Source: Desulfotomaculaceae bacterium (GTDB taxonomy: Bacteria; Bacillota; Desulfotomaculia; Desulfotomaculales; Pelotomaculaceae). Taken from it: DNA of 64,000 nucleotides. Of this stretch, positions 1 to 64,000 are shown piece after piece. The stretch lies in assembly GCA_028696455.1 (NCBI GenBank), contig JAQVGZ010000001.1:34585-98584 (forward strand), read 5' to 3'. The notes under the pieces are model-generated. The model did no database searches. It was given only the letters and a program-made list of their open reading frames with translations, and had not been told where the DNA came from. Numbering within the stretch: the first letter of the stretch is position 1; every line of letters starts with the position of its first letter. Position numbers and translations under genes: made by a program.

Positions 1-33
1 GGTTGCGGTAGAGCGATTAGAGAGGAGAAGCTG

Positions 34-951
34 TTGTGTATGTTGTCAGCAAGTAATGGATTAGGAAAACTCGTTGTCATATATTTAATGTTGACTCTAC
101 TCGAATTAGGCAGTACCATGATGCCCGCAGTTGCTGCAACGGATATGTCGATAACAGTGACCGGGGACGAGGTTACTAATCCAAATACTTTTAAAGTGTC
201 TGAACTGAAAGTAATAGAGAGTGCTACCGTAACCCTTAACCTTAGCAGGAGTACGGCAGGGGTGGGAGATAGCGTAACTGCATCGGGTACGGCCACCCCC
301 AATGCTTGGGTCCCCATTAAAGTGCTTGACAGTGCACCAAGTATCGTTTTTTTTGACACAACGAAGGCAGATGCAAGTGGTAACTACAGCATTGACTTTA
401 TTGTGCCTGAAGGTATTAGCGGGTTGCTAACAGTTGTCACGGGATCTGGCAGCAATGTTGCCAACAAAACACTTATGGTAACAACATCGCCCGATACAAC
501 CACACCGGTTTGGACTAACAGCAACCTAATGGTAACTGCTGTTACTCACACAAGCCTGACCCTTACTTGGAGCGGTGCTTCAGATAACACAGGTGTAGTT
601 GGGTACAGAATTTATCAGGGCGGGGCTCTGTTGATATCCACAGCAGCCAACGGAAACACTTTTGACGTGAACGGCTTGATCCCTGGCACTACCTATACCT
701 TTAGGATCCAGGCAATTGATGCGGCAGGCAATGAAAGCATAACCGGCCCCAGCGCAACGGTAACTACTGAAACATTTGTGTTCGGAGATATGAATGGGGA
801 TAAAAGTGTTAATATTCTAGACCTCCTCTTTATAGCCACTAATATCGGGCAACCGAGTACAAAACCAGAGGCTTATAAATCGGATGTTAATGAAGATCGC
901 CAGGTTAATATACTAGACTTAATGATGGTAGAACAGTATATTGGTCAGTGA
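34..951 (+). CDS. Secreted FN3/dockerin modular surface protein
   Basis: Exported protein of unknown function. Residues ~1-35 form a signal peptide ending near AVAA. A short N-terminal stretch matches the start of the 5526 protein (signal peptide, then VTGDEVTNPNTF). Residues ~150-245 look like a fibronectin type III domain (LTLTWSGASDNTGVVGYRIY). The last ~55 residues form a type I dockerin-like pair of calcium loops (GDMNGDKSVNILDLL and SDVNEDRQVNILDLM). The start is TTG with AGGAG six bases upstream; the ATG at 40 is an alternative. The oxidoreductase-like middle domain of the 5526 paralogue is missing, so this may be a domain-shuffled version. No cohesin partner is visible in the window. 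Confidence 0.75.
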   Translation: MCMLSASNGLGKLVVIYLMLTLLELGSTMMPAVAATDMSITVTGDEVTNPNTFKVSELKVIESATVTLNLSRSTAGVGDSVTASGTATPNAWVPIKVLDSAPSIVFFDTTKADASGNYSIDFIVPEGISGLLTVVTGSGSNVANKTLMVTTSPDTTTPVWTNSNLMVTAVTHTSLTLTWSGASDNTGVVGYRIYQGGALLISTAANGNTFDVNGLIPGTTYTFRIQAIDAAGNESITGPSATVTTETFVFGDMNGDKSVNILDLLFIATNIGQPSTKPEAYKSDVNEDRQVNILDLMMVEQYIGQ

Positions 952-1012
952 TGCTTAATATCATTTGCAGCTAAAAGACTTAAATTGCTTAAAAGGAGGT
1001 ACTCTGGAAAAA

Positions 1013-4000
1013 TTGTATACGAAAAGACTTCTAAGGTATGGATTGGGAATCCTGCTGGTCACATTGCTGGCCATGCTGCCCGCAGTATTTGCCCCGACAG
1101 ATGCAAGCGCTGCTACCACCAGCCTGACCATCAAAAAGCTAGCGTCTGACGGCACAACTGTCCTTGAGCAGAAAACCGTGACCTATCAGGAGTTAAGGGA
1201 TGGCGAACTTAGTGATGGAACCCCCATACCGGTAATGGGTGGTGATGGGACCACGCACTATTATCACCAGGGCCCGGTATTTATTGATCACCCTGATGAA
1301 GAGACTGAACAGATGCTCCGTTGGAATCCCGAAGAGGATACGAACGTCGACACAAAGGATATGGGTGCTCTGAAGGGGACTAATGTTAAAGACCTCTGCG
1401 AATTAGTGGGTGGTATGAAAGCAGGCGAAACAATAAAAATAAAAGCAATCGATGGTTTCAGCAAGACGTTTGCCTATAAGAATGTTTACCAGTACTCAGA
1501 CCGTGAGGGCCCTATGGTGGTCTGCTGGTACAAGGATGGCAATTACCCGGATTCCGGCTACAGTGATGGCATGCGTCTGGTCTGGTTTGCCGACACCTCG
1601 ACCAACCCCGGTGGCCTTCACGCCTTCGGCAACTGGGACTGGCACGAAGCTGCGGATCCGGAATACTGGTACTATTACCTCGGCAGTGGCGGTGAAAAGT
1701 ACCCGACTACTACCGGACTTTCAGTACAGTACGTCTCGGAGCTAACGATATACAGCAATGAGGATCCGCCGGTAATGCCGGAGGCTGTCTTTGCCGCTGA
1801 TGTAACTTCTGGCGATGCTCCGCTCACGGTGAACTTTACCGACCAGTCAACCAATTCACCAACTACCTGGGCTTGGGATTTTGATAATGACGGCTCTGTG
1901 GACTCCACCGAGCAGAACCCGTCATACACCTACAGCACGGCAGGCACTTTTACGGTTAAGCTCACTGTCACTAATGACGCCGGCAGCGACGACGAGACAA
2001 AAACTGACTACATCACTGTCAACCAGTCACCGGTGGTTATTTCCTTAACCCCCGGCTCCGGGCCGGCCGGGACATTCGTTACTATTACCGGCAGCGGTTT
2101 TGCCCCCAGCACCGCCGGTATAATCTGGTTCGACACCAACGGTGACGGCATCCAGAATAATGGAGAACCGCCGGCGAAAATTTCTACGGTGACCACGGAT
2201 GCAAGCGGCAACCTCCCATCTGATGTACTGGCCGTACCCGGAGATGTCGCGACAGGCAGCTATGCCATCCATGCTGATATTCCTGCCGGCGACGCAATAG
2301 AAGCTTCTGCAGCCTTCACCGTCAGCGCGGGGATACTGCTGAGCTGCAATGCTGGAATCCCCGGGGTAACCACATTTGTCACCGGCAGCGGTTTTGATGC
2401 CGGTGCGGCGGGGACTGTCTGGTTCGACACAAACGGTAACGAAGTTCTGGACGATGGTGAGCCATCGGTTGGCGTAAACACAGATACGAGCGGGGCCATT
2501 CCCCTGCTCACAAGTTTATCTGTACCCTCAGCAAGCACGGGCAGCTACAATGTGCGGGCTGATATCCCGGGCGGGGGCGGCATCGAAGCAAACGCCAGCT
2601 TCACGATTACCAGCAGTGGTATAATTGTGGAACCTAGTTATGGAAACAACAGGGTAAGTTCCACAATAACTGTTACCGGCAGCGGCTTTGCCCCCAGCAC
2701 GAGCTTTAGACTCTTTTGTGACAGGAATAGGAACGGCGTTCGCGACGATGCTGGCTATAGGGATGGCACTACATCCGAATCCGGTACATTCTCCATCAAT
2801 AGTCTGTCTTGGCCATCAGCGCCAACAGGCATCTACAATTTCCTTTGCGACCTGGGTAAGGATGGCACAGCTGACGCTTCAGCCGGCATCTTTATTATTC
2901 CGAGCGTTTACATTAGCACTCCCGTCGGTCTTCCTGGCGCCAATATCGGTATGAATATTGACGGGTTTTTGGGAAATGCGACCGGGTATGTGTGGTTTGA
3001 TACTAACGATAACGGCGTGTGGGATGATGGTGAGAATCAGACAGTGGTAACCACCAAAACCTCTGGAGCGGCTACCTCGCCCGGCCTGACTGTGCCTTCC
3101 GTGCCACCGGGACTCTATCAGGTGTGTACCGAAATACCGGCCAGTGGTCTCAAAGCCCAGGCAGCTCCTTATACCGTCATGGGTATAGCGCTGAATCCCA
3201 GCTCAGGAACTGCCGGCACGAGCATAGATATTACGGGTTATGGCCTTTATCCAAACCAGACGACCGGTAAATATATCTGGTTTGACACTAACGGCAACGG
3301 CGCCTGGGATGCTGATGAGAGCAAGATAGACATAACAACCGACGCCAGCGGCACCTTGTCTCCTGTATCTCTTATTGCTCCGGCAGTGTCAGCAGGCAGC
3401 TATAATGTGCGCCTATCCTCCTCAGAATTCTTCGCCGTGTTTACTATCGTGACACCACCGGTAGCTGCTTTCATCGGCAGTCCCGTCACTGGCGATGCAC
3501 CGCTGACGGTCAGCTTAACCGACGAGTCAACCAACTCACCGACCTCGTGGGCGTGGGACTTTGATAATGACGGTACGGTAGACTCTACTGACCAGAACCC
3601 ATCCTATGAATACAGCTCAGCCGGTACCTACACTGTAAAGCTCACGGTGACCAATGCCGCCGGCAGCGACGAGGAGGTCAAGACCGACTACATCACGGTG
3701 ACTGGACCGGCTCCGAAGACATGGTACGTTGATGACTCCGGCAGCGCCGACTTTATCACCATCAAGACGGCGGTAGACGCAGCAAGTGCAGGGGATACCA
3801 TCATCGTTAAAGATGGTACCTATACCGAGAATGTGATTGTAGACAAGAGTCTGGTTATTCAGTCCGAGAACGGGGCGGAACTGACGATTGTACAGGCGGC
3901 CAATACGAACGCTGATGTTTTCAAGGTGACAGCAGCGAACGTGACCATTGATGGGTTTACCGTCTCCGGAGCTACATCAATGGGCAAATCAGGCATCTAT

Positions 4001-5266
4001 ATTTCCGGCTCGACTAGTGGTTCCTGCACTGTAACAAATAACCTGTGCAGCGGAAACTCTCAAGGAATATCCATTGCATCATCCGGAAACACGGTTTCCA
4101 GCAACATTTGTACTCTCAGTGGCAGATATGGAATTTATTTATCCAACGCAACCGGCAACTCCGTAACCGGAAACACCTGCTTCAACAACACCGCTGGCTC
4201 AGGTTTTGCTCTTTACCTGGCAGATAATGCTGATAACAATACTGTAAGCGGCAACACCTCAGACTCAAATATTATCGGCATAAGAGTTAAGAACGCAGAC
4301 TCCAATTCCATCTTTAATAACACTTCTTCAAACAACAACTATGGCATGGAGATTGCCACCGGCTCTATTGGCAATGTTTTCTACCTAAACAACTTTGTCG
4401 GCAGTACTAGCGGTCAGCTATCCGCGGGATATGGCGCAGTTGCCGGTAACTTCTGGAACTCCCAGACGGAGCAGACTTATGAGTTCAACGGTACCCAGTA
4501 TACCGGCCAGGTGGGCAACTACTGGAGCGACTATGCCGGTGCGGATGCGGATGGCAACGGTGTCGGTGATACGCCGTACCAGACAATCCTGACCGATAAT
4601 GACAACTATCCATTGATGGGGCAATGGCAGAATGGCGTTATCGCCGGCTCCACCGCCGTTCCGCCGATACTGACTGCGGACAGCACGGACAACACGGTCG
4701 GGCAAAATGTGACCTTAAGTTTCACCGATGATGCGGCCTGGCGGACAGCGGTCAGCGGGATCAGCGTCGATGGAATTGCTCTGGATGGCAGCAAGTACAG
4801 CCTGGCAGAGGGAACGATTATCATAGACCAGAGCGTATTTGCGACGGCCAAGGATTATGCGATCGTGGTCCAGGCCACCGGCTACACTGATGCCACCGTT
4901 ACCCAGACCATCAACCAGCAAAATATAAGTGCCGTTTACACAATCACCCCCGCGCCCGATGCGGCTTATAAAGCTGGCGCCACACCTGAAGGGATAAATA
5001 CCATGACCGTCAACAGCGGTATTACCGGATTGAAGTATTTTGGCGTCCAAGTTACCCCGGTGACGGAACATAGCGGAATGGAAGCAGTGGTCTTTACGCA
5101 CCAAAGAAACGGCGCCCAACTTAGCATAAACGTAACCAAAGCCGATTTTGATGTAGTTAGTACTGCTCAAGCTGGCTTTAACGTGCAACCTGATGATGTG
5201 ATCAAAGTCTACATTGTCGACGACTTGACCAACGATATTAACTTCAACCCGACTATCCTGCAATAA
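1013..5266 (+). CDS. Large secreted modular protein: SUOX-like, PKD, IPT-like repeats, beta-helix, Shr-HID-like
   Basis: About 1,417-residue surface protein. In order: signal peptide (ends ~ASA); a domain of ~220 residues seen in surface proteins of anaerobes, sulfite-oxidase-like by my reading (GMRLVWFADT, HAFGNWDWHEAAD); a PKD domain (TWAWDFDNDGS); about five IPT/TIG-like repeats each with a WFDTNGDG-type loop; a second PKD (SWAWDFDNDGT); a NosD/CASH right-handed beta-helix (TIKTAVDAASAGDTI, repeated GN.V..N); an Shr-HID/DUF1533-like domain (SFTDDAAWR); and a C-terminal module shared with the 7302 protein. The ORF track starts at 965, but AAGGAGGT at 993-1000 favours TTG at 1013. Likely cell-wall or matrix associated; ligand unknown. 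Confidence 0.75.
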   Translation: MYTKRLLRYGLGILLVTLLAMLPAVFAPTDASAATTSLTIKKLASDGTTVLEQKTVTYQELRDGELSDGTPIPVMGGDGTTHYYHQGPVFIDHPDEETEQMLRWNPEEDTNVDTKDMGALKGTNVKDLCELVGGMKAGETIKIKAIDGFSKTFAYKNVYQYSDREGPMVVCWYKDGNYPDSGYSDGMRLVWFADTSTNPGGLHAFGNWDWHEAADPEYWYYYLGSGGEKYPTTTGLSVQYVSELTIYSNEDPPVMPEAVFAADVTSGDAPLTVNFTDQSTNSPTTWAWDFDNDGSVDSTEQNPSYTYSTAGTFTVKLTVTNDAGSDDETKTDYITVNQSPVVISLTPGSGPAGTFVTITGSGFAPSTAGIIWFDTNGDGIQNNGEPPAKISTVTTDASGNLPSDVLAVPGDVATGSYAIHADIPAGDAIEASAAFTVSAGILLSCNAGIPGVTTFVTGSGFDAGAAGTVWFDTNGNEVLDDGEPSVGVNTDTSGAIPLLTSLSVPSASTGSYNVRADIPGGGGIEANASFTITSSGIIVEPSYGNNRVSSTITVTGSGFAPSTSFRLFCDRNRNGVRDDAGYRDGTTSESGTFSINSLSWPSAPTGIYNFLCDLGKDGTADASAGIFIIPSVYISTPVGLPGANIGMNIDGFLGNATGYVWFDTNDNGVWDDGENQTVVTTKTSGAATSPGLTVPSVPPGLYQVCTEIPASGLKAQAAPYTVMGIALNPSSGTAGTSIDITGYGLYPNQTTGKYIWFDTNGNGAWDADESKIDITTDASGTLSPVSLIAPAVSAGSYNVRLSSSEFFAVFTIVTPPVAAFIGSPVTGDAPLTVSLTDESTNSPTSWAWDFDNDGTVDSTDQNPSYEYSSAGTYTVKLTVTNAAGSDEEVKTDYITVTGPAPKTWYVDDSGSADFITIKTAVDAASAGDTIIVKDGTYTENVIVDKSLVIQSENGAELTIVQAANTNADVFKVTAANVTIDGFTVSGATSMGKSGIYISGSTSGSCTVTNNLCSGNSQGISIASSGNTVSSNICTLSGRYGIYLSNATGNSVTGNTCFNNTAGSGFALYLADNADNNTVSGNTSDSNIIGIRVKNADSNSIFNNTSSNNNYGMEIATGSIGNVFYLNNFVGSTSGQLSAGYGAVAGNFWNSQTEQTYEFNGTQYTGQVGNYWSDYAGADADGNGVGDTPYQTILTDNDNYPLMGQWQNGVIAGSTAVPPILTADSTDNTVGQNVTLSFTDDAAWRTAVSGISVDGIALDGSKYSLAEGTIIIDQSVFATAKDYAIVVQATGYTDATVTQTINQQNISAVYTITPAPDAAYKAGATPEGINTMTVNSGITGLKYFGVQVTPVTEHSGMEAVVFTHQRNGAQLSINVTKADFDVVSTAQAGFNVQPDDVIKVYIVDDLTNDINFNPTILQ

Positions 5267-5363
5267 CAGATCAACTCATAGTACGATGGGAAAGGTAACG
5301 CTATCGGCTGAAACTTGGGTTAAGTGTTTAATTACTAGTTCAATTGCTGCTGCTATAAACCAT

Positions 5364-5390
5364 AAGCCCGCTAATCAAGCGGGCTTTATG
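5364..5390 (+). terminator. Intrinsic terminator after the beta-helix protein
   Basis: Perfect 8-bp stem AAGCCCGC/GCGGGCTT with a 7-nt loop, followed by a short T-containing tail. It sits about 100 bp after the 5266 stop and separates that gene from 5526. Confidence 0.7.
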
Positions 5391-5525
5391 TCTAAAAGGA
5401 GAACATGATCTCATTTGAGATTCCTTAGGCTTCCGGCTAGGCTAAAGAAGCCATTACCATAGGGAAGGATAAAGGGATCATAAAATAACAAGGGAGACTA
5501 TGTATTAAAGAAAGGATGAGTTATT

Positions 5526-6896
5526 ATGCACATTATTGGCAGTAAGGGATTAGGAAAACTGGTCGTCACGTTTTTGATGCTGGCTTTACTTCTTGGATTA
5601 GGCAGTACCATGATGCCATCAGTTGCGGCAGCAGATATTTCGGTAACAGTTAAAGGAGATGGGGTAACAAATCCCAAAACCTTCACCCAGGCTGAGTTGG
5701 AGGCCATGGACCAAGTCGGCCCGCGTCTTTACAGCACAATTAACACCTGGCCCACTAAGAACTGGTATGCGGCTAAAGGCGTGAAACTGACCAAGCTTTT
5801 AGAAGAGACCGGGATTAAAGATGAAGCCAAGACAATTATTATTAAATCAAGTGATGGTTTTAAGGCAACCTTTACCCGGAAAGAGCTGCTTGAAGACGAC
5901 CGCTTCTATTATCCCGGGCTGAAAGATAACCATGAGTATTTTGGTTATATACCAGGTTCACCTGAAGGTGCGGAAAAAGTTGACGCTATTCTGGCCCTGA
6001 GAAGCGTAAATAGCGATAATCTCAATACATTAAACGAGCTCGAAGCGCCGCACTTTATTTTCGGGCAGCGCTGGGTTACGGAACAGACCAACCATGCTTT
6101 TGCGAAATATGTAAATGAAATAGAAGTGACCACTGCGGTTCAGGGAAAATGGGCAAAACCGGAGGCAGATAAGAATAGTGGAGTTGTTCCGGCCGGGACT
6201 CTGGTAAAATTAACAAATCAATACAATGATTCGGACAAGATTTATTACACCACCGACGGCAGCGACCCTACGTTCAAAAGTCCGATATATAACTGGATTG
6301 CCAGTCGGTGGTGGGGTTCCCGGCAGGATGTACTGAACGAAATAAACCACCCGATTGAAATAAACAATAATACCACCATCAAGGCCATCACAATCGGTCT
6401 TGGCAAAGAAGATAGTGATATCGCCACCTTTGAGTACCAGGTCCAGCTGGCTGCGGCGCCCTCCTTAACGGCAGATACCACCGACAATACAATAGGACAG
6501 CCGGTGGACCTGACCTTTACCGATGATGCAGCGTGGCGCGGCGCTATTGCAAGTATTATGGTTAATGATACTGTGTTGAGTAGCGACCAGTATACCGTCA
6601 GCGGGGGAAAGATAAATATAGTCGCAAGCGCTTTTAGCACTGCTGGTGATTATGTGATTATAGTTCGGGCAACCGGCTACTTGGACGCAACCGTAACGCA
6701 ACACATGGTTAATGCAGCAACTGTTATTGGAGATATGAACGGGGATAAGATAGTCAATATTTTAGACCTACTTTTTATAGCCGCTAATATAGGACAGCCT
6801 ACTACAAAGCCTGACGCTTATAAATCAGATGTTAACAAAGATCTCCGGGTGAATATATTAGACTTAATAATGGCAGAACAGTATGTTGGAAAGTAG
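5526..6896 (+). CDS. Secreted SUOX-like/CHB_HEX_C/Shr-HID/dockerin protein
   Basis: 456-residue exported protein. Signal peptide ~1-36; then a ~160-residue domain beginning ITVKGDGVTNPKTF-like and containing KLTKLLEETGI and IFGQRWV, resembling the molybdopterin-oxidoreductase (SUOX) fold seen in surface proteins of anaerobes; a chitobiase C-terminal-type domain (IYYTTDGSDPTF, ~240-310); an Shr-HID/DUF1533-like domain (LTFTDDAAWRGA); and a C-terminal dockerin (GDMNGDKIVNILDLL ... SDVNKDLRVNILDLI). ATG start after AAAGGATGAG. Its N-terminus and dockerin match the 34..951 protein and its HID domain matches the 1013..5266 protein, so the three are a shuffled family. Whether the SUOX-like domain binds a pterin or metal cannot be told from sequence alone. 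Confidence 0.75.
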   Translation: MHIIGSKGLGKLVVTFLMLALLLGLGSTMMPSVAAADISVTVKGDGVTNPKTFTQAELEAMDQVGPRLYSTINTWPTKNWYAAKGVKLTKLLEETGIKDEAKTIIIKSSDGFKATFTRKELLEDDRFYYPGLKDNHEYFGYIPGSPEGAEKVDAILALRSVNSDNLNTLNELEAPHFIFGQRWVTEQTNHAFAKYVNEIEVTTAVQGKWAKPEADKNSGVVPAGTLVKLTNQYNDSDKIYYTTDGSDPTFKSPIYNWIASRWWGSRQDVLNEINHPIEINNNTTIKAITIGLGKEDSDIATFEYQVQLAAAPSLTADTTDNTIGQPVDLTFTDDAAWRGAIASIMVNDTVLSSDQYTVSGGKINIVASAFSTAGDYVIIVRATGYLDATVTQHMVNAATVIGDMNGDKIVNILDLLFIAANIGQPTTKPDAYKSDVNKDLRVNILDLIMAEQYVGK

Positions 6897-7067
6897 ATCT
6901 TAATCAAAAACTGATAAATTGGCTCATTAATCAATCCAACCCACAGCATCTCAGTGCTGGTCACATTTTAGATCTTACAATAGCATTAATAAAAATGGTA
7001 AATATATAATCTTGCTGGTAATTTTGTAGTATAATAACTAATATAGACGTTTTGCCTAAGTAAATAC

Positions 7068-7162
7068 TTCTCCGAGTCCAGTTGCCTGTCGTTAATAGCC
7101 ACGGCAGTTGGGCCTACAGGTGTAGTTGGAAACGGGTACACCTCCCATTGCGAAAAGGAGAG
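7068..7162 (+). promoter_or_regulatory. Moco/Tuco-type riboswitch candidate, copy A
   Basis: Outer stem TTCTCC/GGAGAG encloses a CCAG...TTGG arm and a GGTGTA/TACACC arm carrying GGAAAC, followed by the stretch CTCCCATT...AAAAGGAGAG. The same architecture occurs at 15011-15105 (minus) and 15624-15719 (plus). I recognise this layout as the Moco RNA motif (molybdenum or tungsten cofactor aptamer, Rfam MOCO_RNA_motif); the name is from memory, the shared structure is seen. A terminator hairpin follows at 7186 and the phosphoesterase/ECF operon starts at 7302, giving a transcription-attenuation layout. Confidence 0.7.
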
Positions 7163-7185
7163 ACATGATATCATCTGCGCTTATT

Positions 7186-7225
7186 AAGGCTTTGTCTCCA
7201 TCAAACAATGGGACAAAGCCTTTGT
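7186..7225 (+). terminator. Terminator/expression platform of riboswitch A
   Basis: An 11-bp perfect stem AAGGCTTTGTC/GACAAAGCCTT lies 24 nt after the aptamer, with a short T-rich tail (TTTGTGT). Likely the switchable terminator upstream of the 7302 operon. Confidence 0.65.
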
Positions 7226-7301
7226 GTCATACGCAATTATTATCCAACAAAAAAGATTTTTGTAGATTTGAGGAAAACTTACGATAAAGGAGTGCGGTGA
7301 T

Positions 7302-8864
7302 ATGAGACCTGGATTTGATTACAGCAAAAGAAAAATAACGGCTGCAGAAAGCATTTTTTGCTTTATTTTTTTGCTATTAACGGTTTTATATTGCTGGTTT
7401 TTTTCTCCTGTTGCCTTAGCTGAGGAATCCGCGAAGCCTGAGCAAATTATTCTGACCTGGACTATGGATCCGGCTACATCTCAGACAATTACCTGGTTAA
7501 CACCAACTAATTCCCCTGCCCGGGTAGAGTATTTAATTGCAGATGAATTTATCGGCAATTTTGATTCAGCCCAACAAGTGGATGCCGGGTGTTCTGCATT
7601 TGACAGTTCCAATTACCGTTTTACAGTAAATATAACCGGATTGACCCCGGCTACAAAGTATGTCTACCGGGTTGGGAGAGAAGGGGCCTGGAGCGCGCCT
7701 TTATCCTTTACTACAGCCGCGGCCACACAGGATTTCTCTTTCTTGTACTTTGGAGATGTGCAGTCCGGCTATTCCGATTGGGGCAGTACGCTGGATTCAG
7801 TTGAACAAGCCTACCCCCAAATCAAATTTGCTCTTTTAGGCGGGGATTTAACGGATAACGGCAGCGATGAGAATGAGTGGGGGCAGTTTCTTGATGCCGC
7901 GACGGGCGTATTCTCGCAGATTCCAGTAATGCCGGCCATGGGAAACCATGATGGAACGATGTATCAGAAGTTTTTTGCACTCCCGGACAACGGCCCCGCA
8001 GGTTTTAAGCAGACTTTTTACTCCTTTGATTACGGGGATGCCCATTTTGTTATATTGAACAGCAGCAACAATACTGATGAAAGAGTGAAACAATGGCTGG
8101 CACATGACCTGCAAAACACGACAAAAGTATGGAAATTTGTTGTTTTTCATATTCCCGCTTATCCGGCTACTTATGATTACAAGGGAATTGATCAATCCAT
8201 ACGCGCAAATTGGGTGCCCATTTTTGAACAACACAAGGTGGATATGGTTTTTGTCGGTCACCAGCATTTGTATATGCGGACCCATCCCATTTACCAGGGT
8301 GAAGTCCAGACTGAACCGGCGTATGGGATTGTTTACGTGATGGGTAATGCCGGTTCCAAGACCTACGCCGGGGGCGGGGGATTTCCCTACATCGCCAGGG
8401 AACAGACCGGCAGCAACTACCAGGTTATTGATATTGAAGATAATGTTTTGACATTGACATCAAAACAATCAACCGGTGAGCTGATTGAAATTTACACAAT
8501 AAATAAAAGCGGCAGCACGGACCCAAGGCCAGTCTACTCACTTTCTCCCCAGCCCGATCCATCTTATGCTGCTGGGACAACCCAGAACGGCATCAATACC
8601 ATGACTGTCAATGCCGGTATGGTAGGTTTAAAATACTTCGCTTGCAGCGTTACGCCGGTGATCCCCCATAGTGGTAATGAAACATTGGTCTTTACACATT
8701 TAAGAAACGGTAGTCAGCTTGGACTCAACGCTACCAGAGCTGATTTTGACCAGGTCAGTATGGCCCAGGCCGGTTTTAATGTTCAGCAGGGTGATGTAAT
8801 CAGAGCGTATATTGTAGATGCCATGACCAATGCCGTCGACGTTAACCCTGTGATTTTACAGTAA
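7302..8864 (+). CDS. Secreted metallophosphoesterase (purple-acid-phosphatase-like)
   Basis: 520 residues. Signal peptide/TM at ~15-40 (ends ALAEE). An N-terminal FN3-like domain typical of purple acid phosphatases (SQTITWLTP ... YVYRVG) is followed by a calcineurin-like phosphoesterase domain with the metal-binding blocks GDVQSG, GGDLTDNG, GNHD, FHIPAY and GHQHLYMR all present. The last ~110 residues form a module shared with the C-terminus of the 1013..5266 protein (GINTMTVNAG, FTHLRNGSQL, AQAGFNVQ, ending NPVILQ). ATG with AAGGAG upstream. First gene after riboswitch A, and followed after 20 bp by the ECF ATPase, so co-transcription is likely. Substrate unknown. Confidence 0.85.
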   Translation: MRPGFDYSKRKITAAESIFCFIFLLLTVLYCWFFSPVALAEESAKPEQIILTWTMDPATSQTITWLTPTNSPARVEYLIADEFIGNFDSAQQVDAGCSAFDSSNYRFTVNITGLTPATKYVYRVGREGAWSAPLSFTTAAATQDFSFLYFGDVQSGYSDWGSTLDSVEQAYPQIKFALLGGDLTDNGSDENEWGQFLDAATGVFSQIPVMPAMGNHDGTMYQKFFALPDNGPAGFKQTFYSFDYGDAHFVILNSSNNTDERVKQWLAHDLQNTTKVWKFVVFHIPAYPATYDYKGIDQSIRANWVPIFEQHKVDMVFVGHQHLYMRTHPIYQGEVQTEPAYGIVYVMGNAGSKTYAGGGGFPYIAREQTGSNYQVIDIEDNVLTLTSKQSTGELIEIYTINKSGSTDPRPVYSLSPQPDPSYAAGTTQNGINTMTVNAGMVGLKYFACSVTPVIPHSGNETLVFTHLRNGSQLGLNATRADFDQVSMAQAGFNVQQGDVIRAYIVDAMTNAVDVNPVILQ

Positions 8865-8884
8865 CTATTTGGGAGGTCCTTGAT

Positions 8885-9616
8885 TTGGACGCCGTTGTGG
8901 TTGACAATCTTTGCTATAAATATCAGCCCTCGGGCAGACAAATATTGAAAAACATCAGCTTCAAGGCCGGGCAAGGTGAGATAGTGGCTGTATTGGGTCT
9001 CAGTGGCTGCGGTAAAAGCACCCTGGGTTTATGCCTTGGCGGCATTATACCTCATTACCTGGGGGGTGAGTTGACCGGCCGGGTACAGGTACATGGAATA
9101 GAAGTAAAAGACCACAATGTGGCCCGGCTGGCGCTGGAAGTGGGACTGGTCTTTCAGGATCCCGAAACGCAGCTTTTTTTACCAACTGTGGAGGATGAAA
9201 TAGCTTTTGCCCCTGAAAATCTATGCCTGCCGCCGGAAGAGATAGGCAAGCGGGTTTATGACATGATCAATATGTTAGGTCTTAGTGATATAAGGCAAGC
9301 GAATCCAAACCAGTTATCCGGAGGCCAAAAACATCTGGTGGCCCTGGGAGCGGTTTTAGCCCTGGAACCCGGTATACTGGTACTGGATGAAGTAATGGCC
9401 CAGATGGACTCTACGAGTAAAAAGAAGATTAAAGACATCCTGGTTAATTTGCGCCTTTACGGCAAAACCATTCTGATTATCGAACATGAACTGGAAAGCC
9501 TCTCCATCGCAGATCGTATTTTAGTGCTGGAGGACGGGGCTTTGATCCGGGATGGACAGGCATCAGAGATAGTAGCGGACGAAGAATTCCTGGCCAGGCA
9601 GAAGCTGATGTTTTGA
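8885..9616 (+). CDS. ECF-type/CbiO-like ABC transporter ATPase 1
   Basis: 243-residue ABC ATPase of the energy-coupling-factor family. Walker A GLSGCGKST, Q-loop LVFQDPETQ, signature LSGGQKH, Walker B ILVLDEV, switch histidine in IIEHE. The residue after DE in Walker B is the usual place for small-metal/vitamin ECF ATPases. TTG start with GGAGGT seven bases upstream. It pairs with the second ATPase at 9780 and EcfT at 10451 to form a complete energizing module. No S component (CbiM-like or otherwise) is encoded nearby, so the substrate is not given by the genes. The upstream riboswitch and downstream MobB suggest Mo/W or cofactor supply (inference). Confidence 0.88.
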   Translation: MDAVVVDNLCYKYQPSGRQILKNISFKAGQGEIVAVLGLSGCGKSTLGLCLGGIIPHYLGGELTGRVQVHGIEVKDHNVARLALEVGLVFQDPETQLFLPTVEDEIAFAPENLCLPPEEIGKRVYDMINMLGLSDIRQANPNQLSGGQKHLVALGAVLALEPGILVLDEVMAQMDSTSKKKIKDILVNLRLYGKTILIIEHELESLSIADRILVLEDGALIRDGQASEIVADEEFLARQKLMF

Positions 9617-9779
9617 TCACGCTGATGGCGTATAACGCCGCCGGTCCTGGCTAAGGTAATACTACAATTGGAATATTAGAATCTGAAGATAGCAAGTCTC
9701 ACCGGCGTTCTGGGCTGACAAGGGCTCGGTATAGGCCAGGTGGTATAGCTAATATTCAATAAATAGCTTGGGGGAACAA

Positions 9780-10448
9780 ATGGCGTTTATAGATCTAATT
9801 AACGTTTCTTACAAATACCCCGGTCAACAAAGGACTATTTTACACGACATAAACTTAAGTATCTGGAATAGGGGGTGCACTGCGGTAACTGGGTCGAACG
9901 GAAGCGGTAAGACCACTCTTTCCAAACTGCTGTTGGGAATATTGACACCGGTAACCGGGCTGGTTAAATTAAACGGGCAACCGCTCACCTCCATGACCCT
10001 CCCCCAGATTGGCCGCCGGATCGGTTATGTTTTTCAAAACCCGGACAGGCAGATATTTTGTGCCACAGTAGAGGAAGAGATTAGCTTTGGCTTGCAGAAC
10101 CAAGGCCTGTCCCCAGACCAAGTGTTGCAAAAAGTAAAGGCTATTTTGGACTACTTTGAGTTGACCCGGTATGCCCATACCTTCCCCCTGGCCTTGAGCG
10201 CAGGGGAAAAAAGACGTCTGGCGATAGCGGCAGTTTTAGCCCTGGAACCGGATTTGCTTGTGCTTGATGAGCCGACCGCGGGCCTGGATCCTTATCGTAA
10301 AAGACTGCTTGGCGATTATCTGGAAAAGATTATTGCCTCCCACAAGGGTGTAGTAATCATTAGCCACGACCACCAATTCATAGCCAGATATGCGACCAGG
10401 TTTATCCGGCTCAAAAATGGTCAGGTTGTAGAAGGACAGGGAGCATAA
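9780..10448 (+). CDS. ECF-type/CbiO-like ABC transporter ATPase 2
   Basis: 222-residue ABC ATPase. Walker A GSNGSGKTT, Q-loop YVFQNPDRQ, signature LSAGEKRR, Walker B LLVLDEPTAGLDP, His switch ISHDHQ. The ORF track begins at TTG 9768, but GGGGG at 9770-9774 places the ATG at 9780 at proper spacing. The gap to the first ATPase is ~160 bp with no recognisable gene; the next gene (EcfT) starts 2 bp after the stop. Second half of the ATPase heterodimer in the ECF module. Confidence 0.88.
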   Translation: MAFIDLINVSYKYPGQQRTILHDINLSIWNRGCTAVTGSNGSGKTTLSKLLLGILTPVTGLVKLNGQPLTSMTLPQIGRRIGYVFQNPDRQIFCATVEEEISFGLQNQGLSPDQVLQKVKAILDYFELTRYAHTFPLALSAGEKRRLAIAAVLALEPDLLVLDEPTAGLDPYRKRLLGDYLEKIIASHKGVVIISHDHQFIARYATRFIRLKNGQVVEGQGA

Positions 10449-10450
10449 TC

Positions 10451-11329
10451 ATGAATAAGCTTGATCCCAGGACCAAAATAGTGATCATCCTATGCCTGTC
10501 GACCCTGGCCGTGGTATTAAATTCACCCATACCGCTGCTAGTATTGTTTGTCTTGACCCTGGTTATCTTGTCCACCTTTCGGATTAATTTTATCGGTATT
10601 ATGTTTAAATTTAAGAAATTGTTGCCGTTACTTTTAGTGATGCTTATTGTGCAAAGTGTTTTTGCGGCCGGGGGGGAAACGCTGCTTGCTTACAAAGGCA
10701 TTAACATCCTGACCTCAAATGGTTTTAATGCCGCCCTGTGTATTTTATTTAGAATGCTGATCTTATTCAGCTCAGCTATGCTGATCATGACCAGCAGCTC
10801 CAAAGATTATGTCCTGGCCCTGGTGCAGTTAAAAATACCTTACGAGATTGCGTTCATGGTCATGGTGGCCTTTCGCTTTCTGCCTGTTTTCCTGGAAGAA
10901 ATTAAAGATACCCTGATTGCTGTACAGCTCCGTGGTGTTGATTTGAAAAGAATTGCCTGGGGGAATAAAGTTAAGTTTTATACGCATTTTTTTACCCCTT
11001 TGCTCTGGAGCGTAATGCTCAAGGCCCGGCAGCTGGCCATTACCATGGAAGCAAGGGCGTTTAGAGTATACCGGAGGCGGACTTACTTGCGTGTTCTGCG
11101 ATACAGCGTGCTGGATTATTACGTGATGGCCTTTTTTTTATTAACAACAATAATGGTGCTGTTTTACGTTTCCCTGGACAAATTTTCACCGGGAATCTTT
11201 AGCATGACTGATCATTTCCAATTGTCACCGGGTAAGCCGCTGCTGACGACAGTAGCTTTACCAGTACTTCATTGCCAGAAATATAAAAAATGTCCGGATA
11301 GCTGTTCCAGCGGACTGATTAAGGAGTGA
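10451..11329 (+). CDS. ECF transporter transmembrane protein EcfT/CbiQ-like
   Basis: 292 residues with four to five predicted hydrophobic segments (e.g. IVIILCLSTLAVVLNSPIPL, LLLVMLIVQSVF, YYVMAFFLLTTIMVLFYV). The EcfT coupling motifs are visible: ALVQLKIPYEIAFM, the RG...K stretch in VQLRGVDLKR, and the AR motif in MEARAFRV. It couples the two ATPases to a substrate-capture S protein in the membrane. The C-terminal tail past the last helix contains three Cys (HCQKYKKCPDSC), which is unusual for the family and might be a metal-binding appendix (inference). It overlaps or abuts the MobB-like gene. Confidence 0.85.
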   Translation: MNKLDPRTKIVIILCLSTLAVVLNSPIPLLVLFVLTLVILSTFRINFIGIMFKFKKLLPLLLVMLIVQSVFAAGGETLLAYKGINILTSNGFNAALCILFRMLILFSSAMLIMTSSSKDYVLALVQLKIPYEIAFMVMVAFRFLPVFLEEIKDTLIAVQLRGVDLKRIAWGNKVKFYTHFFTPLLWSVMLKARQLAITMEARAFRVYRRRTYLRVLRYSVLDYYVMAFFLLTTIMVLFYVSLDKFSPGIFSMTDHFQLSPGKPLLTTVALPVLHCQKYKKCPDSCSSGLIKE

Positions 11330-11334
11330 GCATA

Positions 11335-12093
11335 TTGAAAGTATTTTCAGTTTACGGCCCCACCATGTCCGGAAAAACCACAACTATCGAAAATATTATC
11401 AGGGAGCTAAAGAAAAGGGGTAAAAAAGTTGGTTCAGTCAAGAATATACATTTCGAAAAATTTAGTCTTGATGATGAAGGGACAAATACCTGGAGGCATA
11501 AAGAGGCCGGCTCAGAGATGGTGGTAGCCAGGGGGCCGGCCGAGACAGACGTTCTGGTACCGCGGCAGCTGGGAATGGATCGGGTTTTAGATTTTTTTAA
11601 TCAGGAATATGATTATGTGGTTATTGAGGGTGTAGCTGACACCAATTTACCTAAAGTGCTCTGTGCTGATAACCTGGCGGATCTGGAAAGCCGGCTCAAC
11701 GATCTGGTGTTTGTAATTTCAGGCTGTATTTCCAACCAATTGACGGAGCATAAGGGTATCCCTGTGCTAAATGCCCTTGCCGCTGTGGAGAAACTGGTCG
11801 ATTTGATTGAGGAGCGTGTGACAGATGTAATGCCGTTTATTTACGGGCTGGAACAGTGCCGGGCCTGTGGCAGCGACTGCCGGGGTTTTGTGGTGCAGAC
11901 TTTAAAAAAAGAGAAAGCCCGCGAAGACTGTGTTTATGTAAAAAATGTGGTGTCAGTGATGGTTGGCCAGAGCGAGATAAAGGTTGATGTATTGTTTGAG
12001 AGAAAGTTAAAAGGCATTATAGAAGACCTGGCAGCCGGGTTAGATAGTTATAATGCAGAAGATGAAATACAAATTAGAATAAGAAAGCAATGA
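11335..12093 (+). CDS. MobB-like GTPase with C-terminal Cys motif
   Basis: About 252 residues. The N-terminal half is MobB/MobA-adaptor-like: P-loop GPTMSGKTT, then the KNIHFE and EGTNTWRHKEAGS blocks and DYVVIEG as in molybdopterin-guanine-dinucleotide biosynthesis MobB. The C-terminal ~80 residues add CRACGSDCRGF, a CxxCxxxC iron-sulfur- or zinc-like motif, and a domain I do not recognise. The ORF starts at GTG 11326 overlapping the ecfT stop, but AAGGAG at 11321-11326 favours TTG 11335. Its place directly after the ECF genes and after riboswitch A ties this operon to Mo/W cofactor metabolism. Confidence 0.75.
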   Translation: MKVFSVYGPTMSGKTTTIENIIRELKKRGKKVGSVKNIHFEKFSLDDEGTNTWRHKEAGSEMVVARGPAETDVLVPRQLGMDRVLDFFNQEYDYVVIEGVADTNLPKVLCADNLADLESRLNDLVFVISGCISNQLTEHKGIPVLNALAAVEKLVDLIEERVTDVMPFIYGLEQCRACGSDCRGFVVQTLKKEKAREDCVYVKNVVSVMVGQSEIKVDVLFERKLKGIIEDLAAGLDSYNAEDEIQIRIRKQ

Positions 12094-12139
12094 TGTGCAG
12101 GCATTAGATATATAAATTATTACACTTAAGGAAGTAAAT

Positions 12140-12898
12140 ATGGTGAATTTGAACGATAAGTTAGAAAGGGCGCTGAAAGTAAAGGTTATATCTTTAGAAA
12201 AGAGAATTAGTAAGCGCAATAATGTATATCTCGCGGCGGTAAATACCAAACATAATTTAAGAAAAAAGTATATTGTCAAGGAATATAAAGACTGGCCGGC
12301 AGGGAATGAAGTCTTCATCTTGCATATACTAAAACAGCGCGGACTGAAAGTGCCGCAAGTAATATGGTATGATGACAAAATTTTAATAATGGAGTATATT
12401 CACGGCTTATTGTTGGCTGAATTGCTGTTAGATCGGGAATCGGATCAGGAATTATGGATTAATGCCCTTGCCGAATGGCTTCACGAACTGCATAGCTGTA
12501 TGAAAATAAAAAATAAGAATCCGTCTGAACAAACCTGTCTATGTATGGCCGATTTAAATTTGCGAAATTTTATTTTTGATGGTCGCATATTTTATGGAAT
12601 CGATTTTGAAAATGTATCATTTTATCCGCCGGAAAGGGATTTAGGAGTGATTTGTGCGTTCATCCTTAATAATGACCCGATGTTTACCAGGTGGAAATAT
12701 AACATCTGTAGCTTACTGATTAGTCGCTATGACAAAATACTTATTAATGAGTGTGGATCTAGACTTAATCCCGGGTTGATCTGGTTCTATTTGATTAAAG
12801 AGCTTAAAGCTGCTGCAGAAAGGAGAAAACCGCAGCGTGAGTTGCTAAACGACAAAATAAAACAACTGCAATATAGCAGTATTTTTCAGGCATATTGA
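12140..12898 (+). CDS. Phosphotransferase/kinase-like protein (APH/RIO-type fold)
   Basis: 252 residues. Kinase-like features: YIVKEYK (candidate catalytic lysine), MEYIHGLLLAELL hinge, WLHELH, the catalytic-loop-like ADLNLRNF (D...N), and IDFENV in place of the DFG/DFD metal-binding motif. Most like lipopolysaccharide-kinase/aminoglycoside-phosphotransferase small kinases; substrate unknown. ATG with AAGGAAG upstream. It starts 46 bp after the MobB-like gene, so it may be the last gene of that operon. AT-richer than its neighbours. Confidence 0.6.
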   Translation: MVNLNDKLERALKVKVISLEKRISKRNNVYLAAVNTKHNLRKKYIVKEYKDWPAGNEVFILHILKQRGLKVPQVIWYDDKILIMEYIHGLLLAELLLDRESDQELWINALAEWLHELHSCMKIKNKNPSEQTCLCMADLNLRNFIFDGRIFYGIDFENVSFYPPERDLGVICAFILNNDPMFTRWKYNICSLLISRYDKILINECGSRLNPGLIWFYLIKELKAAAERRKPQRELLNDKIKQLQYSSIFQAY

Positions 12899-13007
12899 GA
12901 CCTTACAGGCACCTAGCAGTGCAAAATTTAATGTTTTTCCGGTAAATATTTGCGTATAGTTTTATATTTTGATAAAATACTCACCAAAATCAATGGAGGT
13001 GAGTATT

Positions 13008-13235
13008 ATGACTGGTGGAAAAATATTTGTTCGTGAAAGGCGCAAAGTAGGAGAAAAGGAGAAAAAGCCGCGCTATTTTGTGGTGGCGGTGGCGGATGTG
13101 GATCTTAAAATCAGGGCCAGGCATATAAGAAAGCAGGAAATAGAGGAGATTGCCAGTGTCATCGGGGCCGACGTCATCTACCTGCAAGCCGGAAAAGACA
13201 ACCAGGAAGATGATGTGGATGATGACGATGAATAG
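13008..13235 (+). CDS. Small protein with acidic tail upstream of Mo-storage homologue
   Basis: 75-residue protein of unknown family. A basic N-terminal third (FVRERRKVGEKEKKPRYF) is followed by a compact alpha/beta stretch and an acidic tail EDDVDDDDE. The ORF track begins at 12969, but the strong GGAGGTGA at 12996-13003 points to ATG 13008. It lies 18 bp before the Mo/W-storage homologue, so the two are probably translated together and may act together. Nothing in it identifies a function. Confidence 0.65.
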   Translation: MTGGKIFVRERRKVGEKEKKPRYFVVAVADVDLKIRARHIRKQEIEEIASVIGADVIYLQAGKDNQEDDVDDDDE

Positions 13236-13253
13236 AAAAGAAGGTTTGAATAT

Positions 13254-14087
13254 ATGGCGTTAATCCGTGAGAAGGATAGTAAAAGGCTGCATATTAAAAG
13301 CAAGCTAATGGGCGAGACCCTGGTGGGAAAGACATTTCTTCAAAGCCTGGAGTACAGGGAAACCTATAAAATCTTGCCCGACGTTAATGTGCTTAAGATC
13401 GGCGGCCAGAGTATTACTGACATGGGTGCTAAGGCGGTCCTGCCCATTATCAAGGAGATTATCGAAAACGCCGGGCAACACAAAATGATCATCGCCACCG
13501 GTGGGGGGACCCGCTCCAGGCATGTTTATGCTATTGCCATGGAACTGGGTATGCCGACGGGGATAATATCAAAGCTGGGCCAGAGCATCTCCGAGCAAAA
13601 CGCCCTGATGCTAAGCGCACTCCTGATCTCGCATGGCGGGATCAAGGTAGGGCATGAGGACATTCCCAAACTGGGGGCCTATTTTAACCAGGGCTGCATT
13701 CCGGTGATTCACGGTATGCCGCCATATGGTTTCTGGGAGCACCCGCCGGAGGAAGGCCGCATTCCCAGCAACCGTACCGACGTCGGGACGTTTTTGCTTG
13801 CCGAGGTGATCGGCGCCAGACAGTGCATTTTTGTCAAAGACGTTGACGGCTTGTATACGGATAATCCAAAAGTCGATCCGGACGCCAATTTTATTCCTAA
13901 AATTGGCGCAAAAGAGTTGCTGGACAAGAACCAGGACGATCTGGTTGTGGAAAGGGTTGTGCTGGAGTTGCTGACCCGTGCTCAAAACATGAAGCAGCTG
14001 CAAGTGATCAACGGCACAATAGAGGGCAACATTACCAGAGCCTTAAATGGCGAGCATGTTGGAACGATTATCTATAAAGATGTATAA
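13254..14087 (+). CDS. Molybdenum/tungsten storage protein homologue (MosA/MosB family)
   Basis: 277-residue amino-acid-kinase-fold protein of the UMP-kinase-related type. The sequence follows the Azotobacter molybdenum storage protein subunits: LKIGGQS near the N-terminus, TGGGTRSRH (nucleotide loop), QNALML, HGMPPYGFW, RTDVGTFLLAE, FVKDVDGLYTDNPK and the C-terminal INGTIEGNITRALNGEHVGTII. In MoSto, alpha/beta subunits use ATP to pack polyoxomolybdate or -tungstate clusters in a hexameric cage. Only one MoSto-like subunit is present here, so a homo-oligomer or a partnership with the 13008 small protein is possible. Cytoplasmic. Ends before a terminator at 14127. A strong pointer that this locus handles Mo or W. 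Confidence 0.82.
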   Translation: MALIREKDSKRLHIKSKLMGETLVGKTFLQSLEYRETYKILPDVNVLKIGGQSITDMGAKAVLPIIKEIIENAGQHKMIIATGGGTRSRHVYAIAMELGMPTGIISKLGQSISEQNALMLSALLISHGGIKVGHEDIPKLGAYFNQGCIPVIHGMPPYGFWEHPPEEGRIPSNRTDVGTFLLAEVIGARQCIFVKDVDGLYTDNPKVDPDANFIPKIGAKELLDKNQDDLVVERVVLELLTRAQNMKQLQVINGTIEGNITRALNGEHVGTIIYKDV

Positions 14088-14126
14088 TAAAAACTTGAAG
14101 TGTATTGGCAGACTTATGTGCTTAGA

Positions 14127-14159
14127 AAAATCCCTTACCTCGGTGGGGGATTTTTTTTT
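14127..14159 (+). terminator. Terminator after Mo-storage homologue
   Basis: AAATCCC...GGGGATTT hairpin followed by nine Ts, 40 bp after the 14087 stop. Confidence 0.75.
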
Positions 14160-14292
14160 GAGATTCGATATTTAGGTGGTTATATTGTAGTTTGCGGAAC
14201 CTGTTTCAATAATATGCTATATTATACAACACGATCAGTAAGTTTTTTATCTTGCTGTTTAGCTTGACACAATTTGGCAGGAGGGAATATAG

Positions 14293-14873
14293 GTGACGTA
14301 TATAGTTCAAACGGGAGATACTTTTTTTACTATTGCAAAAAATTTTCTATAACCTTAGATGCCCTGATTGCTGCAAACCCACAGATTGAAAACCCGGGTC
14401 TAATCCTCTCGGGCCAGGTAATAAATATTCCGAATCAGGGTCAGGTGCAGGCACTAGCCTCATCTCCTCACGGAGGTAGAAAAAATACAGAACCAGGCAT
14501 ACTGGGAGAAAAACCCCTGCATGTTGTTGACATAACATGGGATGGCAAGGGGACTAAAGGTTTAACTGTAATTCCTAAAAAACCTACTTTAACAGTGGAG
14601 TTTAATAAAAACGTTGTCAGTGATGCAGTATGGGAGAATAATAGAAAAAGTATTTCCCGTAACAAAAAAACACCTATCTATGTAACCAGGATTAAGGACA
14701 ACGTTGATTTTTCCATGAGAAACAAAATATTTATTCAACCTGTAAATTTCCTTACCCCTGGGACTGTATATACCTTAAAAATATCACCGAATTTTAAATC
14801 AAAAGCCGGTGTCACTCTCGCAGGCAATATAGACGGATATGGTTATTCAATTGACTTAAGGACAGAAAGCTAG
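14293..14873 (+). CDS. LysM plus Big_5 protein interrupted by a -1 frameshift
   Basis: GTG 14293 has AGGAGGG at ideal spacing and reads MTYIVQTGDTFFTIAKNF, a LysM start, then stops at TAA 14350. A -1 shift at A_AAT_TTT (14340-14346) continues as SITLDALIAANPQIENPG...INIP, completing a textbook LysM domain. The downstream part (~residues 75-193) is a Big_5/SbsA-like Ig domain (LTVEFNKNVV ... GTVYTLKISPNFKSKAGVTL), close to the domain in the 19934 protein. Either the gene is translated by programmed -1 frameshifting, it carries a one-base deletion, or the homopolymer was miscalled. The ORF-track start at 14274 is out of frame with the LysM start. LysM suggests peptidoglycan attachment, but no signal peptide is seen. 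Confidence 0.65.
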
Positions 14874-14950
14874 TTTTTGTTGCCCGGGGCAAAAAAAGAT
14901 CCGGCAATGAAAGCCGGTAGGTACGGAGAGAGGAAAAATTTTTACTTAAT

Positions 14951-14990
14951 AAAAAAAGCTTTATCCTCATGTGAATAAGGATAAAGCTTT
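14951..14990 (-). terminator. Minus-strand terminator after riboswitch B
   Basis: 13-bp perfect stem AAAGCTTTATCCT/AGGATAAAGCTTT. On the minus strand it is followed by seven Ts. It lies 20 nt downstream of the minus-strand aptamer at 15011-15105. Confidence 0.75.
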
Positions 14991-15010
14991 ATAGCAAAAT
15001 AAAGCATTAT

Positions 15011-15105
15011 GTCTCCTTTCCAACATGGGAGGCAGACCAGTTTCCCGGTGTACCCTAACGGCCAGCAACCATACCTTTCGGCTTAGATTTAACTGGCTCG
15101 GAGAA
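15011..15105 (-). promoter_or_regulatory. Moco/Tuco-type riboswitch candidate, copy B (minus strand, no gene behind it)
   Basis: On the minus strand: TTCTCCGAGCCAG...CTGG arm containing GCCGAAAGG, then GGGTACACCGGGAAACTGGTCTGCC, CTCCCATGTTGGAAAGGAGAC. The outer stem is TTCTCC/GGAGAC (one weak pair at the end). Shares layout and the GGGAAAC, CTCCCAT and AAAGGAGA stretches with copies A and C. Downstream there is only a strong terminator (14951-14990) and then plus-strand genes, so it controls no obvious gene. It may be a relic, or a stand-alone ligand-binding or decoy RNA. Confidence 0.7.
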
Positions 15106-15235
15106 TTTATTTAATTGTATTTAATTGCATTAATATCACTTCTTCATTCCTTTCAAAATTCCTGCTACATAATAATATTCTAAAAAAAATTTTTCCTGTA
15201 GAAAAACGATACTACCATCACTGTTAACGAGAGTG

Positions 15236-15267
15236 TTACCGCGATGTTAATAGTGATAGCGCGGTAA
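15236..15267. repeat. Perfect inverted repeat
   Basis: TTACCGCG and CGCGGTAA flank a 16-nt spacer (ATGTTAATAGTGATAG) in the long intergenic region between riboswitch copies B and C. There is no T-run, so it is unlikely to be a terminator. It could be a DNA-binding site or an RNA hairpin; nothing decides. Confidence 0.5.
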
Positions 15268-15623
15268 TGTACTATGAAGCTTTATGTGTAGCTGTAGTCT
15301 ATATTATATGAGATCAGTTGGCGGCAGTAATAAAAAAAGCCTCGACTCAGAATGTGTACTGGGTGTCGCTGGTCAAACTAGGTTTTTTCCTAGTTAATAA
15401 AGGTTTTACCTCTAATAAATCAACCCGAACCACATTTATGGCTTCGGCATTTAGAACTGCAGCCATACTTAATAAAATACCATTATTAGGAAGGGGGCTA
15501 CGCTATAAAGCTCTGCAAATAGATTTTTTTATTTTAAACAACATCAGTTAGGATATTCCAAGAAATTATTGCAGGAATTTGTTACTTAATAGTCGAAAAA
15601 ATAAGCAATAAAGTACAAATAAT

Positions 15624-15719
15624 CTCTCCGATCCAAACTACCTAAAGCACTAAAGCAATGGTTTTTGGACGACAGGGTACACCAGGAAACAAGTGTGCCT
15701 TCCATTATGAAAAGGAGAG
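15624..15719 (+). promoter_or_regulatory. Moco/Tuco-type riboswitch candidate, copy C
   Basis: Outer stem CTCTCC/GGAGAG; a TCCAAA...TTTGGA arm; a GGTACAC/GTGTGCC arm with CAGGAAACAA; then TTCCATTATGAAAAGGAGAG. Same plan as copies A and B. A very strong terminator follows at 15733 and the first downstream gene is the 15931 mini-protein, then the DDTDS protein at 16249. Confidence 0.7.
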
Positions 15720-15732
15720 CTGGTTTATAAGT

Positions 15733-15778
15733 ATGCCGTGCCAGCTTTGTTTTTCGCAAAACTGGCACGGCATTTTTT
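15733..15778 (+). terminator. Terminator/expression platform of riboswitch C
   Basis: 12-bp stem ATGCCGTGCCAG/CTGGCACGGCAT, extendable through CTTTG/CAAAA, followed by six Ts, 13 nt after the aptamer. Typical attenuator placement. Confidence 0.8.
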
Positions 15779-15930
15779 AGGGACGTTATTAAAAATATAA
15801 AAGTGTGATATATACTGTGGCTATGGTAACAGATAAACAAAACAGCATGCTGATAGAATTGCAAAACAATGAAGATTGAATCATATTCTCGGAGCAAAAA
15901 TATTAGTTATTATAGCGGGGGGGGGAACTT

Positions 15931-16182
15931 ATGGATAATACCGTCAAAGAAGTTGTTTCAAAATATGTTAGAGAGACAGATGGCATCAAGTATTTTACCG
16001 GGGACAGCAGTGTCGGGGATGACCTCAATGCCACTGTGATTCTTGCCGAAACCTGTCCATATTATCAAGATGATGTAGAGGAGGAGTCTTTTCTTGAAGA
16101 TGCGTTGACCTGTTACAACTGTCGTTTCAGGAGGTGGGCCCGCTCCGGATTTAGCTGCTATAAAGGTTTTCCAATCAGTTAA
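15931..16182 (+). CDS. 83-residue Cys-containing protein behind riboswitch C
   Basis: Unrecognised small protein. Acidic, with four Cys in the second half: ETCPYYQ, LTCYNCRF and FSCYKGF. The spacing could bind zinc or an iron-sulfur cluster (inference). ATG with a nine-G run just upstream acting as Shine-Dalgarno. First gene after riboswitch C and 66 bp before the DDTDS protein, so a role in Mo/W or cofactor handling is suggested by position only. Confidence 0.6.
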   Translation: MDNTVKEVVSKYVRETDGIKYFTGDSSVGDDLNATVILAETCPYYQDDVEEESFLEDALTCYNCRFRRWARSGFSCYKGFPIS

Positions 16183-16248
16183 TATTTATAAACTGTAAAA
16201 GCAATGCCTTAGGCAGAACTTAAAAATGTCCTTGGGAGGTTTAAAAAA

Positions 16249-17001
16249 TTGATCAGGGTTTTATTGTGTGCTGATGATACTGACAGTATTGACAGTGCGT
16301 GGGGTACCGGTGAACTGGTCTACTCAATATCAGAGACAATGGAAAAACGCGGCTGGGGCAAGAGTTATGGTGTTACCAGGCACCAGTTGTTGATTCATCC
16401 AGATGTGCCGTACACCTCACATAACAGCTCCATGTGCTTTGCCGCAGACTTAAATGAATCGGATCTTAATGCTTTAACCAGTTACGCAATTGAGTATTTA
16501 TTTAAAGAAAGTGCGCCGGGGTCTGATCCAGGTCTGTGTATAGCAGTGCCTGATCGGCTCAAACAGCCTGATTTGCTTATTGCTTTTGGCCGAAAGGCCA
16601 AGGATGTTGTGGTAACCATGCAGGAGGCCTATAGCCTCGCGCGGCAGTTGGGTGTGCATCTTTCCGAACATGGTGGGACCGGTCAGGGGGTCATCGGTGC
16701 GCTTGCTGGAGTGGGTTTGCGCTTAAGCGGTAATGACGGCCGTTTGAGGGGTAGGCTGGAATTAATAAGCAAGAATGGTATAGCCGATGTTTCCAGTATT
16801 CTGGCACAGACCAATATAGCTCAGGTGCAGAGCCAGGACGGGGTTTTGCTGGCAGATGATGAGTTGGTGATGCTTGGGGATAAGGTAAAGCCGATTATGA
16901 TGGACGGAAAGTTTGTTTTACTGGTAGCTCCTATTAGTGCCGGAGGCGCTGGCGGTGCAAAATGGCAGACGCTAACCAAGCAGCAGTTAAAGAAATATTA
17001 A
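16249..17001 (+). CDS. DDTDS-motif protein, TiaS-like N-terminal domain
   Basis: 250 residues. N-terminal MIRVLLCADDTDSIDSAWGTGEL resembles the IGIDDTDS motif of TiaS (tRNA-Ile2 agmatinylcytidine synthetase) and related proteins. A middle block HLSEHGGTGQGVIGALAGVGLRLSG also fits that family. It is much shorter than archaeal TiaS and lacks its OB-fold/zinc-ribbon part, so it is probably not a tRNA enzyme. TTG start with GGGAGGT upstream. Position after the Moco-type riboswitch C and the 15931 protein hints at a pterin- or metal-linked job. Function unknown. Confidence 0.6.
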   Translation: MIRVLLCADDTDSIDSAWGTGELVYSISETMEKRGWGKSYGVTRHQLLIHPDVPYTSHNSSMCFAADLNESDLNALTSYAIEYLFKESAPGSDPGLCIAVPDRLKQPDLLIAFGRKAKDVVVTMQEAYSLARQLGVHLSEHGGTGQGVIGALAGVGLRLSGNDGRLRGRLELISKNGIADVSSILAQTNIAQVQSQDGVLLADDELVMLGDKVKPIMMDGKFVLLVAPISAGGAGGAKWQTLTKQQLKKY

Positions 17002-17224
17002 AGAAAGATTAAAGAATTTTTTGTTCCGGGAGACTGCCGGGCTTCCCGTTGTAGAATAAGGATGAGTTTAAATAAATTGATAGCTTGTTCTTCTTCCAAA
17101 TAGGGCCTGGGCAGAGTTTTAAATTTGCATAATTAATTCATTTAAAGGGGTGATTAAGAGAAAATTTACTAAGTTGGAGTTTGTAAACAGCATTTAATTG
17201 AATTCAAAAAAAAGGGGGCTAATC

Positions 17225-19921
17225 ATGTTTATTAAGAGTACGAGGGCAAAAACAAAGGCCTTAATAGTTTTAGTACTGGCATTATTAATGCTTTTTTCTC
17301 TGACAGGTCTGTCTTGTGCCCAGCCTATAGACATACAGGGACACTGGGCGGAGAGCGAAATCAGCAGTTGGGTGAGCAAAGGGTTTGTCACTGGTTATCA
17401 GGACGGAACATTCAAACCGGACAACAGTATTTCTAGAGCGGAATTCGTAACACTGGTCAACAGGTCCTTCGGTTTTACAAATTCCGCCAACACCAATTTT
17501 TCTGATGTTTTATCAACTGATTGGTTTGCTGGTGAGATCGCCAGAGCAAAAGCAGTCGGCTATGTATCCGGCTATGAGGACGGCACCTTTAGGCCTAATG
17601 CGGAAATCAGCCGGCAGGAGGTCGCCACCATGCTGGCCAGGATGTTAAAGCTGGAACCTTCGACAAATTTTGCTGCGGTCAGTAAATTCAAAGACGCAGG
17701 GGATATTCCCCAGTGGAGCAAAGGCTTTATTGACGCAGTCGTGTCCGGAGGACTGATGAACGGGTATCCTGACCTTACCTTCTTAGCGGGACAAGCCATT
17801 ACTCGTGCTGAAGCAGTTATTACATTAGATAAAGCGGTAACAACAAGTGGAAAGAGTATTACTATTCAGCCAGGAACACAAGGCCAAACTTCCGGCACGA
17901 ATAACTCAGGCGGCAGTGGTTCCCAAGCAGATAGTGACACTATAAACATCAGTAATATATTAGCTACAAACACCCTCGGTAAGTTTAAATTCGACACCGA
18001 CAAGGTGACCACGGTTTCGGAACTGGAGGGCAAAATCTTGGCTGACGGGATTGCTACCAAGACTTTTGCTAAAAGGGACACCGGTGAGGATGGTAAGGCC
18101 TGGAACTGCTTCATAGCGACTACGCCATATGAAAAAGACCGTGATTATGTAATAACCTGCCTAGACCCGTTTAAAATCAAAGGGGAGAACACTGTAAGGT
18201 GGTCAAGCTCAGAAGCTGCCCCGGCCGCCCTGAACGTTGCGGCAGAAGATGTTGGCAATAACGGGAACGGGTCTGACCTGGAAGTCAGCTTTGGCGGTCC
18301 GAAAGGGCAAAACACCCGAATAACTACTTATCGTATCATGGTAGTCAAATCGGACGATGCATCATCCTTCACCTTGTCTGCTGCCAATGACGTTTCATCG
18401 GGGAACTATACGACGGTAGAAAAAGAAATTGACAGAGAAAGTTATGTGAAAAAATTGTCTCCCAGTGCCAGGGACGTGGACGGGAAAACCATTACTACCG
18501 GCGTTGCTTATAAAGTATTCGTACTTTCGGTTGCCGACGGGTCCAATGCCAAGGTAAATGCGCTTTCTAAGCCTTCCAATGAAATCACTCTTATTGGTAA
18601 GTCAGGTGGCAGTGGCGGTGGCGGAGACGACGATACGCCTGAGGCGCCTGTTTATGTGAGCTCCGAGGTGACCACCAAGGGAGATGTGAGTATCACCTTT
18701 AGTAAAGAAATGGCCGATCCGTCCGGCAAACAGGCGCAGTTTGCCGTGACGGTGGACGGTGTTGAAAATGTGGTGACGGCGGTGCAATCCACCGATACGC
18801 CCGGTAAGATCAAACTGGTACTGACTACCAAGGTAACCGCCGGCCAGGTAGTGACTGTGACATACACCAAGGGTGTGGACAACGCCAGCCGGGTTAAGTC
18901 ATCAGATGGTGGCGTGCTGGATTCCTTCGGGCCTGAGGTAGTAACGAACAAGCTTTCCGGGGTGGTGCCTGTATACGTGAGCTCTGAGGTGACCACCAAG
19001 GGAGATGTGAGTATCACCTTTAGTAAAGAAATGGCCGATCCGTCCGGCAAACAGGCGCAGTTTACCGTGACGGTGGACGGTGTTGAAAATGTGGTGACAG
19101 CAGTGCAGTCCACCGATACACCCAGCAAAATCAAACTGGTGCTAACCACCAAAGTGACCGGTGATCAGGCGGTAACCGTGACATACACTAAGGGTATAGA
19201 TGATGCCGGACAGATCAAGTCGGCGGACGGTGGCGTGCTGGATTCCTTTGGGCCTGTGTCAGTAGGGGACAACCTTCCGGGGGCGGCGCCTGTCTACGTG
19301 AGCTCCGAGGTGACCACCAAGGGAGATGTAAGTATCACCTTTAATAAGGATATGGCGGATCCTGCCGGCAAGCAGGCGCAGTTTGCCGTCACTGTGGACG
19401 GTATTGAAAATGTAGTGACCGCCGTACAATCCACAGAAACACCCAACAAAATCAAACTGGTGTTGACCACCAAAGTAACCGGTGATCAGGCGGTAACCGT
19501 TACATACACCAGGGGCGCCGATAACGCTAGCCAGGTTAAGTCGGCAGACGGTGGCGTGCTGGAGTCTTTTGGGCCTGAGGCAGTGACGAACAACCTTCCG
19601 GGGGCAGCGCCTGTTTATGTAAGCGCTGAGGTGACCAATAAGGGAGATGTGAGCATTTTATTCGACAAGGATATGGCGGACCCCGCCGGCAAGCAGGCGC
19701 AGTTTGTTGTAACTGTGGACGGTGTTGAAAATGTTGTTACTGAGGTGCAATCCACTAATACACCCAATAAGATCAAACTGGTGCTAACCACCAAAGTCAC
19801 CGGCAGCCACGCCGTGACCCTGGCATACACCAAGGGCGCCGATGACGCTAGCCAGGTTAAATCGGTTGATGGTGGCGTGCTGGAATCTTTCGGGCCAGTG
19901 GAAGTGTCGAACAATTCATAG
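17225..19921 (+). CDS. S-layer (SLH) protein with four 107-residue Ig-like repeats
   Basis: 898-residue secreted protein. Signal peptide ends ~SCAQ. Three SLH domains lie at ~30-210 (HWAESEISSWVSKGFVTGY..., WFAGEIARAKAVGYVSGY, WSKGFIDAVVSGGLMNGY) for anchoring to secondary cell-wall polymer. A unique middle with an FN3-like part follows, then a Gly/Asp linker and four tandem Big/Ig-like repeats starting VYVSSEVTTKGDVSITF. The ORF track begins at TTG 17198; AAGGGGG just before ATG 17225 makes 17225 the better start. Followed after 12 bp by the Big_5 protein. Function likely structural or ligand display. Confidence 0.85.
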   Translation: MFIKSTRAKTKALIVLVLALLMLFSLTGLSCAQPIDIQGHWAESEISSWVSKGFVTGYQDGTFKPDNSISRAEFVTLVNRSFGFTNSANTNFSDVLSTDWFAGEIARAKAVGYVSGYEDGTFRPNAEISRQEVATMLARMLKLEPSTNFAAVSKFKDAGDIPQWSKGFIDAVVSGGLMNGYPDLTFLAGQAITRAEAVITLDKAVTTSGKSITIQPGTQGQTSGTNNSGGSGSQADSDTINISNILATNTLGKFKFDTDKVTTVSELEGKILADGIATKTFAKRDTGEDGKAWNCFIATTPYEKDRDYVITCLDPFKIKGENTVRWSSSEAAPAALNVAAEDVGNNGNGSDLEVSFGGPKGQNTRITTYRIMVVKSDDASSFTLSAANDVSSGNYTTVEKEIDRESYVKKLSPSARDVDGKTITTGVAYKVFVLSVADGSNAKVNALSKPSNEITLIGKSGGSGGGGDDDTPEAPVYVSSEVTTKGDVSITFSKEMADPSGKQAQFAVTVDGVENVVTAVQSTDTPGKIKLVLTTKVTAGQVVTVTYTKGVDNASRVKSSDGGVLDSFGPEVVTNKLSGVVPVYVSSEVTTKGDVSITFSKEMADPSGKQAQFTVTVDGVENVVTAVQSTDTPSKIKLVLTTKVTGDQAVTVTYTKGIDDAGQIKSADGGVLDSFGPVSVGDNLPGAAPVYVSSEVTTKGDVSITFNKDMADPAGKQAQFAVTVDGIENVVTAVQSTETPNKIKLVLTTKVTGDQAVTVTYTRGADNASQVKSADGGVLESFGPEAVTNNLPGAAPVYVSAEVTNKGDVSILFDKDMADPAGKQAQFVVTVDGVENVVTEVQSTNTPNKIKLVLTTKVTGSHAVTLAYTKGADDASQVKSVDGGVLESFGPVEVSNNS
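18650..19918 (+). repeat. Four tandem 321-bp coding repeats in the SLH protein
   Basis: Units begin at 18650, 18971, 19292 and 19613, each exactly 321 bp (107 codons), the last slightly short. Units 1 and 2 share long identical DNA stretches, including the block coding ITFSKEMADPSGKQAQF. Recent expansion or ongoing homogenization is likely. Confidence 0.85.
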
Positions 19922-19933
19922 GAGGTTCATAAC

Positions 19934-20773
19934 TTGCTTAAATTCATTAGTAAAAAATTTTTGGCTATGTCGTTGGTATTAATGCTGTCCTTGCTGACTG
20001 CTTTACCGGCGCTGGCCGGAGACGGAGACGGAACTGGGGGCGGCAAAGGAGACTCCTTAAGACTGGTTTCATCAACTCCAGCCAGCGGGCAGCAGAATGT
20101 TTCACTTCCTGTGGAAATCCATCTCACCTTCAATAAAAACGTAGTAAATATGACTGTCAGCGATATTAACCAGAAATGCTTCAGCCTTTACACCGCTGCG
20201 GGAAGCGCTGTCCCCATTGAAGTAGTGTTGGCTGACGACCAGGTTGAGCCCGAGAAGAAGAGAGACATATCATTAAAGCCTCTGCGGAGCCTGCAGCCAG
20301 GCACTGAGTATGTAGTAAGAATAGCGCCGGAATTAAAGTCCAAAAGCGGCGTCACTTTAGGAAGTGAAGTTTCTATTGCCTTTACAACCGCGGCAGCTGA
20401 TATCGGGAGCTCCGGCGGTGACGGGCCAGCGGTACAGCCTTCTGGTACTGCGGAGCAGGGAGTAACAGAGCCGGCCCCGGCAGTTGTTGGTGACAACAGT
20501 TTTAGCAGCAACGGGCAAAATTCAAATCCACCGGTTGCGGGTGCTGTAACCCAGCAGGAAACTGTGCCAGACGCCCCTACGGTTGATAATACGACTGCTG
20601 ACAATAACACACCCGCGGATACGGAAACGCCTGCCGCAGCCCATGATACAGAGCAAGCTTCGGCATCTGTACAAACCCCGGGACAGAGTATGAATAAAGG
20701 AATATTACTGGCACTGGGACTGGCCTTGGTTGCAGGGGCAGGCGGATATGTATACATGCGCAAAAGAAAATAA
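19934..20773 (+). CDS. Big_5-domain surface protein with C-terminal membrane anchor
   Basis: 279 residues. Signal peptide ends ALA. One Big_5/SbsA Ig-like domain (~35-150: STPASGQQNVSLPVEIHLTF ... PGTEYVVRIAPELKSKSGVTL). A long Pro/Thr/Ala/Asn-rich low-complexity stalk follows, then a C-terminal transmembrane helix GILLALGLALVAGAGGYVYM ending RKRK. TTG start with GGAGGT seven bases upstream. No LPXTG sortase motif. Its Ig domain is closest to that of the 14293 LysM protein. It sits between the SLH gene and the FecCD importer and may help present substrate at the membrane (inference). Confidence 0.75.
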   Translation: MLKFISKKFLAMSLVLMLSLLTALPALAGDGDGTGGGKGDSLRLVSSTPASGQQNVSLPVEIHLTFNKNVVNMTVSDINQKCFSLYTAAGSAVPIEVVLADDQVEPEKKRDISLKPLRSLQPGTEYVVRIAPELKSKSGVTLGSEVSIAFTTAAADIGSSGGDGPAVQPSGTAEQGVTEPAPAVVGDNSFSSNGQNSNPPVAGAVTQQETVPDAPTVDNTTADNNTPADTETPAAAHDTEQASASVQTPGQSMNKGILLALGLALVAGAGGYVYMRKRK

Positions 20774-20801
20774 CAGTTAGTTAAGAAGGCAGAGGTGAAT
20801 A

Positions 20802-21809
20802 GTGACGAAGAAGAAGCTGATTTATATTATATTGTTTTTGGCCCCCTTTGCCTTTATCTTTCTTTCCCTGTTTGTAGGCAGGTATCCGCTGTCTGTACCG
20901 GAGGTAGCCCGAATCCTGTGGGGTAAATTGATTTTTAGCGCATGGGGCTTGCAGGATATATCCACAACCATCGTTTGGGATATCAGACTGCCCCGGGCTA
21001 TCCTGGGCGCTCTGGTGGGCGGGTCGCTTGCCGTCAGCGGAGCCGCCTTTCAAGGGTTGTTCCGCAATCCTCTGGTGAGTTCCGGCATTCTGGGTGTCAG
21101 CTCGGGGGCCGGCTTCGGGGCTGCCCTGGCGATTCTGCTGTTCAATACAACTTCATATATTTATATCTTTGCTTTTTGTTTCGGGGGGATGGCTGTTTTA
21201 TTTAGTTTTTTGATTGGAAAGATTTACAATACAACTCCGACCATCATGCTGGTTTTAGGCGGAGTGATTGTATCTTCTGTTTTCTCTGCCTTAATTTCCT
21301 TTGCCAAATACGTGGCAGACCCTTATAATCAACTGCCGGCTATTACATTTTGGCTGATGGGAAGCCTGGCCTCGGCCCGCTACCAGGATATTATGGTGGC
21401 GGGTGTTCCAATGTTGCTGGGAATAGCAGGTCTTATCGCCGTCCGGTGGCGGATCAATATTCTGTCCATGGGCGATAGGGAAGCCCATACCCTGGGTTTA
21501 AATACAGCGCTCAGCAAAGGTATAGTAGTTATCTGCGCCACCCTGGCCACAGCCGGAGCTGTCTGTGTCAGCGGCATTATTGGATGGGTGGGACTGGTGA
21601 TTCCTCATATCGGGCGCATGCTGGTAGGTAATGATAATAAGATATTAATACCCACGAGTTTAGCTCTCGGCGCCTGTTTCTTAATCCTTGTGGACAACCT
21701 GGGAAGAGTGATCAGTGGCTCGGAAATACCCCTGGGTATCCTTACCGCTCTGGTAGGGGGACCGTTCTTTGTTTACCTGCTGAAAAAAACGAAGGGGGGA
21801 GGCTGGTAA
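20802..21809 (+). CDS. FecCD/BtuC-type ABC importer permease
   Basis: 335 residues, about ten hydrophobic helices. Family blocks seen: IRLPRAILGALVGGSLAVSGAAFQGLFRNPL, SSGAGFGAALAI, GWVGLVIPHIGRMLVG and the C-terminal GGPFFVYLLKK. GTG start with AGAGGTGA upstream. The class imports iron-siderophores, cobalamin and haem, and the MolB branch imports molybdate/tungstate. With the ATPase at 21812 and binding protein at 22671 it forms a full system. The specific substrate cannot be read from the permease. Confidence 0.9.
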   Translation: MTKKKLIYIILFLAPFAFIFLSLFVGRYPLSVPEVARILWGKLIFSAWGLQDISTTIVWDIRLPRAILGALVGGSLAVSGAAFQGLFRNPLVSSGILGVSSGAGFGAALAILLFNTTSYIYIFAFCFGGMAVLFSFLIGKIYNTTPTIMLVLGGVIVSSVFSALISFAKYVADPYNQLPAITFWLMGSLASARYQDIMVAGVPMLLGIAGLIAVRWRINILSMGDREAHTLGLNTALSKGIVVICATLATAGAVCVSGIIGWVGLVIPHIGRMLVGNDNKILIPTSLALGACFLILVDNLGRVISGSEIPLGILTALVGGPFFVYLLKKTKGGGW

Positions 21810-21811
21810 TA

Positions 21812-22645
21812 TTGCCTTTAGTTGAAGTGAGTAACGCCGGCTTTGGTTATAACGGGCGGGCAATTTTTAAAAATATCAATCTAGAGGTAAGGGAAGGAGA
21901 GGTTTTCTGTATTGTTGGTCCCAACGGGTGCGGAAAAACTACCTTTTTGGATTGCCTCCTGGGATTACTGAAGTTGGATCAAGGCGATATCCTGCTGGGA
22001 GGAAGAAATATAAAAACTATTCGCCCGCCCGATGTCGCCAAAGTACTGGCTTATGTGCCCCAGTCTCATCAAAAAACCTTTCCTTATACAGTGATGGAAA
22101 TAGTCTTGATGGGGCGGGCTTCCTACACGGGAATTTTTAGTTCCCCGTCTCCCGCAGACATTAGTATTGCCGAAGAAGCCCTCGCAATAGTCGGTTTACA
22201 GGAATACAGGAACAGGCCTTATACGCAGTTGAGCGGCGGAGAAGGGCAATTGGTAATGATTGCCAGGGCGCTGGCGCAAAAGACCCCCGTGATCATCATG
22301 GACGAGCCCACCGCACACCTGGATTTCAAGCACGAGTTGACTGTTTTGGAAACCATGGTGCAGTTGGTCCGGAATACGGGCAAGTCTGTAATCATGGCGA
22401 CACACTTCCCGAACCACGCCTTCTATTTCGAAAACAATGACGTACCGACATCCGTGGCACTCATGGATAAGCTGACTTTTTCGGTTATTGGCAGACCTGG
22501 GGAGGTTTTATCGGAAAAAAATTTGAAGTCACTCTATAGAATTAATGCCAGGGTGGTATCCTACCAGCTTGATCATAACACCGAAGTAAAGCAGATTATA
22601 CCGATTAGTACGCTGTATAGCAAGGAAAGTGAAAGGGTGAACTAA
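21812..22645 (+). CDS. FecE/BtuD-type ABC importer ATPase
   Basis: 277 residues. Walker A GPNGCGKTT, Q-loop YVPQSHQK, signature LSGGEGQLV (normally LSGGE.Q), Walker B VIIMDEPTAHLD, switch His ATHFP. TTG start 2 bp after the permease stop. It drives the importer formed with the genes on either side. Confidence 0.88.
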   Translation: MPLVEVSNAGFGYNGRAIFKNINLEVREGEVFCIVGPNGCGKTTFLDCLLGLLKLDQGDILLGGRNIKTIRPPDVAKVLAYVPQSHQKTFPYTVMEIVLMGRASYTGIFSSPSPADISIAEEALAIVGLQEYRNRPYTQLSGGEGQLVMIARALAQKTPVIIMDEPTAHLDFKHELTVLETMVQLVRNTGKSVIMATHFPNHAFYFENNDVPTSVALMDKLTFSVIGRPGEVLSEKNLKSLYRINARVVSYQLDHNTEVKQIIPISTLYSKESERVN

Positions 22646-22670
22646 CATAAGCAATCACAAAGCTTCCAAA

Positions 22671-23771
22671 GTGATTTGTATAATTTTGCTGTTAATGCTG
22701 CTGGTTGGCTTGCTGGCAGCAGGTTGTGCGAAAAATGAAACGGTGGTTGATACTCCGGCAGATTCTATTAAGGACACAGGCTTTGTAACAGTTACCGACT
22801 TTATCGGGCGTCAGGTAAAAGTTCCTGATCAAGTGGAAAGAATTGGTTGCCTATATGCCTATACCGGGCACGTGGTTACAATGCTTGGTAGAGGGTCTGA
22901 TATTGTGGCCGTTGTGGAAGGTCTCAAGAGGGATGTCATGATGACGGAGATGTCCCCAGGTATTAAGGACGCAGTAGTGCCTTCTGCGGAAGGGGCGATC
23001 AATATCGAGGAATTGATCAAAGCAGACCCCGATCTAGTATTTATCAGGAACGAGACTGCTCAGAGTGAAGGGGAAATTGAGAAGCTGGAGAAAAGCGGCA
23101 TCCCATACCTGGTTGTTGATTATCGAAACATTAAGGAGCAGATGTATACCATAGAAATGATCGGAAAGGCGATTGGTGCGCACGAACAGGCAAAAGAGTA
23201 CAACGATTATTACCAGCACTGTATTGACCTGGTTCAGGCAAGAGTCGCCGGCATTCCAGAAAAAGAAAGGGTCACGGTTTACCACTCTGTCAACGAAGCC
23301 ACCCGGACGGACGCCAAGGACACCTTGCCGGCAGATTGGTTAAAAGTGGCCGGGGTAAATAATGTTTCTATTAATGAGAACTTAAAGTTGCTGGGAAACA
23401 AGTATTTTGCCAGCCTGGAGCAGATATTGATGTGGGATCCGGAAGTCATCCTGGCAAACGAAGCGGGTGTTGCCGATTATATGATGACCAATAGGCAGTG
23501 GTCGGCGTTAAGGGCGGTAAAGAACAACAAGGTTTACCAGATGCCTAACGGTGTGTCTCGCTGGGGTCATCCCGGCTCGCTGGAAACTCCGCTGGCTATA
23601 TTATGGACGGCAAAGACTATATATCCGGACCGTTTTACCGACTTGGACATGGTTGCGGAAACAAAAACATTTTATAAGGATTATTTCCGTTATGAAGTCT
23701 CTGATGATGAAGTGGCTAGTATCTTGAGCGGTGTCGGCATGAGAGCAAAAAAAGAAGGAAAGCGAATATAA
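22671..23771 (+). CDS. Periplasmic-binding-protein-type lipoprotein (TroA/FepB family)
   Basis: 366 residues from the first standard start (GTG). Lipobox LLAAGC at ~residues 14-19 places it on the outer membrane face as a lipoprotein. The TroA/FepB-like fold shows as TDFIGRQVKVPDQVERIGCL, IEELIKADPDLVFIRNE and MWDPEVILANE. With GTG 22671 the signal peptide lacks its positive n-region and there is no good Shine-Dalgarno. Reading from ATA 22647, six bases after AGGGTGA, gives SNHKASK before the hydrophobic core, so an AUA start is plausible. Part of the importer with 20802 and 21812. Candidate ligands: molybdate/tungstate, ferric chelate or corrinoid. Confidence 0.82.
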   Translation: MICIILLLMLLVGLLAAGCAKNETVVDTPADSIKDTGFVTVTDFIGRQVKVPDQVERIGCLYAYTGHVVTMLGRGSDIVAVVEGLKRDVMMTEMSPGIKDAVVPSAEGAINIEELIKADPDLVFIRNETAQSEGEIEKLEKSGIPYLVVDYRNIKEQMYTIEMIGKAIGAHEQAKEYNDYYQHCIDLVQARVAGIPEKERVTVYHSVNEATRTDAKDTLPADWLKVAGVNNVSINENLKLLGNKYFASLEQILMWDPEVILANEAGVADYMMTNRQWSALRAVKNNKVYQMPNGVSRWGHPGSLETPLAILWTAKTIYPDRFTDLDMVAETKTFYKDYFRYEVSDDEVASILSGVGMRAKKEGKRI

Positions 23772-24202
23772 TATCCATATTTGGCCGTAAATATATTATT
23801 ATGTCTGGCGCCAAGAAAGGTTGGACTTACTGTAGACAATAATCAAAGCCGCCTGAACAAAGCAACGGACGGGGTTGCTCTGACGGCGGCTGACGATCCT
23901 CTTTCCACCAGTAAAAGCGATCTGGATAACCGGATAATCGAGCTATGCATAATGCTACGATACCAATTCAGCTGTGGATTTGACGGGCGAAAGAGCATCT
24001 ATTGGTATTATGCACCAATTAAAGGGATTCTAAACAGCTTCCCTGTAAGTTTGCTTAATACCATAATTGACTGGTAAGGAAAATATATGTAGAATTTAAG
24101 CATATTATAAAGACGGAAGTGAGATTATTAGTAATGTTCTACCAGCCTGAGTTTAATCTCTTATGTGCTTCTACGGTTTCAGTAAAGGAGAGCTGATGCT
24201 AT
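23772..24202. other. 431-bp gap with no supported gene
   Basis: Contains a 98-codon ORF at 23781-24077 without a Shine-Dalgarno or recognisable family. A stretch NKATDGVALTAADDP is vaguely reminiscent of a flagellin-type N-terminus, so a decayed fragment is possible but unsupported. No terminator or RNA seen. Confidence 0.3.
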
Positions 24203-25372
24203 ATGGATTTTGATGCGCCATACTCCAGAAGAGGTAGTTATTCCGTTAAACATGATGGCCTGGCGGAAAAATTTGGCCTGACCGGTGAAGAGTGGCTGCC
24301 TTTATGGGTTGCTGATATGGATTTTCCCTCACCCCAGGTGGTTAAAGATGCTATTATCAAGCGTGCTGAACAGGGCGCTTATGGTTATGTGGGGGGCTAC
24401 CAGTCCCAATATAAAGATATAGTATATGCCTGGTTTGCTGGCAGGCAGGGCATACAGGTAGATAGAAAGGCTTTTTTAGTGAATGATACCATAGTTGCTG
24501 GCATAAACCGGATGATTAGAGCTTTTAGTCAAAAGGGCGACAAGGTGATTATTCAAACACCGGTATATCCACCTTTTCATTATGCAGTGATCAACAATGA
24601 AAGAGAGCTGGTTTATAATCCACTTAAAAAAACAGCAACAGGTTACGAGATGGATTATGATGATTTAGTCGCCAAGATTGATAGCAGGTGTAAGCTTCTG
24701 ATTTTTTGCAGCCCGCATAATCCGGTGGGTAGGGTGTGGCGCCTGGAGGAACTGAAAAAGTTATGGGAAATTTGTTATCAGCATAATATCTTAATTATAT
24801 CCGATGAAGCTCACGCTGATATTGTGTACAGCGGGCATAAGCATATTAATTTTCTGAATGTAGCTTCACAGGTCAAAGAAAGGGTGATTGTTTGCACATC
24901 ACCCCATAAAACTTTCAATATGGCAGGCTTACAAATATCCAATTTGATTATTCCCAATGAGCATTTGCGCCATGCCTATGCCAGGATGTTGTTAAGAGAG
25001 GCCTATCCCAAGCCAAATATATTTGCCCTGGTAGCATGTATGGCGGCATATGGCAAGGCTGCGCCGTGGCTAGAGGAGTTACTTGTTTATTTAGAGGCAA
25101 ACCGGGATTTTATTGCCGAATACTTAGCGCAGGAAATACCTCAAATAGGCTATGATAAACCAGAGGGCACTTTTTTGGCCTGGCTGGATTTTAGTGCCTT
25201 CGGGCTGACGGGGGAAAAACTGCGGGAGCTAATTTTAAAGAAGGCCAGGGTTGTGCTAAATGATGGTGCAGTTTTTGGAGTAGAGGGAAATTCTTTTATG
25301 CGACTAAACTTTGCATGCCCCAGAGCGCAAATTGAAATAGCCTTGGAGCGGATTAAAAAAGCATTGTCTTAA
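24203..25372 (+). CDS. MalY/PatB-type PLP-dependent C-S lyase or aminotransferase
   Basis: 389 residues, fold-type I PLP enzyme. N-terminal LPLWVADMDFPSP is the hallmark of the MalY/PatB cystathionine beta-lyase branch. Other blocks: NPVGRVW, SDEAHADIVYSGHKH (PLP-binding Asp), SPHKTFNMAGLQ (lysine that binds PLP) and the C-terminal FMRLNFACPR with the carboxylate-binding Arg. Reaction: cleavage of cystathionine/cysteine C-S bonds, or transamination. ATG start with AAAGGAGA upstream. It forms a two-gene unit with 25390 (17-bp gap). Not obviously tied to its neighbours. Confidence 0.85.
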   Translation: MDFDAPYSRRGSYSVKHDGLAEKFGLTGEEWLPLWVADMDFPSPQVVKDAIIKRAEQGAYGYVGGYQSQYKDIVYAWFAGRQGIQVDRKAFLVNDTIVAGINRMIRAFSQKGDKVIIQTPVYPPFHYAVINNERELVYNPLKKTATGYEMDYDDLVAKIDSRCKLLIFCSPHNPVGRVWRLEELKKLWEICYQHNILIISDEAHADIVYSGHKHINFLNVASQVKERVIVCTSPHKTFNMAGLQISNLIIPNEHLRHAYARMLLREAYPKPNIFALVACMAAYGKAAPWLEELLVYLEANRDFIAEYLAQEIPQIGYDKPEGTFLAWLDFSAFGLTGEKLRELILKKARVVLNDGAVFGVEGNSFMRLNFACPRAQIEIALERIKKALS

Positions 25373-25389
25373 TTATATGGAGGTAAACA

Positions 25390-25911
25390 ATGTCATTATA
25401 TCGGTTTTCCGGCAGAACACCGGTAATAGGTACAGGAAGTTATGTGAGTGAGTTGGCTATGGTCATTGGTGATGTTAAGATTGGTGACAATTGCTACATT
25501 GGACACGGAGCTATTCTCAGGGGTGATTATGGAACTATCGAAATAGGCCCGGGCACTGCCATAGAGGAGGGTACTATTGTCCATGCCCCGCCTGGCGGTA
25601 CCTGCCGGATTGGCAGGAGTGTCACGGTTGGACATGGTGCGATAGTACATGCCGAAGATATTGGAGACTATGCGTTAATTGGTATGGGCGCAATAATAAG
25701 CCTCCATGCCAGAGTTGGTAATTGGGCTATTGTGGCTGAGGGAAGTGTGGTAAAAAGTAAACAGTGTATTTCCGAAAAAGTAGTTGTAACCGGGAACCCG
25801 GCCCGTATTGCCAGAAGTATTGAGCCTAAGGATATAGAATTTTTAACAGGTGCAAAACAGCTTTATGTGGATCTAGCTCATCAATACTTAAGAGAAGGGA
25901 AGGAAAAATAG
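25390..25911 (+). CDS. Gamma-carbonic-anhydrase-like left-handed beta-helix protein
   Basis: 173 residues of hexapeptide repeats (IGDVKIGDNCYIGHGAILRGD, IGPGTAIEEGTIVHA, IGRSVTVGHGAIVHA). The three zinc histidines expected of gamma carbonic anhydrases are present in IVHAP, VGHG and IVHA. The C-terminal helix (ARIARSIEPKDIEFL...) matches PaaY/YrdA-type proteins. Trimeric, cytoplasmic. Activity as carbonic anhydrase or as a CoA-thioester accessory protein cannot be told apart. ATG with GGAGG nearby. Confidence 0.85.
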   Translation: MSLYRFSGRTPVIGTGSYVSELAMVIGDVKIGDNCYIGHGAILRGDYGTIEIGPGTAIEEGTIVHAPPGGTCRIGRSVTVGHGAIVHAEDIGDYALIGMGAIISLHARVGNWAIVAEGSVVKSKQCISEKVVVTGNPARIARSIEPKDIEFLTGAKQLYVDLAHQYLREGKEK

Positions 25912-25965
25912 GGAGGGCTTCTGGAAAAGTTGATTTGCTGACAGGTGATTTACCAATTAAATAGG

Positions 25966-26275
25966 ATTACTCTAATAGTGTTAGGAATAATTGTTTTTAA
26001 GTCATTTTGTAATTTGTTTAAGTGGACATAAAAAAATAGCACAGAGGATTAGAAAAAGAACGGTTAGGATTAATGGAGTTAACCTAAAAGTGTTAGCGAT
26101 ATTTAGAATATTCCACCTTTATGTACTAGTTATTTTAAGGATATAAAGAGCGCTATAAAAATGAGGTGAGCGTCAAAAGAATTAACCTGAAAGTGTGAAG
26201 AATATTTAGAATTTTCATTCTTGACAAACATTTCTTTGTTTGTTAATGTGAACATAAATAAATACATAGAGGGGA
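25966..26275 (+). repeat. Three degenerate leader repeats upstream of bamB-1
   Basis: The motif ttaacctaaaagtgttagcgatatttagaat recurs, more or less degenerate, at ~25966, ~26079 and ~26182, i.e. at ~103-113 bp spacing. The first and third are each followed by gtttaagtggacataaa...agagg-like sequence, the third supplying the real RBS of bamB-1; the second is followed by a weaker version. It looks like an old triplication of a promoter/leader unit. No gene lies in this 370-bp gap. Confidence 0.55.
26221..26249 (+). promoter_or_regulatory. Predicted sigma-A promoter of bam module 1
   Basis: TTGACA at 26221-26226, 17-bp spacer, TAATGT at 26244-26249, placing transcription start ~26 nt before the bamB-1 ATG. 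This is the last of the repeated leader units. Confidence 0.6.
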
Positions 26276-26281
26276 TTGAAG

Positions 26282-28249
26282 ATGAGGTACGCAGAGACGG
26301 GGTATAATTTAGAAATTGATTTATCGACAGGAAACATTGAGAAGGTAGAAACCGACCCAAAATGGACTGAGCTTTACCTTGGGGGGTTAGGTACCAACGC
26401 AAAGATAATGTGGGATAGGGTCCCCCCTGAAACTGAGCCCTTTTCTCCTGATAATCTGCTAATCTTTAGCAGTGGTCTTTTAGGCGCCACACCTGCCGTT
26501 GGTGCTAATCGGACCATAGTGACCGCAATTTCTCCCCAGACGCAATTTATGGCATATTCAATGATGGGGGGATTTTTTGCATCTGAAATGAAGTATGCAG
26601 GTTATGACAAGATCATTATTCGCGGCAAGTCCCCCAAGCTCGTTTATTTGTGGATTAGCGATGACAAAGTAGAAATTCGTGATGCTTCTCATTTAGCTGG
26701 CAAGGGCGCTGTTGAAACTCAGGAACTGATTAAACAGGAATTAAAGGATATGAGAATCCACGTGGCAGCTATCGGCCTGGCTGGTGAAAACCGGGTCTTT
26801 TTTGCCTCCATCGAGCAGGGCAGATCTAGTGCCAGCCGGCAAGGACTGGGTGCCGTGATGGGGGACAAAGGGTTAAAGGCAATAGCCATACGTGGCAAGA
26901 AGGACATCAGCATAGCCAGGCCGGAGGAATATATTAAGCTTTGTGATGATGTAATGCAATATATCCAGTTTCGGCAAGCTAATCCAATTCCCGGGGTAAT
27001 GCCCATTTTGTCTATACTTGGTTCACCGCAGGAGATGCTGCACGTTGATGAGAAGTGGCACACTGAAAATTTCGTATGGGGCAATGCCCGCGTCCGGAGA
27101 AAGGGCTTTTGGACCGAGGAAATCGAAAAGAAGTGGGAAGAAACACAATTAGGTGCGCGGACGCGATTAATCAGCTGCTATAATTGCCCTCTGAAATGCG
27201 GGGCGACAATTTCCATCCCAGGTATATCCAGATACATGATGAAGTGCTTCTCCAAGCTGACTTATACGATGGCGGCCTTTTCAGATCTGGATTTTGGCTT
27301 TAGAATCGCTCAGCGTGCCACGGAGTATGGCATCGACGGTTTTTCAGGTCCGCAAGTGATGGCCTTCGCCGTTGAGCTGAAAGAAGCCGGCATCTTGACC
27401 GACAAGGACTTTGAAGGCTGTCCGTCTGATAATGAGGGGAGATTCTACTGGCTCTTGGACAGAATTGTCCGGCGGGAAGGTATTGGCGAAGTTCTGGCCG
27501 ACGGCACTTATTGGGCAGCCAAAAAGATTGGACAAGGCGCGGAGGAATTTGCTCATAACAATATCAGAAAACATGAGCAGGCGCCGCTCAAGCTGGGCAT
27601 GATTAATCCCATTTATTACTTGATGTATTCTACCAACGAAAAGTCAAACATTACCCAGATTGAAGGACAGTTTCCCCAGGCGCCTTACCCTGAGCGGGAG
27701 CAGAGAGAAGAGTTTGTCAAGGATTGGTTCCAGGTTCCTAATGACAGGATTAAGGAATATTTCCTGAAGTGGGAGCCCCGCGGTGAATTCTCCATGCCGT
27801 ATTATCCGGGCATTCAAGAATGCTGTGAGATAGTTGATTGGATGGAGAGGATGCACTACATTGATGATGCTGTCGGGGTATGCGCTGGTTTATCATCATT
27901 TCCTCTGAAGCCTCCTTATCATATTCACAATTACCCCAATTTTGTCACAGCGGGAACCGGGATCGAAATAGATGAAGCGGAGCTAGTCAAAATATCCAAG
28001 CGTAACCGTCAGTTAGTTAGGGCGAATAATGTCAGAAGAGGCTTGCGGAGGGCTGATGATACGCCGCCCGAAGACCATTGGAAGAAGAGACTGCCTGAGT
28101 ATGAAAAACAGCTCCTTGATGCTTATTTCGAATTTAAAGGATGGGATATGGACGGTGTTCCTACAAAAGAGTCTTTACAAAGTTTGGATTTGAATTATGT
28201 AGTTGAAGACTTTGAACAGAGAGGGATCATAAAAGATGGCCAAGACTAA
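26282..28249 (+). CDS. bamB: BamB-1: tungsten AOR-family subunit of class II benzoyl-CoA reductase type
   Basis: 655 residues, full length for BamB. Aldehyde:ferredoxin-oxidoreductase family: N-terminal MRYAETGYNLEIDLS, W-bis-pterin-binding blocks (GGLGTNAKIMWD, KYAGYDKIIIRGKSP, VMGDKGLKAIAIRGKK) and the [4Fe-4S] ligand run SCYNCPLKCG, with the later Cys in MMKCFSK. It matches the Geobacter BamB sequence as I remember it along its length, including DFGFRIAQRATEYGIDGFS and ITQIEGQFPQAPYP. Expected role: ATP-independent two-electron reduction of benzoyl-CoA to the 1,5-dienoyl-CoA at a tungsten site. The ORF starts at TTG 26276, but AGAGGGG fits ATG 26282. It overlaps bamC by 14 bp. No other benzoyl-CoA pathway gene is in the window, so the exact substrate is inferred. 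Confidence 0.85.
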   Translation: MRYAETGYNLEIDLSTGNIEKVETDPKWTELYLGGLGTNAKIMWDRVPPETEPFSPDNLLIFSSGLLGATPAVGANRTIVTAISPQTQFMAYSMMGGFFASEMKYAGYDKIIIRGKSPKLVYLWISDDKVEIRDASHLAGKGAVETQELIKQELKDMRIHVAAIGLAGENRVFFASIEQGRSSASRQGLGAVMGDKGLKAIAIRGKKDISIARPEEYIKLCDDVMQYIQFRQANPIPGVMPILSILGSPQEMLHVDEKWHTENFVWGNARVRRKGFWTEEIEKKWEETQLGARTRLISCYNCPLKCGATISIPGISRYMMKCFSKLTYTMAAFSDLDFGFRIAQRATEYGIDGFSGPQVMAFAVELKEAGILTDKDFEGCPSDNEGRFYWLLDRIVRREGIGEVLADGTYWAAKKIGQGAEEFAHNNIRKHEQAPLKLGMINPIYYLMYSTNEKSNITQIEGQFPQAPYPEREQREEFVKDWFQVPNDRIKEYFLKWEPRGEFSMPYYPGIQECCEIVDWMERMHYIDDAVGVCAGLSSFPLKPPYHIHNYPNFVTAGTGIEIDEAELVKISKRNRQLVRANNVRRGLRRADDTPPEDHWKKRLPEYEKQLLDAYFEFKGWDMDGVPTKESLQSLDLNYVVEDFEQRGIIKDGQD

Positions 28250-28775
28250 GAAGATAATCAAGACAATTAAAATTGACATCGAGAAGTGTAATGGTTGCCG
28301 GGCATGCGAAGTGATCTGCTCCGCCTTCCACGCTAACCCAAGGTATAGCAGCAATAACCCGGAGCGGTCACGTATCCGGATGATCCGTGAACCACTCAAT
28401 GACATATATCTTCCTGTATACGCCGGTGAATATGCTCCGGCTGAATGTATGGGGAGAGACATATACGTGCTTGATGGCAGGGAGTATGAAGAGTGCGCCT
28501 TCTGCAGGGCTGCCTGCCCGTCAAGGGATCTTTTTCATGAGCCAGATTCTGGTCTGCCACTCAAATGTGATATGTGTGAGGACGATCCGCCGCAAGAAGA
28601 GCCCCTGTGTGTTAAGTGGTGCATCAATGATGCGTTAATTTATGAAGTAAGGGAAGAGGAAGTTGAAGAGGAAGAGGATATAGACGAAGTAGAGATCGGA
28701 TTACAGTCGTTGGTTGACAAGCATGGAATGCAAAAGTTAGTGGAGACTATTACCCGAATGTCACTAAAGGACTAA
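28236..28775 (+). CDS. bamC: BamC-1: ferredoxin-like electron-transfer subunit
   Basis: 179 residues with multiple [4Fe-4S] motifs: CNGCRACEVIC, CAFCRAACP, CDMCEDDPPQEEPLCVKWC, as in DMSO-reductase-B-like/AOR-partner ferredoxins. It passes electrons between the Hdr-like subunits and the BamB tungsten site. An acidic tail (EEEVEEEEDIDEVE) precedes the C-terminal helix. Begins inside the 3' end of bamB (translational coupling) and ends 4 bp before bamD. Confidence 0.85.
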   Translation: MAKTKKIIKTIKIDIEKCNGCRACEVICSAFHANPRYSSNNPERSRIRMIREPLNDIYLPVYAGEYAPAECMGRDIYVLDGREYEECAFCRAACPSRDLFHEPDSGLPLKCDMCEDDPPQEEPLCVKWCINDALIYEVREEEVEEEEDIDEVEIGLQSLVDKHGMQKLVETITRMSLKD

Positions 28776-28779
28776 ACTA

Positions 28780-29949
28780 ATGAAAGAAGAGGATTTCGTG
28801 GAAACTGTAACCCCCTTCAAAGAAGTAATTGATGAAATAAAGCAGGGCGGCGGAGAAGCCGTCAAATACTGCTACCAATGTGGGAAGTGCGATACTGTTT
28901 GCCCCTGGAATAAGGTAAGAACTTTCAGTATGCGCAAGCTAATCCGGGAGGCTACCTTCGGTTTGACCGAAATTGAGAATGAAGAAATCTGGCGCTGCAC
29001 CACTTGCGGGAAGTGCGTCCAGAAATGCCCGCGTGACGTCAAGCAGATTAATAACATGATCGCAGTGCGCCGGATGGCCACCGGCTATGGTGTATTTCCT
29101 GCCGCTGTCAAGCCGATCCGCGGAATTGCCTCCAACCTAGGCGCAGAAGGCAACCCTTTCGGTGAAAGCCGGAAAAATAGGGCGGATTGGGCCGATGGTC
29201 TCTCCGTTAAAACCTTTGAGGAAGGCATGGAAGTTCTATATTACCCCGGCTGCTACCTCTGCTATGACCCAAGGTTGAAGAAGGTAGCCAAAGCCACGGC
29301 CAGTGTCCTCAACAGGGCCGGAGTGGATTACGGGATCCTGGGCGAGCAGGAGAACTGCTGCGGGGAAAGCATCCGCAAGACCGGCAATGAGGAATTGTTC
29401 AGGAAATTAGCCAAAGATAACATCAAAACGTTTATCGAAAACGGTGTTAAGAAAATAGTGGTATCTTCCCCGCACTGCTTACACACCTTCAAGAACGAGT
29501 ATCCTGAATTTATGGCGAATTTTGAAGTATTGCATATAACCGAGTTTTTGTTCCAGTTGATTAACGAGGGAAGACTACAAATCAATAAGGAATATGCGAA
29601 GAAAATTGTATATCATGACCCCTGCTATCTAGGCCGGCATAACGGTGTGTTTGATCAGCCGCGCGGGATCTTAACGAAGGTACCCGGTCTGGAACTAAAA
29701 GAATTTGCCGAGTCGCGGGAAGAAAGCTTCTGCTGCGGCATGGGTGGTGGCAGGATTTGGATGGAAACACATACTTCCGACCGGTTCTCCAACCTCAGGT
29801 TGAAAGACGCCATTGACCTTGGCGCTGAAGAACTGGTTACCGCATGCCCCTATTGCATCACCATGTTTGAGGACAGTAGAGCGGTTGGAAACTTAGATGA
29901 CGTGATCCAAGTCAAGGATATCACGGAGGTTCTCAACGAGGTGATTTAG
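28780..29949 (+). CDS. bamD: BamD-1: HdrD-like CCG-domain Fe-S protein
   Basis: 389 residues. Two N-terminal [4Fe-4S] motifs (CYQCGKCDTVCPW, CTTCGKCVQKCP) followed by two CCG/DUF224 domains (ENCCGES, SFCCGMGGG) as in heterodisulfide reductase subunit D. In the Bam complex this subunit links the HdrA-like flavoprotein to the ferredoxins. ATG start. Its stop overlaps the fdhD start by one base. The protein is identical to that at 38159 (see the repeat entry). Confidence 0.85.
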   Translation: MKEEDFVETVTPFKEVIDEIKQGGGEAVKYCYQCGKCDTVCPWNKVRTFSMRKLIREATFGLTEIENEEIWRCTTCGKCVQKCPRDVKQINNMIAVRRMATGYGVFPAAVKPIRGIASNLGAEGNPFGESRKNRADWADGLSVKTFEEGMEVLYYPGCYLCYDPRLKKVAKATASVLNRAGVDYGILGEQENCCGESIRKTGNEELFRKLAKDNIKTFIENGVKKIVVSSPHCLHTFKNEYPEFMANFEVLHITEFLFQLINEGRLQINKEYAKKIVYHDPCYLGRHNGVFDQPRGILTKVPGLELKEFAESREESFCCGMGGGRIWMETHTSDRFSNLRLKDAIDLGAEELVTACPYCITMFEDSRAVGNLDDVIQVKDITEVLNEVI

Positions 29950-30727
29950 TGGCGAGGAAGCCGGACATGCAGGAAGCAATTGGAGTAACCGGTATGAAAG
30001 ATGTAGTAGCGGAGGTAATCTGTGATCGCTTTTCAGAGGGTGGATGGCTCAGGACCGCGGCTTACATGCCTAGAGAGATGGAGTTAACCATCTATGTGAA
30101 TGAGAAAGCGCTGGTTACTATCTTGTGCACTGCGGCCAAGCTGGATTATCTTGTCTTTGGCTACCTTTACGCCGAGGGAATCATCTCATGCGCCGGCGAT
30201 GTGGCAAGCGTACGGTTGAGTAAAGAGGAATCGCTGGCCGACGTGAGGCTGAAGAACCCTAGGAATGAATTGCCGACGTTGCGCAAACTTGGCTGCAGCG
30301 GCAGTTCAATTTTTAAAACTCAAGGACAAAGAGTTAATTCGGATCTTGTTGTTGCACCGGAGGAAGTGCTGTCACTGATGCAGAAATTGCAAGAGCAGAT
30401 GGAGCTGTATCCGATTAGTGGCGGCGTGCACACTTCCGCTCTATCCGATACCAAGAACCTGCTGGTGGTGGCTGAGGATATCGGACGTCATAACACCTTG
30501 AACAAAATCCAGGGCGAATGTTTATTGCGGGGTATACCAACCAGGGATCGTCTAGTGCTGATTACTGGCCGCATATCGTCCGAGATGCTGCTCAAGGCGG
30601 CAAGGATGGAAACGCCGGTTGTTGTTTCACGGCACGCGCCGACGGAGAACGCCATTTTACTTGCACGTGATTTGGGCATTACCCTGGTTGGCCAGGCCCG
30701 TAATAGCCGCCTAGCGGTGTTTACCCA
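28781..30727 (+). repeat. 1,947-bp exact repeat, copy 1 (bamD-fdhD)
   Basis: Identical, as far as I can read, to 38160-40106 at a constant offset of 9,379 bp. The match begins one base into the bamD start codon (ATG here, GTG there) and ends ten codons before the fdhD stop. Flanking paralogues are clearly diverged on both sides. Confidence 0.9.
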
Positions 30728-30758
30728 TCCGGAGCGGCTTGGTTTGCCGACAAATTAA
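29949..30758 (+). CDS. fdhD: FdhD-1: sulfurtransferase for Mo/W cofactor maturation
   Basis: 269 residues of the FdhD family, which hands sulfur from cysteine desulfurase to the metal-bound bis-MGD cofactor. Family blocks: KLDYLVFGYLYAEGII, GGVHTSALSD, EDIGRHNTLNKIQGECL, TGRISSEMLLKAARM, VSRHAPTENAI and ITLVGQ. The usual two-cysteine loop is reduced to one (LGCSGSS). GTG start overlapping the bamD stop, so it is translated with the complex genes and probably matures the tungsten cofactor of BamB (inference). Identical to the 39328 copy except at its last ~11 residues. Confidence 0.88.
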   Translation: MARKPDMQEAIGVTGMKDVVAEVICDRFSEGGWLRTAAYMPREMELTIYVNEKALVTILCTAAKLDYLVFGYLYAEGIISCAGDVASVRLSKEESLADVRLKNPRNELPTLRKLGCSGSSIFKTQGQRVNSDLVVAPEEVLSLMQKLQEQMELYPISGGVHTSALSDTKNLLVVAEDIGRHNTLNKIQGECLLRGIPTRDRLVLITGRISSEMLLKAARMETPVVVSRHAPTENAILLARDLGITLVGQARNSRLAVFTHPERLGLPTN

Positions 30759-30806
30759 GTATGGTTAACCCGTAGAATTAGGGAAAACCTGGTGAGGTGA
30801 TAGAAA

Positions 30807-33800
30807 GTGGAAGAAGAACTGTTGTTAAAAGATAAGATTCAACAACTTCGCGATAGTGGTGGCTCCAATTTTGGAGACGTTATGATTGTTGGTGGCGGAA
30901 TCAGCGGTATTCAAGCCTCCCTTGATCTGGCCGCTGCTGGTTTTAAGGTCTACCTGGTTGAAAAAAAGCCGAGCATCGGGGGCCATATGGCTCAACTGGA
31001 TAAAACGTTTCCCACCAATGACTGCTCCATGTGAATACTCGCACCCAAGCTGGTCGAGGTCGGCCGGCATCCAAATATTGAGGTCCTGACATATACTGAA
31101 GTGGACAGCATTGTCGGGGAAGCAGGGGATTTTAAGGTCAAGCTGATCAAAAATCCCAAGTATATCAATGAGGAGAAGTGCACGGGCTGTACTGTCTGTG
31201 TGGAGTACTGCCCAGTCAAATATCCGGATGAATTTAACCAGGATATTTCCATGAACAAGGCTATTCACATCTTTTTTCCTCAGGCGATTCCTTTAGTCGC
31301 CTATATTGATGAAAGCTGTCTATACCTGAAAGAGAATAAGTGTCGTATTTGCGAAGGAGTATGTAAAAATAATGCAATCGATTTGAAACAATTGCCGGAA
31401 ATTAAAGAGATCAATGTGGGGGCGGTAATTCTGGCCCCCGGCTTTGAGCCGTATGATCCCAAGCTCCGGGCGGAATATCACTACGGTGATTTCGTAAACG
31501 TGATCACTAGTATGGATTTTGAACGGCTGTTGAGCTCCACCGGTCCATATTCTGGTGAGATCCTGCGTGCTTCCGATAAGAAGCACCCTCACAAGTTGGC
31601 CTGGATTCAGTGTGTCGGCTCTAGGCAGGTTACCGAGGGTGGCCATAGTTATTGTTCAGCCGTATGTTGCACTTATGCACAGAAACACGTGATTTTGACC
31701 AAAGACCACGACGTTGATGCCGAGTGTACAATTTTCCACAATGATATCCGCTCCTATGGGAAGGATTTTGAGCGGTTCTACGAAAGGACAGTAAGGTTGC
31801 CCGGGGTCAGGTTTATTAGAAGCTATACCTCAATCGTAGGAGAGGACCCGGTAACCAAGAATGTCACCATCCGGTATTCTACACCCGATAATGGTGTAAA
31901 AGAGGAAGAATTCGACATGGTGGTGCTGTCCATTGGCTTGAGTCCTCCTACTGGTGTGAGGGAAATGGCGAAAAAGTTTGGCATTGAGCTTACCGCACAC
32001 GATTATTGCAAGCTCAATCCGGCCAATCCGATGGAAACTAACAGGCGCGGGATTTTCGTCAGCGGTGCTTTCCAGGGACCGATTGATATTCCAGAGTCGG
32101 TATTTAGCGCCAGTGGTGCCGGCTCCCAGATTGGCGAGCTGCTTAACCGCAGGCGGGGGAACCTGTCCACGGAAAGGGTATATCCGGAGGAGCAGGATGT
32201 TTCTGAGGAGGAGCCGAGGGTAGGCGTCTTTGTCTGCCACTGTGGCGCCAACATTTCCCGGGTAGTCAGCATTGGGGCCACAGTAGAGTATTGCAAGACC
32301 TTGCCAAACGTTGTCCATGCCCAGGAACAGCTATTTTCATGCGCCACCAACTCTGCCAAGGAGATCACCGACACGATCAAGGAGAAAGGGCTCAACCGCG
32401 TGGTTGTTGCCGCCTGCTCCCCCAGAACGTTGGAGCCGTTATTCCGGGACACCGTCCGGGAGGCGGGAATTAACCAGTATTACTACGAAATGGCTAATAT
32501 CCGGGAGCATGATTCCTGGGTCCACTCGAGGGAAAAAGAAGAAGCCACCAAGAAGGCGTGGGACATCATTCGGATGTCGGTAGCCCGGGCCTGCAACCTT
32601 GAGCCGCTGCAGGAGTTTGACCTGCCGGTAAATAAGGCGGCTCTGGTGGTTGGCGGGGGTATTGCCGGTATGGTTTGCTCCCTCTCCATCGCTAATCAGG
32701 GGCATGAGGTTTACCTGGTTGAGAAGGATATGGCCCTGGGGGGGATCGCCCGTAGAATAAGCCATACCCTGGAAGGTATGGATGTCCAGGTCTATTTACG
32801 CGACATTACTGAAAAGATTTATAAACATCCCTTAATCCATGTTTATACCGGAGCCACCATTACGGAGGCCACTGGTTATATTGGGAATTTCGTCACTACG
32901 GTGAGGTCTAACCGGGGGATTGCGGAAATAAAACATGGTGCTGCCATCCTGGCTATTGGCGCAGATCTATACACACCGACTGAATACCTGTACGGTGAAG
33001 ATGAACGGGTCATGACCCATCTGGAGCTGGATGAAGAAATCAAAAGGAGCAGCGAAAAAATTGCCAACGCGGAAAGCGTTGTAATGATTCAGTGTGTCGG
33101 TTGTAGAAATGAGGACAGGAATTATTGCAGCAGGATCTGCTGTAGCGAGTCTGTGAAAAATGCCCTGAAGTTAAAAGAGATGAATCCTGAGCGGGATGTC
33201 TACATTCTCTTCCGGGATATCAGGACATATGGGCTGAAAGAGGATTATTACCGGGAGGCTGCCAGTAAAAATATCAGGTTTATTCGTTATGAGCCTGAGG
33301 ATCCGCCTGTGGTGGAGCCTGGCGAGTCAGATGAGGGTAAACCTGTGCTAAAGGTTACCGTAACCGATCCGGTACTGTTGAAAAAAATTGAATTGGACGC
33401 TGACATCCTTGCTCTGGCGGCTGCTGTGATCCCCTCAGAAGCAATCAAGGAAGTAGCTGCATTATTCAAGGTAGTATTGAGTCCTGACGGCTTCTTCAAA
33501 GAAGCTCACGTCAAATTAAGACCTGTTGAGTTTGGTACAGACGGTGTTTACTTGTGTGGAGCGGCTCACTATCCCAAGTTTATCCAGGAAACCATTAACC
33601 AGGCTTATGGAGCTGCAGGCCGGGTCTTAACGTTGCTCTCGCATGATATAGTTGTCGCCTCCGGCGCTGTTTGCGAGATAGATGAGAAGAAGTGCATGGG
33701 GTGCGGGGCATGTGCCGCAGTTTGTACCTATGGCGCCCTAAGTCTAAATGATACAAGATTGGGCAAAAAGGCAGTAATTAATCCTGTACTATGTAAAGGA

Positions 33801-33905
33801 GATGGCCTTTGCAACGCCAAATGTCCAACAGGGGCTATTTCACTCAAGCACTTTACCGATGACGAGATCATGAGCGAAATTGATGCTCTGGTTGGAGGAT
33901 TGTAG
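30807..33905 (+). CDS. bamE: BamE-1: HdrA-like flavoprotein with selenocysteine (UGA codon 76)
   Basis: 1,032 residues if UGA 31032-31034 is read as Sec. The ORF track splits it into 30807..31034 and 31101..33905, both in one frame. Two FAD domains ([37 protein letters not shown]) and ferredoxin sites [30 protein letters not shown] and GDGLCNAKC. Sec replaces the second Cys of the HdrA motif (NDCSM-U-ILAPKL), a cluster ligand in HdrA. BamE-2 has Cys here. A strong hairpin follows the UGA. GTG start with GAGGTGATAG upstream. Expected role: flavin-based electron bifurcation in the Bam complex (from Hdr chemistry). Confidence 0.85.
31032..31068 (+). promoter_or_regulatory. SECIS element of BamE-1
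   Basis: UGA at 31032-31034, then after 14 nt a continuous 8-bp stem GCTGGTCG/CGGCCGGC (two G-U pairs) with loop AGGT. Loop starts 22 nt after the UGA and has G at its second position, as the bacterial SECIS rule expects. Confidence 0.75.
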
Positions 33906-33940
33906 AGATTTCTGGATACTAACGCAGGAGGTGAAAACAA

Positions 33941-34780
33941 ATGAGTGCAGAGCTTAAATTTAAACCGAAAATATTAGGTTTTGCATGCAACTGGTGAGCA
34001 TACGGCGCTGCAGATTTGGCTGGAGTTTCCAGACTACAATATGCTACTGATATGAGATTGCTCCGCGTCATGTGTTCCGGCAGAGTGGACCTAAAACATG
34101 TGCTCAGGGCCTTCTCGAAAGGAATGGACGGGGTGTTTATCGGCGGTTGCCACTATAATGAGTGCAACTATATTACAAATGGTAATTACCACGCGCTAAA
34201 CATGGTGCTGTTAGCTAAAAGGCTCCTGGAGCACATCGGGCTGAACCCGGAGCGGCTAACCATGAGGGTGATGTCCGGAGCTGAGGCAAACCTATATGCC
34301 GATCATGTTAATAGTTTTATTAAGACGATCAAGGGGTTGGGTCCGCTTGGCCAAAGCGAAGGCTTGGATAAGGAAGAACTGGCTGAAAGCCTTGCCAGGG
34401 TTACGAAGTTGGTCCCCTACATTAAGATCATGAAGAATGAAAAACTAGGGACGTTCCTTATGAATGAAGATGATTACGAGGGTCTGTTCACCAGAGATGA
34501 GATTGATAAATTGTTCAATGAAATGATCTCGTATTATATTGACCCGGTCAAGTGTCAGGCCTGTATGACCTGTGCCAGGAGATGCCCGGAAGGAGCGATT
34601 ATCAGCGCCAAAGGGCAGGTCCACATCATTGACCAGGATAAGTGTATCAGATGCGGTTCCTGCATGGCTGGATGCCCGCCGCGCTTCGGCGCAATCAGAA
34701 AGCTGGAAGGTGGCGAGCCCGTACCGCCACCGCCACCGGAAGGTGAAAGGGCTGTGGTCAGGAAAGCCAAAGCACAATAA
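33941..34780 (+). CDS. bamF: BamF-1: MvhD-like selenoprotein with C-terminal 2[4Fe-4S] domain
   Basis: 279 residues with UGA at codon 19 as Sec; the ORF track misses the start. ATG 33941 follows AGGAGGTG. The N-terminus reads GFACNW-U-AYGAADLAG, the CNWC motif of MvhD/hydrogenase-delta proteins with Sec for the second Cys. The [2Fe-2S] site is completed by RVMCSGRVD and GCHYNECNY. A ferredoxin domain is added at the C-terminus (CQACMTCARRCP, CIRCGSCMAGCPP). MvhD links HdrA to an electron donor. This long version probably makes contact with extra ferredoxin or NADH-type subunits. Followed by a strong terminator at 34843. Confidence 0.85.
33995..34032 (+). promoter_or_regulatory. SECIS element of BamF-1
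   Basis: UGA 33995-33997; hairpin CTGGA-GTT-TCCAG at 34020-34032 with G first in the loop, 27 nt after the UGA. The same hairpin is conserved base for base in bamF-2, including synonymous positions. Confidence 0.7.
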
Positions 34781-34842
34781 CTTCACGTTAAATATAGCTA
34801 ACAAGGTTAGCTAAAAGAAATTTAAAAATATTACCTATCTTT

Positions 34843-34889
34843 AGCAGTATAAATTGTTGAAACAGGTTTCGACAATTTATACTGCTTTT
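34843..34889 (+). terminator. Terminator of bam module 1
   Basis: 15-bp perfect stem AGCAGTATAAATTGT/ACAATTTATACTGCT, extended by TGAAA/TTTCG, then TTTTG. Lies 60 bp after bamF-1. Confidence 0.85.
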
Positions 34890-35636
34890 GTCTTGTTATC
34901 ATACAGTGTATGACTTTCATACATAACTAAGAAAGTCTTCTCTCAATAATATACCCACCAATCTTTTATAACATAGCTGACGCAATCATTTAATGGAAAA
35001 CAATAACTCTATGAAGTAGGGAAGTGCTGTCCAACAGGCGAACCTGCAATATTGCAGTGAGAAATTTTCTCATTACTCAGGTCCTAATGGTAGTTAGCAT
35101 GATAATTGCATGACAATAGCAGTGGGCGATAGTAGAAAGCAATTGATAATATAAAACCTAAACTTCAGAAAAAGGCAAGGGGGGATTTCACGCAACTTTG
35201 AATTAATTATAGCCGTTATAACACTCAGATGTTGACTATTTAATGAGAGGGGAGGCTTTAGTCCCATTACATGTACCCTGACTTAAGATGGTGCTTTTAA
35301 TAGTGGCCTCCGCCATTAAAGTAATGAACTTAAGTAAAGGGGGAATAATCAGGGGCGAATTACAAGAAAACCTTTCAAGCGATGTTAACAAGCAGGGTGA
35401 ACTACCACAAGTTTCCAGGATAACTACTTAATAGTCCATTGAGAACATGTGCACAGAGTTCCTAAAAGACAAAGATAGATTGTAGCCTGTAAGAGTTTTA
35501 TGTACAGACGTAAACAAATGTGTTTAAAATTGTGAATCTGAGCACAATGGTGCCCAATTATAAGAAACTTCGTGGCTGAAGGTCATGGCTACGGAGATAC
35601 CCGCATGGGTAAAAAGATATGTAGAGGGGTTAAAAA
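34890..35636 (+). other. ~750-bp unexplained leader upstream of bamB-2
   Basis: No ORF of note on either strand. Locally paired segments: GGAGGC...GGCCTCC around 35250-35320, and a dense stretch GGGCGAATTACAAGAAAACC ... AATAGTCCATTGAGAAC ... GCCTGTAAGAG from ~35350 to 35510 that reads like structured RNA, possibly group-II-intron domain I-like. No reverse transcriptase and no domain V were found. It may be a long regulatory leader of bam module 2. Confidence 0.4.
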
Positions 35637-37577
35637 ATGAGGTACGCAGAGACAGGGTTTAATTTAGAAGTTGATTTGACTAAAGGAAATATTGAGAGGG
35701 TAGAAACTGACCCTAAATTAACTGAACTTTATTTGGGTGGTCAGGGTACTGCTGCCAAACTCTTCTGGGACAGGGTTCCTCCTGAAGTCAAACCCTTTGA
35801 TCCCGAAAACCTACTCATGTTCAGCGCCGGCCTTTTACATGGCACTCCTGTTCCAGGTGCCAACCGTACTTCTGTCAATACCATTTCTCCCGCCACAGGC
35901 TTATTTGGACATTCCTTAATGGGAGGGTTCTTCGGGCCGGAACTCAAGTACGCCGGTTACGACAAAATCATCATTCGCGGCAAGTCGCCCGAACTGGTTT
36001 ATTTGTGGATCCACAATGACAAAGTAGAAATCCGTGATGCCAGTCACCTTAAAGGATTGGGCATTAACGAAACTACGAAGGCCATTAGACAGGAATTAGG
36101 TGAACCCAGAGCCCAAGTGGCCTGCATTGGTCCGGCTGGTGAAAACCGGGTCTATACAGCTAGTATCGATTGCGGTTGGTCCAGCGCAGCCCGCGGGATA
36201 GGCCCGGTTATGGGAGACAAAAGGTTAAAAGCAATTGCCGTGCGTGGCACTAAAGACATTTACGTTGCCCACCCGCAAGAACTCTATGAAGAATGCAGAA
36301 AGATGTATAAGAAAATTAATGACAGCGATGGTTGCGGTGACTGGATGGCAGTCGATGAGGATGACAGCTTCCACCACAACAATTTCGCCTGGGGTAATGC
36401 CCGGACGCGGATAAAAAATTACTGGAGCGCTGAACTGCAAGAAAGATGGACACGCTGGAAATATGATAACATGGACCGGCAAATGGGTTGCTTTGCATGC
36501 CCGAAGGGTTGCATTAACGTTATTTCCTGGCAGGATAAACCTCGCTTTGCCTATAAATGCTACGGCAAAGATACCTACCATATGGCTGCCTTTAAAGAGC
36601 TGGACTACACCTATGGTATGCTTGGTAAAGCTATAAATTACGGTCTGGACTCCTACTCAACGGCACAACTCCTGGCGTTTGCTGTTGAGCTTTACGAGGC
36701 TGGTATTTTAACTGATAAGGATCTGCCTAATTTCCCGAAAGATTCCGGAGATAGAATCCTGTATCTCATGGAAATGGTTGTTCACCGGGAAGGGATTGGA
36801 GATACTTTAGCCTATGGCATTACTAAAGCGGCTAAAATGATTGGTAAAGGTGCAGAAAAATACGACCACAATACCGTAAAAGGATTCGAACAGTTGCCGA
36901 TTAAGCTAGGAAAGCTAAACCCCGCTTACTTCCTGATGATTGCCACCGCAGAAAAGATGGCAATCACCCAGATTGAGGGGTCATTCCCGCAGGATCCGTT
37001 GCCAACTATCGAAGAGAGGCAAAAGTTCTGCGATGAATGGGAAGCGGTGCCTCATGGTTCAAAGTTTAAACAATATTTTATGGAGTGGGAAAAGAGAAAC
37101 GAAATCTCTGATGACAGGACTTGTGAAATTGTTGACTGGAATGAAACCATGCACTACGTTGATGACTCCACCGGTCTTTGTGGTTTTGTGTCATCCTTTA
37201 GAGGTCAGTTTGGCGGAAAAGTTGCCTATCACTTGAATAATGTGCCTAAGTTTGTCACGCTGGCAACAGGTATTGAGTTTGATACAGACGGGCTATGGGA
37301 AATTGCTAGAAGAAACCGGACATTGATTAGAGCCATTAACAATAGACTGGGACTGCGGAGAATACATGATCGTCCGCCGGAAGACCACTGGGCAGTAAGA
37401 GACGAAGAATATGAACAAAAGCTGCTAAGTCAGTATTATGAATTCAGAGGCTGGAATATGGATGCCATTCCTACCAAGGAAACTTTATATAAACTGAAAC
37501 TGGACTATGTGGCCGATGAGTTAATCGAGCGGGGAATTCTGACCGAGGATGATTCCGACAAAGAGAAAGCACTATAG
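35637..37577 (+). CDS. bamB: BamB-2: divergent tungsten AOR-family subunit
   Basis: 646 residues. Same family and layout as BamB-1 (MRYAETGFNLEVDLT, KYAGYDKIIIRGKSP, VMGDKRLKAIAVRGTK), but the cluster region is GCFACPKGCINV instead of SCYNCPLKCGATI. The middle and C-terminal parts differ widely (KELDYTYGMLGKAINYGLDSYS; SSFRGQFGGKVAYH). BamB-1 is nearer the Geobacter BamB I remember, so this copy may act on another aromatic or alicyclic acyl-CoA, or run in another direction. ATG with TAGAGGGG upstream. Leads the second module. Confidence 0.82.
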   Translation: MRYAETGFNLEVDLTKGNIERVETDPKLTELYLGGQGTAAKLFWDRVPPEVKPFDPENLLMFSAGLLHGTPVPGANRTSVNTISPATGLFGHSLMGGFFGPELKYAGYDKIIIRGKSPELVYLWIHNDKVEIRDASHLKGLGINETTKAIRQELGEPRAQVACIGPAGENRVYTASIDCGWSSAARGIGPVMGDKRLKAIAVRGTKDIYVAHPQELYEECRKMYKKINDSDGCGDWMAVDEDDSFHHNNFAWGNARTRIKNYWSAELQERWTRWKYDNMDRQMGCFACPKGCINVISWQDKPRFAYKCYGKDTYHMAAFKELDYTYGMLGKAINYGLDSYSTAQLLAFAVELYEAGILTDKDLPNFPKDSGDRILYLMEMVVHREGIGDTLAYGITKAAKMIGKGAEKYDHNTVKGFEQLPIKLGKLNPAYFLMIATAEKMAITQIEGSFPQDPLPTIEERQKFCDEWEAVPHGSKFKQYFMEWEKRNEISDDRTCEIVDWNETMHYVDDSTGLCGFVSSFRGQFGGKVAYHLNNVPKFVTLATGIEFDTDGLWEIARRNRTLIRAINNRLGLRRIHDRPPEDHWAVRDEEYEQKLLSQYYEFRGWNMDAIPTKETLYKLKLDYVADELIERGILTEDDSDKEKAL

Positions 37578-37597
37578 TCAGGGAGGTGAAAACTGTA

Positions 37598-38149
37598 ATG
37601 GGTGAGTTAGTAAAGAAAAAAGTTAAAGTGATCAAAGTTAATCTTGGTAAATGCAATGGTTGCCGTTATTGTGAGATAGCTTGCGCAGCATTTCACGCCA
37701 ATCCGCGATATAGCAGCATAAATCCGGCTAGGTCACGAATTAGAGTTGTTACGGATATATATAATGATGAGTTAGTCCCGATTCGCGCCACTGATTATAG
37801 TAAAGCTGAATGTGATGGCCGGCGTGTTTATACGGTTGGTGATAAGGAATATAGTGAGTGCAGCTTCTGCGGGACAATCTGCCCGGCCAGGGATCTATTC
37901 CATGAGCCAGATTCTGGTCTGCCCCTTAAATGCGATTTGTGTGAAAGCGATCCGCCGCAAGAAGAGCCCTTGTGTGTTCAGGCGTGCGCTCGTGATGCCC
38001 TGACTTACGAGGAAAAGGAAGTTTTAGTTGAGGCTGAAGATGAAGCGCAGGTAAGGCCGGCTGAGATGGAGTTGGGATTAAGATCACTAATTGACAAATA
38101 TGGAGTTGCAGCTTTAACAGATACTTTTGCCCGGATGAAGAAGGGCTAA
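37598..38149 (+). CDS. bamC: BamC-2: ferredoxin-like electron-transfer subunit
   Basis: 183 residues. [4Fe-4S] motifs CNGCRYCEIAC, CSFCGTICP, CDLCESDPPQEEPLCVQAC. The ORF track starts at GTG 37586, inside GGGAGGTG, so ATG 37598 with that Shine-Dalgarno nine bases away is better. Paralogue of BamC-1 with clear divergence. The bamD-2 start lies 9 bp after its stop. Confidence 0.82.
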   Translation: MGELVKKKVKVIKVNLGKCNGCRYCEIACAAFHANPRYSSINPARSRIRVVTDIYNDELVPIRATDYSKAECDGRRVYTVGDKEYSECSFCGTICPARDLFHEPDSGLPLKCDLCESDPPQEEPLCVQACARDALTYEEKEVLVEAEDEAQVRPAEMELGLRSLIDKYGVAALTDTFARMKKG

Positions 38150-38158
38150 AACACTAAT

Positions 38159-39328
38159 GTGAAAGAAGAGGATTTCGTGGAAACTGTAACCCCCTTCAAA
38201 GAAGTAATTGATGAAATAAAGCAGGGCGGCGGAGAAGCCGTCAAATACTGCTACCAATGTGGGAAGTGCGATACTGTTTGCCCCTGGAATAAGGTAAGAA
38301 CTTTCAGTATGCGCAAGCTAATCCGGGAGGCTACCTTCGGTTTGACCGAAATTGAGAATGAAGAAATCTGGCGCTGCACCACTTGCGGGAAGTGCGTCCA
38401 GAAATGCCCGCGTGACGTCAAGCAGATTAATAACATGATCGCAGTGCGCCGGATGGCCACCGGCTATGGTGTATTTCCTGCCGCTGTCAAGCCGATCCGC
38501 GGAATTGCCTCCAACCTAGGCGCAGAAGGCAACCCTTTCGGTGAAAGCCGGAAAAATAGGGCGGATTGGGCCGATGGTCTCTCCGTTAAAACCTTTGAGG
38601 AAGGCATGGAAGTTCTATATTACCCCGGCTGCTACCTCTGCTATGACCCAAGGTTGAAGAAGGTAGCCAAAGCCACGGCCAGTGTCCTCAACAGGGCCGG
38701 AGTGGATTACGGGATCCTGGGCGAGCAGGAGAACTGCTGCGGGGAAAGCATCCGCAAGACCGGCAATGAGGAATTGTTCAGGAAATTAGCCAAAGATAAC
38801 ATCAAAACGTTTATCGAAAACGGTGTTAAGAAAATAGTGGTATCTTCCCCGCACTGCTTACACACCTTCAAGAACGAGTATCCTGAATTTATGGCGAATT
38901 TTGAAGTATTGCATATAACCGAGTTTTTGTTCCAGTTGATTAACGAGGGAAGACTACAAATCAATAAGGAATATGCGAAGAAAATTGTATATCATGACCC
39001 CTGCTATCTAGGCCGGCATAACGGTGTGTTTGATCAGCCGCGCGGGATCTTAACGAAGGTACCCGGTCTGGAACTAAAAGAATTTGCCGAGTCGCGGGAA
39101 GAAAGCTTCTGCTGCGGCATGGGTGGTGGCAGGATTTGGATGGAAACACATACTTCCGACCGGTTCTCCAACCTCAGGTTGAAAGACGCCATTGACCTTG
39201 GCGCTGAAGAACTGGTTACCGCATGCCCCTATTGCATCACCATGTTTGAGGACAGTAGAGCGGTTGGAAACTTAGATGACGTGATCCAAGTCAAGGATAT
39301 CACGGAGGTTCTCAACGAGGTGATTTAG
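38159..39328 (+). CDS. bamD: BamD-2: HdrD-like CCG-domain Fe-S protein
   Basis: 389 residues, identical to BamD-1 apart from a GTG instead of ATG start codon. Same two ferredoxin motifs and two CCG domains. There is no clear Shine-Dalgarno in the short gap from bamC-2, unlike copy 1 (AAAGGA), so expression may differ. It overlaps fdhD-2 by one base. Confidence 0.85.
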   Translation: MKEEDFVETVTPFKEVIDEIKQGGGEAVKYCYQCGKCDTVCPWNKVRTFSMRKLIREATFGLTEIENEEIWRCTTCGKCVQKCPRDVKQINNMIAVRRMATGYGVFPAAVKPIRGIASNLGAEGNPFGESRKNRADWADGLSVKTFEEGMEVLYYPGCYLCYDPRLKKVAKATASVLNRAGVDYGILGEQENCCGESIRKTGNEELFRKLAKDNIKTFIENGVKKIVVSSPHCLHTFKNEYPEFMANFEVLHITEFLFQLINEGRLQINKEYAKKIVYHDPCYLGRHNGVFDQPRGILTKVPGLELKEFAESREESFCCGMGGGRIWMETHTSDRFSNLRLKDAIDLGAEELVTACPYCITMFEDSRAVGNLDDVIQVKDITEVLNEVI

Positions 39329-40106
39329 TGGCGAGGAAGCCGGACATGCAGGAAGCAATTGGAGTAACCGGTATGAAAGATGTAGTAGCGGAGGTAATCT
39401 GTGATCGCTTTTCAGAGGGTGGATGGCTCAGGACCGCGGCTTACATGCCTAGAGAGATGGAGTTAACCATCTATGTGAATGAGAAAGCGCTGGTTACTAT
39501 CTTGTGCACTGCGGCCAAGCTGGATTATCTTGTCTTTGGCTACCTTTACGCCGAGGGAATCATCTCATGCGCCGGCGATGTGGCAAGCGTACGGTTGAGT
39601 AAAGAGGAATCGCTGGCCGACGTGAGGCTGAAGAACCCTAGGAATGAATTGCCGACGTTGCGCAAACTTGGCTGCAGCGGCAGTTCAATTTTTAAAACTC
39701 AAGGACAAAGAGTTAATTCGGATCTTGTTGTTGCACCGGAGGAAGTGCTGTCACTGATGCAGAAATTGCAAGAGCAGATGGAGCTGTATCCGATTAGTGG
39801 CGGCGTGCACACTTCCGCTCTATCCGATACCAAGAACCTGCTGGTGGTGGCTGAGGATATCGGACGTCATAACACCTTGAACAAAATCCAGGGCGAATGT
39901 TTATTGCGGGGTATACCAACCAGGGATCGTCTAGTGCTGATTACTGGCCGCATATCGTCCGAGATGCTGCTCAAGGCGGCAAGGATGGAAACGCCGGTTG
40001 TTGTTTCACGGCACGCGCCGACGGAGAACGCCATTTTACTTGCACGTGATTTGGGCATTACCCTGGTTGGCCAGGCCCGTAATAGCCGCCTAGCGGTGTT
40101 TACCCA
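38160..40106 (+). repeat. 1,947-bp exact repeat, copy 2 (bamD-fdhD)
   Basis: Second copy of 28781-30727 in the same orientation. The two direct repeats enclose fdhD-1 end, bamE-1, bamF-1, bamB-2 and bamC-2. Homologous recombination between them would delete 9,379 bp and leave one hybrid module. Confidence 0.9.
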
Positions 40107-40137
40107 CCTGGAACGACTTTGTTGCTTAACAAATTAA
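39328..40137 (+). CDS. fdhD: FdhD-2: sulfurtransferase for Mo/W cofactor maturation
   Basis: 269 residues, identical to FdhD-1 up to FTH, then LERLCCLTN instead of PERLGLPTN. The exact repeat ends at this point. Same family assignment and same single-Cys LGCSGSS loop. Two identical FdhDs are not needed for function, so the copy probably rides along with bamD. Confidence 0.88.
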   Translation: MARKPDMQEAIGVTGMKDVVAEVICDRFSEGGWLRTAAYMPREMELTIYVNEKALVTILCTAAKLDYLVFGYLYAEGIISCAGDVASVRLSKEESLADVRLKNPRNELPTLRKLGCSGSSIFKTQGQRVNSDLVVAPEEVLSLMQKLQEQMELYPISGGVHTSALSDTKNLLVVAEDIGRHNTLNKIQGECLLRGIPTRDRLVLITGRISSEMLLKAARMETPVVVSRHAPTENAILLARDLGITLVGQARNSRLAVFTHLERLCCLTN

Positions 40138-40201
40138 AGTACGGCTGACCCGGCCGAACCCGGACAGTACGGGCACAAAAACCTGATGAGGGTGGATAGG
40201 A

Positions 40202-43200
40202 ATGGAAAAAGAACAAATGGAAGAACAGATTTCTAAATGTATCGGAGAGAAAAATTTTGGAGATGTAATGGTTGTCGGTGGCGGGATCAGCGGTATTCAA
40301 GCTGCGCTGGATCTTGGCACGGCAGGTTTTAAAGTATACCTGGTGGATAAGGCGCCAACTATTGGCGGCCACATGGCCCAGTTGGACAAGACCTTTCCCA
40401 CCAACGACTGCTCTATGTGTATTGAGTCTCCCAAGTTTAATGAAACTGCAAGACATCCCAATATTGAGATCATCACCTATACTGAAGTGGACAGTGTGGA
40501 GGGGCAATCTGGGGACTTTACGGTAACCCTTAAGAAAAAGCCCCGGTATATTGATGAGACAAAATGCACCGGCTGTACCGTCTGTACAGAATACTGCCCG
40601 GTCGTGTACCCTGATCAATTCAACCAGGAGATATCCAAGAATAAAGCGATCCATATCTACTTTGCCCAGGCCACTCCCCTTGTTTCTTATATCGATGACA
40701 GTTGCCGTTACCTGAAAGATAAGACATGCACGATTTGCCAGGGAGTTTGTAAGTCTGATGCCATTGATTTCACTCAAAAGCCTGAGAAAATGGAAGTAAA
40801 AGTAGGGGCGATCGTGCTGGCCCCAGGCTTTGATGCCTTTGATCCCAAGTTGCGGCAAGACTATGGCTACGGAGTGTTTGAGAACGTGGTCACCAGCCTT
40901 GATTACGAGCGGCTATTATGTGCCACCGGGCCTTACGAAGGTGAGATCATGCGCGCGAGTGACAAGAAACACCCGCATAAAATCGCCTGGATCCACTGCG
41001 TTGGCTCCAGGCAGGTACTAGAGGGCGGCAACAGTTATTGCTCAGGCGTATGTTGCACTTACACTCAGAAGCAGGTTATTTTGACTAAAGATCATGACGC
41101 CGAGGCCGAGTGCGTCATCTTCCATAATGATATCCGCTCCTATGGCAAGGACTTTGAGCGCTTCTACCAGAGAGCCGAGAACCTGCCCGGAATCCGGTTT
41201 GTCAGAAGTTATGTGTCAATAGGAAAAGAGATCCCTGGAAGCAAGAATGTCACAATCAGATACGCTACTGCCGAGAGCGGGGTAAAAGAGGAAGAATTCG
41301 ATATGGTTGTGCTGTCCGTTGGCCTGAACCCGCCGGCGGATGCGTTAAAAATGGCCGAAACCTTCGGTATCGAGTTGAATAACCACGGATTCTGCAAAAC
41401 CAATCCCTTTAATCCGATGGAAACCACCCGCCCGGGAATTTTTATCAGCGGTTCCTTCCAGGGACCGATTGATATTCCCGAATCGGTGGTAACCGCCAGT
41501 GGCGCTGGCTCCCAGTGCGGTGAGCTCCTGGATTACCGGCGTGGCGAGCTTTCCACAGAAAGGGTTTACCCACTGGAAAAGGATGTATCGAAAGAAGAGC
41601 CCCGGATTGGTGTCTACGTGTGTCACTGTGGAGCCAATATCGGCAGGATCGTAAGTGTTCCTTCCGTAGTTGACTATGCCAGGACACTGCCCAATGTTGT
41701 GCATTCTGATGAGAGCCTGTTTATTTGCTCGACTGAAGCGGCTGCGATGCTGGCCAAGGACATTCAGGAAAAAGGGCTCAACCGCGTGGTTGTCGCCGCA
41801 TGCACGCCAAGGACACACGAGCCGTTGTTCCGGGAGACGCTGCGTGAGGCTGGAATCAACCAGTATTACTTTGAATTTGCTAACATTAGAGAACACTGCT
41901 CCTGGGTTCACTCCAAAGAGGCAGAAACTGCCACTAAAAAGGCTAAGGAAATCGTCAGAATGGCGGTAGCTAGAGCCAGCTATTTGGAGCCCCTGGAAGA
42001 ATTTGACCTGCCTGTGGACAGAAGGGCATTAGTGGTTGGCGGCGGAGTGGCCGGCATGACCAGCGCTCTCTCCATTGCTAAACAAGGCCATGAGGTTTAT
42101 CTGGTGGAAAAAGCCAGCGACCTGGGTGGCCAGGCGCGAAGAATCCATTATACGCTGGAAGGAATGGATGTTCAGGCGTATTTGAATGATTTGATCCGAA
42201 AGGTTTACCAACACCCCTTAATCCATGTCTATACTGATGCCACTATCCTGGACGCCAGCGGCTTTGTTGGGAATTTTGTAACCACGGTGAAGAGTGAAGG
42301 CAGGATTACAACCATCAAGCATGGCGCCGGTATCATTGCGACTGGGGCTGACGTATACACTCCCAGCGAGTACCTCTATGGTGCAGACGATCGGGTCATG
42401 ACCCATCTAGAGCTTGATGAGGCAATCAACAATGGAAGCGAAAAGGTAGCTAACGCGGAAAGTGTTGTGATGATCCAGTGCGTGGGCTGTAGAAATGAAG
42501 ACCGGAATTACTGCAGCCGAATCTGCTGCACTGAGTCGATTAAAAACGCTTTGAAACTAAAAGAAATCAAACCCGAGATAGATGTGTATATACTCTTCCG
42601 GGATATCAGAACTTATGGCTTCAAAGAGGATTATTACCGGGAAGCGGCCAACAACAATGTCAGGTTCATCCGCTATGAACCGGAAAGTCCGCCTGTGGTG
42701 GAAGCGGGTGAGTCGGATGAAGGCAAGCAGGTTCTGAAGGTTACCGTAATAGATCCAATCCTAGTGAAGAAGCTGGAATTAGACGCCGATATACTTGCTC
42801 TGGCAGCTGCTGTTATTCCGTCGGCAGACAGGAAGGAAATAGCAAACTTGTTTAAGGTATCCCTGGGCCCGGATGAATTCTTCCAGGAAGCTCATGTCAA
42901 ATTAAGACCGGTTGACTTTGGTGCCGATGGCATGTACCTGGCCGGGACAGCCCACTATCCCAAGTTTATATCAGAAACGGTGAGCCAGGCCTATGGTGCC
43001 GCCGGGCGGGCCTTAACGCTTCTTTCACACGATACGGTAGTGGCCTCCGGCTCCGTTTGTGAGGTGGATGAGAGCAGGTGTATTTCCTGCGGAGCCTGCA
43101 TCACTGTATGTGAATATGGCGCCATCGAGTTTTATAACTCACCAACAGGCAGAAAGGCCAGGGTTAATCCTGTTCTCTGTAAGGGAGATGGTCTGTGCAA

Positions 43201-43291
43201 CACCAAGTGCCCAACAGAGGCGATTGTACTCAAGCACTTCAATAATGTAGAGATGGCAAGCCAGATTGACGCGGCTTTTGCTGAATTATAG
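40202..43291 (+). CDS. bamE: BamE-2: HdrA-like flavoprotein, cysteine form
   Basis: 1,029 residues, uninterrupted. Cys73 (NDCSMCIESPKF; TGT codon) stands where BamE-1 has Sec. Two FAD domains ([31 protein letters not shown]) and ferredoxin sites CTGCTVCTEYC, CTICQGVC, CISCGACITVC and GDGLCNTKC. ATG with GGGTGG upstream. Expected to mediate flavin-based electron bifurcation with BamF-2 and BamGHI. Strong overall similarity to BamE-1, with the C-terminal third well conserved. Confidence 0.86.
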   Translation: MEKEQMEEQISKCIGEKNFGDVMVVGGGISGIQAALDLGTAGFKVYLVDKAPTIGGHMAQLDKTFPTNDCSMCIESPKFNETARHPNIEIITYTEVDSVEGQSGDFTVTLKKKPRYIDETKCTGCTVCTEYCPVVYPDQFNQEISKNKAIHIYFAQATPLVSYIDDSCRYLKDKTCTICQGVCKSDAIDFTQKPEKMEVKVGAIVLAPGFDAFDPKLRQDYGYGVFENVVTSLDYERLLCATGPYEGEIMRASDKKHPHKIAWIHCVGSRQVLEGGNSYCSGVCCTYTQKQVILTKDHDAEAECVIFHNDIRSYGKDFERFYQRAENLPGIRFVRSYVSIGKEIPGSKNVTIRYATAESGVKEEEFDMVVLSVGLNPPADALKMAETFGIELNNHGFCKTNPFNPMETTRPGIFISGSFQGPIDIPESVVTASGAGSQCGELLDYRRGELSTERVYPLEKDVSKEEPRIGVYVCHCGANIGRIVSVPSVVDYARTLPNVVHSDESLFICSTEAAAMLAKDIQEKGLNRVVVAACTPRTHEPLFRETLREAGINQYYFEFANIREHCSWVHSKEAETATKKAKEIVRMAVARASYLEPLEEFDLPVDRRALVVGGGVAGMTSALSIAKQGHEVYLVEKASDLGGQARRIHYTLEGMDVQAYLNDLIRKVYQHPLIHVYTDATILDASGFVGNFVTTVKSEGRITTIKHGAGIIATGADVYTPSEYLYGADDRVMTHLELDEAINNGSEKVANAESVVMIQCVGCRNEDRNYCSRICCTESIKNALKLKEIKPEIDVYILFRDIRTYGFKEDYYREAANNNVRFIRYEPESPPVVEAGESDEGKQVLKVTVIDPILVKKLELDADILALAAAVIPSADRKEIANLFKVSLGPDEFFQEAHVKLRPVDFGADGMYLAGTAHYPKFISETVSQAYGAAGRALTLLSHDTVVASGSVCEVDESRCISCGACITVCEYGAIEFYNSPTGRKARVNPVLCKGDGLCNTKCPTEAIVLKHFNNVEMASQIDAAFAEL

Positions 43292-43341
43292 ACGACGAGC
43301 ATAAATAATCCGGGATTATTAAGTAAGGGGGTGAGATAAGA

Positions 43342-44109
43342 ATGAGTACAGACAAAAAATTCACACCAAGGATTCTGGGTTTTGTATGCAACTGGTGAGC
43401 ATACGGTGCAGCAGACTTGGCTGGAGTTTCCAGACAACAATATGCGACCTACACCAAGTTAATCCGTGTGATGTGTTCCGGTAGAGTTGATCTCTCGCAT
43501 GTACTCAGGGCTTTCTCAAATGGAGCAGACGGAGTGTTTATCGGTGGTTGTCACCTCAACGAGTGCCATTACATCACTGATGGGAATTTCAGTGCTTTGG
43601 GCAATGTGTATATACTGAAAAAAATTATAGAGCGCATCGGACTAAACCCTGACCGGTTGAGAATGGAATCAATGTCTGCTGGTGAAGGTATCCGCTTTGC
43701 CGAAGTGATGAATGAATTCAGCAAGCAAGTGTTGGATTTAGGGCCGCTCGGCAAAGGTGAAGGGATGGACGAAGACACATTAAAGTCCAGGCTTGAGGCA
43801 GTTAAAAGTCTGGTTCCCTACATCAGGCTGGTGGAAAGGGAGAGGCTGAGATTACCTGTTAAAACAGAGCAAGCATACCGTAAGTTTTTCACCAGTGATG
43901 AGTTCAACAGGGTGTTTGATGAAACAATTGGAGAAAAATTAGCAATCGGGCAAATTATCTCCATTTTGCGGGAAAAACCCCTGACCACCGGCGAAATCGC
44001 CAATGCTTTAGGCCTGACTCCCTCTGAAGTATCAAGGCACTTGATTACTTCGTCAAGGCAAAGATTCGTCAGGTTCGACGAAAGCCTGAAACGTTACGCT
44101 CTCGCTTAA
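43342..44109 (+). CDS. bamF: BamF-2: MvhD-like selenoprotein with C-terminal winged-helix-like domain
   Basis: 255 residues with UGA at codon 19 as Sec; the ORF track starts only at 43417. ATG 43342 follows GGGGGTGAG. N-terminus GFVCNW-U-AYGAADLAG, then RVMCSGRVD and GCHLNECHY as in BamF-1. Past ~residue 140 it diverges. In place of the ferredoxin tail it ends in a helix-turn-helix-like stretch ISILREKPLTTGEIANALGLTPSEVSRHL, like an ArsR/MarR-type winged helix. Whether that part binds DNA, a partner subunit or nothing is open. Confidence 0.85.
43396..43433 (+). promoter_or_regulatory. SECIS element of BamF-2
   Basis: UGA 43396-43398; hairpin CTGGA-GTT-TCCAG at 43421-43433, identical to that in bamF-1, loop G 27 nt after the UGA. 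Confidence 0.7.
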
Positions 44110-44161
44110 GCTAGGAAGAGCTGGCGGTGATTAAAGGGAAAAAAGGAGATTGGAACAGGCT

Positions 44162-44614
44162 ATGGAAATGGATAGAGTCGATCAAATTATTGATAAACAC
44201 GAGTGCGAAGCCAGCTCGCTGATTCAGATATTGCTGGATATTCAAAGCGAGAACCGCTGGCTTCCTAAGGAAGCGCTTGAGAAGGTAGCCGAAAGACTGC
44301 AGGTTCCCTTAACCCGGATCCAGCACATCGCTACCTTCTATAAAGCCTTTAGCTTAGTACCTAAAGGACGCCATGGAATTCACGTTTGTTTGGGTACAGC
44401 CTGTCATGTGCGTGGCGCAAAGCGCGTCCTTGACGCGGTAAAAGACCTGACTAACATTAAACCAGGCGAAACGGATTTAGATTTAAAGTTTAGCCTGGAA
44501 ACGGTTAACTGCCTCGGCTGTTGTGCTTTAGGACCGGTGGTTGAAATTGACGGGAAGGTTTACGGTAACACAGCGCCGGCCATGATAGCAGACGTGATAA
44601 AAAACTATGATTAG
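44162..44614 (+). CDS. bamG: BamG: NuoE-like [2Fe-2S] subunit
   Basis: 150 residues, thioredoxin-like [2Fe-2S] NuoE family: HVCLGTACHVRGA and VNCLGCCALGPVVEI carry the four Cys ligands. The ORF starts at TTG 44150, only one base after AAGGAGA, so ATG 44162 is preferred. In the Bam complex GHI form the NADH-dehydrogenase-like end. Only module 2 carries these genes, so module 1 may share them or use another partner. Confidence 0.85.
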   Translation: MEMDRVDQIIDKHECEASSLIQILLDIQSENRWLPKEALEKVAERLQVPLTRIQHIATFYKAFSLVPKGRHGIHVCLGTACHVRGAKRVLDAVKDLTNIKPGETDLDLKFSLETVNCLGCCALGPVVEIDGKVYGNTAPAMIADVIKNYD

Positions 44615-44623
44615 GGTGAAATT

Positions 44624-46555
44624 ATGGCGCGTATAAATTCGTCCGCTGAATTGGAAGAACTAAGGAAGGGTATATTGGCGGCTAATGACCTCAATAAACC
44701 CTGCATTTCAGTATGTGCCGGCGCTGGTTGTGTGGCCTCCGGCGCAAATGAAGTCATCGCCGCCTTTAAAGACGAGATTGCAAAGCAAGGACTAGAGGCA
44801 GACGTGACTACAAAAGGAACCGGTTGCCCTGGATTCTGTGAAAGAGGGCCCGTGGTGGTTATTTATCCTGAGGAGATATGCTATCTTCAGGTAAAGGCTG
44901 AAGACGTTCCCGAGATTGTCGAACAGACCATCAAGGGGAAGAATGTTGTAGAACGACTGCTCTATACTGACCAAACTACTGGCGAAAAAGCGACGCATGA
45001 GTATGATATTCCGTTTTATAAGAACCAGCAGCGGGTTATTATCGGCAGCAACATAAGAATTGATCCAAAGATAATTGATGAATATCTGGCCATCGGTGGT
45101 TATAGAGCTTTGGCCAAAGTTCTTACCGAGATGACCCCTGAGCAGGTAGTGGAAGAAGTCAAAAAGTCCAACTTGAGAGGCCGGGGAGGCGCTGGCTTCC
45201 CCGCCGGGAGCAAGTGGGAAGGATCTCGCAATGCGCCTGACGATATCAAGTATGTAATCGTCAATGCTGACGAGGGAGACCCTGGGGCATTTATGGACCG
45301 AGCTGTACTCGAGGGGAACCCCCACTCAGTGCTGGAAGGGCTGGCCATTGGGGCTTATGCCATCGGCGCTCATGAGGGCTATATATACGTTCGGCAGGAA
45401 TACCCCCTGGCAGTTGAGAATATAAACCTGGCTATTAAGCAGGCTGAGGAATATGGCCTGCTTGGCGAAAATATCCTGGGTTCAGGCTTTAACTTTGTTG
45501 TTAAAGTGCACCAGGGTGCCGGTGCATTTGTCTGCGGTGAGTCCACTGCCTTGATGACGGCTTTAGAAGGCCGGGCAGGCGAGCCAAGGCCGAAGTATAT
45601 CCGTTCCAACATAAAGGGACTTTGGCAAAGACCTAGCGTTTTAAATAACGTTGAGACATGGGCTAATGTGCCGCTGATTATCAACAAAGGGGCTGACTGG
45701 TTTACCGGAATGGGCACTAAAACAAGCAAAGGCACAAAGATTTTTGCCCTGGTCGGGAAGATCAATAATACTGGCCTGGTGGAAGTGCCCATGGGCATGA
45801 CCCTAAGAGATATCATCTACAAGGTAGGCGGTGGTATCCCGGGCGGCAAGAAGTTTAAAGCTGTGCAGACCGGTGGACCGTCCGGCGGGTGTATTCCCGA
45901 GAAGCTGTTGGATTTGGAAGTTGGTTACGATGAACTGACTAAGGTCGGCTCAATGATGGGCTCTGGTGGTATGATTGTCATGGATGAGGATACCTGTATG
46001 GTTGATGTGGCCAGGTACTTTCTTGAGTTCCTCACCGATGAATCCTGCGGCAAGTGTGTGCCCTGCCGCGAAGGAATCAGGCAGATGCTTAAGACCCTGA
46101 CCAATATCACCCAGGGTAAGGGCAAAGAAGGTGACATTGAGCTTTTGGAGGCCCTGGCTGAGACCGCCGTTGAAGGCGCCCTGTGTGCTTTAGGCAAGAG
46201 CGCCCCGAACCCGTTCCTGAGCACGCTGAAATACTTTAGAGATGAATATGAGGCGCACATCAAGGAGAAGAGATGCCCAGCCCTTTCATGCAAAGAGCTG
46301 ATCGCCTTCTACATTGACCCGGCAAAGTGTCATGGATGTGGTACCTGTGCCAGGAAGTGCCCTTCGGGGGCAATTATTGGCGGTAAGAGCCTGATCCATA
46401 TGGTCGACCAGACAAAGTGCACTAAGTGCGGGACTTGCTTCGAGGTTTGCCCTCCTCGTTTCCGGGCGGTAACGAAAATTTCCGGCGAGCCTGTCCCAGA
46501 TCCTATCCCTGAAGAGGAGAGAATTATAGTCAGGGGGGCAAAAAAGAATGAGTAA
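44624..46555 (+). CDS. bamH: BamH: NuoF-like flavoprotein with ferredoxin extensions
   Basis: 643 residues. N-terminal thioredoxin-like [2Fe-2S] region (CAGAGCVASGA ... CPGFCERGP); NuoF core with the NADH/FMN-binding RGRGGAGFPAGSKW and VNADEGDPGAF; cluster motif ESCGKCVPCREG; C-terminal 2[4Fe-4S] domain (CHGCGTCARKCP, CTKCGTCFEVCPP). Oxidises or reduces NAD(H) and links to HdrA-type subunits, as in HydB/HndC-like bifurcating proteins. AGGGTGAAATT before ATG. Overlaps bamI by 8 bp. Confidence 0.88.
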   Translation: MARINSSAELEELRKGILAANDLNKPCISVCAGAGCVASGANEVIAAFKDEIAKQGLEADVTTKGTGCPGFCERGPVVVIYPEEICYLQVKAEDVPEIVEQTIKGKNVVERLLYTDQTTGEKATHEYDIPFYKNQQRVIIGSNIRIDPKIIDEYLAIGGYRALAKVLTEMTPEQVVEEVKKSNLRGRGGAGFPAGSKWEGSRNAPDDIKYVIVNADEGDPGAFMDRAVLEGNPHSVLEGLAIGAYAIGAHEGYIYVRQEYPLAVENINLAIKQAEEYGLLGENILGSGFNFVVKVHQGAGAFVCGESTALMTALEGRAGEPRPKYIRSNIKGLWQRPSVLNNVETWANVPLIINKGADWFTGMGTKTSKGTKIFALVGKINNTGLVEVPMGMTLRDIIYKVGGGIPGGKKFKAVQTGGPSGGCIPEKLLDLEVGYDELTKVGSMMGSGGMIVMDEDTCMVDVARYFLEFLTDESCGKCVPCREGIRQMLKTLTNITQGKGKEGDIELLEALAETAVEGALCALGKSAPNPFLSTLKYFRDEYEAHIKEKRCPALSCKELIAFYIDPAKCHGCGTCARKCPSGAIIGGKSLIHMVDQTKCTKCGTCFEVCPPRFRAVTKISGEPVPDPIPEEERIIVRGAKKNE

Positions 46556-47162
46556 TATTACCTTACAGATTGACGGAAAAGAAGTCTCGGCTAAAGAAGG
46601 GATGACTGTTCTCGAGGCGGCGCAATCGGTTGGGATTTTTATACCCACCCTTTGTCACCACCCGAGTTTGGAGCCCTATGGGGCATGCCGGCTTTGCCTG
46701 GTTGAATTGGAATCGCGCGGCCGGTCCAGACTGGTGGTTTCCTGTATCTACCCGGTAGAAGAAGGCCTGGTTGTCAAGACCAGGTCGGAGAAAGTAGACC
46801 GGATTCGCAAAATGATCCTGGAGCTATTGTTGTCTCATGCTCCTGATGCCTTTGATCTGCAGGATTTGGCCGAGGAGTATGGCGCAGACAAATACCGCTT
46901 TGAAAAAGAGCCCTCTTTTTGCGTTCACTGTGGTCTATGTGTCAGATACTGTGCTGAGGTCAAACAGAAAAAGGCGATTGGATTTATTAACCGGGGAACA
47001 CAGCGGGAGATCAGCTTTATTCCGGAGATAGCCGCTAAGGAGTGCTGGAACTGCAAAGAGTGCTTCCCGCTCTGCCCGACAGAGGCACTCCAGGCTGCTT
47101 TTGTTTTAACGAAAGCACTCGCGTTTTCCTCATCTTCTTTGGAGCCCTCGCCAGCAGAATAG
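46548..47162 (+). CDS. bamI: BamI: NuoG-N-terminal-like Fe-S protein
   Basis: 204 residues, short form of NuoG/HydA N-terminus: plant-type [2Fe-2S] domain (PTLCHHPSLEPYGACRLCLVE), then CVHCGLCVRYC and CWNCKECFPLCP [4Fe-4S] sites. No catalytic H-cluster or molybdopterin domain. Last gene of module 2; terminator at 47208. Confidence 0.85.
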   Translation: MSNITLQIDGKEVSAKEGMTVLEAAQSVGIFIPTLCHHPSLEPYGACRLCLVELESRGRSRLVVSCIYPVEEGLVVKTRSEKVDRIRKMILELLLSHAPDAFDLQDLAEEYGADKYRFEKEPSFCVHCGLCVRYCAEVKQKKAIGFINRGTQREISFIPEIAAKECWNCKECFPLCPTEALQAAFVLTKALAFSSSSLEPSPAE

Positions 47163-47207
47163 ATTATATTCTTACTGGGGAAAATGATGATTATTTGAAA
47201 CATTGAG

Positions 47208-47236
47208 ATGCCGGGGTATAAACCCCGGCATTTTTA
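47208..47236 (+). terminator. Terminator of bam module 2
   Basis: ATGCCGGGGT/ACCCCGGCAT stem with a TATA-like loop and TTTTTAT tail, 45 bp after bamI. Confidence 0.9.
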
Positions 47237-47429
47237 TATTGCCTGGAAGATGAAGTGAAACCATTGGTATCAATCAACTCAACAAGGGAGGAATAATTAC
47301 CTCAGGTTCAGGTATGATGCATATGTGTTTTATGGTTGAAGGTATGATTAGGAAAATCTTGAAAACTATAAAGCAGTAGAACGGTTTCTAGTAATTTTAA
47401 TCAAGAAACTAGAAAATAATATTGGACAA

Positions 47430-47468
47430 AAACGTAAAGTGAAAGGCCTCCCGAACTTGGGAGGCCTT
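47430..47468 (-). terminator. Minus-strand terminator after tRNA-Leu
   Basis: GGCCTCCC/GGGAGGCC stem (47445-47466), followed on the minus strand by TTTCACTTTACGTTTTT. Confidence 0.6.
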
Positions 47469-47476
47469 GATTATCC

Positions 47477-47562
47477 TGGTGCGGGCGGCGGGAGTTGAAC
47501 CCGCACGAGGTTGCCCTCACTGGATCCTAAGTCCAGCGCGTCTGCCATTCCGCCACGCCCGC
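47477..47562 (-). tRNA. tRNA-Leu (anticodon UAG)
   Basis: 86 nt with encoded CCA. Acceptor GCGGGCG/CGCCCGC, anticodon loop CTTAGGA in a CTGGA/TCCAG stem, long variable arm (GTGAGGGCAACCTC) typical of class II tRNA-Leu, T-arm GGTTCAACTCC. Confidence 0.95.
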
Positions 47563-47761
47563 TAAACTTGATGATTCTTAAAATTAGAGACTAATTAAAC
47601 ACTATCAAGTTTACTACACTGGTGTTTTTCTTGTCAAGCGTTATCAATTGCATCAGAAAATTAGGATTTGTCAGCAATATAATATAAAATGTTATAATTT
47701 GCAGGAATAAACGTAACAATGTAGAAATTAGTAACCCAATTGATAATAGGAGGGGTAATTG

Positions 47762-48280
47762 TTGATTCCTGGTGACGCAGAACTTCAGAAGTTATCCAAA
47801 GAAGAGTTAATCGCTCTGGTAAAAGCACAGGCTAAGAACTGGCTTACGGTTGATGGTCATTGGTTTATCGGAGTAGAGGAGAAGTATGGGCTGGATGCTG
47901 CAATTGAACTGGATTACCGTGTGTGGGAGCTTTATCCACCAGCGGAGTTCCGTCGTCTACGGGAAGCCTTGCACCTAACCAAAAAGGGCATACCGGGCAT
48001 TGTCGAGTTCATTAAATATATGTCCACTTCCCTTGTTTTTGACTACGAACTGGAGGTTAGTGAGCGCAAGGCAGTGTTTAAGGTGGTGCACTGCAGACCA
48101 CAGGAGGCCAGGTTACGGGGGGGGCGTCAAGTGTTTGCTTGCAGGGCAACTTGGGAGTCAGCTTTTGAGAAGCTAATTGCTTTTGTAGACCCCCGCATTA
48201 AATACCGGTGTTTGTTCTGCCCGCCGGAGGAACATCCTGATGGATACTGGTGCGGCTGGGAATTCACCTTGGATGACTAG
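47762..48280 (+). CDS. Small conserved protein, possible DUF6125-type
   Basis: 172 residues, cytoplasmic. Pattern WLTVDGHWFIGVEEKYGLDAAIELDYRVW resembles proteins annotated DUF6125/cytosolic in anaerobes. The C-terminal half has Cys at VVHCRPQEAR, FACRA and KYRCLFCPPE ... WCGW, perhaps metal-binding. TTG at 47762 suits AGGAGGGG better than 47759. Stands alone between tRNA-Leu and typA. Function unknown. Confidence 0.7.
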   Translation: MIPGDAELQKLSKEELIALVKAQAKNWLTVDGHWFIGVEEKYGLDAAIELDYRVWELYPPAEFRRLREALHLTKKGIPGIVEFIKYMSTSLVFDYELEVSERKAVFKVVHCRPQEARLRGGRQVFACRATWESAFEKLIAFVDPRIKYRCLFCPPEEHPDGYWCGWEFTLDD

Positions 48281-48310
48281 TGTTTTACCATCAACTGTGG
48301 GAAATATTAA

Positions 48311-48336
48311 AACAACCCGAGAAGGGTTGTTTATTT
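48311..48336. terminator. Bidirectional terminator between 47762 gene and typA
   Basis: AACAACCC/GGGTTGTT stem with short loop and T-rich sequence on both sides, between convergent genes. Confidence 0.7.
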
Positions 48337-48355
48337 GTTGAGCCTGCACGCTCTA

Positions 48356-50170
48356 TCAGGAACTTTTTAAGCTTTTCTGACGGTCGTGTCTGCTGAGTAT
48401 CCGCTTTCGCAGACGTAAACTTTTTGGTGTAACTTCCAATAGCTCATCGCTGCTAATGTATTCAAGTGCCTCTTCCAGGCTGAATTGCCTGGGCTCTTCC
48501 AGGCGAAGGGCAGCCTCAGCTGTGCTTGAGCGAATATTGGTGAGGTGTTTTTTCTTGCAAACATTAACATTTAGATCCTGTTCACGGTTGTGCTCTCCTA
48601 CAACCATCCCCTCATAAACCTTTGTACCTGGGACAATAAAGAGCATTCCCCTCTCCTGGGCGGAATGAAGTCCATATAGATTAGCCTCACCTGATTCAAA
48701 GGCAACCAGCACCCCTTGATAGCGCCCCTTAATATCTCCTTTGTAATGTTCATACCCGAGAAAAAGATGGCTCATTAACCCATGGCCCCTTGTTTCTGAA
48801 AGCAACTGTGAGCGCAAGCCAAGCAGGCCTCTGGCCGGTATTTTAAATTCCATTCTTAGTTGGTCGGGGCCCATGGACGCTAGGTTAATCATTTCACCTT
48901 TTCTAGCTCCAATGATCTCCATTACTACGCCCATTTTGTCCTTGGGGATATCCACCATTAATATCTCGATTGGTTCCATCAGCCGCCCAGCTTCCCAACG
49001 GAAGATCACCTCCGGCTTGGAAACTTGCAGCTCATATCCCTCACGGCGCATAGTTTCGATTAGAATAGATAGATGTAGCTCACCCCGCCCACATACCTGA
49101 AAGACATCCGGGCTATCTGTTTCCTCGACACGCAGGCTGACGTTCTTTTCCATTTCTTTAAAAAGACGGCTTTTGAGGTGGCGAGAGGTTAGGTGTTTGC
49201 CCTCCTCTCCGGCAAAAGGACTGTCATTGACCATGAAGGTCATTTTTAAGGTTGGTTCATCAACAGTAATAGGCTCTAATTGCTCCGGCTGATCTTTGCA
49301 GGCGACGGTTTCACCTATTCTGATGTCTTCCAGACCGGAAAAGGATACAATCTCACCAGATGGTGCTTCATGAACTTCCACCCGTTCCAGTCCTTCGTAA
49401 ACATAAAGAGTGCCAATGCGGCCCTGGCGCAAGGAGCCGTCATGCCCAATTATATAAACTTGTTGACCTGCAGAAATACTGCCGCGCTTTACGCACCCGA
49501 TGCCTATTCGCCCGACAAAGCTATCATATTCTGTGTTGTTAATCAGCAGTTGCAGTGGCCCATTGATGTTTTCATCAGGTGGTGGGATATACCTGACAAT
49601 AGCGTCAAACAGGGGGCGCATGTTTTCACCTGGTATAGCCAGGTCGGTTGTAGCGGTTCCTTGTTTGGCAGAAGTGTAAACGATCGGGAAATCAATCAGT
49701 TCGTCATTTGCTTCGAGATCAATAAAAAGCTCCAGCACTTCATCCACTACCTCAGAAACACGGGACTCAGCCCTGTCTATTTTATTAATGACCACAATCG
49801 GCTTAAGGTTTAACTGCAAGGCTTTGCGTAGGACAAACCTAGTCTGCGGCATAGTACCTTCAAAAGCATCTACCAGTAAAAGAACACCATTGACCATTTT
49901 CAACACCCGCTCAACTTCACCGCCAAAATCAGAATGCCCCGGGGTATCGACGATGTTAATTTTTATACCGCTATAAGCTACTGAGGTGTTTTTTGCCAGG
50001 ATGGTAATTCCGCGCTCCCTTTCCAGGGCATTTGAATCCATTATTCTTTCTGCTACCTGCTGGTTTGTTCTAAAGATGCCGCTTTGTTTTAGCAGAGCAT
50101 CAACAAGAGTGGTTTTGCCATGATCTACATGGGCGATAAGTGCTATATTCCTAAATTTTGTAATGGGCAA
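48356..50170 (-). CDS. typA: TypA/BipA ribosome-associated GTPase
   Basis: 604 residues from TTG 50170, which has GGAGGT eight bases upstream; the ORF-track start at 50227 adds 19 unlikely residues. GTPase motifs [29 protein letters not shown]-like domains II, III and V follow, then the BipA-specific C-terminus ([48 protein letters not shown]). Translational GTPase acting on the ribosome in stress and assembly. Confidence 0.95.
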
Positions 50171-50297
50171 ATGATTGCTACCTCCTTCCAAAAAATAAAA
50201 TATATCAGTTTTCCCCCCAACTAACAACTTTTATTTTTCTTTTAGTATTTTTCTTTGATTAGATGAACTAAGTAGATCCGATTCTCATTCTGATATG

Positions 50298-50320
50298 AAA
50301 AGGGGCAGCAAGACTGCCCC
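50298..50320 (-). terminator. Minus-strand terminator after the tRNA-Gln/His pair
   Basis: GGGGCA/TGCCCC stem, 7-nt loop, TTTT on the minus strand, between the tRNA genes and typA. Confidence 0.65.
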
Positions 50321-50440
50321 CTTAATTAAAGCTTACAGATATGCTAAAAAAATATATCATTAATGTTGATATCAAATGAATAACGCAGCCTCCCTGAACA
50401 AAGTTCTGGGAGGCTTTTAATGATTAATTTCTATATTATT

Positions 50441-50516
50441 TGGCTGGGGCGGCTGGATTCGAACCAACGAAATGCCGGTGCCAAAGACCGGTGCCTTACC
50501 GCTTGGCGACGCCCCA
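50441..50516 (-). tRNA. tRNA-Gln (anticodon UUG)
   Basis: 76 nt with encoded CCA. Acceptor TGGGGCG/CGCCCCA, anticodon loop CTTTGGC in CCGGT/ACCGG, T-arm GGTTCGAATCC. Confidence 0.95.
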
Positions 50517-50526
50517 AAAAATATAC

Positions 50527-50604
50527 TGGGGTGGGTAATGGGACTCGAACCCACGACCCCCAGAGCCACAATCTGGTGCTCTAACCAACTGAGCTATACC
50601 CACC
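50527..50604 (-). tRNA. tRNA-His (anticodon GUG)
   Basis: Anticodon loop TTGTGGC in CCAGA/TCTGG. Extra G(-1) encoded at 50604 opposite C73, the tRNA-His identity pair; CCA encoded. Lies 10 bp upstream of tRNA-Gln, same transcript. Confidence 0.95.
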
Positions 50605-50864
50605 ATACCATTAACATAGCTTATTCTAGCCAGACTCTGTATTTGGTATGTTAACAAATAATCATTGCCTTGTCAAGGAAAAAACGATATGAAAAACGAA
50701 GGGCGTGTGAAAAAACGAAAGGCGACAGGTGTAAATTTATTTAAAAAGGGTTTATCTTTGTTCGGTAAATAAATACGTTTTTCCTGTTGATAATTTCTAG
50801 TGGTGCGGATATAATTGAAAAAGTAATATTAATACTCACCAAGTGCTGGTAATTATTGAAGTAG

Positions 50865-50945
50865 GTTGACCACACGGGCTATATGAACCCCACCGTCAAC
50901 AAGGACAATAATTGGCGCCAGGGCTGTTGTAAGCCTTGGTTTTTT
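50865..50945 (+). ncRNA. Possible small structured RNA ending in a terminator
   Basis: Stem GTTGAC/GTCAAC (50865-50900) enclosing CACACGGGCTATATGAACCCCACC, then 8-bp terminator CCAGGGCT/AGCCTTGG (50918-50939) with six Ts. It lies in the 504-bp gap between tRNA-His and tig with no ORF. Could be an sRNA or a leader for tig; no family recognised. Confidence 0.45.
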
Positions 50946-51108
50946 AATATGTTTTGAAGGAAATAGTATTGTTTCTGTAGAATAGCTTTTTAAAATGGTT
51001 AAGATATAATAGATGGATTTTTATCTCAGTTGTTTCAAGAGGAGAGGGTGTGACTTTTCTAAAATAGCAACTATCTAATCTAATCAAACAATTTAAGGAG
51101 GAGCATAT

Positions 51109-52425
51109 ATGAAAGCTAACGCGGAAAGGATAGAAAAAAACACTGTTCTCCTTGAAGTTGAGGTGGACTCTGAGCTATTCTCAAAGGCGGTTGACAAGGC
51201 CTACCGCAAAATTGTACGTAATGTAAATGTACCGGGTTTCCGCAAGGGCAAAACGCCGCGTATTATCCTTGAACGTTATATCGGCAAGGAAGCTATCTAC
51301 GAAGAAGCGATGGAAGAGTTGGTACCTGAAGCCTATATTGAGGCGGTTAAAGATACTGGAATTGAACCTATTGACAAACCGCAGGTAGAAATTGTCCAGG
51401 TTGAAGAAGGCAAGCCGGTAGTATTTAAAGCTACTGTTCAAGTGAAACCAGAAATACAGTTGGGACAATACAAAGGACTGGAAGTAGTGAAACCGGTCAT
51501 TAATGTTACAGACGAAGATGTCCAGAAAGAACTGGAACGTTTACAAAATAGCCATGCCAAGTTGCTGACTTTAGAAGAAGGTGTGGTAGAAAACGGCGAT
51601 ATTGCCGTTATAGATTTTCTAGGGAAAATTGACGGAGAGCCTTTTAAGGGGGGAGAGGGCAAAGAATATTCCCTGGAAATCGGCTCAGGTTCTTTCATTG
51701 GAGATTTTGAAAATCAGGTAATTGGTATGCCTATTGGCGAAACCAGGGATATACAGGTAACTTTTCCTGAAAACTATCAGGTAGAGGAATTGACTGGTAA
51801 AGACGCTGTTTTTACCGTTACAGTTAGTGGGATTAAAAGGAAAGAGCTAAGCCAGCTTGATGACGAGTTTGCCAAGGATGTCAGTGAGTTTGATACCTTG
51901 GAGGAATTAAAGGAAGATCTCACGAATAAATTACAATTAAACGCGGAAAACAGGTCAAATTTTATAGTCAGACGTGAGCTGCTCAATAAAGTTGTTGACA
52001 ACTCTGTTGCTGAAATCCCTGACACTATGATTGAACAGCAAATAGGAGAAATGATTGCTAACATGGCAAATAGCTTTGCCAATCAAGGTCTCTCCATTCA
52101 GGATTACCTCGAGTATACCAAATCATCAAAGGAAAAATTGAGTGAGGATTTCCGGCCGGAGGCAGAACGGAACGTAAAAACTGCCCTAGTAATGGAGTCC
52201 ATTGCCAAAACGGAACAAATTGTACCTTCCGAGGAGGATATAAAGGCGGAAATTGAAAGGATTGCTTCGTTATACCGCCAAGATCCGGAGGAATTACGTA
52301 ATATGCTTGACAATGAAGGGAGACTCAGTTATATTACAGAGAATTTAGTCAAGGAAAAAACCTTTCAATTTTTGGTAGATAACGCTAAAATAATTGAGGG
52401 TACCAACAGTCAAATAGAAGAATAG
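51109..52425 (+). CDS. tig: Trigger factor (peptidyl-prolyl isomerase chaperone)
   Basis: 438 residues. N-terminal ribosome-binding signature NVPGFRKGKTPR; middle FKBP-type PPIase domain (GDIAVIDFLGKIDGEPFKGG); helical C-terminal domain. ATG with AAGGAGG. Upstream of clpP-clpX, the usual Firmicute order. Binds nascent chains at the ribosome exit. Confidence 0.97.
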   Translation: MKANAERIEKNTVLLEVEVDSELFSKAVDKAYRKIVRNVNVPGFRKGKTPRIILERYIGKEAIYEEAMEELVPEAYIEAVKDTGIEPIDKPQVEIVQVEEGKPVVFKATVQVKPEIQLGQYKGLEVVKPVINVTDEDVQKELERLQNSHAKLLTLEEGVVENGDIAVIDFLGKIDGEPFKGGEGKEYSLEIGSGSFIGDFENQVIGMPIGETRDIQVTFPENYQVEELTGKDAVFTVTVSGIKRKELSQLDDEFAKDVSEFDTLEELKEDLTNKLQLNAENRSNFIVRRELLNKVVDNSVAEIPDTMIEQQIGEMIANMANSFANQGLSIQDYLEYTKSSKEKLSEDFRPEAERNVKTALVMESIAKTEQIVPSEEDIKAEIERIASLYRQDPEELRNMLDNEGRLSYITENLVKEKTFQFLVDNAKIIEGTNSQIEE

Positions 52426-52486
52426 TAATATAAAAACTCCTCATTGGTAATACGCTGGGGGAATTATTTCAGGAGGTGGAGCGATT

Positions 52487-53071
52487 ATGAATTTAGTGCC
52501 AATTGTAGTAGAACAAACCAACCGAGGCGAACGATCATACGATATCTATTCAAGGCTTTTGAAGGACAGAATTATTTTTTTAGGCGGGCCGATAGACGAC
52601 TATGTAGCTAACCTTGTGATCGCCCAGTTTCTTTTCCTGGAGGCTGAGGACCCCGAAAAAGATATTCACCTTTATATCAATTCTCCTGGTGGTGTAGTTA
52701 CTGCCGGTATGGCTATTTATGATACCATGCAGTATGTTCGACCTCCTGTATCCACTATCTGTCTGGGGCAAGCTGCTAGTATGGGGTCACTGCTTCTGAC
52801 TGCCGGGGCTAAGGGGAAGCGTTTTGCCTTGCCATATGCGAGGATTCTAATTCACCAGCCACTGGGTGGAGTTCAAGGCCAAGCGACAGATATAGATATT
52901 CATGCCAAAGAAATTCTGCGTATGAGAGAATATCTTAATGAAATCCTCTCCAAACATACCGGTCAGCCCCTAGAGAAAATAGCCGGGGACACCGAACGTG
53001 ACTTCTTTATGTCGGCACAGCAAGCTAAAGAATATGGTATTATTGACGAGGTGTTCGATGTCAGGAAGTAA
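52487..53071 (+). CDS. clpP: ClpP protease subunit
   Basis: 194 residues. Catalytic Ser in [10 protein letters not shown], His in [11 protein letters not shown] and Asp in HAKEIL-region; N-terminal [26 protein letters not shown] typical. AGGAGGTG before ATG. Its end overlaps the clpX start region. Forms the tetradecamer proteolytic chamber. Confidence 0.98.
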
Positions 53072-54338
53072 AGGTAAAAGAGGTGGAAATGTGTTTAATG
53101 ATAAAGGACAATTGAAATGTTCTTTTTGTGGTAAACTTCAAGATCAGGTAAAAAAGTTGGTTGCCGGCCCAGGTGTATATATTTGTGATGAATGCATTGA
53201 GTTGTGCAACGAGATCATTGAGGAGGAGCTCAGTGAGGATCTTGGGATGGAACTTGGTGAAATCCCAAAGCCAAAAGAGATTAAGGAAATTTTGGATCAG
53301 TATGTAATCGATCAGGAAGACGCTAAAAAATCCCTTTCAGTTGCCGTTTATAACCACTATAAACGTATTAATTTAGGCGGCAAGATAGATGATGTAGAAC
53401 TGCAAAAGAGCAATATCGTTATGTTGGGACCTACTGGAAGTGGAAAAACACTTTTAGCGCAAACTTTAGCCCGTCTTTTAAACGTACCTTTTGCCATTGC
53501 TGATGCCACATCACTGACTGAGGCAGGTTATGTTGGCGAAGATGTTGAGAATATCCTACTCAAGCTGATTCAGGCTGCAGATTATGATGTGGAAAAAGCG
53601 GAAAAAGGTATTGTTTATATCGACGAGATTGACAAGATTGCCCGTAAATCGGAGAATCCTTCAATAACCCGTGATGTTTCCGGTGAAGGTGTTCAGCAGG
53701 CTCTATTAAAGATACTTGAGGGTACGGTTGCCAGTGTGCCACCTCAAGGTGGACGAAAACATCCCCATCAGGAATTCATTCAGATCGACACTACTAATGT
53801 GTTATTTATCTGTGGAGGAGCATTTGATGGTATTGAAAAGCTTATTGAGAACCGCACCGGGAAGAAGTTGATGGGCTTTGGGGCTGAAATCAAACCGAGA
53901 AAGGAAGTAAGAATTGGAGAAATCTTAAAAAATATTCTCCCGGAAGACCTTTTGAAATATGGTCTTATTCCTGAATTTGTCGGCAGGCTGCCAGTTATTG
54001 TTACGCTTGATGCCCTGGATGAAGATGCGCTTATTCGTATTCTTACCGAGCCAAGAAACGCTCTGGTGAAGCAATATGAAAAAATGCTGCATTTGGATGG
54101 GGTTACCCTGGAATTTACTCAGGATGCGCTAAGAGCAGTAGCTGAAGAAGCCCTCAGGCGCAATACCGGCGCCAGAGGTCTACGGTCTATCCTGGAAGAG
54201 GTAATGCTTGAGGTCATGTATGATATTCCTTCCCGTAATGATATAGCCAGGTGTATTATTACCAAGGAAACCATTCAAAAGAAGGAAGCGCCACGAATTA
54301 TTGCCATAGAACATAAAAAGAAAGAAGTAACGGCTTAG
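53058..54338 (+). CDS. clpX: ClpX ATPase/unfoldase
   Basis: 426 residues from ATG 53058 (GAGGTG upstream). GTG 53091, also with a good Shine-Dalgarno and giving [15 protein letters not shown], matches the usual ClpX N-terminus and may be the true start. Zinc-binding domain (CSFCGK ... CDECIELC); Walker A GPTGSGKT; Walker B IVYIDEID; pore loop GYVGEDVE; sensor-2 GARGLRS. ORF-track start 52998 lies inside clpP and is unlikely. Confidence 0.96.
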
Positions 54339-54383
54339 TAAAACTGCAAATATGTAATATACACATAGTAACATAAAAACATG

Positions 54384-54426
54384 GAAGCTTCTGGCCAAAT
54401 ACCTTGGCTGGAAGCTTCTTTTTTTA
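54384..54426 (+). terminator. Terminator after clpX
   Basis: GAAGCTTC...GAAGCTTC palindromic stem with TGGCCA/TGGCT inner pairing, followed by seven Ts. Confidence 0.9.
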
Positions 54427-54501
54427 CTTATAAATATGGTTAAAATTTGTAAATTAAAGCAATACTACGAATAAATTAAAAATCTAAAAAGGAGGTTTCC
54501 T

Positions 54502-56220
54502 ATGGGAGGGTATTCTTCTGGATTTGCTAGTATACTAACCTTTATTCAAGTGTTTTTTGCAGTAATTATCGGTTTGTATTTTTGGAATTTACTAAAAACA
54601 CAACATGGTAGTAAAAATGTACTGGAGAAGGAATCCAGGAAGGAGTTGGAGAAGCTTAGAAAGTTACGCTCCATTTCTTTGACTGAGCCGCTTTCAGAGA
54701 AAACCCGCCCGGCTAGTTTTGAGGATATTATCGGGCAAGTGGAGGGTCTAAAATCCTTGCGTGCTGCTCTTTGCGGGCCTAATCCCCAGCATGTGATCAT
54801 ATACGGTCCCCCTGGTGTAGGCAAGACAGCTGCGGCCAGGCTGATCTTAGAGGAAGCTAAAAAAAACCCTCTTTCACCCTTCAAGAGTGACGCAAAATTT
54901 ATTGAAATTGATGCCACCACAGCCCGTTTTGACGAGCGTGGTATAGCGGACCCTTTAATTGGATCAGTTCACGATCCGATATATCAAGGGGCTGGCCCCA
55001 TGGGCATGGCTGGTATTCCTCAGCCCAAGGCCGGCGCAGTAACTAAAGCGCACGGGGGGATACTGTTTATTGATGAGATCGGTGAACTTCATCCTAACCA
55101 AATCAACAAGCTGTTAAAGGTAATGGAAGACCGTAAGGTACAGCTGGAAAGTGCTTATTATAGTTCCGAGGATAGCAATATACCTTTTCATATTCATGAT
55201 ATATTTCAGAACGGCCTGCCGGCAGACTTCCGGATGGTAAGCGCCACAACGCGAGGAGCGGAGCATATTGCACCGGCTATTCGCTCCCGCTGCATGGAAA
55301 TATTTTTTCGCCCGCTGTTACCTGAGGAAATTGAAAAGATCGCTACTAATGCTTCTGCAAAAATTGGTTTGCCACTCGAGGCGGGAGCACTTGATATAAT
55401 CAAAAAATATGCCACTAATGGACGCGAGGCGGTTAATATTATTCAGATTGCCGGGGGATTGGCTATTACTGAGGAGCGCGCTGAAATCAGTGCTGCTGAT
55501 ATCGAATGGGTGATTCAAAGCGGTCAATATACTCCCCGTCCCGATAAAGCCCTGCCTGAGAGTCCCCAGGTTGGACTCGTCAATGGACTTGCTATTTATG
55601 GTCCAAACATAGGCGCCATTTTAGAGGTGGAAGCAAACGCTATTCCCGTTGCCCGTGGGCAGGGTAAGGTGACTGTTACTGGTTTAGTAGAAGAAGAGGA
55701 ATTGGGTGGAACCGGCAAAACTATGCGGCGCAAAAGCATGGCTATGAGTTCTGTGGATAACGTCTTGACCGTGCTTCGCCGGACTATGGGGCTAAATCCG
55801 GGAGATTTCGACATCCACATTAATTTCCCGGGGGCATCACCCACTGATGGACCATCAGCTGGTATAACGATAGCTACCGCGGTTTATTCGGCAATTCTTG
55901 GCATACCAGTAGATAATACCGTTGCCATGACCGGTGAAGTATCTATCCGCGGCCTAGTCAAGCCCGTTGGCGGTATAGTGGCCAAGGTCGAAGCAGCTAG
56001 CCGGGCAGGTGTCAAAAAGGTGTTAATACCTGCTGAAAACTATCACGAAGTTTTTTGTGAGCTTCACGATATGCAAATAAGACCGGTGAAATACCTGGAA
56101 GAGGTAATTCGACTGGCTCTGATTAATATGCCGGTGGTAGAAAAAAAGCTGGAAATCCCAGCCCATACCCCCGAAGTACTAAGTGCTTCAAGCTTTGTGA
56201 CGGGAAATACGGTGGTATAA
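54502..56220 (+). CDS. lonB: LonB-type ATP-dependent protease
   Basis: 572 residues. N-terminal transmembrane helix (ILTFIQVFFAVIIGLYFW), AAA+ domain with Walker [12 protein letters not shown] and Walker B GILFIDEIGELHP, C-terminal Lon protease domain with catalytic Ser in PTDGPSAG and Lys in VEAASRAGVKKV. The Bacillus homologue is a membrane-bound forespore protease, hinting this lineage sporulates (inference). ATG with AAAAGGAGG. Confidence 0.95.
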   Translation: MGGYSSGFASILTFIQVFFAVIIGLYFWNLLKTQHGSKNVLEKESRKELEKLRKLRSISLTEPLSEKTRPASFEDIIGQVEGLKSLRAALCGPNPQHVIIYGPPGVGKTAAARLILEEAKKNPLSPFKSDAKFIEIDATTARFDERGIADPLIGSVHDPIYQGAGPMGMAGIPQPKAGAVTKAHGGILFIDEIGELHPNQINKLLKVMEDRKVQLESAYYSSEDSNIPFHIHDIFQNGLPADFRMVSATTRGAEHIAPAIRSRCMEIFFRPLLPEEIEKIATNASAKIGLPLEAGALDIIKKYATNGREAVNIIQIAGGLAITEERAEISAADIEWVIQSGQYTPRPDKALPESPQVGLVNGLAIYGPNIGAILEVEANAIPVARGQGKVTVTGLVEEEELGGTGKTMRRKSMAMSSVDNVLTVLRRTMGLNPGDFDIHINFPGASPTDGPSAGITIATAVYSAILGIPVDNTVAMTGEVSIRGLVKPVGGIVAKVEAASRAGVKKVLIPAENYHEVFCELHDMQIRPVKYLEEVIRLALINMPVVEKKLEIPAHTPEVLSASSFVTGNTVV

Positions 56221-56247
56221 TTACGATTAGTTTATTGACAGGAAACT

Positions 56248-56306
56248 AACCACTTCTCAAGGAAAGCACTAATTTTAAGATTATTCCTTAAGAGGTGGTT
56301 TTTATT
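56248..56306 (+). terminator. Terminator after lonB
   Basis: Long stem AACCACTTCTCAAGGAA/TTCCTTAAGAGGTGGTT with TTTATT tail. Confidence 0.85.
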
Positions 56307-56398
56307 CACTTTCACATAGAAAGGCGTTAGGACCGCCATTGATAGCGCCATACCTGACGTAAGCTAGAATATGCATGATATCATTATATTTCACAATA

Positions 56399-56430
56399 AC
56401 CGGGTAAACACGGTTTATCGGTGTTTTTTT
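56399..56430 (+). terminator. Second terminator/attenuator before lon
   Basis: Stem ACC-GGTAAAC/GTTTATC-GGT with loop ACG followed by TTTTTTT, ~110 bp before the lon start. Could end read-through or act as a leader element. The rest of the 318-bp gap shows nothing else. Confidence 0.75.
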
Positions 56431-56538
56431 GAAATTATTGCTATAGGGCTTTTTAAGATTTCATGTTAAAATAAACGCATATATTTGTATACCTAATATT
56501 TTGCAGAAGCAATATAATATTTAAAAGGGGGCGCAGCT

Positions 56539-58944
56539 ATGAATTCAGAAACTAAGATTCTGCCTTTATTGCCTTTGCGGGGTATCCTGGTTTTTCCTTA
56601 TATGGTAATCCACCTTGATGTAGGCCGCGAAAAATCAGTAAATGCAATTGAAGAAGCAATGTCTAAGGACCAGTTAATTTTTTTGGTGACACAAAAGGAT
56701 GCACAAACTGACGAGCCAGGCCCGGACGATATTTATCAAATTGGCACCATAGCAGAAATAAAGCAACTATTAAAGTTACCTGGTGGAACTATCCGGATTC
56801 TGGTTGAAGGCCTTGCTAGGGCTAGAATACAATGTTTTATAACTAACGAGTTATATTACCAGGTAGAAGTTGCACAATATTCTAATGATACTCAAAAAAA
56901 CAATGAAATAGAAGCTTTTATGCGCAGCCTTATTTTCCAATTCGAACAGTATGTCAAATTGTCCAAACGGGTACCGCCGGAAACAGTTGTCACTGTTGCT
57001 AATCTGGATGAGCCAGGACGTCTGGCGGATACGATTGCTTCCCACTTAACGCTACGGATAGAAGACAAGCAGGAGTTACTTGAGGCTGTAGATATTGTAA
57101 TGCGGCTGGAGAAACTGTGTACGATTGTAGTAAAAGAGCTGGAAATTGTTGAACTAGAGCGCAAGATCAATATTCGTGTCCGCAAGCAAATGGAAAAAAC
57201 ACAGAAAGAGTACTATTTGCGCGAGCAAATGAAGGCCATTCAGCGCGAGCTTGGTGAGAAAGATGATCGGGCCGAGGGTGAAGATTTACGAAGGAAGATC
57301 GTTGAGGCCAAGTTACCCAAGGAAGTGGAAGAAAAAGCAATCAAGGAAGTAGAACGTCTGGAAAAAATGCCTCCAATGGCAGCTGAGGCCGCAGTGGTGC
57401 GCAATTATCTGGATTGGCTGCTATGTCTACCCTGGAATAAATCCACCCGGGACCGGATGGACATTAAAGTTGCTGAAAATATCCTGGAAGAAGACCACTA
57501 CGGCTTAAAGAATGTTAAAGAGCGCATTTTGGAATACCTTGCTATTCGTAAACTGGCCAAGAAAATGAAAGGACCCATCATCTGTTTTGTGGGACCGCCA
57601 GGTGTGGGTAAAACTTCTCTAGGCCGTTCCATTGCCCGGGCCCTTGAGAGAAAATTTATCCGTATGTCTTTGGGCGGGGTACGCGATGAGGCGGAAATTC
57701 GCGGTCATCGGCGTACATATGTTGGCGCTATGCCCGGTCGAATCATTCAGGGGATGAAGCAGGCCGGTTCCAAAAACCCTGTTTTTTTGTTGGATGAAAT
57801 TGACAAGATGAGTATGGACTTTCGTGGCGATCCGTCGGCAGCGCTACTTGAAGTATTGGATATGGAACAAAATAACACTTTTAGCGATCACTACATCGAA
57901 GTACCATTTGATTTATCAAACGTGATGTTTATCACAACAGCAAATGTGCAGCCCAATATCCCCCGTCCGCTGCTAGATCGCATGGAGGTCATAAATCTGT
58001 CCGGTTACACGGAAGAAGAAAAAGTGCAGATTGCCCTGCGTTATCTTATACCCAAGCAGATTAAAGAGCACGGGTTGACTGAAGACATGATCAAAATATC
58101 TGAAAACACAGTTCGCAAGATTATCCGTGAGTATACCAGAGAATCCGGTGTGCGGAACGTAGAAAGACAGATAGCGTCAATTTGCCGCAAAACAGCAAGG
58201 CAGATTGTTGCCGATAAGACCAAGAAGATCCAGGTAACCACACAAAATCTAAGTCAGTTTTTAGGCTCTCCCCGCTTTCGGTATGGTATTGCCGAAAAGA
58301 CTGATCAGGTTGGGGTAGCAACTGGACTGGCCTGGACTGAGATGGGTGGCGACACGCTGGCCATTGAGATTTCAATATACAAAGGAAACGGCCATTTGAC
58401 CCTGACGGGTAAATTAGGTGATGTCATGAAGGAATCTGCCCAGGCTGGTTATAGTTATATTCGCGGGCGGGCCAATGAACTGGGCATCGAAGAAGATTTT
58501 TTTAGTAAACAGGACATCCATATCCATATTCCTGAAGGTGCTATACCTAAAGATGGACCTTCGGCTGGCATTACTATGGCTACCGCACTTGCTTCGGCCA
58601 TTACCGGGCGTAAGGTGAGACATGATGTGGCAATGACTGGAGAGATTACCCTCAGGGGTCGGGTATTACCCGTTGGTGGAATTAAGGAAAAGATACTAGC
58701 TGCTCATCGCGCTGGTATAAAAACTGTGCTTTTGCCAAAAGATAATATAAAAGATTTAGATGAGATTCCAAAGAAAGTTAAGGAAAAGATTGACTTTATA
58801 CTAGTAGACCATATGGACCAAGTGTTAGAAGCGGCTCTTGTTGAGCAAGAATATAATATGGACCTCGCTGTCTCTCCCGTAATGCCGCCGGAAGTCTACC
58901 AGTCAGCTGTGATCAACGATGGAGGTACGCCTGTCCCCTCATGA
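56539..58944 (+). CDS. lon: Lon protease (LonA)
   Basis: 801 residues. N-terminal LON substrate-binding domain ([16 protein letters not shown]), coiled-coil, AAA+ ([21 protein letters not shown]), protease domain with catalytic PKDGPSAG Ser and Lys in [16 protein letters not shown] with AAAAGGGGG. 4-bp overlap with engB. Confidence 0.98.
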
Positions 58945-59534
58945 AAATAACCAGTGCAGAATTTGTTGCAAGTGCGGTAAAACCAGACCAATTCCCGGCA
59001 GGGGAACTTTATGAGGTTGCCCTGGCCGGGCGTTCTAATGTGGGGAAGTCGTCTCTCCTTAATAAACTCGTTAATAGGAAGGGCCTTGCCCGTACCAGTA
59101 ATACTCCCGGGCGAACCCGACTGATAAACTTTTTTGTAGTCAATGGAAATTTCTATTTGGTGGACCTGCCGGGCTACGGCTACGCCAAAGTCCCTGTTCA
59201 CGAGCGGGAAAACTGGGGAAGAATGGTTGAGGCTTATTTACAGAAAAGGGAAAATTTAAGAGGTATATTGTTGCTCATTGATAGTCGTCACCCGCCAACC
59301 ACCCAGGACATTCAGATGTATGACTGGTTAAAGTATAATGGCATCTCTGTTTTGGTAGTCACAACTAAAGCGGATAAATTATCCCGCTCGAAGCTACTTG
59401 GCTCGATACAGGTAATTCGGGATAATCTGTCGATGCCCCCAGAAGACGCGCTGGTTCCATTTTCAGCGGTAACTGGTCGGGGGCGAAAAGAACTGCTCGC
59501 TTTTATCGGACAGTGGATTGGTATTACCGGTTAG
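58941..59534 (+). CDS. engB: EngB/YsxC ribosome-biogenesis GTPase
   Basis: 197 residues. G1 [12 protein letters not shown]3 DLPGYGYA, G4 TKADK, G5 SAVTG. Typical lon-engB pairing; the start overlaps the lon stop (ATGA). Acts in 50S subunit assembly. Confidence 0.97.
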
Positions 59535-59537
59535 AGA

Positions 59538-60626
59538 TTAGGGTAATAATCTTCTTAATAGAGATTTTTTATCTGCCTGTTCTGTTTCCTTATTATATAT
59601 TACGGTCTCAGTTGCCAGCCTGGCAAAATCCATAATAACAGCTGTTTCGTAAGGAACATTACCTGCAATTTCCCCCGCTTCTTTAGCAGCCGCAATAAAA
59701 TGTTCATAGGATTCTCTGGGGACAAGCGGGTTATCAGCCCAAATTTTTAGTGACTTATAGCGTTCGATAGCATTTATTAGCACCTGCCTGTCGAGATTTT
59801 TAAAGGAAGGATATGCTACCTCAACTGCTTCTTCAGCGCTGTGTTGGTTAAGCCATAGCTGGGCTTTACAGACAGCATTGGTAAATTTTTGGATACTTTC
59901 CGGTTGCTCATTTATATAACTGGGCATGGCTGCAAAGGCAGTAACAGCCATAGTGACGGAAGTTGCGCCAACCGAAGCGACCACCCTACCGTAACTTTTT
60001 ATTTCAGCGTAAGAGGCCTCTGGTTCTAATAACTGGATGTAATGGCCTGTTCCTGAGCGAAAGGCACTCATACGCAGGGCTTCTGGAATATTATGATAAA
60101 TTGTGACTCGGCGGTAGGGAGTTAGGTTATTTGCCCTTAGCACACTCTCCAGGGCGATTCCAGAACTGTCGTCTTGAGAGTAACCAATAATAGTTTTGTC
60201 TTTAAGGCTCGACCACTGGAATTCAGAGTTGTCTTGCTCTCCTAAGAGCAATGAACCATCAAGCAAGGACATGGTAGCAAAGATTTTAGGTAAATCTTCC
60301 CCTTGCGCAGACTGGTCAGGGTTGAAGATTATTTTTTGTATACCACATAGTGCTATATCTATTCTTCGGCTGTTTAAAGCTGTGCGAATGGCTTCAGGGC
60401 TAGAGGTTGTAATTTTGACATCAAGGTCCTGCTCCTCGAAAAACTTTAGGTTTAAAGCCAGGTATAAGGGTAAAAAATAAGGTGACCGTACCGATTCCAT
60501 AACCCGGATGGTTTGAACTTCTTTTACCTCAGGGTCATTATTGCGGCTGTGCGCGATGAGCGCCATAAATATTAAGACCGAAGCTAGAATACTTATTGCC
60601 CTAATAAGCTTTATTCTAGGTTGCAA
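59538..60626 (-). CDS. SsuA/NMT1-type substrate-binding protein
   Basis: 362 residues. N-terminal membrane/signal segment (AISILASVLIFMALIA), then VRSPYFLPLYLALNLKFFEEQDLDV, the opening of SsuA/THI5-like binding proteins for nitrate, sulfonates or pyrimidine precursors. No Cys lipobox, so it may stay anchored by the N-terminal helix. TTG start with a GGGGG run upstream. No ABC partner genes nearby. Convergent with engB, 3 bp apart. Confidence 0.8.
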   Translation of the reverse strand: MQPRIKLIRAISILASVLIFMALIAHSRNNDPEVKEVQTIRVMESVRSPYFLPLYLALNLKFFEEQDLDVKITTSSPEAIRTALNSRRIDIALCGIQKIIFNPDQSAQGEDLPKIFATMSLLDGSLLLGEQDNSEFQWSSLKDKTIIGYSQDDSSGIALESVLRANNLTPYRRVTIYHNIPEALRMSAFRSGTGHYIQLLEPEASYAEIKSYGRVVASVGATSVTMAVTAFAAMPSYINEQPESIQKFTNAVCKAQLWLNQHSAEEAVEVAYPSFKNLDRQVLINAIERYKSLKIWADNPLVPRESYEHFIAAAKEAGEIAGNVPYETAVIMDFARLATETVIYNKETEQADKKSLLRRLLP

Positions 60627-60792
60627 TATTATAACCCCCTATGTTTATAGTTTTATATTACTTAAAATTTATTTAGAAAAATGAATTATATTACCATAAG
60701 CCCCAAGATATTTTATTGAAGGATTTTTGCCTTTCCTGGAGAAAATATGCCAAAGGGGGTTGAAAGCGCCTTACTAATTTTGCGGATGCTAT

Positions 60793-60825
60793 CTCCTTCG
60801 TTTTTTAAGCGGAGGGGTTTTTGGT
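60793..60825 (+). terminator. Weak terminator-like hairpin before valS
   Basis: CTCC...GGAG around a T-rich loop, then GGTTTTTGG. No T-box specifier or T-box bulge sequence found in the 230-bp leader, so tRNA control of valS is not supported. Confidence 0.35.
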
Positions 60826-60855
60826 TTTTATAATAGATATAAGGAGTGGATCCAC

Positions 60856-63501
60856 TTGGCTAAAGATGATATTCCTTCTGTATACGATCCCCGTGCTGTT
60901 GAAGACCGGTGGTATCATTACTGGGAAGAGAATGGTTTTTTCCATGCGGAAGTTAACCCCGAGCAGGAACCTTTCTGTATTGTAATGCCGCCGCCCAACG
61001 TTACCGGCCAGTTGCACATGGGGCATGCCCTGGATAATACCCTGCAGGATATTTTAACCAGGTGGCGACGAATGCAGGGCTATAATACTTTATGGATGCC
61101 CGGCACCGACCACGCGGGTATTGCCACCCAGGCTAAAGTTGATGAACAATTAGCCCAGGAAGGGACTTCACGTTACGAAATTGGTCGGGAGACATTCTTA
61201 AAGCGGGCCTGGGCCTGGAAAGAGCAGTATGGCAACCGGATTACCACCCAACTTCGCAGATTGGGCGCTTCCTGTGACTGGCAGCGGGAGCGCTTCACCA
61301 TGGATGAAGGTTGCTCGGCGGCTGTTTTGGAAGTGTTTGTTAACCTGTACCGGCGGGGTCTGATTTATCGCGACTACTATATAACCAACTGGTGCCCTAG
61401 GTGTCAGACTACCATCTCTGACATTGAAGTCGAGCACGTGGAAGAGCCCGGTCATTTTTATCATTTAAGATATCCGTTTAAAGACGGCAGCGGCTTTATT
61501 ATAGTTGCCACCACCCGCCCGGAAACAGTGCTTGGGGATACCGCGGTGGCGGTACACCCAGGCGACGAGCGCTATGCCGGTGTGGTTGGCAAAACCCTTA
61601 TCCTGCCTCTAGTTGGACGGGAGATGCCGGTTATTGCTGATGAGTATGTAGATCCTGCCTTCGGCACCGGGGCGGTTAAGATTACCCCAGCCCATGACCC
61701 CAACGACTTTGAGGTAGGACACAGGCATAAGCTCGAGCAAATTACTGTGATTGATAAGGATGGTAAAATGAGTGCGGAGGCTGGCCCACGCTATCAGGGG
61801 CTGGATCGTTATGAATGTCGCAAGAAAATTGTCCGGGACCTGGATGCCGGCGGTTATCTGATTAAAACAGAGGATCTCTCCCACGGTGTGGGACACTGCT
61901 ACCGCTGCAACACGGTCATTGAGCCGATGCTGTCCCGTCAGTGGTTTGTTAAAATGAAGCCCCTGGCAGAGGAGGCGATCATGGCCGCTAAAAGAGGTGA
62001 CGTCCGCTTTATCCCGGAGCGGTTTACTAAGATATATCTGGGCTGGATGGAAAATATCCGTGATTGGTGTATTTCCCGCCAACTCTGGTGGGGGCACCGC
62101 ATTCCGGTGTGGTACTGTCGGGACTGTGAAGAGATGGTCGCGTCAAAAGAGTTGGTGGTAAAGTGCCCCAAGTGCGGCAGTACAAATATGGAGCAGGATC
62201 CCGATGTTCTAGACACCTGGTTTTCCTCCGCGCTCTGGCCTTTTTCCACTTTGGGCTGGCCCAGGCAAACGCTTGAGTTGGCTTACTATTATCCCACCTC
62301 GGTGCTGGTGACTGGACGCGACATTATTTTTTTCTGGGTAGCCCGGATGATTTTTTCCAGCCTGGCATTTATGAACAACGTACCGTTTAGGGAAGTATTT
62401 ATTCATGGACTGGTACTGGATGCCCTGGGGAGAAAGATGAGTAAGTCCCTGGGCAACGGGGTAGACCCGATCGATGTAATTGAATCCCATGGAGCCGACA
62501 GCCTGCGCTTCATGCTGGTAACCGGAAATACACCAGGTAATGACCTGCGCTTCAATTTTGAAAAATTGGAGGGCGCCCGCAACTTTGCCAATAAGCTCTG
62601 GAATGCCTCTCGGTTTGTGATGATGAACTTACAGGACTATGATCCGGACGGCCAGCCCGGGCAGTATACTCTGGCTGACCGCTGGATCGTTAGCCGCTTC
62701 CAGGCTGTAGCGGGTGAGGTGACCAGGCTTCTTGAGGCCTACGAGCTTGGCGAGGCGGCCAGGGTTTTATATGAGTTCATTTGGAATGAATTTTGCGACT
62801 GGTATATTGAGTTGGCCAAGCCAAGATTATACGATAAAACCACATCTCAGGACCGCTATACGGCGCAGCATGTGCTGATAGTGGTGCTCAAGGGGACGCT
62901 GGAGATGCTCCACCCGTTTATGCCGTTTATTACTGAAGAAATATGGCAGCACATGCCAGGCCGGGGTGTGACAATTATGCGTGCCACCTGGCCTACAGCC
63001 CGTGCAGATCTCCTGAATCCGGAGGCTGAGTATGAGATGGGAGTGCTGATGGAGGTAACAAAAGCAATCCGGCATATCCGCAGTGAGATGAACGTTCCAC
63101 CTGGCCGCCCAATCGAGGTTTTGCTGGAGGTTAATGCTGAGGTAACCAGGTCGCTGTTAGAGCGGGGTGCTGCCATTATCAAAGGTTTGGCTAACGCCGA
63201 CATCAGTATTTATAAGAAGCTAGAGGAAAAGCCACAACAAGCCGCCCATGCGGTTACCCGTGGGGTCGAGGTGTTTATCCCACTCAAAGGGCTGATCGAT
63301 ATAGAAAAGGAAACCGCCAGGCTGAAGAAAGAGCTGGCGTCTCTGGATAAAGACCTGGCTCGGGTACAGGGCAAATTAAACAACCAGGGTTTTTTAGACA
63401 AAGCCCCGGTGGATATTATTGAAAAAGAACGGAAAAAAGAAGAAGAGCTTTCCGCCAAGCAGTTTGCTGTGAGGAAAAGACTTTCCATGCTGGCGGGATA
63501 A
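60856..63501 (+). CDS. valS: Valyl-tRNA synthetase
   Basis: 881 residues. Class I signatures HMGHAL (HIGH) and KMSKSLG. Editing domain [24 protein letters not shown], ValRS C-terminal coiled-coil ([21 protein letters not shown]). TTG start with AAGGAG nine bases upstream. Followed after 160 bp by folC. Confidence 0.98.
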
Positions 63502-63663
63502 GTTAAAAGTAGTTATTCGAACACCAGATATTTTCGTCAAGGTTGCAATGACCGGGCTTTCCAGGATCGCTTATATACTCCCAAACAGAGTGGACTATAC
63601 AGTCTTTATGCGAAAGTATGCACTGGCGGATCTAGTTAATGTCAAGTCCTGGAGGTACCTTGT

Positions 63664-64000
63664 TGGTGAACTATCAAGCAGCAATGGGTTATCTAAACGA
63701 GTTAACTAAGTTCGGGTTTAATTTTGGCCTGGAGCGGATCGAGGAGTTGCTAAGGAGGTTAGGCAATCCTCATCTTAAGTTAAACGTAGTGCACATTGGC
63801 GGGACGAACGGCAAAGGCTCCACTACGGTTATGCTGGCAAACATCTTGCAGTCTGCTGGGTACCGTGTGGGGACTTTCACTTCGCCCCACCTTCATTCTT
63901 ATACCGAACGTTTCCGGATTAATGGGGAAGAAATTGATAGACAAAGAGTCGCCGAGTTGATTAAAGACCTACAACCTCACCTGGAGGCGATGGTGGCCGG
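63664..64000 (+). CDS. folC: FolC folylpolyglutamate/dihydrofolate synthase, N-terminal part
   Basis: Runs off the window. Reads YLNELTKFGFNFGLERIEELL, P-loop HIGGTNGKGST, TSPHLHSYTERFRING: all FolC hallmarks. GGAGGT at 63651 precedes clustered TTG 63661, TTG 63664 and GTG 63667; 63664 has the best spacing. valS-folC is a common Firmicute order. Confidence 0.92.

Follow-up and report, generated by a model that had tools for sequence, protein, structure and literature searches.

Given the sharp difference between a perfectly repeated bamD-fdhD segment and the diverged genes on either side of it, we questioned how a single portion of two tandem gene modules came to be the same in both. The window (the whole 64,000-nt stretch of DNA that was analysed, contig positions 34585-98584) derives from a 2.69-Mb draft genome of a Desulfotomaculaceae bacterium comprising 167 contigs.

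An exact repeat within two diverged modules

The forward-strand segments 28781..30727 (copy 1, in module 1) and 38160..40106 (copy 2, in module 2) showed 0 mismatches over 1,947 bp at a fixed offset of 9,379 in a direct comparison, as the first-pass annotation had read them. Both putative converted tracts begin one base into the bamD start codon (its first base being A at 28780 and G at 38159), take in most of fdhD and stop about ten codons short of its end, 31 bases before the final base of the stop codon. Outside these limits, binned identity drops to approximately chance level and homology is gone past both edges, which bears out the sharp boundaries first described. No other exact repeat in the window comes near it in length (the runner-up is 78 bp), and on sequence comparison chance cannot account for identity over such a length. 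Exactly two copies occur in the window's genome, both on one 98.6-kb contig; a third copy and contig ends inside the repeat were sought in that genome, and none was found.

The repeat is enclosed by two tandem modules predicted to encode class II benzoyl-CoA reductases, and hence benzoyl-CoA reduction. Each follows the order bamB-bamC-bamD-fdhD-bamE-bamF, and module 2 runs on into nuoE- and nuoF-like genes; gene content and order are like those of known bam clusters (Geobacter BamBC, structure 4Z3W; Desulfotomaculum gibsoniae). All genes lie on the forward strand. Module 1 comprises bamB (26282..28249, tungsten aldehyde:ferredoxin oxidoreductase family), ferredoxin-like bamC (28236..28775), bamD (28780..29949), fdhD (29949..30758, FdhD/NarQ sulfurtransferase family; PF02634 E 6e-64, TIGR00129 above cut-off), HdrA-like bamE1 (30798..33905) and MvhD-like bamF1 (33935..34780). 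Read-through translation places an in-frame TGA (selenocysteine) in bamE1 at NDCSM[U] and in bamF1 at CNW[U]; the bamE1 start is putative and that of bamF1 approximate, the table-11 open reading frames beginning only at 31101 and at 34016, respectively. A tRNA-Sec is present in the genome. Module 2 comprises bamB (35637..37577), bamC (37586..38149), bamD (38159..39328, with a GTG start but otherwise identical to the module 1 gene), fdhD (39328..40137, identical to its counterpart except for the last 10 codons), bamE2 (40202..43291, HdrA-like by profile match, with Cys where bamE1 has Sec), MvhD-like bamF2 (43340..44109, with an in-frame TGA for selenocysteine and an approximate start; table-11 frame from 43417), and the terminal nuoE-like and nuoF-like genes (bamG and bamH, 44150..46555; PF01257 and PF01512). 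BamD itself combines a Fer4 part at the N terminus with two CCG domains, an electron-carrier-like architecture matching HdrC plus HdrB.

The genes flanking the repeat differ widely between modules, as the first-pass annotation stated: amino acid identity is 54% for BamB, 57% for BamC, 72% for BamE and 47% for BamF. The BamB tree comprises two clades, which we named type I and type II, and the BamC tree splits alike (type labels were taken from these two trees; the BamB, BamE and BamF trees were quick searches). Module 1 is type I and module 2 is type II. Both window BamB copies are homologous to the Geobacter BamB structure 4Z3W, aligning over their full length (1112.6 bits for module 1, 751.7 bits for module 2), and both carry His260 and the tungsten ligand Cys322. 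Glu251, His255, Glu257 and His260 have been described as invariant (PMC12096430). Among the BamB sequences compared, Glu251 was present in 27/31 of type I and 0/18 of type II, and position 257 was Glu in 31/31 type I and Asp in 17/18 type II sequences; position 255 varied in both types, and His260 was found in all 49. The module 1 BamB thus keeps Glu251, Glu257, His260 and Cys322, while the module 2 copy differs from Geobacter-type BamB in having Asp at 257 and no Glu251, as do type II BamBs generally, which retain His260 and Cys322.

BamE carries a corresponding marker across families, with Sec (the in-frame TGA at NDCSM[U]) in most type I modules and Cys in most type II modules. Moreover, the tandem order B1 C1 D E1 F1 B2 C2 D E2 F2 NuoEF is shared by the window, D. 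gibsoniae and Desulfotomaculum sp. BL5_bin.2, and type-specific flanks were also found in other families, including on the finished D. gibsoniae chromosome. Because this order and these type markers are common to several families, the module duplication is, on this comparison, older than those families, and we read the two modules as ancient, different in type and functionally distinct.

BamD phylogeny and synonymous divergence in related genomes

Comparing the pair in related genomes, as the first-pass annotation had proposed, revealed homogenised bamD in BL5_bin.2, Dethiobacter BL5_bin.7 and D. gibsoniae, and a pattern that recurs across the clade. The nearest relatives of the window's BamD were from Pelotomaculum sp. 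PtaB.Bin104 (93% amino acid identity) and the Desulfotomaculaceae MAG STF1_190 (89%). In gene trees, BamD clustered by genome, whereas BamB and BamC clustered strictly by type, and the proteins of the opposite flank, BamE and BamF, followed the module as well. Each of the following had its own BamD clade: the window's genome, P. terephthalicicum JT, BL5_bin.2, D. gibsoniae (five copies) and Dethiobacter BL5_bin.7 (two copies). The BamDs of G013 and PtaB.Bin013 formed a lineage clade, and those of the genus of Desulfoscipio geothermicus BM5_bin.10 and G076 were likewise grouped at lineage level only.

We counted the fewest changes of genome label required on each tree for 11 multi-copy genomes. 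BamD required 12 (minimum 10; shuffled minimum 17), compared with 21 for BamB, 19 for BamC and 17 each for BamE and BamF, all four of which were at the level of shuffled labels. Changes of module type showed the converse, numbering 1 for BamB, 1 for BamC, 4 for BamE, 2 for BamF and 10 for BamD. An approximately unbiased (AU) test rejected a module-2 BamD clade of the window's genome, BL5_bin.2, D. gibsoniae and Dethiobacter (p 5e-5), the group having been named from the trees of the other genes and the window's identical BamD rows left free. Paralogues are therefore closer within a genome than orthologues are between species, with synteny showing the duplication to be old. Genome-exclusive BamD clades within one order were those of the window's genome, P. 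terephthalicicum JT, BL5_bin.2 and D. gibsoniae, Dethiobacter being outside that order; the published threshold for recurrent concerted evolution is at least five species of one order (PMC6053082).

Similarity extended to synonymous sites. Synonymous divergence for bamD, bamC and bamE was 0, 2.05 and 2.09 between the modules of the window's genome, 0.004, 1.48 and 0.83 in BL5_bin.2, 0.04, 1.09 and 0.81 in Dethiobacter, and 0.08, 1.22 and 1.39 in the D. gibsoniae a-b pair. High similarity at synonymous sites was weak or lacking in P. terephthalicicum JT, D. geothermicus BM5_bin.10, G082, G200 and G235: bamD divergence was 0.69 in P. terephthalicicum JT and 0.7-1.0 in G200, G235 and G082, values in the range of weakly or anciently homogenised pairs, and the G082 pair showed no homogenisation. 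All assemblies compared were drafts except those of D. gibsoniae and Acididesulfobacillus. In the finished D. gibsoniae chromosome, homogenisation was gene-limited, with the bamD pair 97.8% identical at the nucleotide level and differing by 30 separate mismatches; some of its bamD pairs sit megabases apart. Exact runs within bamD extended to approximately 1,120 bp in one of the two draft relatives and 1,021 bp in the other; for D. gibsoniae pairs the longest measured 251 to 555 bp.

In most pairs, similarity climbed at the bamD start or no more than approximately 50 bp from it, and dropped at or just past the stop, fdhD being part of the tract only in the window's genome. In same-type modules of D. 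gibsoniae, bamE, bamF or nuoF were also near-identical (98-99% amino acid identity for most), such that conversion seems possible in these genes too, apparently confined to matching types. The 28 further genomes reached through their loci had mostly single bam copies. One tandem pair, in G510, had 84% amino acid identity in BamD versus 54% in BamB, 64% in BamC and 71% in BamE; this is suggestive of bamD homogenisation in a genome without close relatives for comparison. Collectively, these comparisons indicate that homogenisation of bamD is an event that has occurred several times independently in related bacteria.

Origin of the repeat

That bamD-fdhD underwent recent gene conversion, within a wider pattern of recurrent concerted evolution of bamD, is in our assessment highly probable. 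Homologous recombination without exchange of flanks would have copied the 1,947-bp segment from one module to the other, the tract stopping where homology ends, between bamC and bamD on the left and at the end of fdhD on the right. Clade-wide, bamD would have been homogenised repeatedly as BamB, BamC and the E/F subunits retained their module type. Conversion restricted to bamD-fdhD was among the options originally raised for this locus, and it is supported, in this genome and in relatives of which one is finished, by the trees, by synonymous distances and by where the tracts end.

Module 1 is more likely to have been the donor. Its synonymous divergence from PtaB.Bin104 is even across bamB (0.77), bamD (0.67) and bamE (0.88), which fits this direction without proving it. 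The module 1 sequence 3' of fdhD matches module 1 of PtaB.Bin104, and the last 10 codons of the module 2 fdhD and the spacer to bamE2 are unlike module 1 and like the type II module of Dethiobacter BL5_bin.7, so both ends are native. PtaB.Bin104 is the closest relative with a module 2, but there it is broken into adjoining, partly inverted pieces that lack bamC2, bamD and fdhD (mis-assembly or real decay), and the pre-conversion state is consequently unreadable from it. The Sec of E1 and the Cys of E2, conserved across families just downstream, indicate that conversion stops short of bamE.

Alternatively, the copies may differ in the cell and have been merged by the assembler into one consensus placed twice. 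An exact repeat of 1.9 kb is long for short-read assembly in a draft of this many contigs, bamD is evidently hard to assemble given that G013 contigs end inside it, and PtaB.Bin104 is scrambled at the same place. However, merging requires near-identical copies, for which flank-like divergence (60-71% at the nucleotide level) would be too great; the gene order matches independent genomes; neither the window nor any other fetched stretch of the contig contains an N; and the finished D. gibsoniae chromosome has the gene-limited homogenisation described above. We therefore regard an artefact as improbable. Of the assembly collapse suggested in the first-pass annotation, what stands is that it could cover the last few mismatches in the window's genome, but not the general pattern among relatives. 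That the copies differ by zero rather than a few bases is unproven in a draft genome, where a consensus of near-identical copies is possible.

Less probable still is that an entire module was recently duplicated and its BamBC and BamEF then gave way to divergent foreign genes, leaving bamD-fdhD as the remnant. Cassette exchange does happen, BamBC types being patchy and several BamB subclades crossing genera, yet two replacements (left and right) would be needed that re-created the arrangement of other families, tandem order as well as type-specific spacer, and these would have to be repeated in each lineage, whereas conversion requires one event per lineage. Purifying selection on the BamD protein alone, without DNA exchange, has almost nothing to recommend it. 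BamD does rank among the most conserved subunits of these modules between species (93% to PtaB.Bin104), but its synonymous divergence is 0 between the copies against 0.67 to the PtaB.Bin104 bamD and 2.05-2.09 in bamC and bamE, and the start codons and flanks of the copies differ. Protein-level selection as sole cause is thus refuted by the identical synonymous sites, and selection for one shared subunit, previously listed as an option, cannot by itself have produced them, although it may explain why conversions were retained.

BamD as a putative joint, and known systems

The supply of recombination substrate alone looks insufficient to explain why bamD was homogenised, judging from exact matches of at least 20 bp in pairs not recently converted. 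These numbered 8 in BamD and 8 in BamE for G200, 2 and 11 for G235, and 12 and 3 for P. terephthalicicum JT. BamE was not homogenised across types despite having equal or more matches in two of the three pairs; since the supply is similar, how readily the copies pair probably explains the preference for bamD only in part. We infer that BamD is interchangeable between types and its neighbours are not. In published models an FeS chain leads out of BamBC to the other parts of the complex (PMC12096430), and gene order puts bamD between bamC and bamE, with fdhD following bamD. BamD could accordingly be a generic electron-transfer joint between a type-specific catalytic half (BC) and a type-specific bifurcating half (EF), such that conversions in bamD would be tolerated or favoured and those in B, C or across E types would not. 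Its place as a joint in the FeS chain, the selective cause and the functional interchangeability are all things that we infer. Tentatively, and with rather less confidence than in conversion itself, selection may keep bamD uniform since one BamD plugs into every BamBC and BamEF variant, giving mixed complexes, with the bamD sequence also serving as a recombination joint through which type I or type II catalytic cassettes are exchanged between bifurcating units that carry a Sec- or a Cys-HdrA.

Other cases are already known in which gene conversion has repeatedly affected a single subunit of paralogous operons (mtrA, amo and tuf; PMC4632066, PMC6053082). Conversion between mtrA-1 and mtrA-2 in methanogen mtr operons (PMC4632066) is similar in that one subunit of an energy-metabolism complex is homogenised repeatedly over the long term between two copies whose other parts differ. 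It is different in that the two mtrA genes share a single operon and are told apart by a fused transmembrane domain, whereas bamD lies in whole parallel modules with diverged other subunits, and fdhD is included in one lineage. Wang and Chen (2018) listed 26 genes with recurrent concerted evolution (including tuf, amoCAB, psbA, mtrA and nuoL), which likewise show greater similarity among within-genome paralogues than among orthologues, at synonymous sites too, and are members of protein complexes (PMC6053082); BamD or any HdrB/HdrD relative is absent from the two tables of that paper. For D. gibsoniae, six bamB copies, several copies of bam genes and scattered affiliations in bamB and bamC trees were reported (PMC4148979), in a paper that leaves homogenised bamD unmentioned and in which a text match for duplication found none. 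Within the library searched, no relevant paper linked benzoyl-CoA reductase to gene conversion, and we found no report of the bamD case.

These patterns point to BamD as the common joint in the megadalton benzoyl-CoA reductase, linking its specialised catalytic half with its specialised electron-bifurcating half; the wiring of this complex is still being worked out. They also carry a warning: assemblies of aromatic degraders at draft level will be broken or scrambled at bamD, and bamD trees cannot distinguish modules. Hybrid complexes are predicted and can be sought. At the DNA level, a crossover between the direct repeats would remove 9,379 bp, the product being B1-C1-D-fdhD-E2-F2-NuoEF, and the module swap foreseen in the first-pass annotation fits hybrid modules of that composition (a type I BamB accompanied by Cys-type BamE and F2) found in P. 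terephthalicicum JT (module a), G028 (whose placement is unsure owing to a long branch) and Desulfosporosinus SRJS8. These hybrids suggest that bamD also acts as a swap joint. Their BamBs fall in other type I subclades than that of the window, and the hybrids are therefore independent rather than descended from the window's array.

Selenocysteine in the bam array

Three genes of the array, BamE1, BamF1 and BamF2, require TGA to be read as selenocysteine: bamE1 (30798-33905) carries the in-frame codon at NDCSM[U], and bamF1 (33935-34780) and bamF2 (43340-44109) both carry it at CNW[U]. For all three, the table-11 ORFs start too far downstream. A tRNA-Sec (66.7 bits) is present in the genome from which the window derives. 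Type I modules mostly have selenocysteine in BamE, and type II modules mostly cysteine. BamF2 (43417-44109) also has a C-terminal ArsR-like helix-turn-helix domain (PF01022), at the place of which BamF1 has ferredoxin motifs.

Type II BamB and fdhD

Glu251 and Glu257 are among the residues termed invariant in BamB (PMC12096430). In type II BamB (module 2, 35637-37577), Glu251 is absent and position 257 is Asp, yet Cys322 and His260 are retained (18 type II sequences compared). Its aryl-CoA substrate is probably a different one.

The fate of fdhD was followed in module 1 (29949-30758) and at loci L177, L192, L164 and L203. Within a genome, one module's fdhD, in the bamD-bamE interval, was often missing or degraded: D. 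gibsoniae keeps it whole only in module 1 and BL5_bin.2 only in module 2, and others have remnants. The gene may serve the BamB tungsten cofactor; FdhD was found alongside Bam proteins in a benzene-degrader proteome (PMC13101534).

Module 2 of Pelotomaculum PtaB.Bin104 (contig C134, locus L160:10755-13511) consists of abutting fragments, one inverted, and lacks bamC2-bamD-fdhD. This disorder could reflect either mis-assembly at the repeat or genuine decay.

S-layer homology gene

The gene at 17198-19921 encodes an S-layer homology protein with a SWM_repeat match. Direct repeats, the longest measuring 78 bp, lie within this gene at spacings of 321 and 642 bp.

Follow-up and report, generated by a model that had tools for sequence, protein, structure and literature searches.

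The leader of bamB-2 is a composite of a 5' promoter-like block, a fast-diverging middle and a 3' element of ~85 nt that ends at the bamB start codon and whose counterparts lie at the start of bamB in many other genera. We favour, at roughly even confidence, the reading that this element is a bamB-specific component of the 5' untranslated region that may act at translation initiation through a host factor. The chances also seem evenly divided as to whether the two ends of the leader are its functional parts. The window referred to below is the whole stretch of DNA that was analysed, 64,000 nucleotides in length. The name bamB-2 is taken from the first-pass annotation, which was made from the sequence alone, and from the operon context. 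The features that enter the argument are these:

34843-34886 (+): intrinsic terminator hairpin ending bam module 1, a 20-pair stem followed by TTTGTCTTGT; found by a terminator scan and as an inverted repeat
34890-34936 (+): promoter- or operator-like block, conserved in the bamB leaders of G013 and G017; promoter role putative
34937-35552 (+): fast-diverging spacer, probably untranslated; no intact protein homologue and no Pfam family
35553-35639 (+): bamB-leader element (covariance model R1), reaching from the hairpin past the Shine-Dalgarno sequence to the bamB ATG; R1 E 3.4e-18 (G000:C80:70137-70223), alignments A1 and A2
35568-35596 (+): predicted hairpin CUUCGUGGCU-GAAGGUCAU-GGCUACGGAG of 10 pairs, from the minimum free energy (MFE) fold and pair counts; covariation suggestive only
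35623-35629 (+): Shine-Dalgarno sequence AGAGGGG of bamB-2, nearly invariant among copies of the element
35637-37577 (+): bamB-2, an open reading frame whose product, the catalytic subunit of class II (ATP-independent) benzoyl-CoA reductase, can be aligned with bamB homologues from end to end
7058-7176 (+), 14997-15115 (-) and 15614-15733 (+): Moco/Tuco riboswitches (RF01055), found by cmscan

The first-pass annotation had described a long stretch without open reading frames between a terminator and bamB-2, and this was borne out: the gap of ~750 bases is bounded by the terminator-like hairpin on one side and by the bamB-2 ATG at 35637 on the other, and no open reading frame in it exceeds 63 amino acids in any frame. 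Its proposal that the leader is a complex structured RNA did not survive, since the folding energy of the complete leader is no better than that of shuffled sequence (MFE -165 for 34922-35640 versus a shuffled mean of -160.7, z -0.66, with 6 of 20 shuffles equally good). No Rfam family passed the gathering cut-offs in the leader, and a cmscan search of 34780-35700 at E<=10 returned chance matches only, mostly eukaryotic microRNA models placed on the terminator hairpin. The paired stretches that the annotation had singled out (about 35354-35500) had no credible match at that threshold and are poorly conserved beyond about 35384, even in the nearest homologue.

Two identities had been suggested for this RNA. 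Group II introns share with the leader only their length and the missing open reading frame, which are also the points in favour of a remnant of such an intron or of another mobile-element relic. Neither domain V nor domains D1-D4 of any group II family were matched at E<=10, and the region has no stable global fold. The genome itself holds no second copy, the sole other match to the leader being that of the terminator hairpin, a palindrome, against itself, and all relatives have the conserved part anchored to the bamB start codon, which is not how a mobile element behaves. We give a relic of this kind practically no chance of being correct. A large structured regulatory RNA was rejected because of the z value above and because the middle is conserved in only one other genus; what remains of that idea is regulation by a much smaller, conserved and bamB-specific 3' element.

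That element comprises a short GC-rich hairpin (CGCAGC-loop-GCTGCG), then GAGATACCC, an A-rich and presumably single-stranded stretch, and AGAGGGG, and it abuts the bamB ATG; the segment between the hairpin and the A-rich stretch reads GAGAUACCC. The consensus of alignment A1, built from 21 leaders, is roughly gCGCAGCtnAAGGCCATGGCTGCGGAGATACCC-n-GGGGCTAAAAAGATAnnTAGAGGGGTTnAAAAATG. In a DNA search of 100 relatives most of the length of the leader was found only in G013 and G017, which belong to another genus of the same family, while the 3' end alone matched many further genera and always adjoined bamB. Covariance model R1 gave 39 matches at E<1e-3 in 24 of 113 genomes of the order, many of them training sequences that match by construction, and every one of the 39, each checked, ends at a bamB start codon. 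Matches outside the training set came from G101, G102 (two further copies), G105-G107, G112, G200 and G389, some of which are close to training sequences. When 399 genomes of the phylum were sampled, 10 of 11 matches lay at bamB starts; the single exception, L207, precedes an unrelated gene. The ten include L211 (937-1557, - strand; G389), where a copy of the element is followed by the first bamB codons (MRYAETD) fused to the end of a bamD-like gene. In G389, bamB has been deleted and its leader and start retained.

Between genera that keep the element the identity of the BamB proteins is only about 50-75%, and the conserved block takes in the Shine-Dalgarno sequence at a near-constant distance from the ATG, its 3' ~25 nt being expected to be conserved in any case as an ordinary Shine-Dalgarno region. 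Cis-regulatory leader elements are characterised by conserved non-coding sequence whose position 5' of homologous genes is fixed, and that is what we found. It is not a general property of bamB. Several copies of the gene in the same lineage are without it, including bamB-1 of the window, in whose leader (25912-26275) the hairpin part is missing and only the end near the Shine-Dalgarno sequence matches R1 (24 bits, E 0.028). In a set of 77 loci of bamB relatives, most of them from other phyla, the only strong R1 score besides those of the Bacillota loci L110 and L115 was at L086, which is labelled Syntrophobacterales and was in the R1 training set.

Placed on a tree of 136 BamB sequences, which is provisional as a FastTree product with some short rows, the presence or absence of the element needs 21 changes, at least 14 of them forced by well-supported branches. 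Both deep branches of BamB include carriers of the element, all of them Bacillota with the exception of L086, and close non-Bacillota relatives of BamB-2 (68-69% identical, L049-L053) do not have it. Its distribution on this provisional tree tracks the lineage of the host, Bacillota, rather than that of BamB. Two histories are conceivable, an ancestral element with losses beyond the phylum or the re-attachment of leaders to bamB genes as these arrived, and a host-encoded partner would fit each.

The 3' edge of the leader folds above chance (35530-35650, z -2.55; a 60-nt core, z -3.9), and in relatives the mean z of the element was -1.0 versus -0.67 for control stretches. Across 30 sequences the CGCAGC/GCTGCG hairpin is formed in 88.6% of cells and two of its pairs are changed on both sides. 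The covariation score of alignment A2 was reached by 28 of 500 shuffles for six pairs and by 12 of 500 for nine, three outer pairs having been added, values that carry the caveat that in making A2 the sequences were fitted to the hairpin of the model itself and that related sequences can reach such a score in the absence of structure. Covariation in A1 was not above that of shuffles, and RNAalifold proposed no structure for A2. The hairpin has 10 pairs in the window and 14 in L181, and other relatives break it; a second hairpin (CCC/GGG) survives in no more than about three quarters of them and contributes no covariation. Covariation is thus suggestive only for a secondary structure in the element.

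A coding role was considered for the same segment. In the frame that reads QLKAMAAEIPEGAKK, conservation is 0.82, 0.85 and 0.81 at the first, second and third codon positions, the distances between anchors in the element differ by one or two bases, and stops are frequent. Equal codon phases, frame-breaking indels and stops together indicate that present selection is not on a peptide, so coding was rejected as the present constraint and kept as a possible origin. The origin would be a translationally coupled upstream gene whose decayed 3' end, reading QLKAMAAEIPEGAKKI(L/Y)RGV*, once overlapped the bamB start, and whose present conservation would reflect only shared ancestry and the Shine-Dalgarno sequence. 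The frame is indeed open in several relatives, where it ends at or overlaps the bamB ATG, and in some it continues in frame from a bzdN-like N-terminal fragment. We nevertheless regard such a vestige as unlikely: third codon positions are as conserved as the others, indels of one or two bases and stops break the frames in most relatives, no intact gene with such a C-terminus was found in 100 relatives, and conservation free of selection is improbable given the divergence of the flanks.

The element might instead work at the level of DNA, as a promoter, or as a site bound by a transcription regulator, that adjoins the bamB start by chance. Strong sequence conservation with little covariation would suit such a site, as would the palindromic make-up (CTGCGCAG, CCATGG) visible in the alignments. 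The block, however, runs into the Shine-Dalgarno sequence at a near-constant distance from the ATG and contains no recognisable promoter on the + strand. Several relatives share a promoter-like block, and in them the element follows 200-300 nt further downstream, from which we infer that it should be transcribed. The fixed position and the upstream block make action on the mRNA likelier than a DNA operator, and we consider a DNA-level site somewhat unlikely. The element as part of the mRNA, our preferred reading, would probably control access of the ribosome to bamB, and is likely to be either a landing site for a host factor (an RNA-binding protein or a small RNA) or a hairpin that serves translational standby or stability. 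That it is a riboswitch, binding a small molecule such as the tungsten/molybdenum cofactor, benzoyl-CoA or another and gating the Shine-Dalgarno sequence, seems very unlikely to us. The element does adjoin the Shine-Dalgarno sequence, its CCC could pair with the next GGG or with the Shine-Dalgarno sequence itself, bamB needs a tungsten cofactor, and Mo/W-cofactor riboswitches occur three times in the window; yet it is short and has one weakly supported helix, the CCC and its pairing persist in no more than about three quarters of relatives and show no covariation, and no Rfam family, RF01055 included, was found in the leader or over the element in ten relatives. The Moco/Tuco RNA is likewise a leader element of Mo/W-related genes, but the bamB element is much shorter and matches it in neither sequence nor structure.

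The closest comparison is with orphan conserved leader motifs of bacterial 5' untranslated regions, candidate cis-regulatory RNAs that are likewise short non-coding blocks, fixed 5' of one kind of gene and found by comparison. Most accepted motifs of this sort differ in resting on clear covariation, which for the bamB element is suggestive only. A limited search of the open-access literature found no description of a leader element at bamB, and we take it to be an orphan conserved leader motif, apparently undescribed. We judge it quite unlikely that the element belongs to a new class of small RNA sensors or protein-binding sites that serves class II benzoyl-CoA reductase specifically. If it did, Bacillota hosts would have repeatedly attached the element to bamB genes of different origin, and the output of a tungsten enzyme would be controlled at translation by cofactor, substrate or a dedicated regulator. 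Class II benzoyl-CoA reductase is a strictly anaerobic, ATP-independent enzyme. Its control in Gram-positive bacteria appears little studied, as far as a limited search of the open-access literature can tell, and a host-tied element of ~85 nt offers a small and directly testable target. It may also serve as a sequence tag for the bamB copies of one control circuit in genomes with several of them; Desulfotomaculum gibsoniae has six (PMC4148979).

The ~600-nt middle of the leader can be aligned in one other genus only, that of G013 and G017, whose own leader copies show no difference from one another over 860 nt. In a global alignment with them 454 of 715 columns are identical, sequence upstream of the leader being included, and the best-conserved blocks are 34890-34936, 35283-35384 (80%) and the 3' ~90 nt. 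This nearest homologue lacks 92 nt of the leader (35190-35281). A putative coding remnant, the short open stretch LKMVLLIVASAIKV... (35282-35431), was rejected as having no intact homologue in 60 relatives and no Pfam family. The middle is best taken as weakly constrained spacer that possibly holds decayed pieces of genes.

At the 5' end, the block at 34890-34936 is common to that same genus and contains a perfect palindrome, CATACAGTGTATG (34900-34912), flanked by the weak hexamers TTATCA (34896-34901) and CATACA (34918-34923). A promoter with an overlapping palindromic operator here would probably start transcription just past the module-1 terminator. The palindrome occurs once in the window. 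A strict pattern based on the G013/G017 version matched only those two bamB leaders in 31 genomes, a result that is uninformative on a wider regulon and in which the variant of the window itself is excluded by design. The first 34 bases of the leader have a 94% match in G003:C1 (L009), but the exact palindrome is absent there.

Several relatives carry something else in front of the element. In L036, L040, L110, L115/L177 and others it is directly preceded by the first ~45 codons of a BzdN-like subunit, mostly interrupted by stops. The L036 fragment matches BzdN of PDB 8s02 (E 1.6e-9) and at the DNA level shares 76% identity, across 115 nt, with the beginning of an intact bzdN-like gene in G055 (L130), the upstream region of which also resembles that of the fragment-carrying bamB leaders. 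This likeness indicates that the upstream region of a bzdN-like gene, together with its 5' end, now stands before bamB in these leaders, so that part of a class I (ATP-dependent) reductase gene has landed before a class II gene in some relatives. The element itself has no similarity to BzdN past the YAA position, and no bzdN fragment can be recognised in the leader of bamB-2 in the window. The bamB genes of L036, L038, L040, L043, L110, L115 and L194, from several genera, have in common a promoter-like block (CATGCTTTTAAGCGATTTTATTTAATC...TACAAT) that resembles the region upstream of the bzdN-like gene of L130, which suggests that class I and class II benzoyl-CoA reductases may have a common regulator.

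The two bam modules of the window share a 1979-bp block (28780-30758 and 38159-40137), containing bamD-like and FdhD-like sulfurtransferase genes, that is 99.4% identical (11 differences), unlike the neighbouring bamB, bamC and bamE-like genes, which have diverged between the modules; the block was recently either duplicated or subject to gene conversion. In module 1 the bamE/HdrA-like gene (30807-33905) carries a TGA in frame (31032-31034) directly after ...TNDCSM, where the copy in module 2 has Cys (CSMCIESPK), and this TGA is a likely selenocysteine codon. The MvhD-like bamF of module 1 (about 33935-34780) also appears to read through a TGA, MSAELKFKPKILGFACNW*AYGAADLAGVSR, a further candidate for selenocysteine.

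Two of the three RF01055 riboswitches in the window are divergent and about 500 bases apart, and the first (7058-7176) stands before a series of genes, with an ABC/ECF-type transporter and a MobB-like gene among them. RF01055 was also seen in two relatives, G048 and G057 (L006, about 2632-2751, - strand; L007, 153-272, + strand), roughly 1.1-1.3 kb upstream of a bamB that has the leader element as well.
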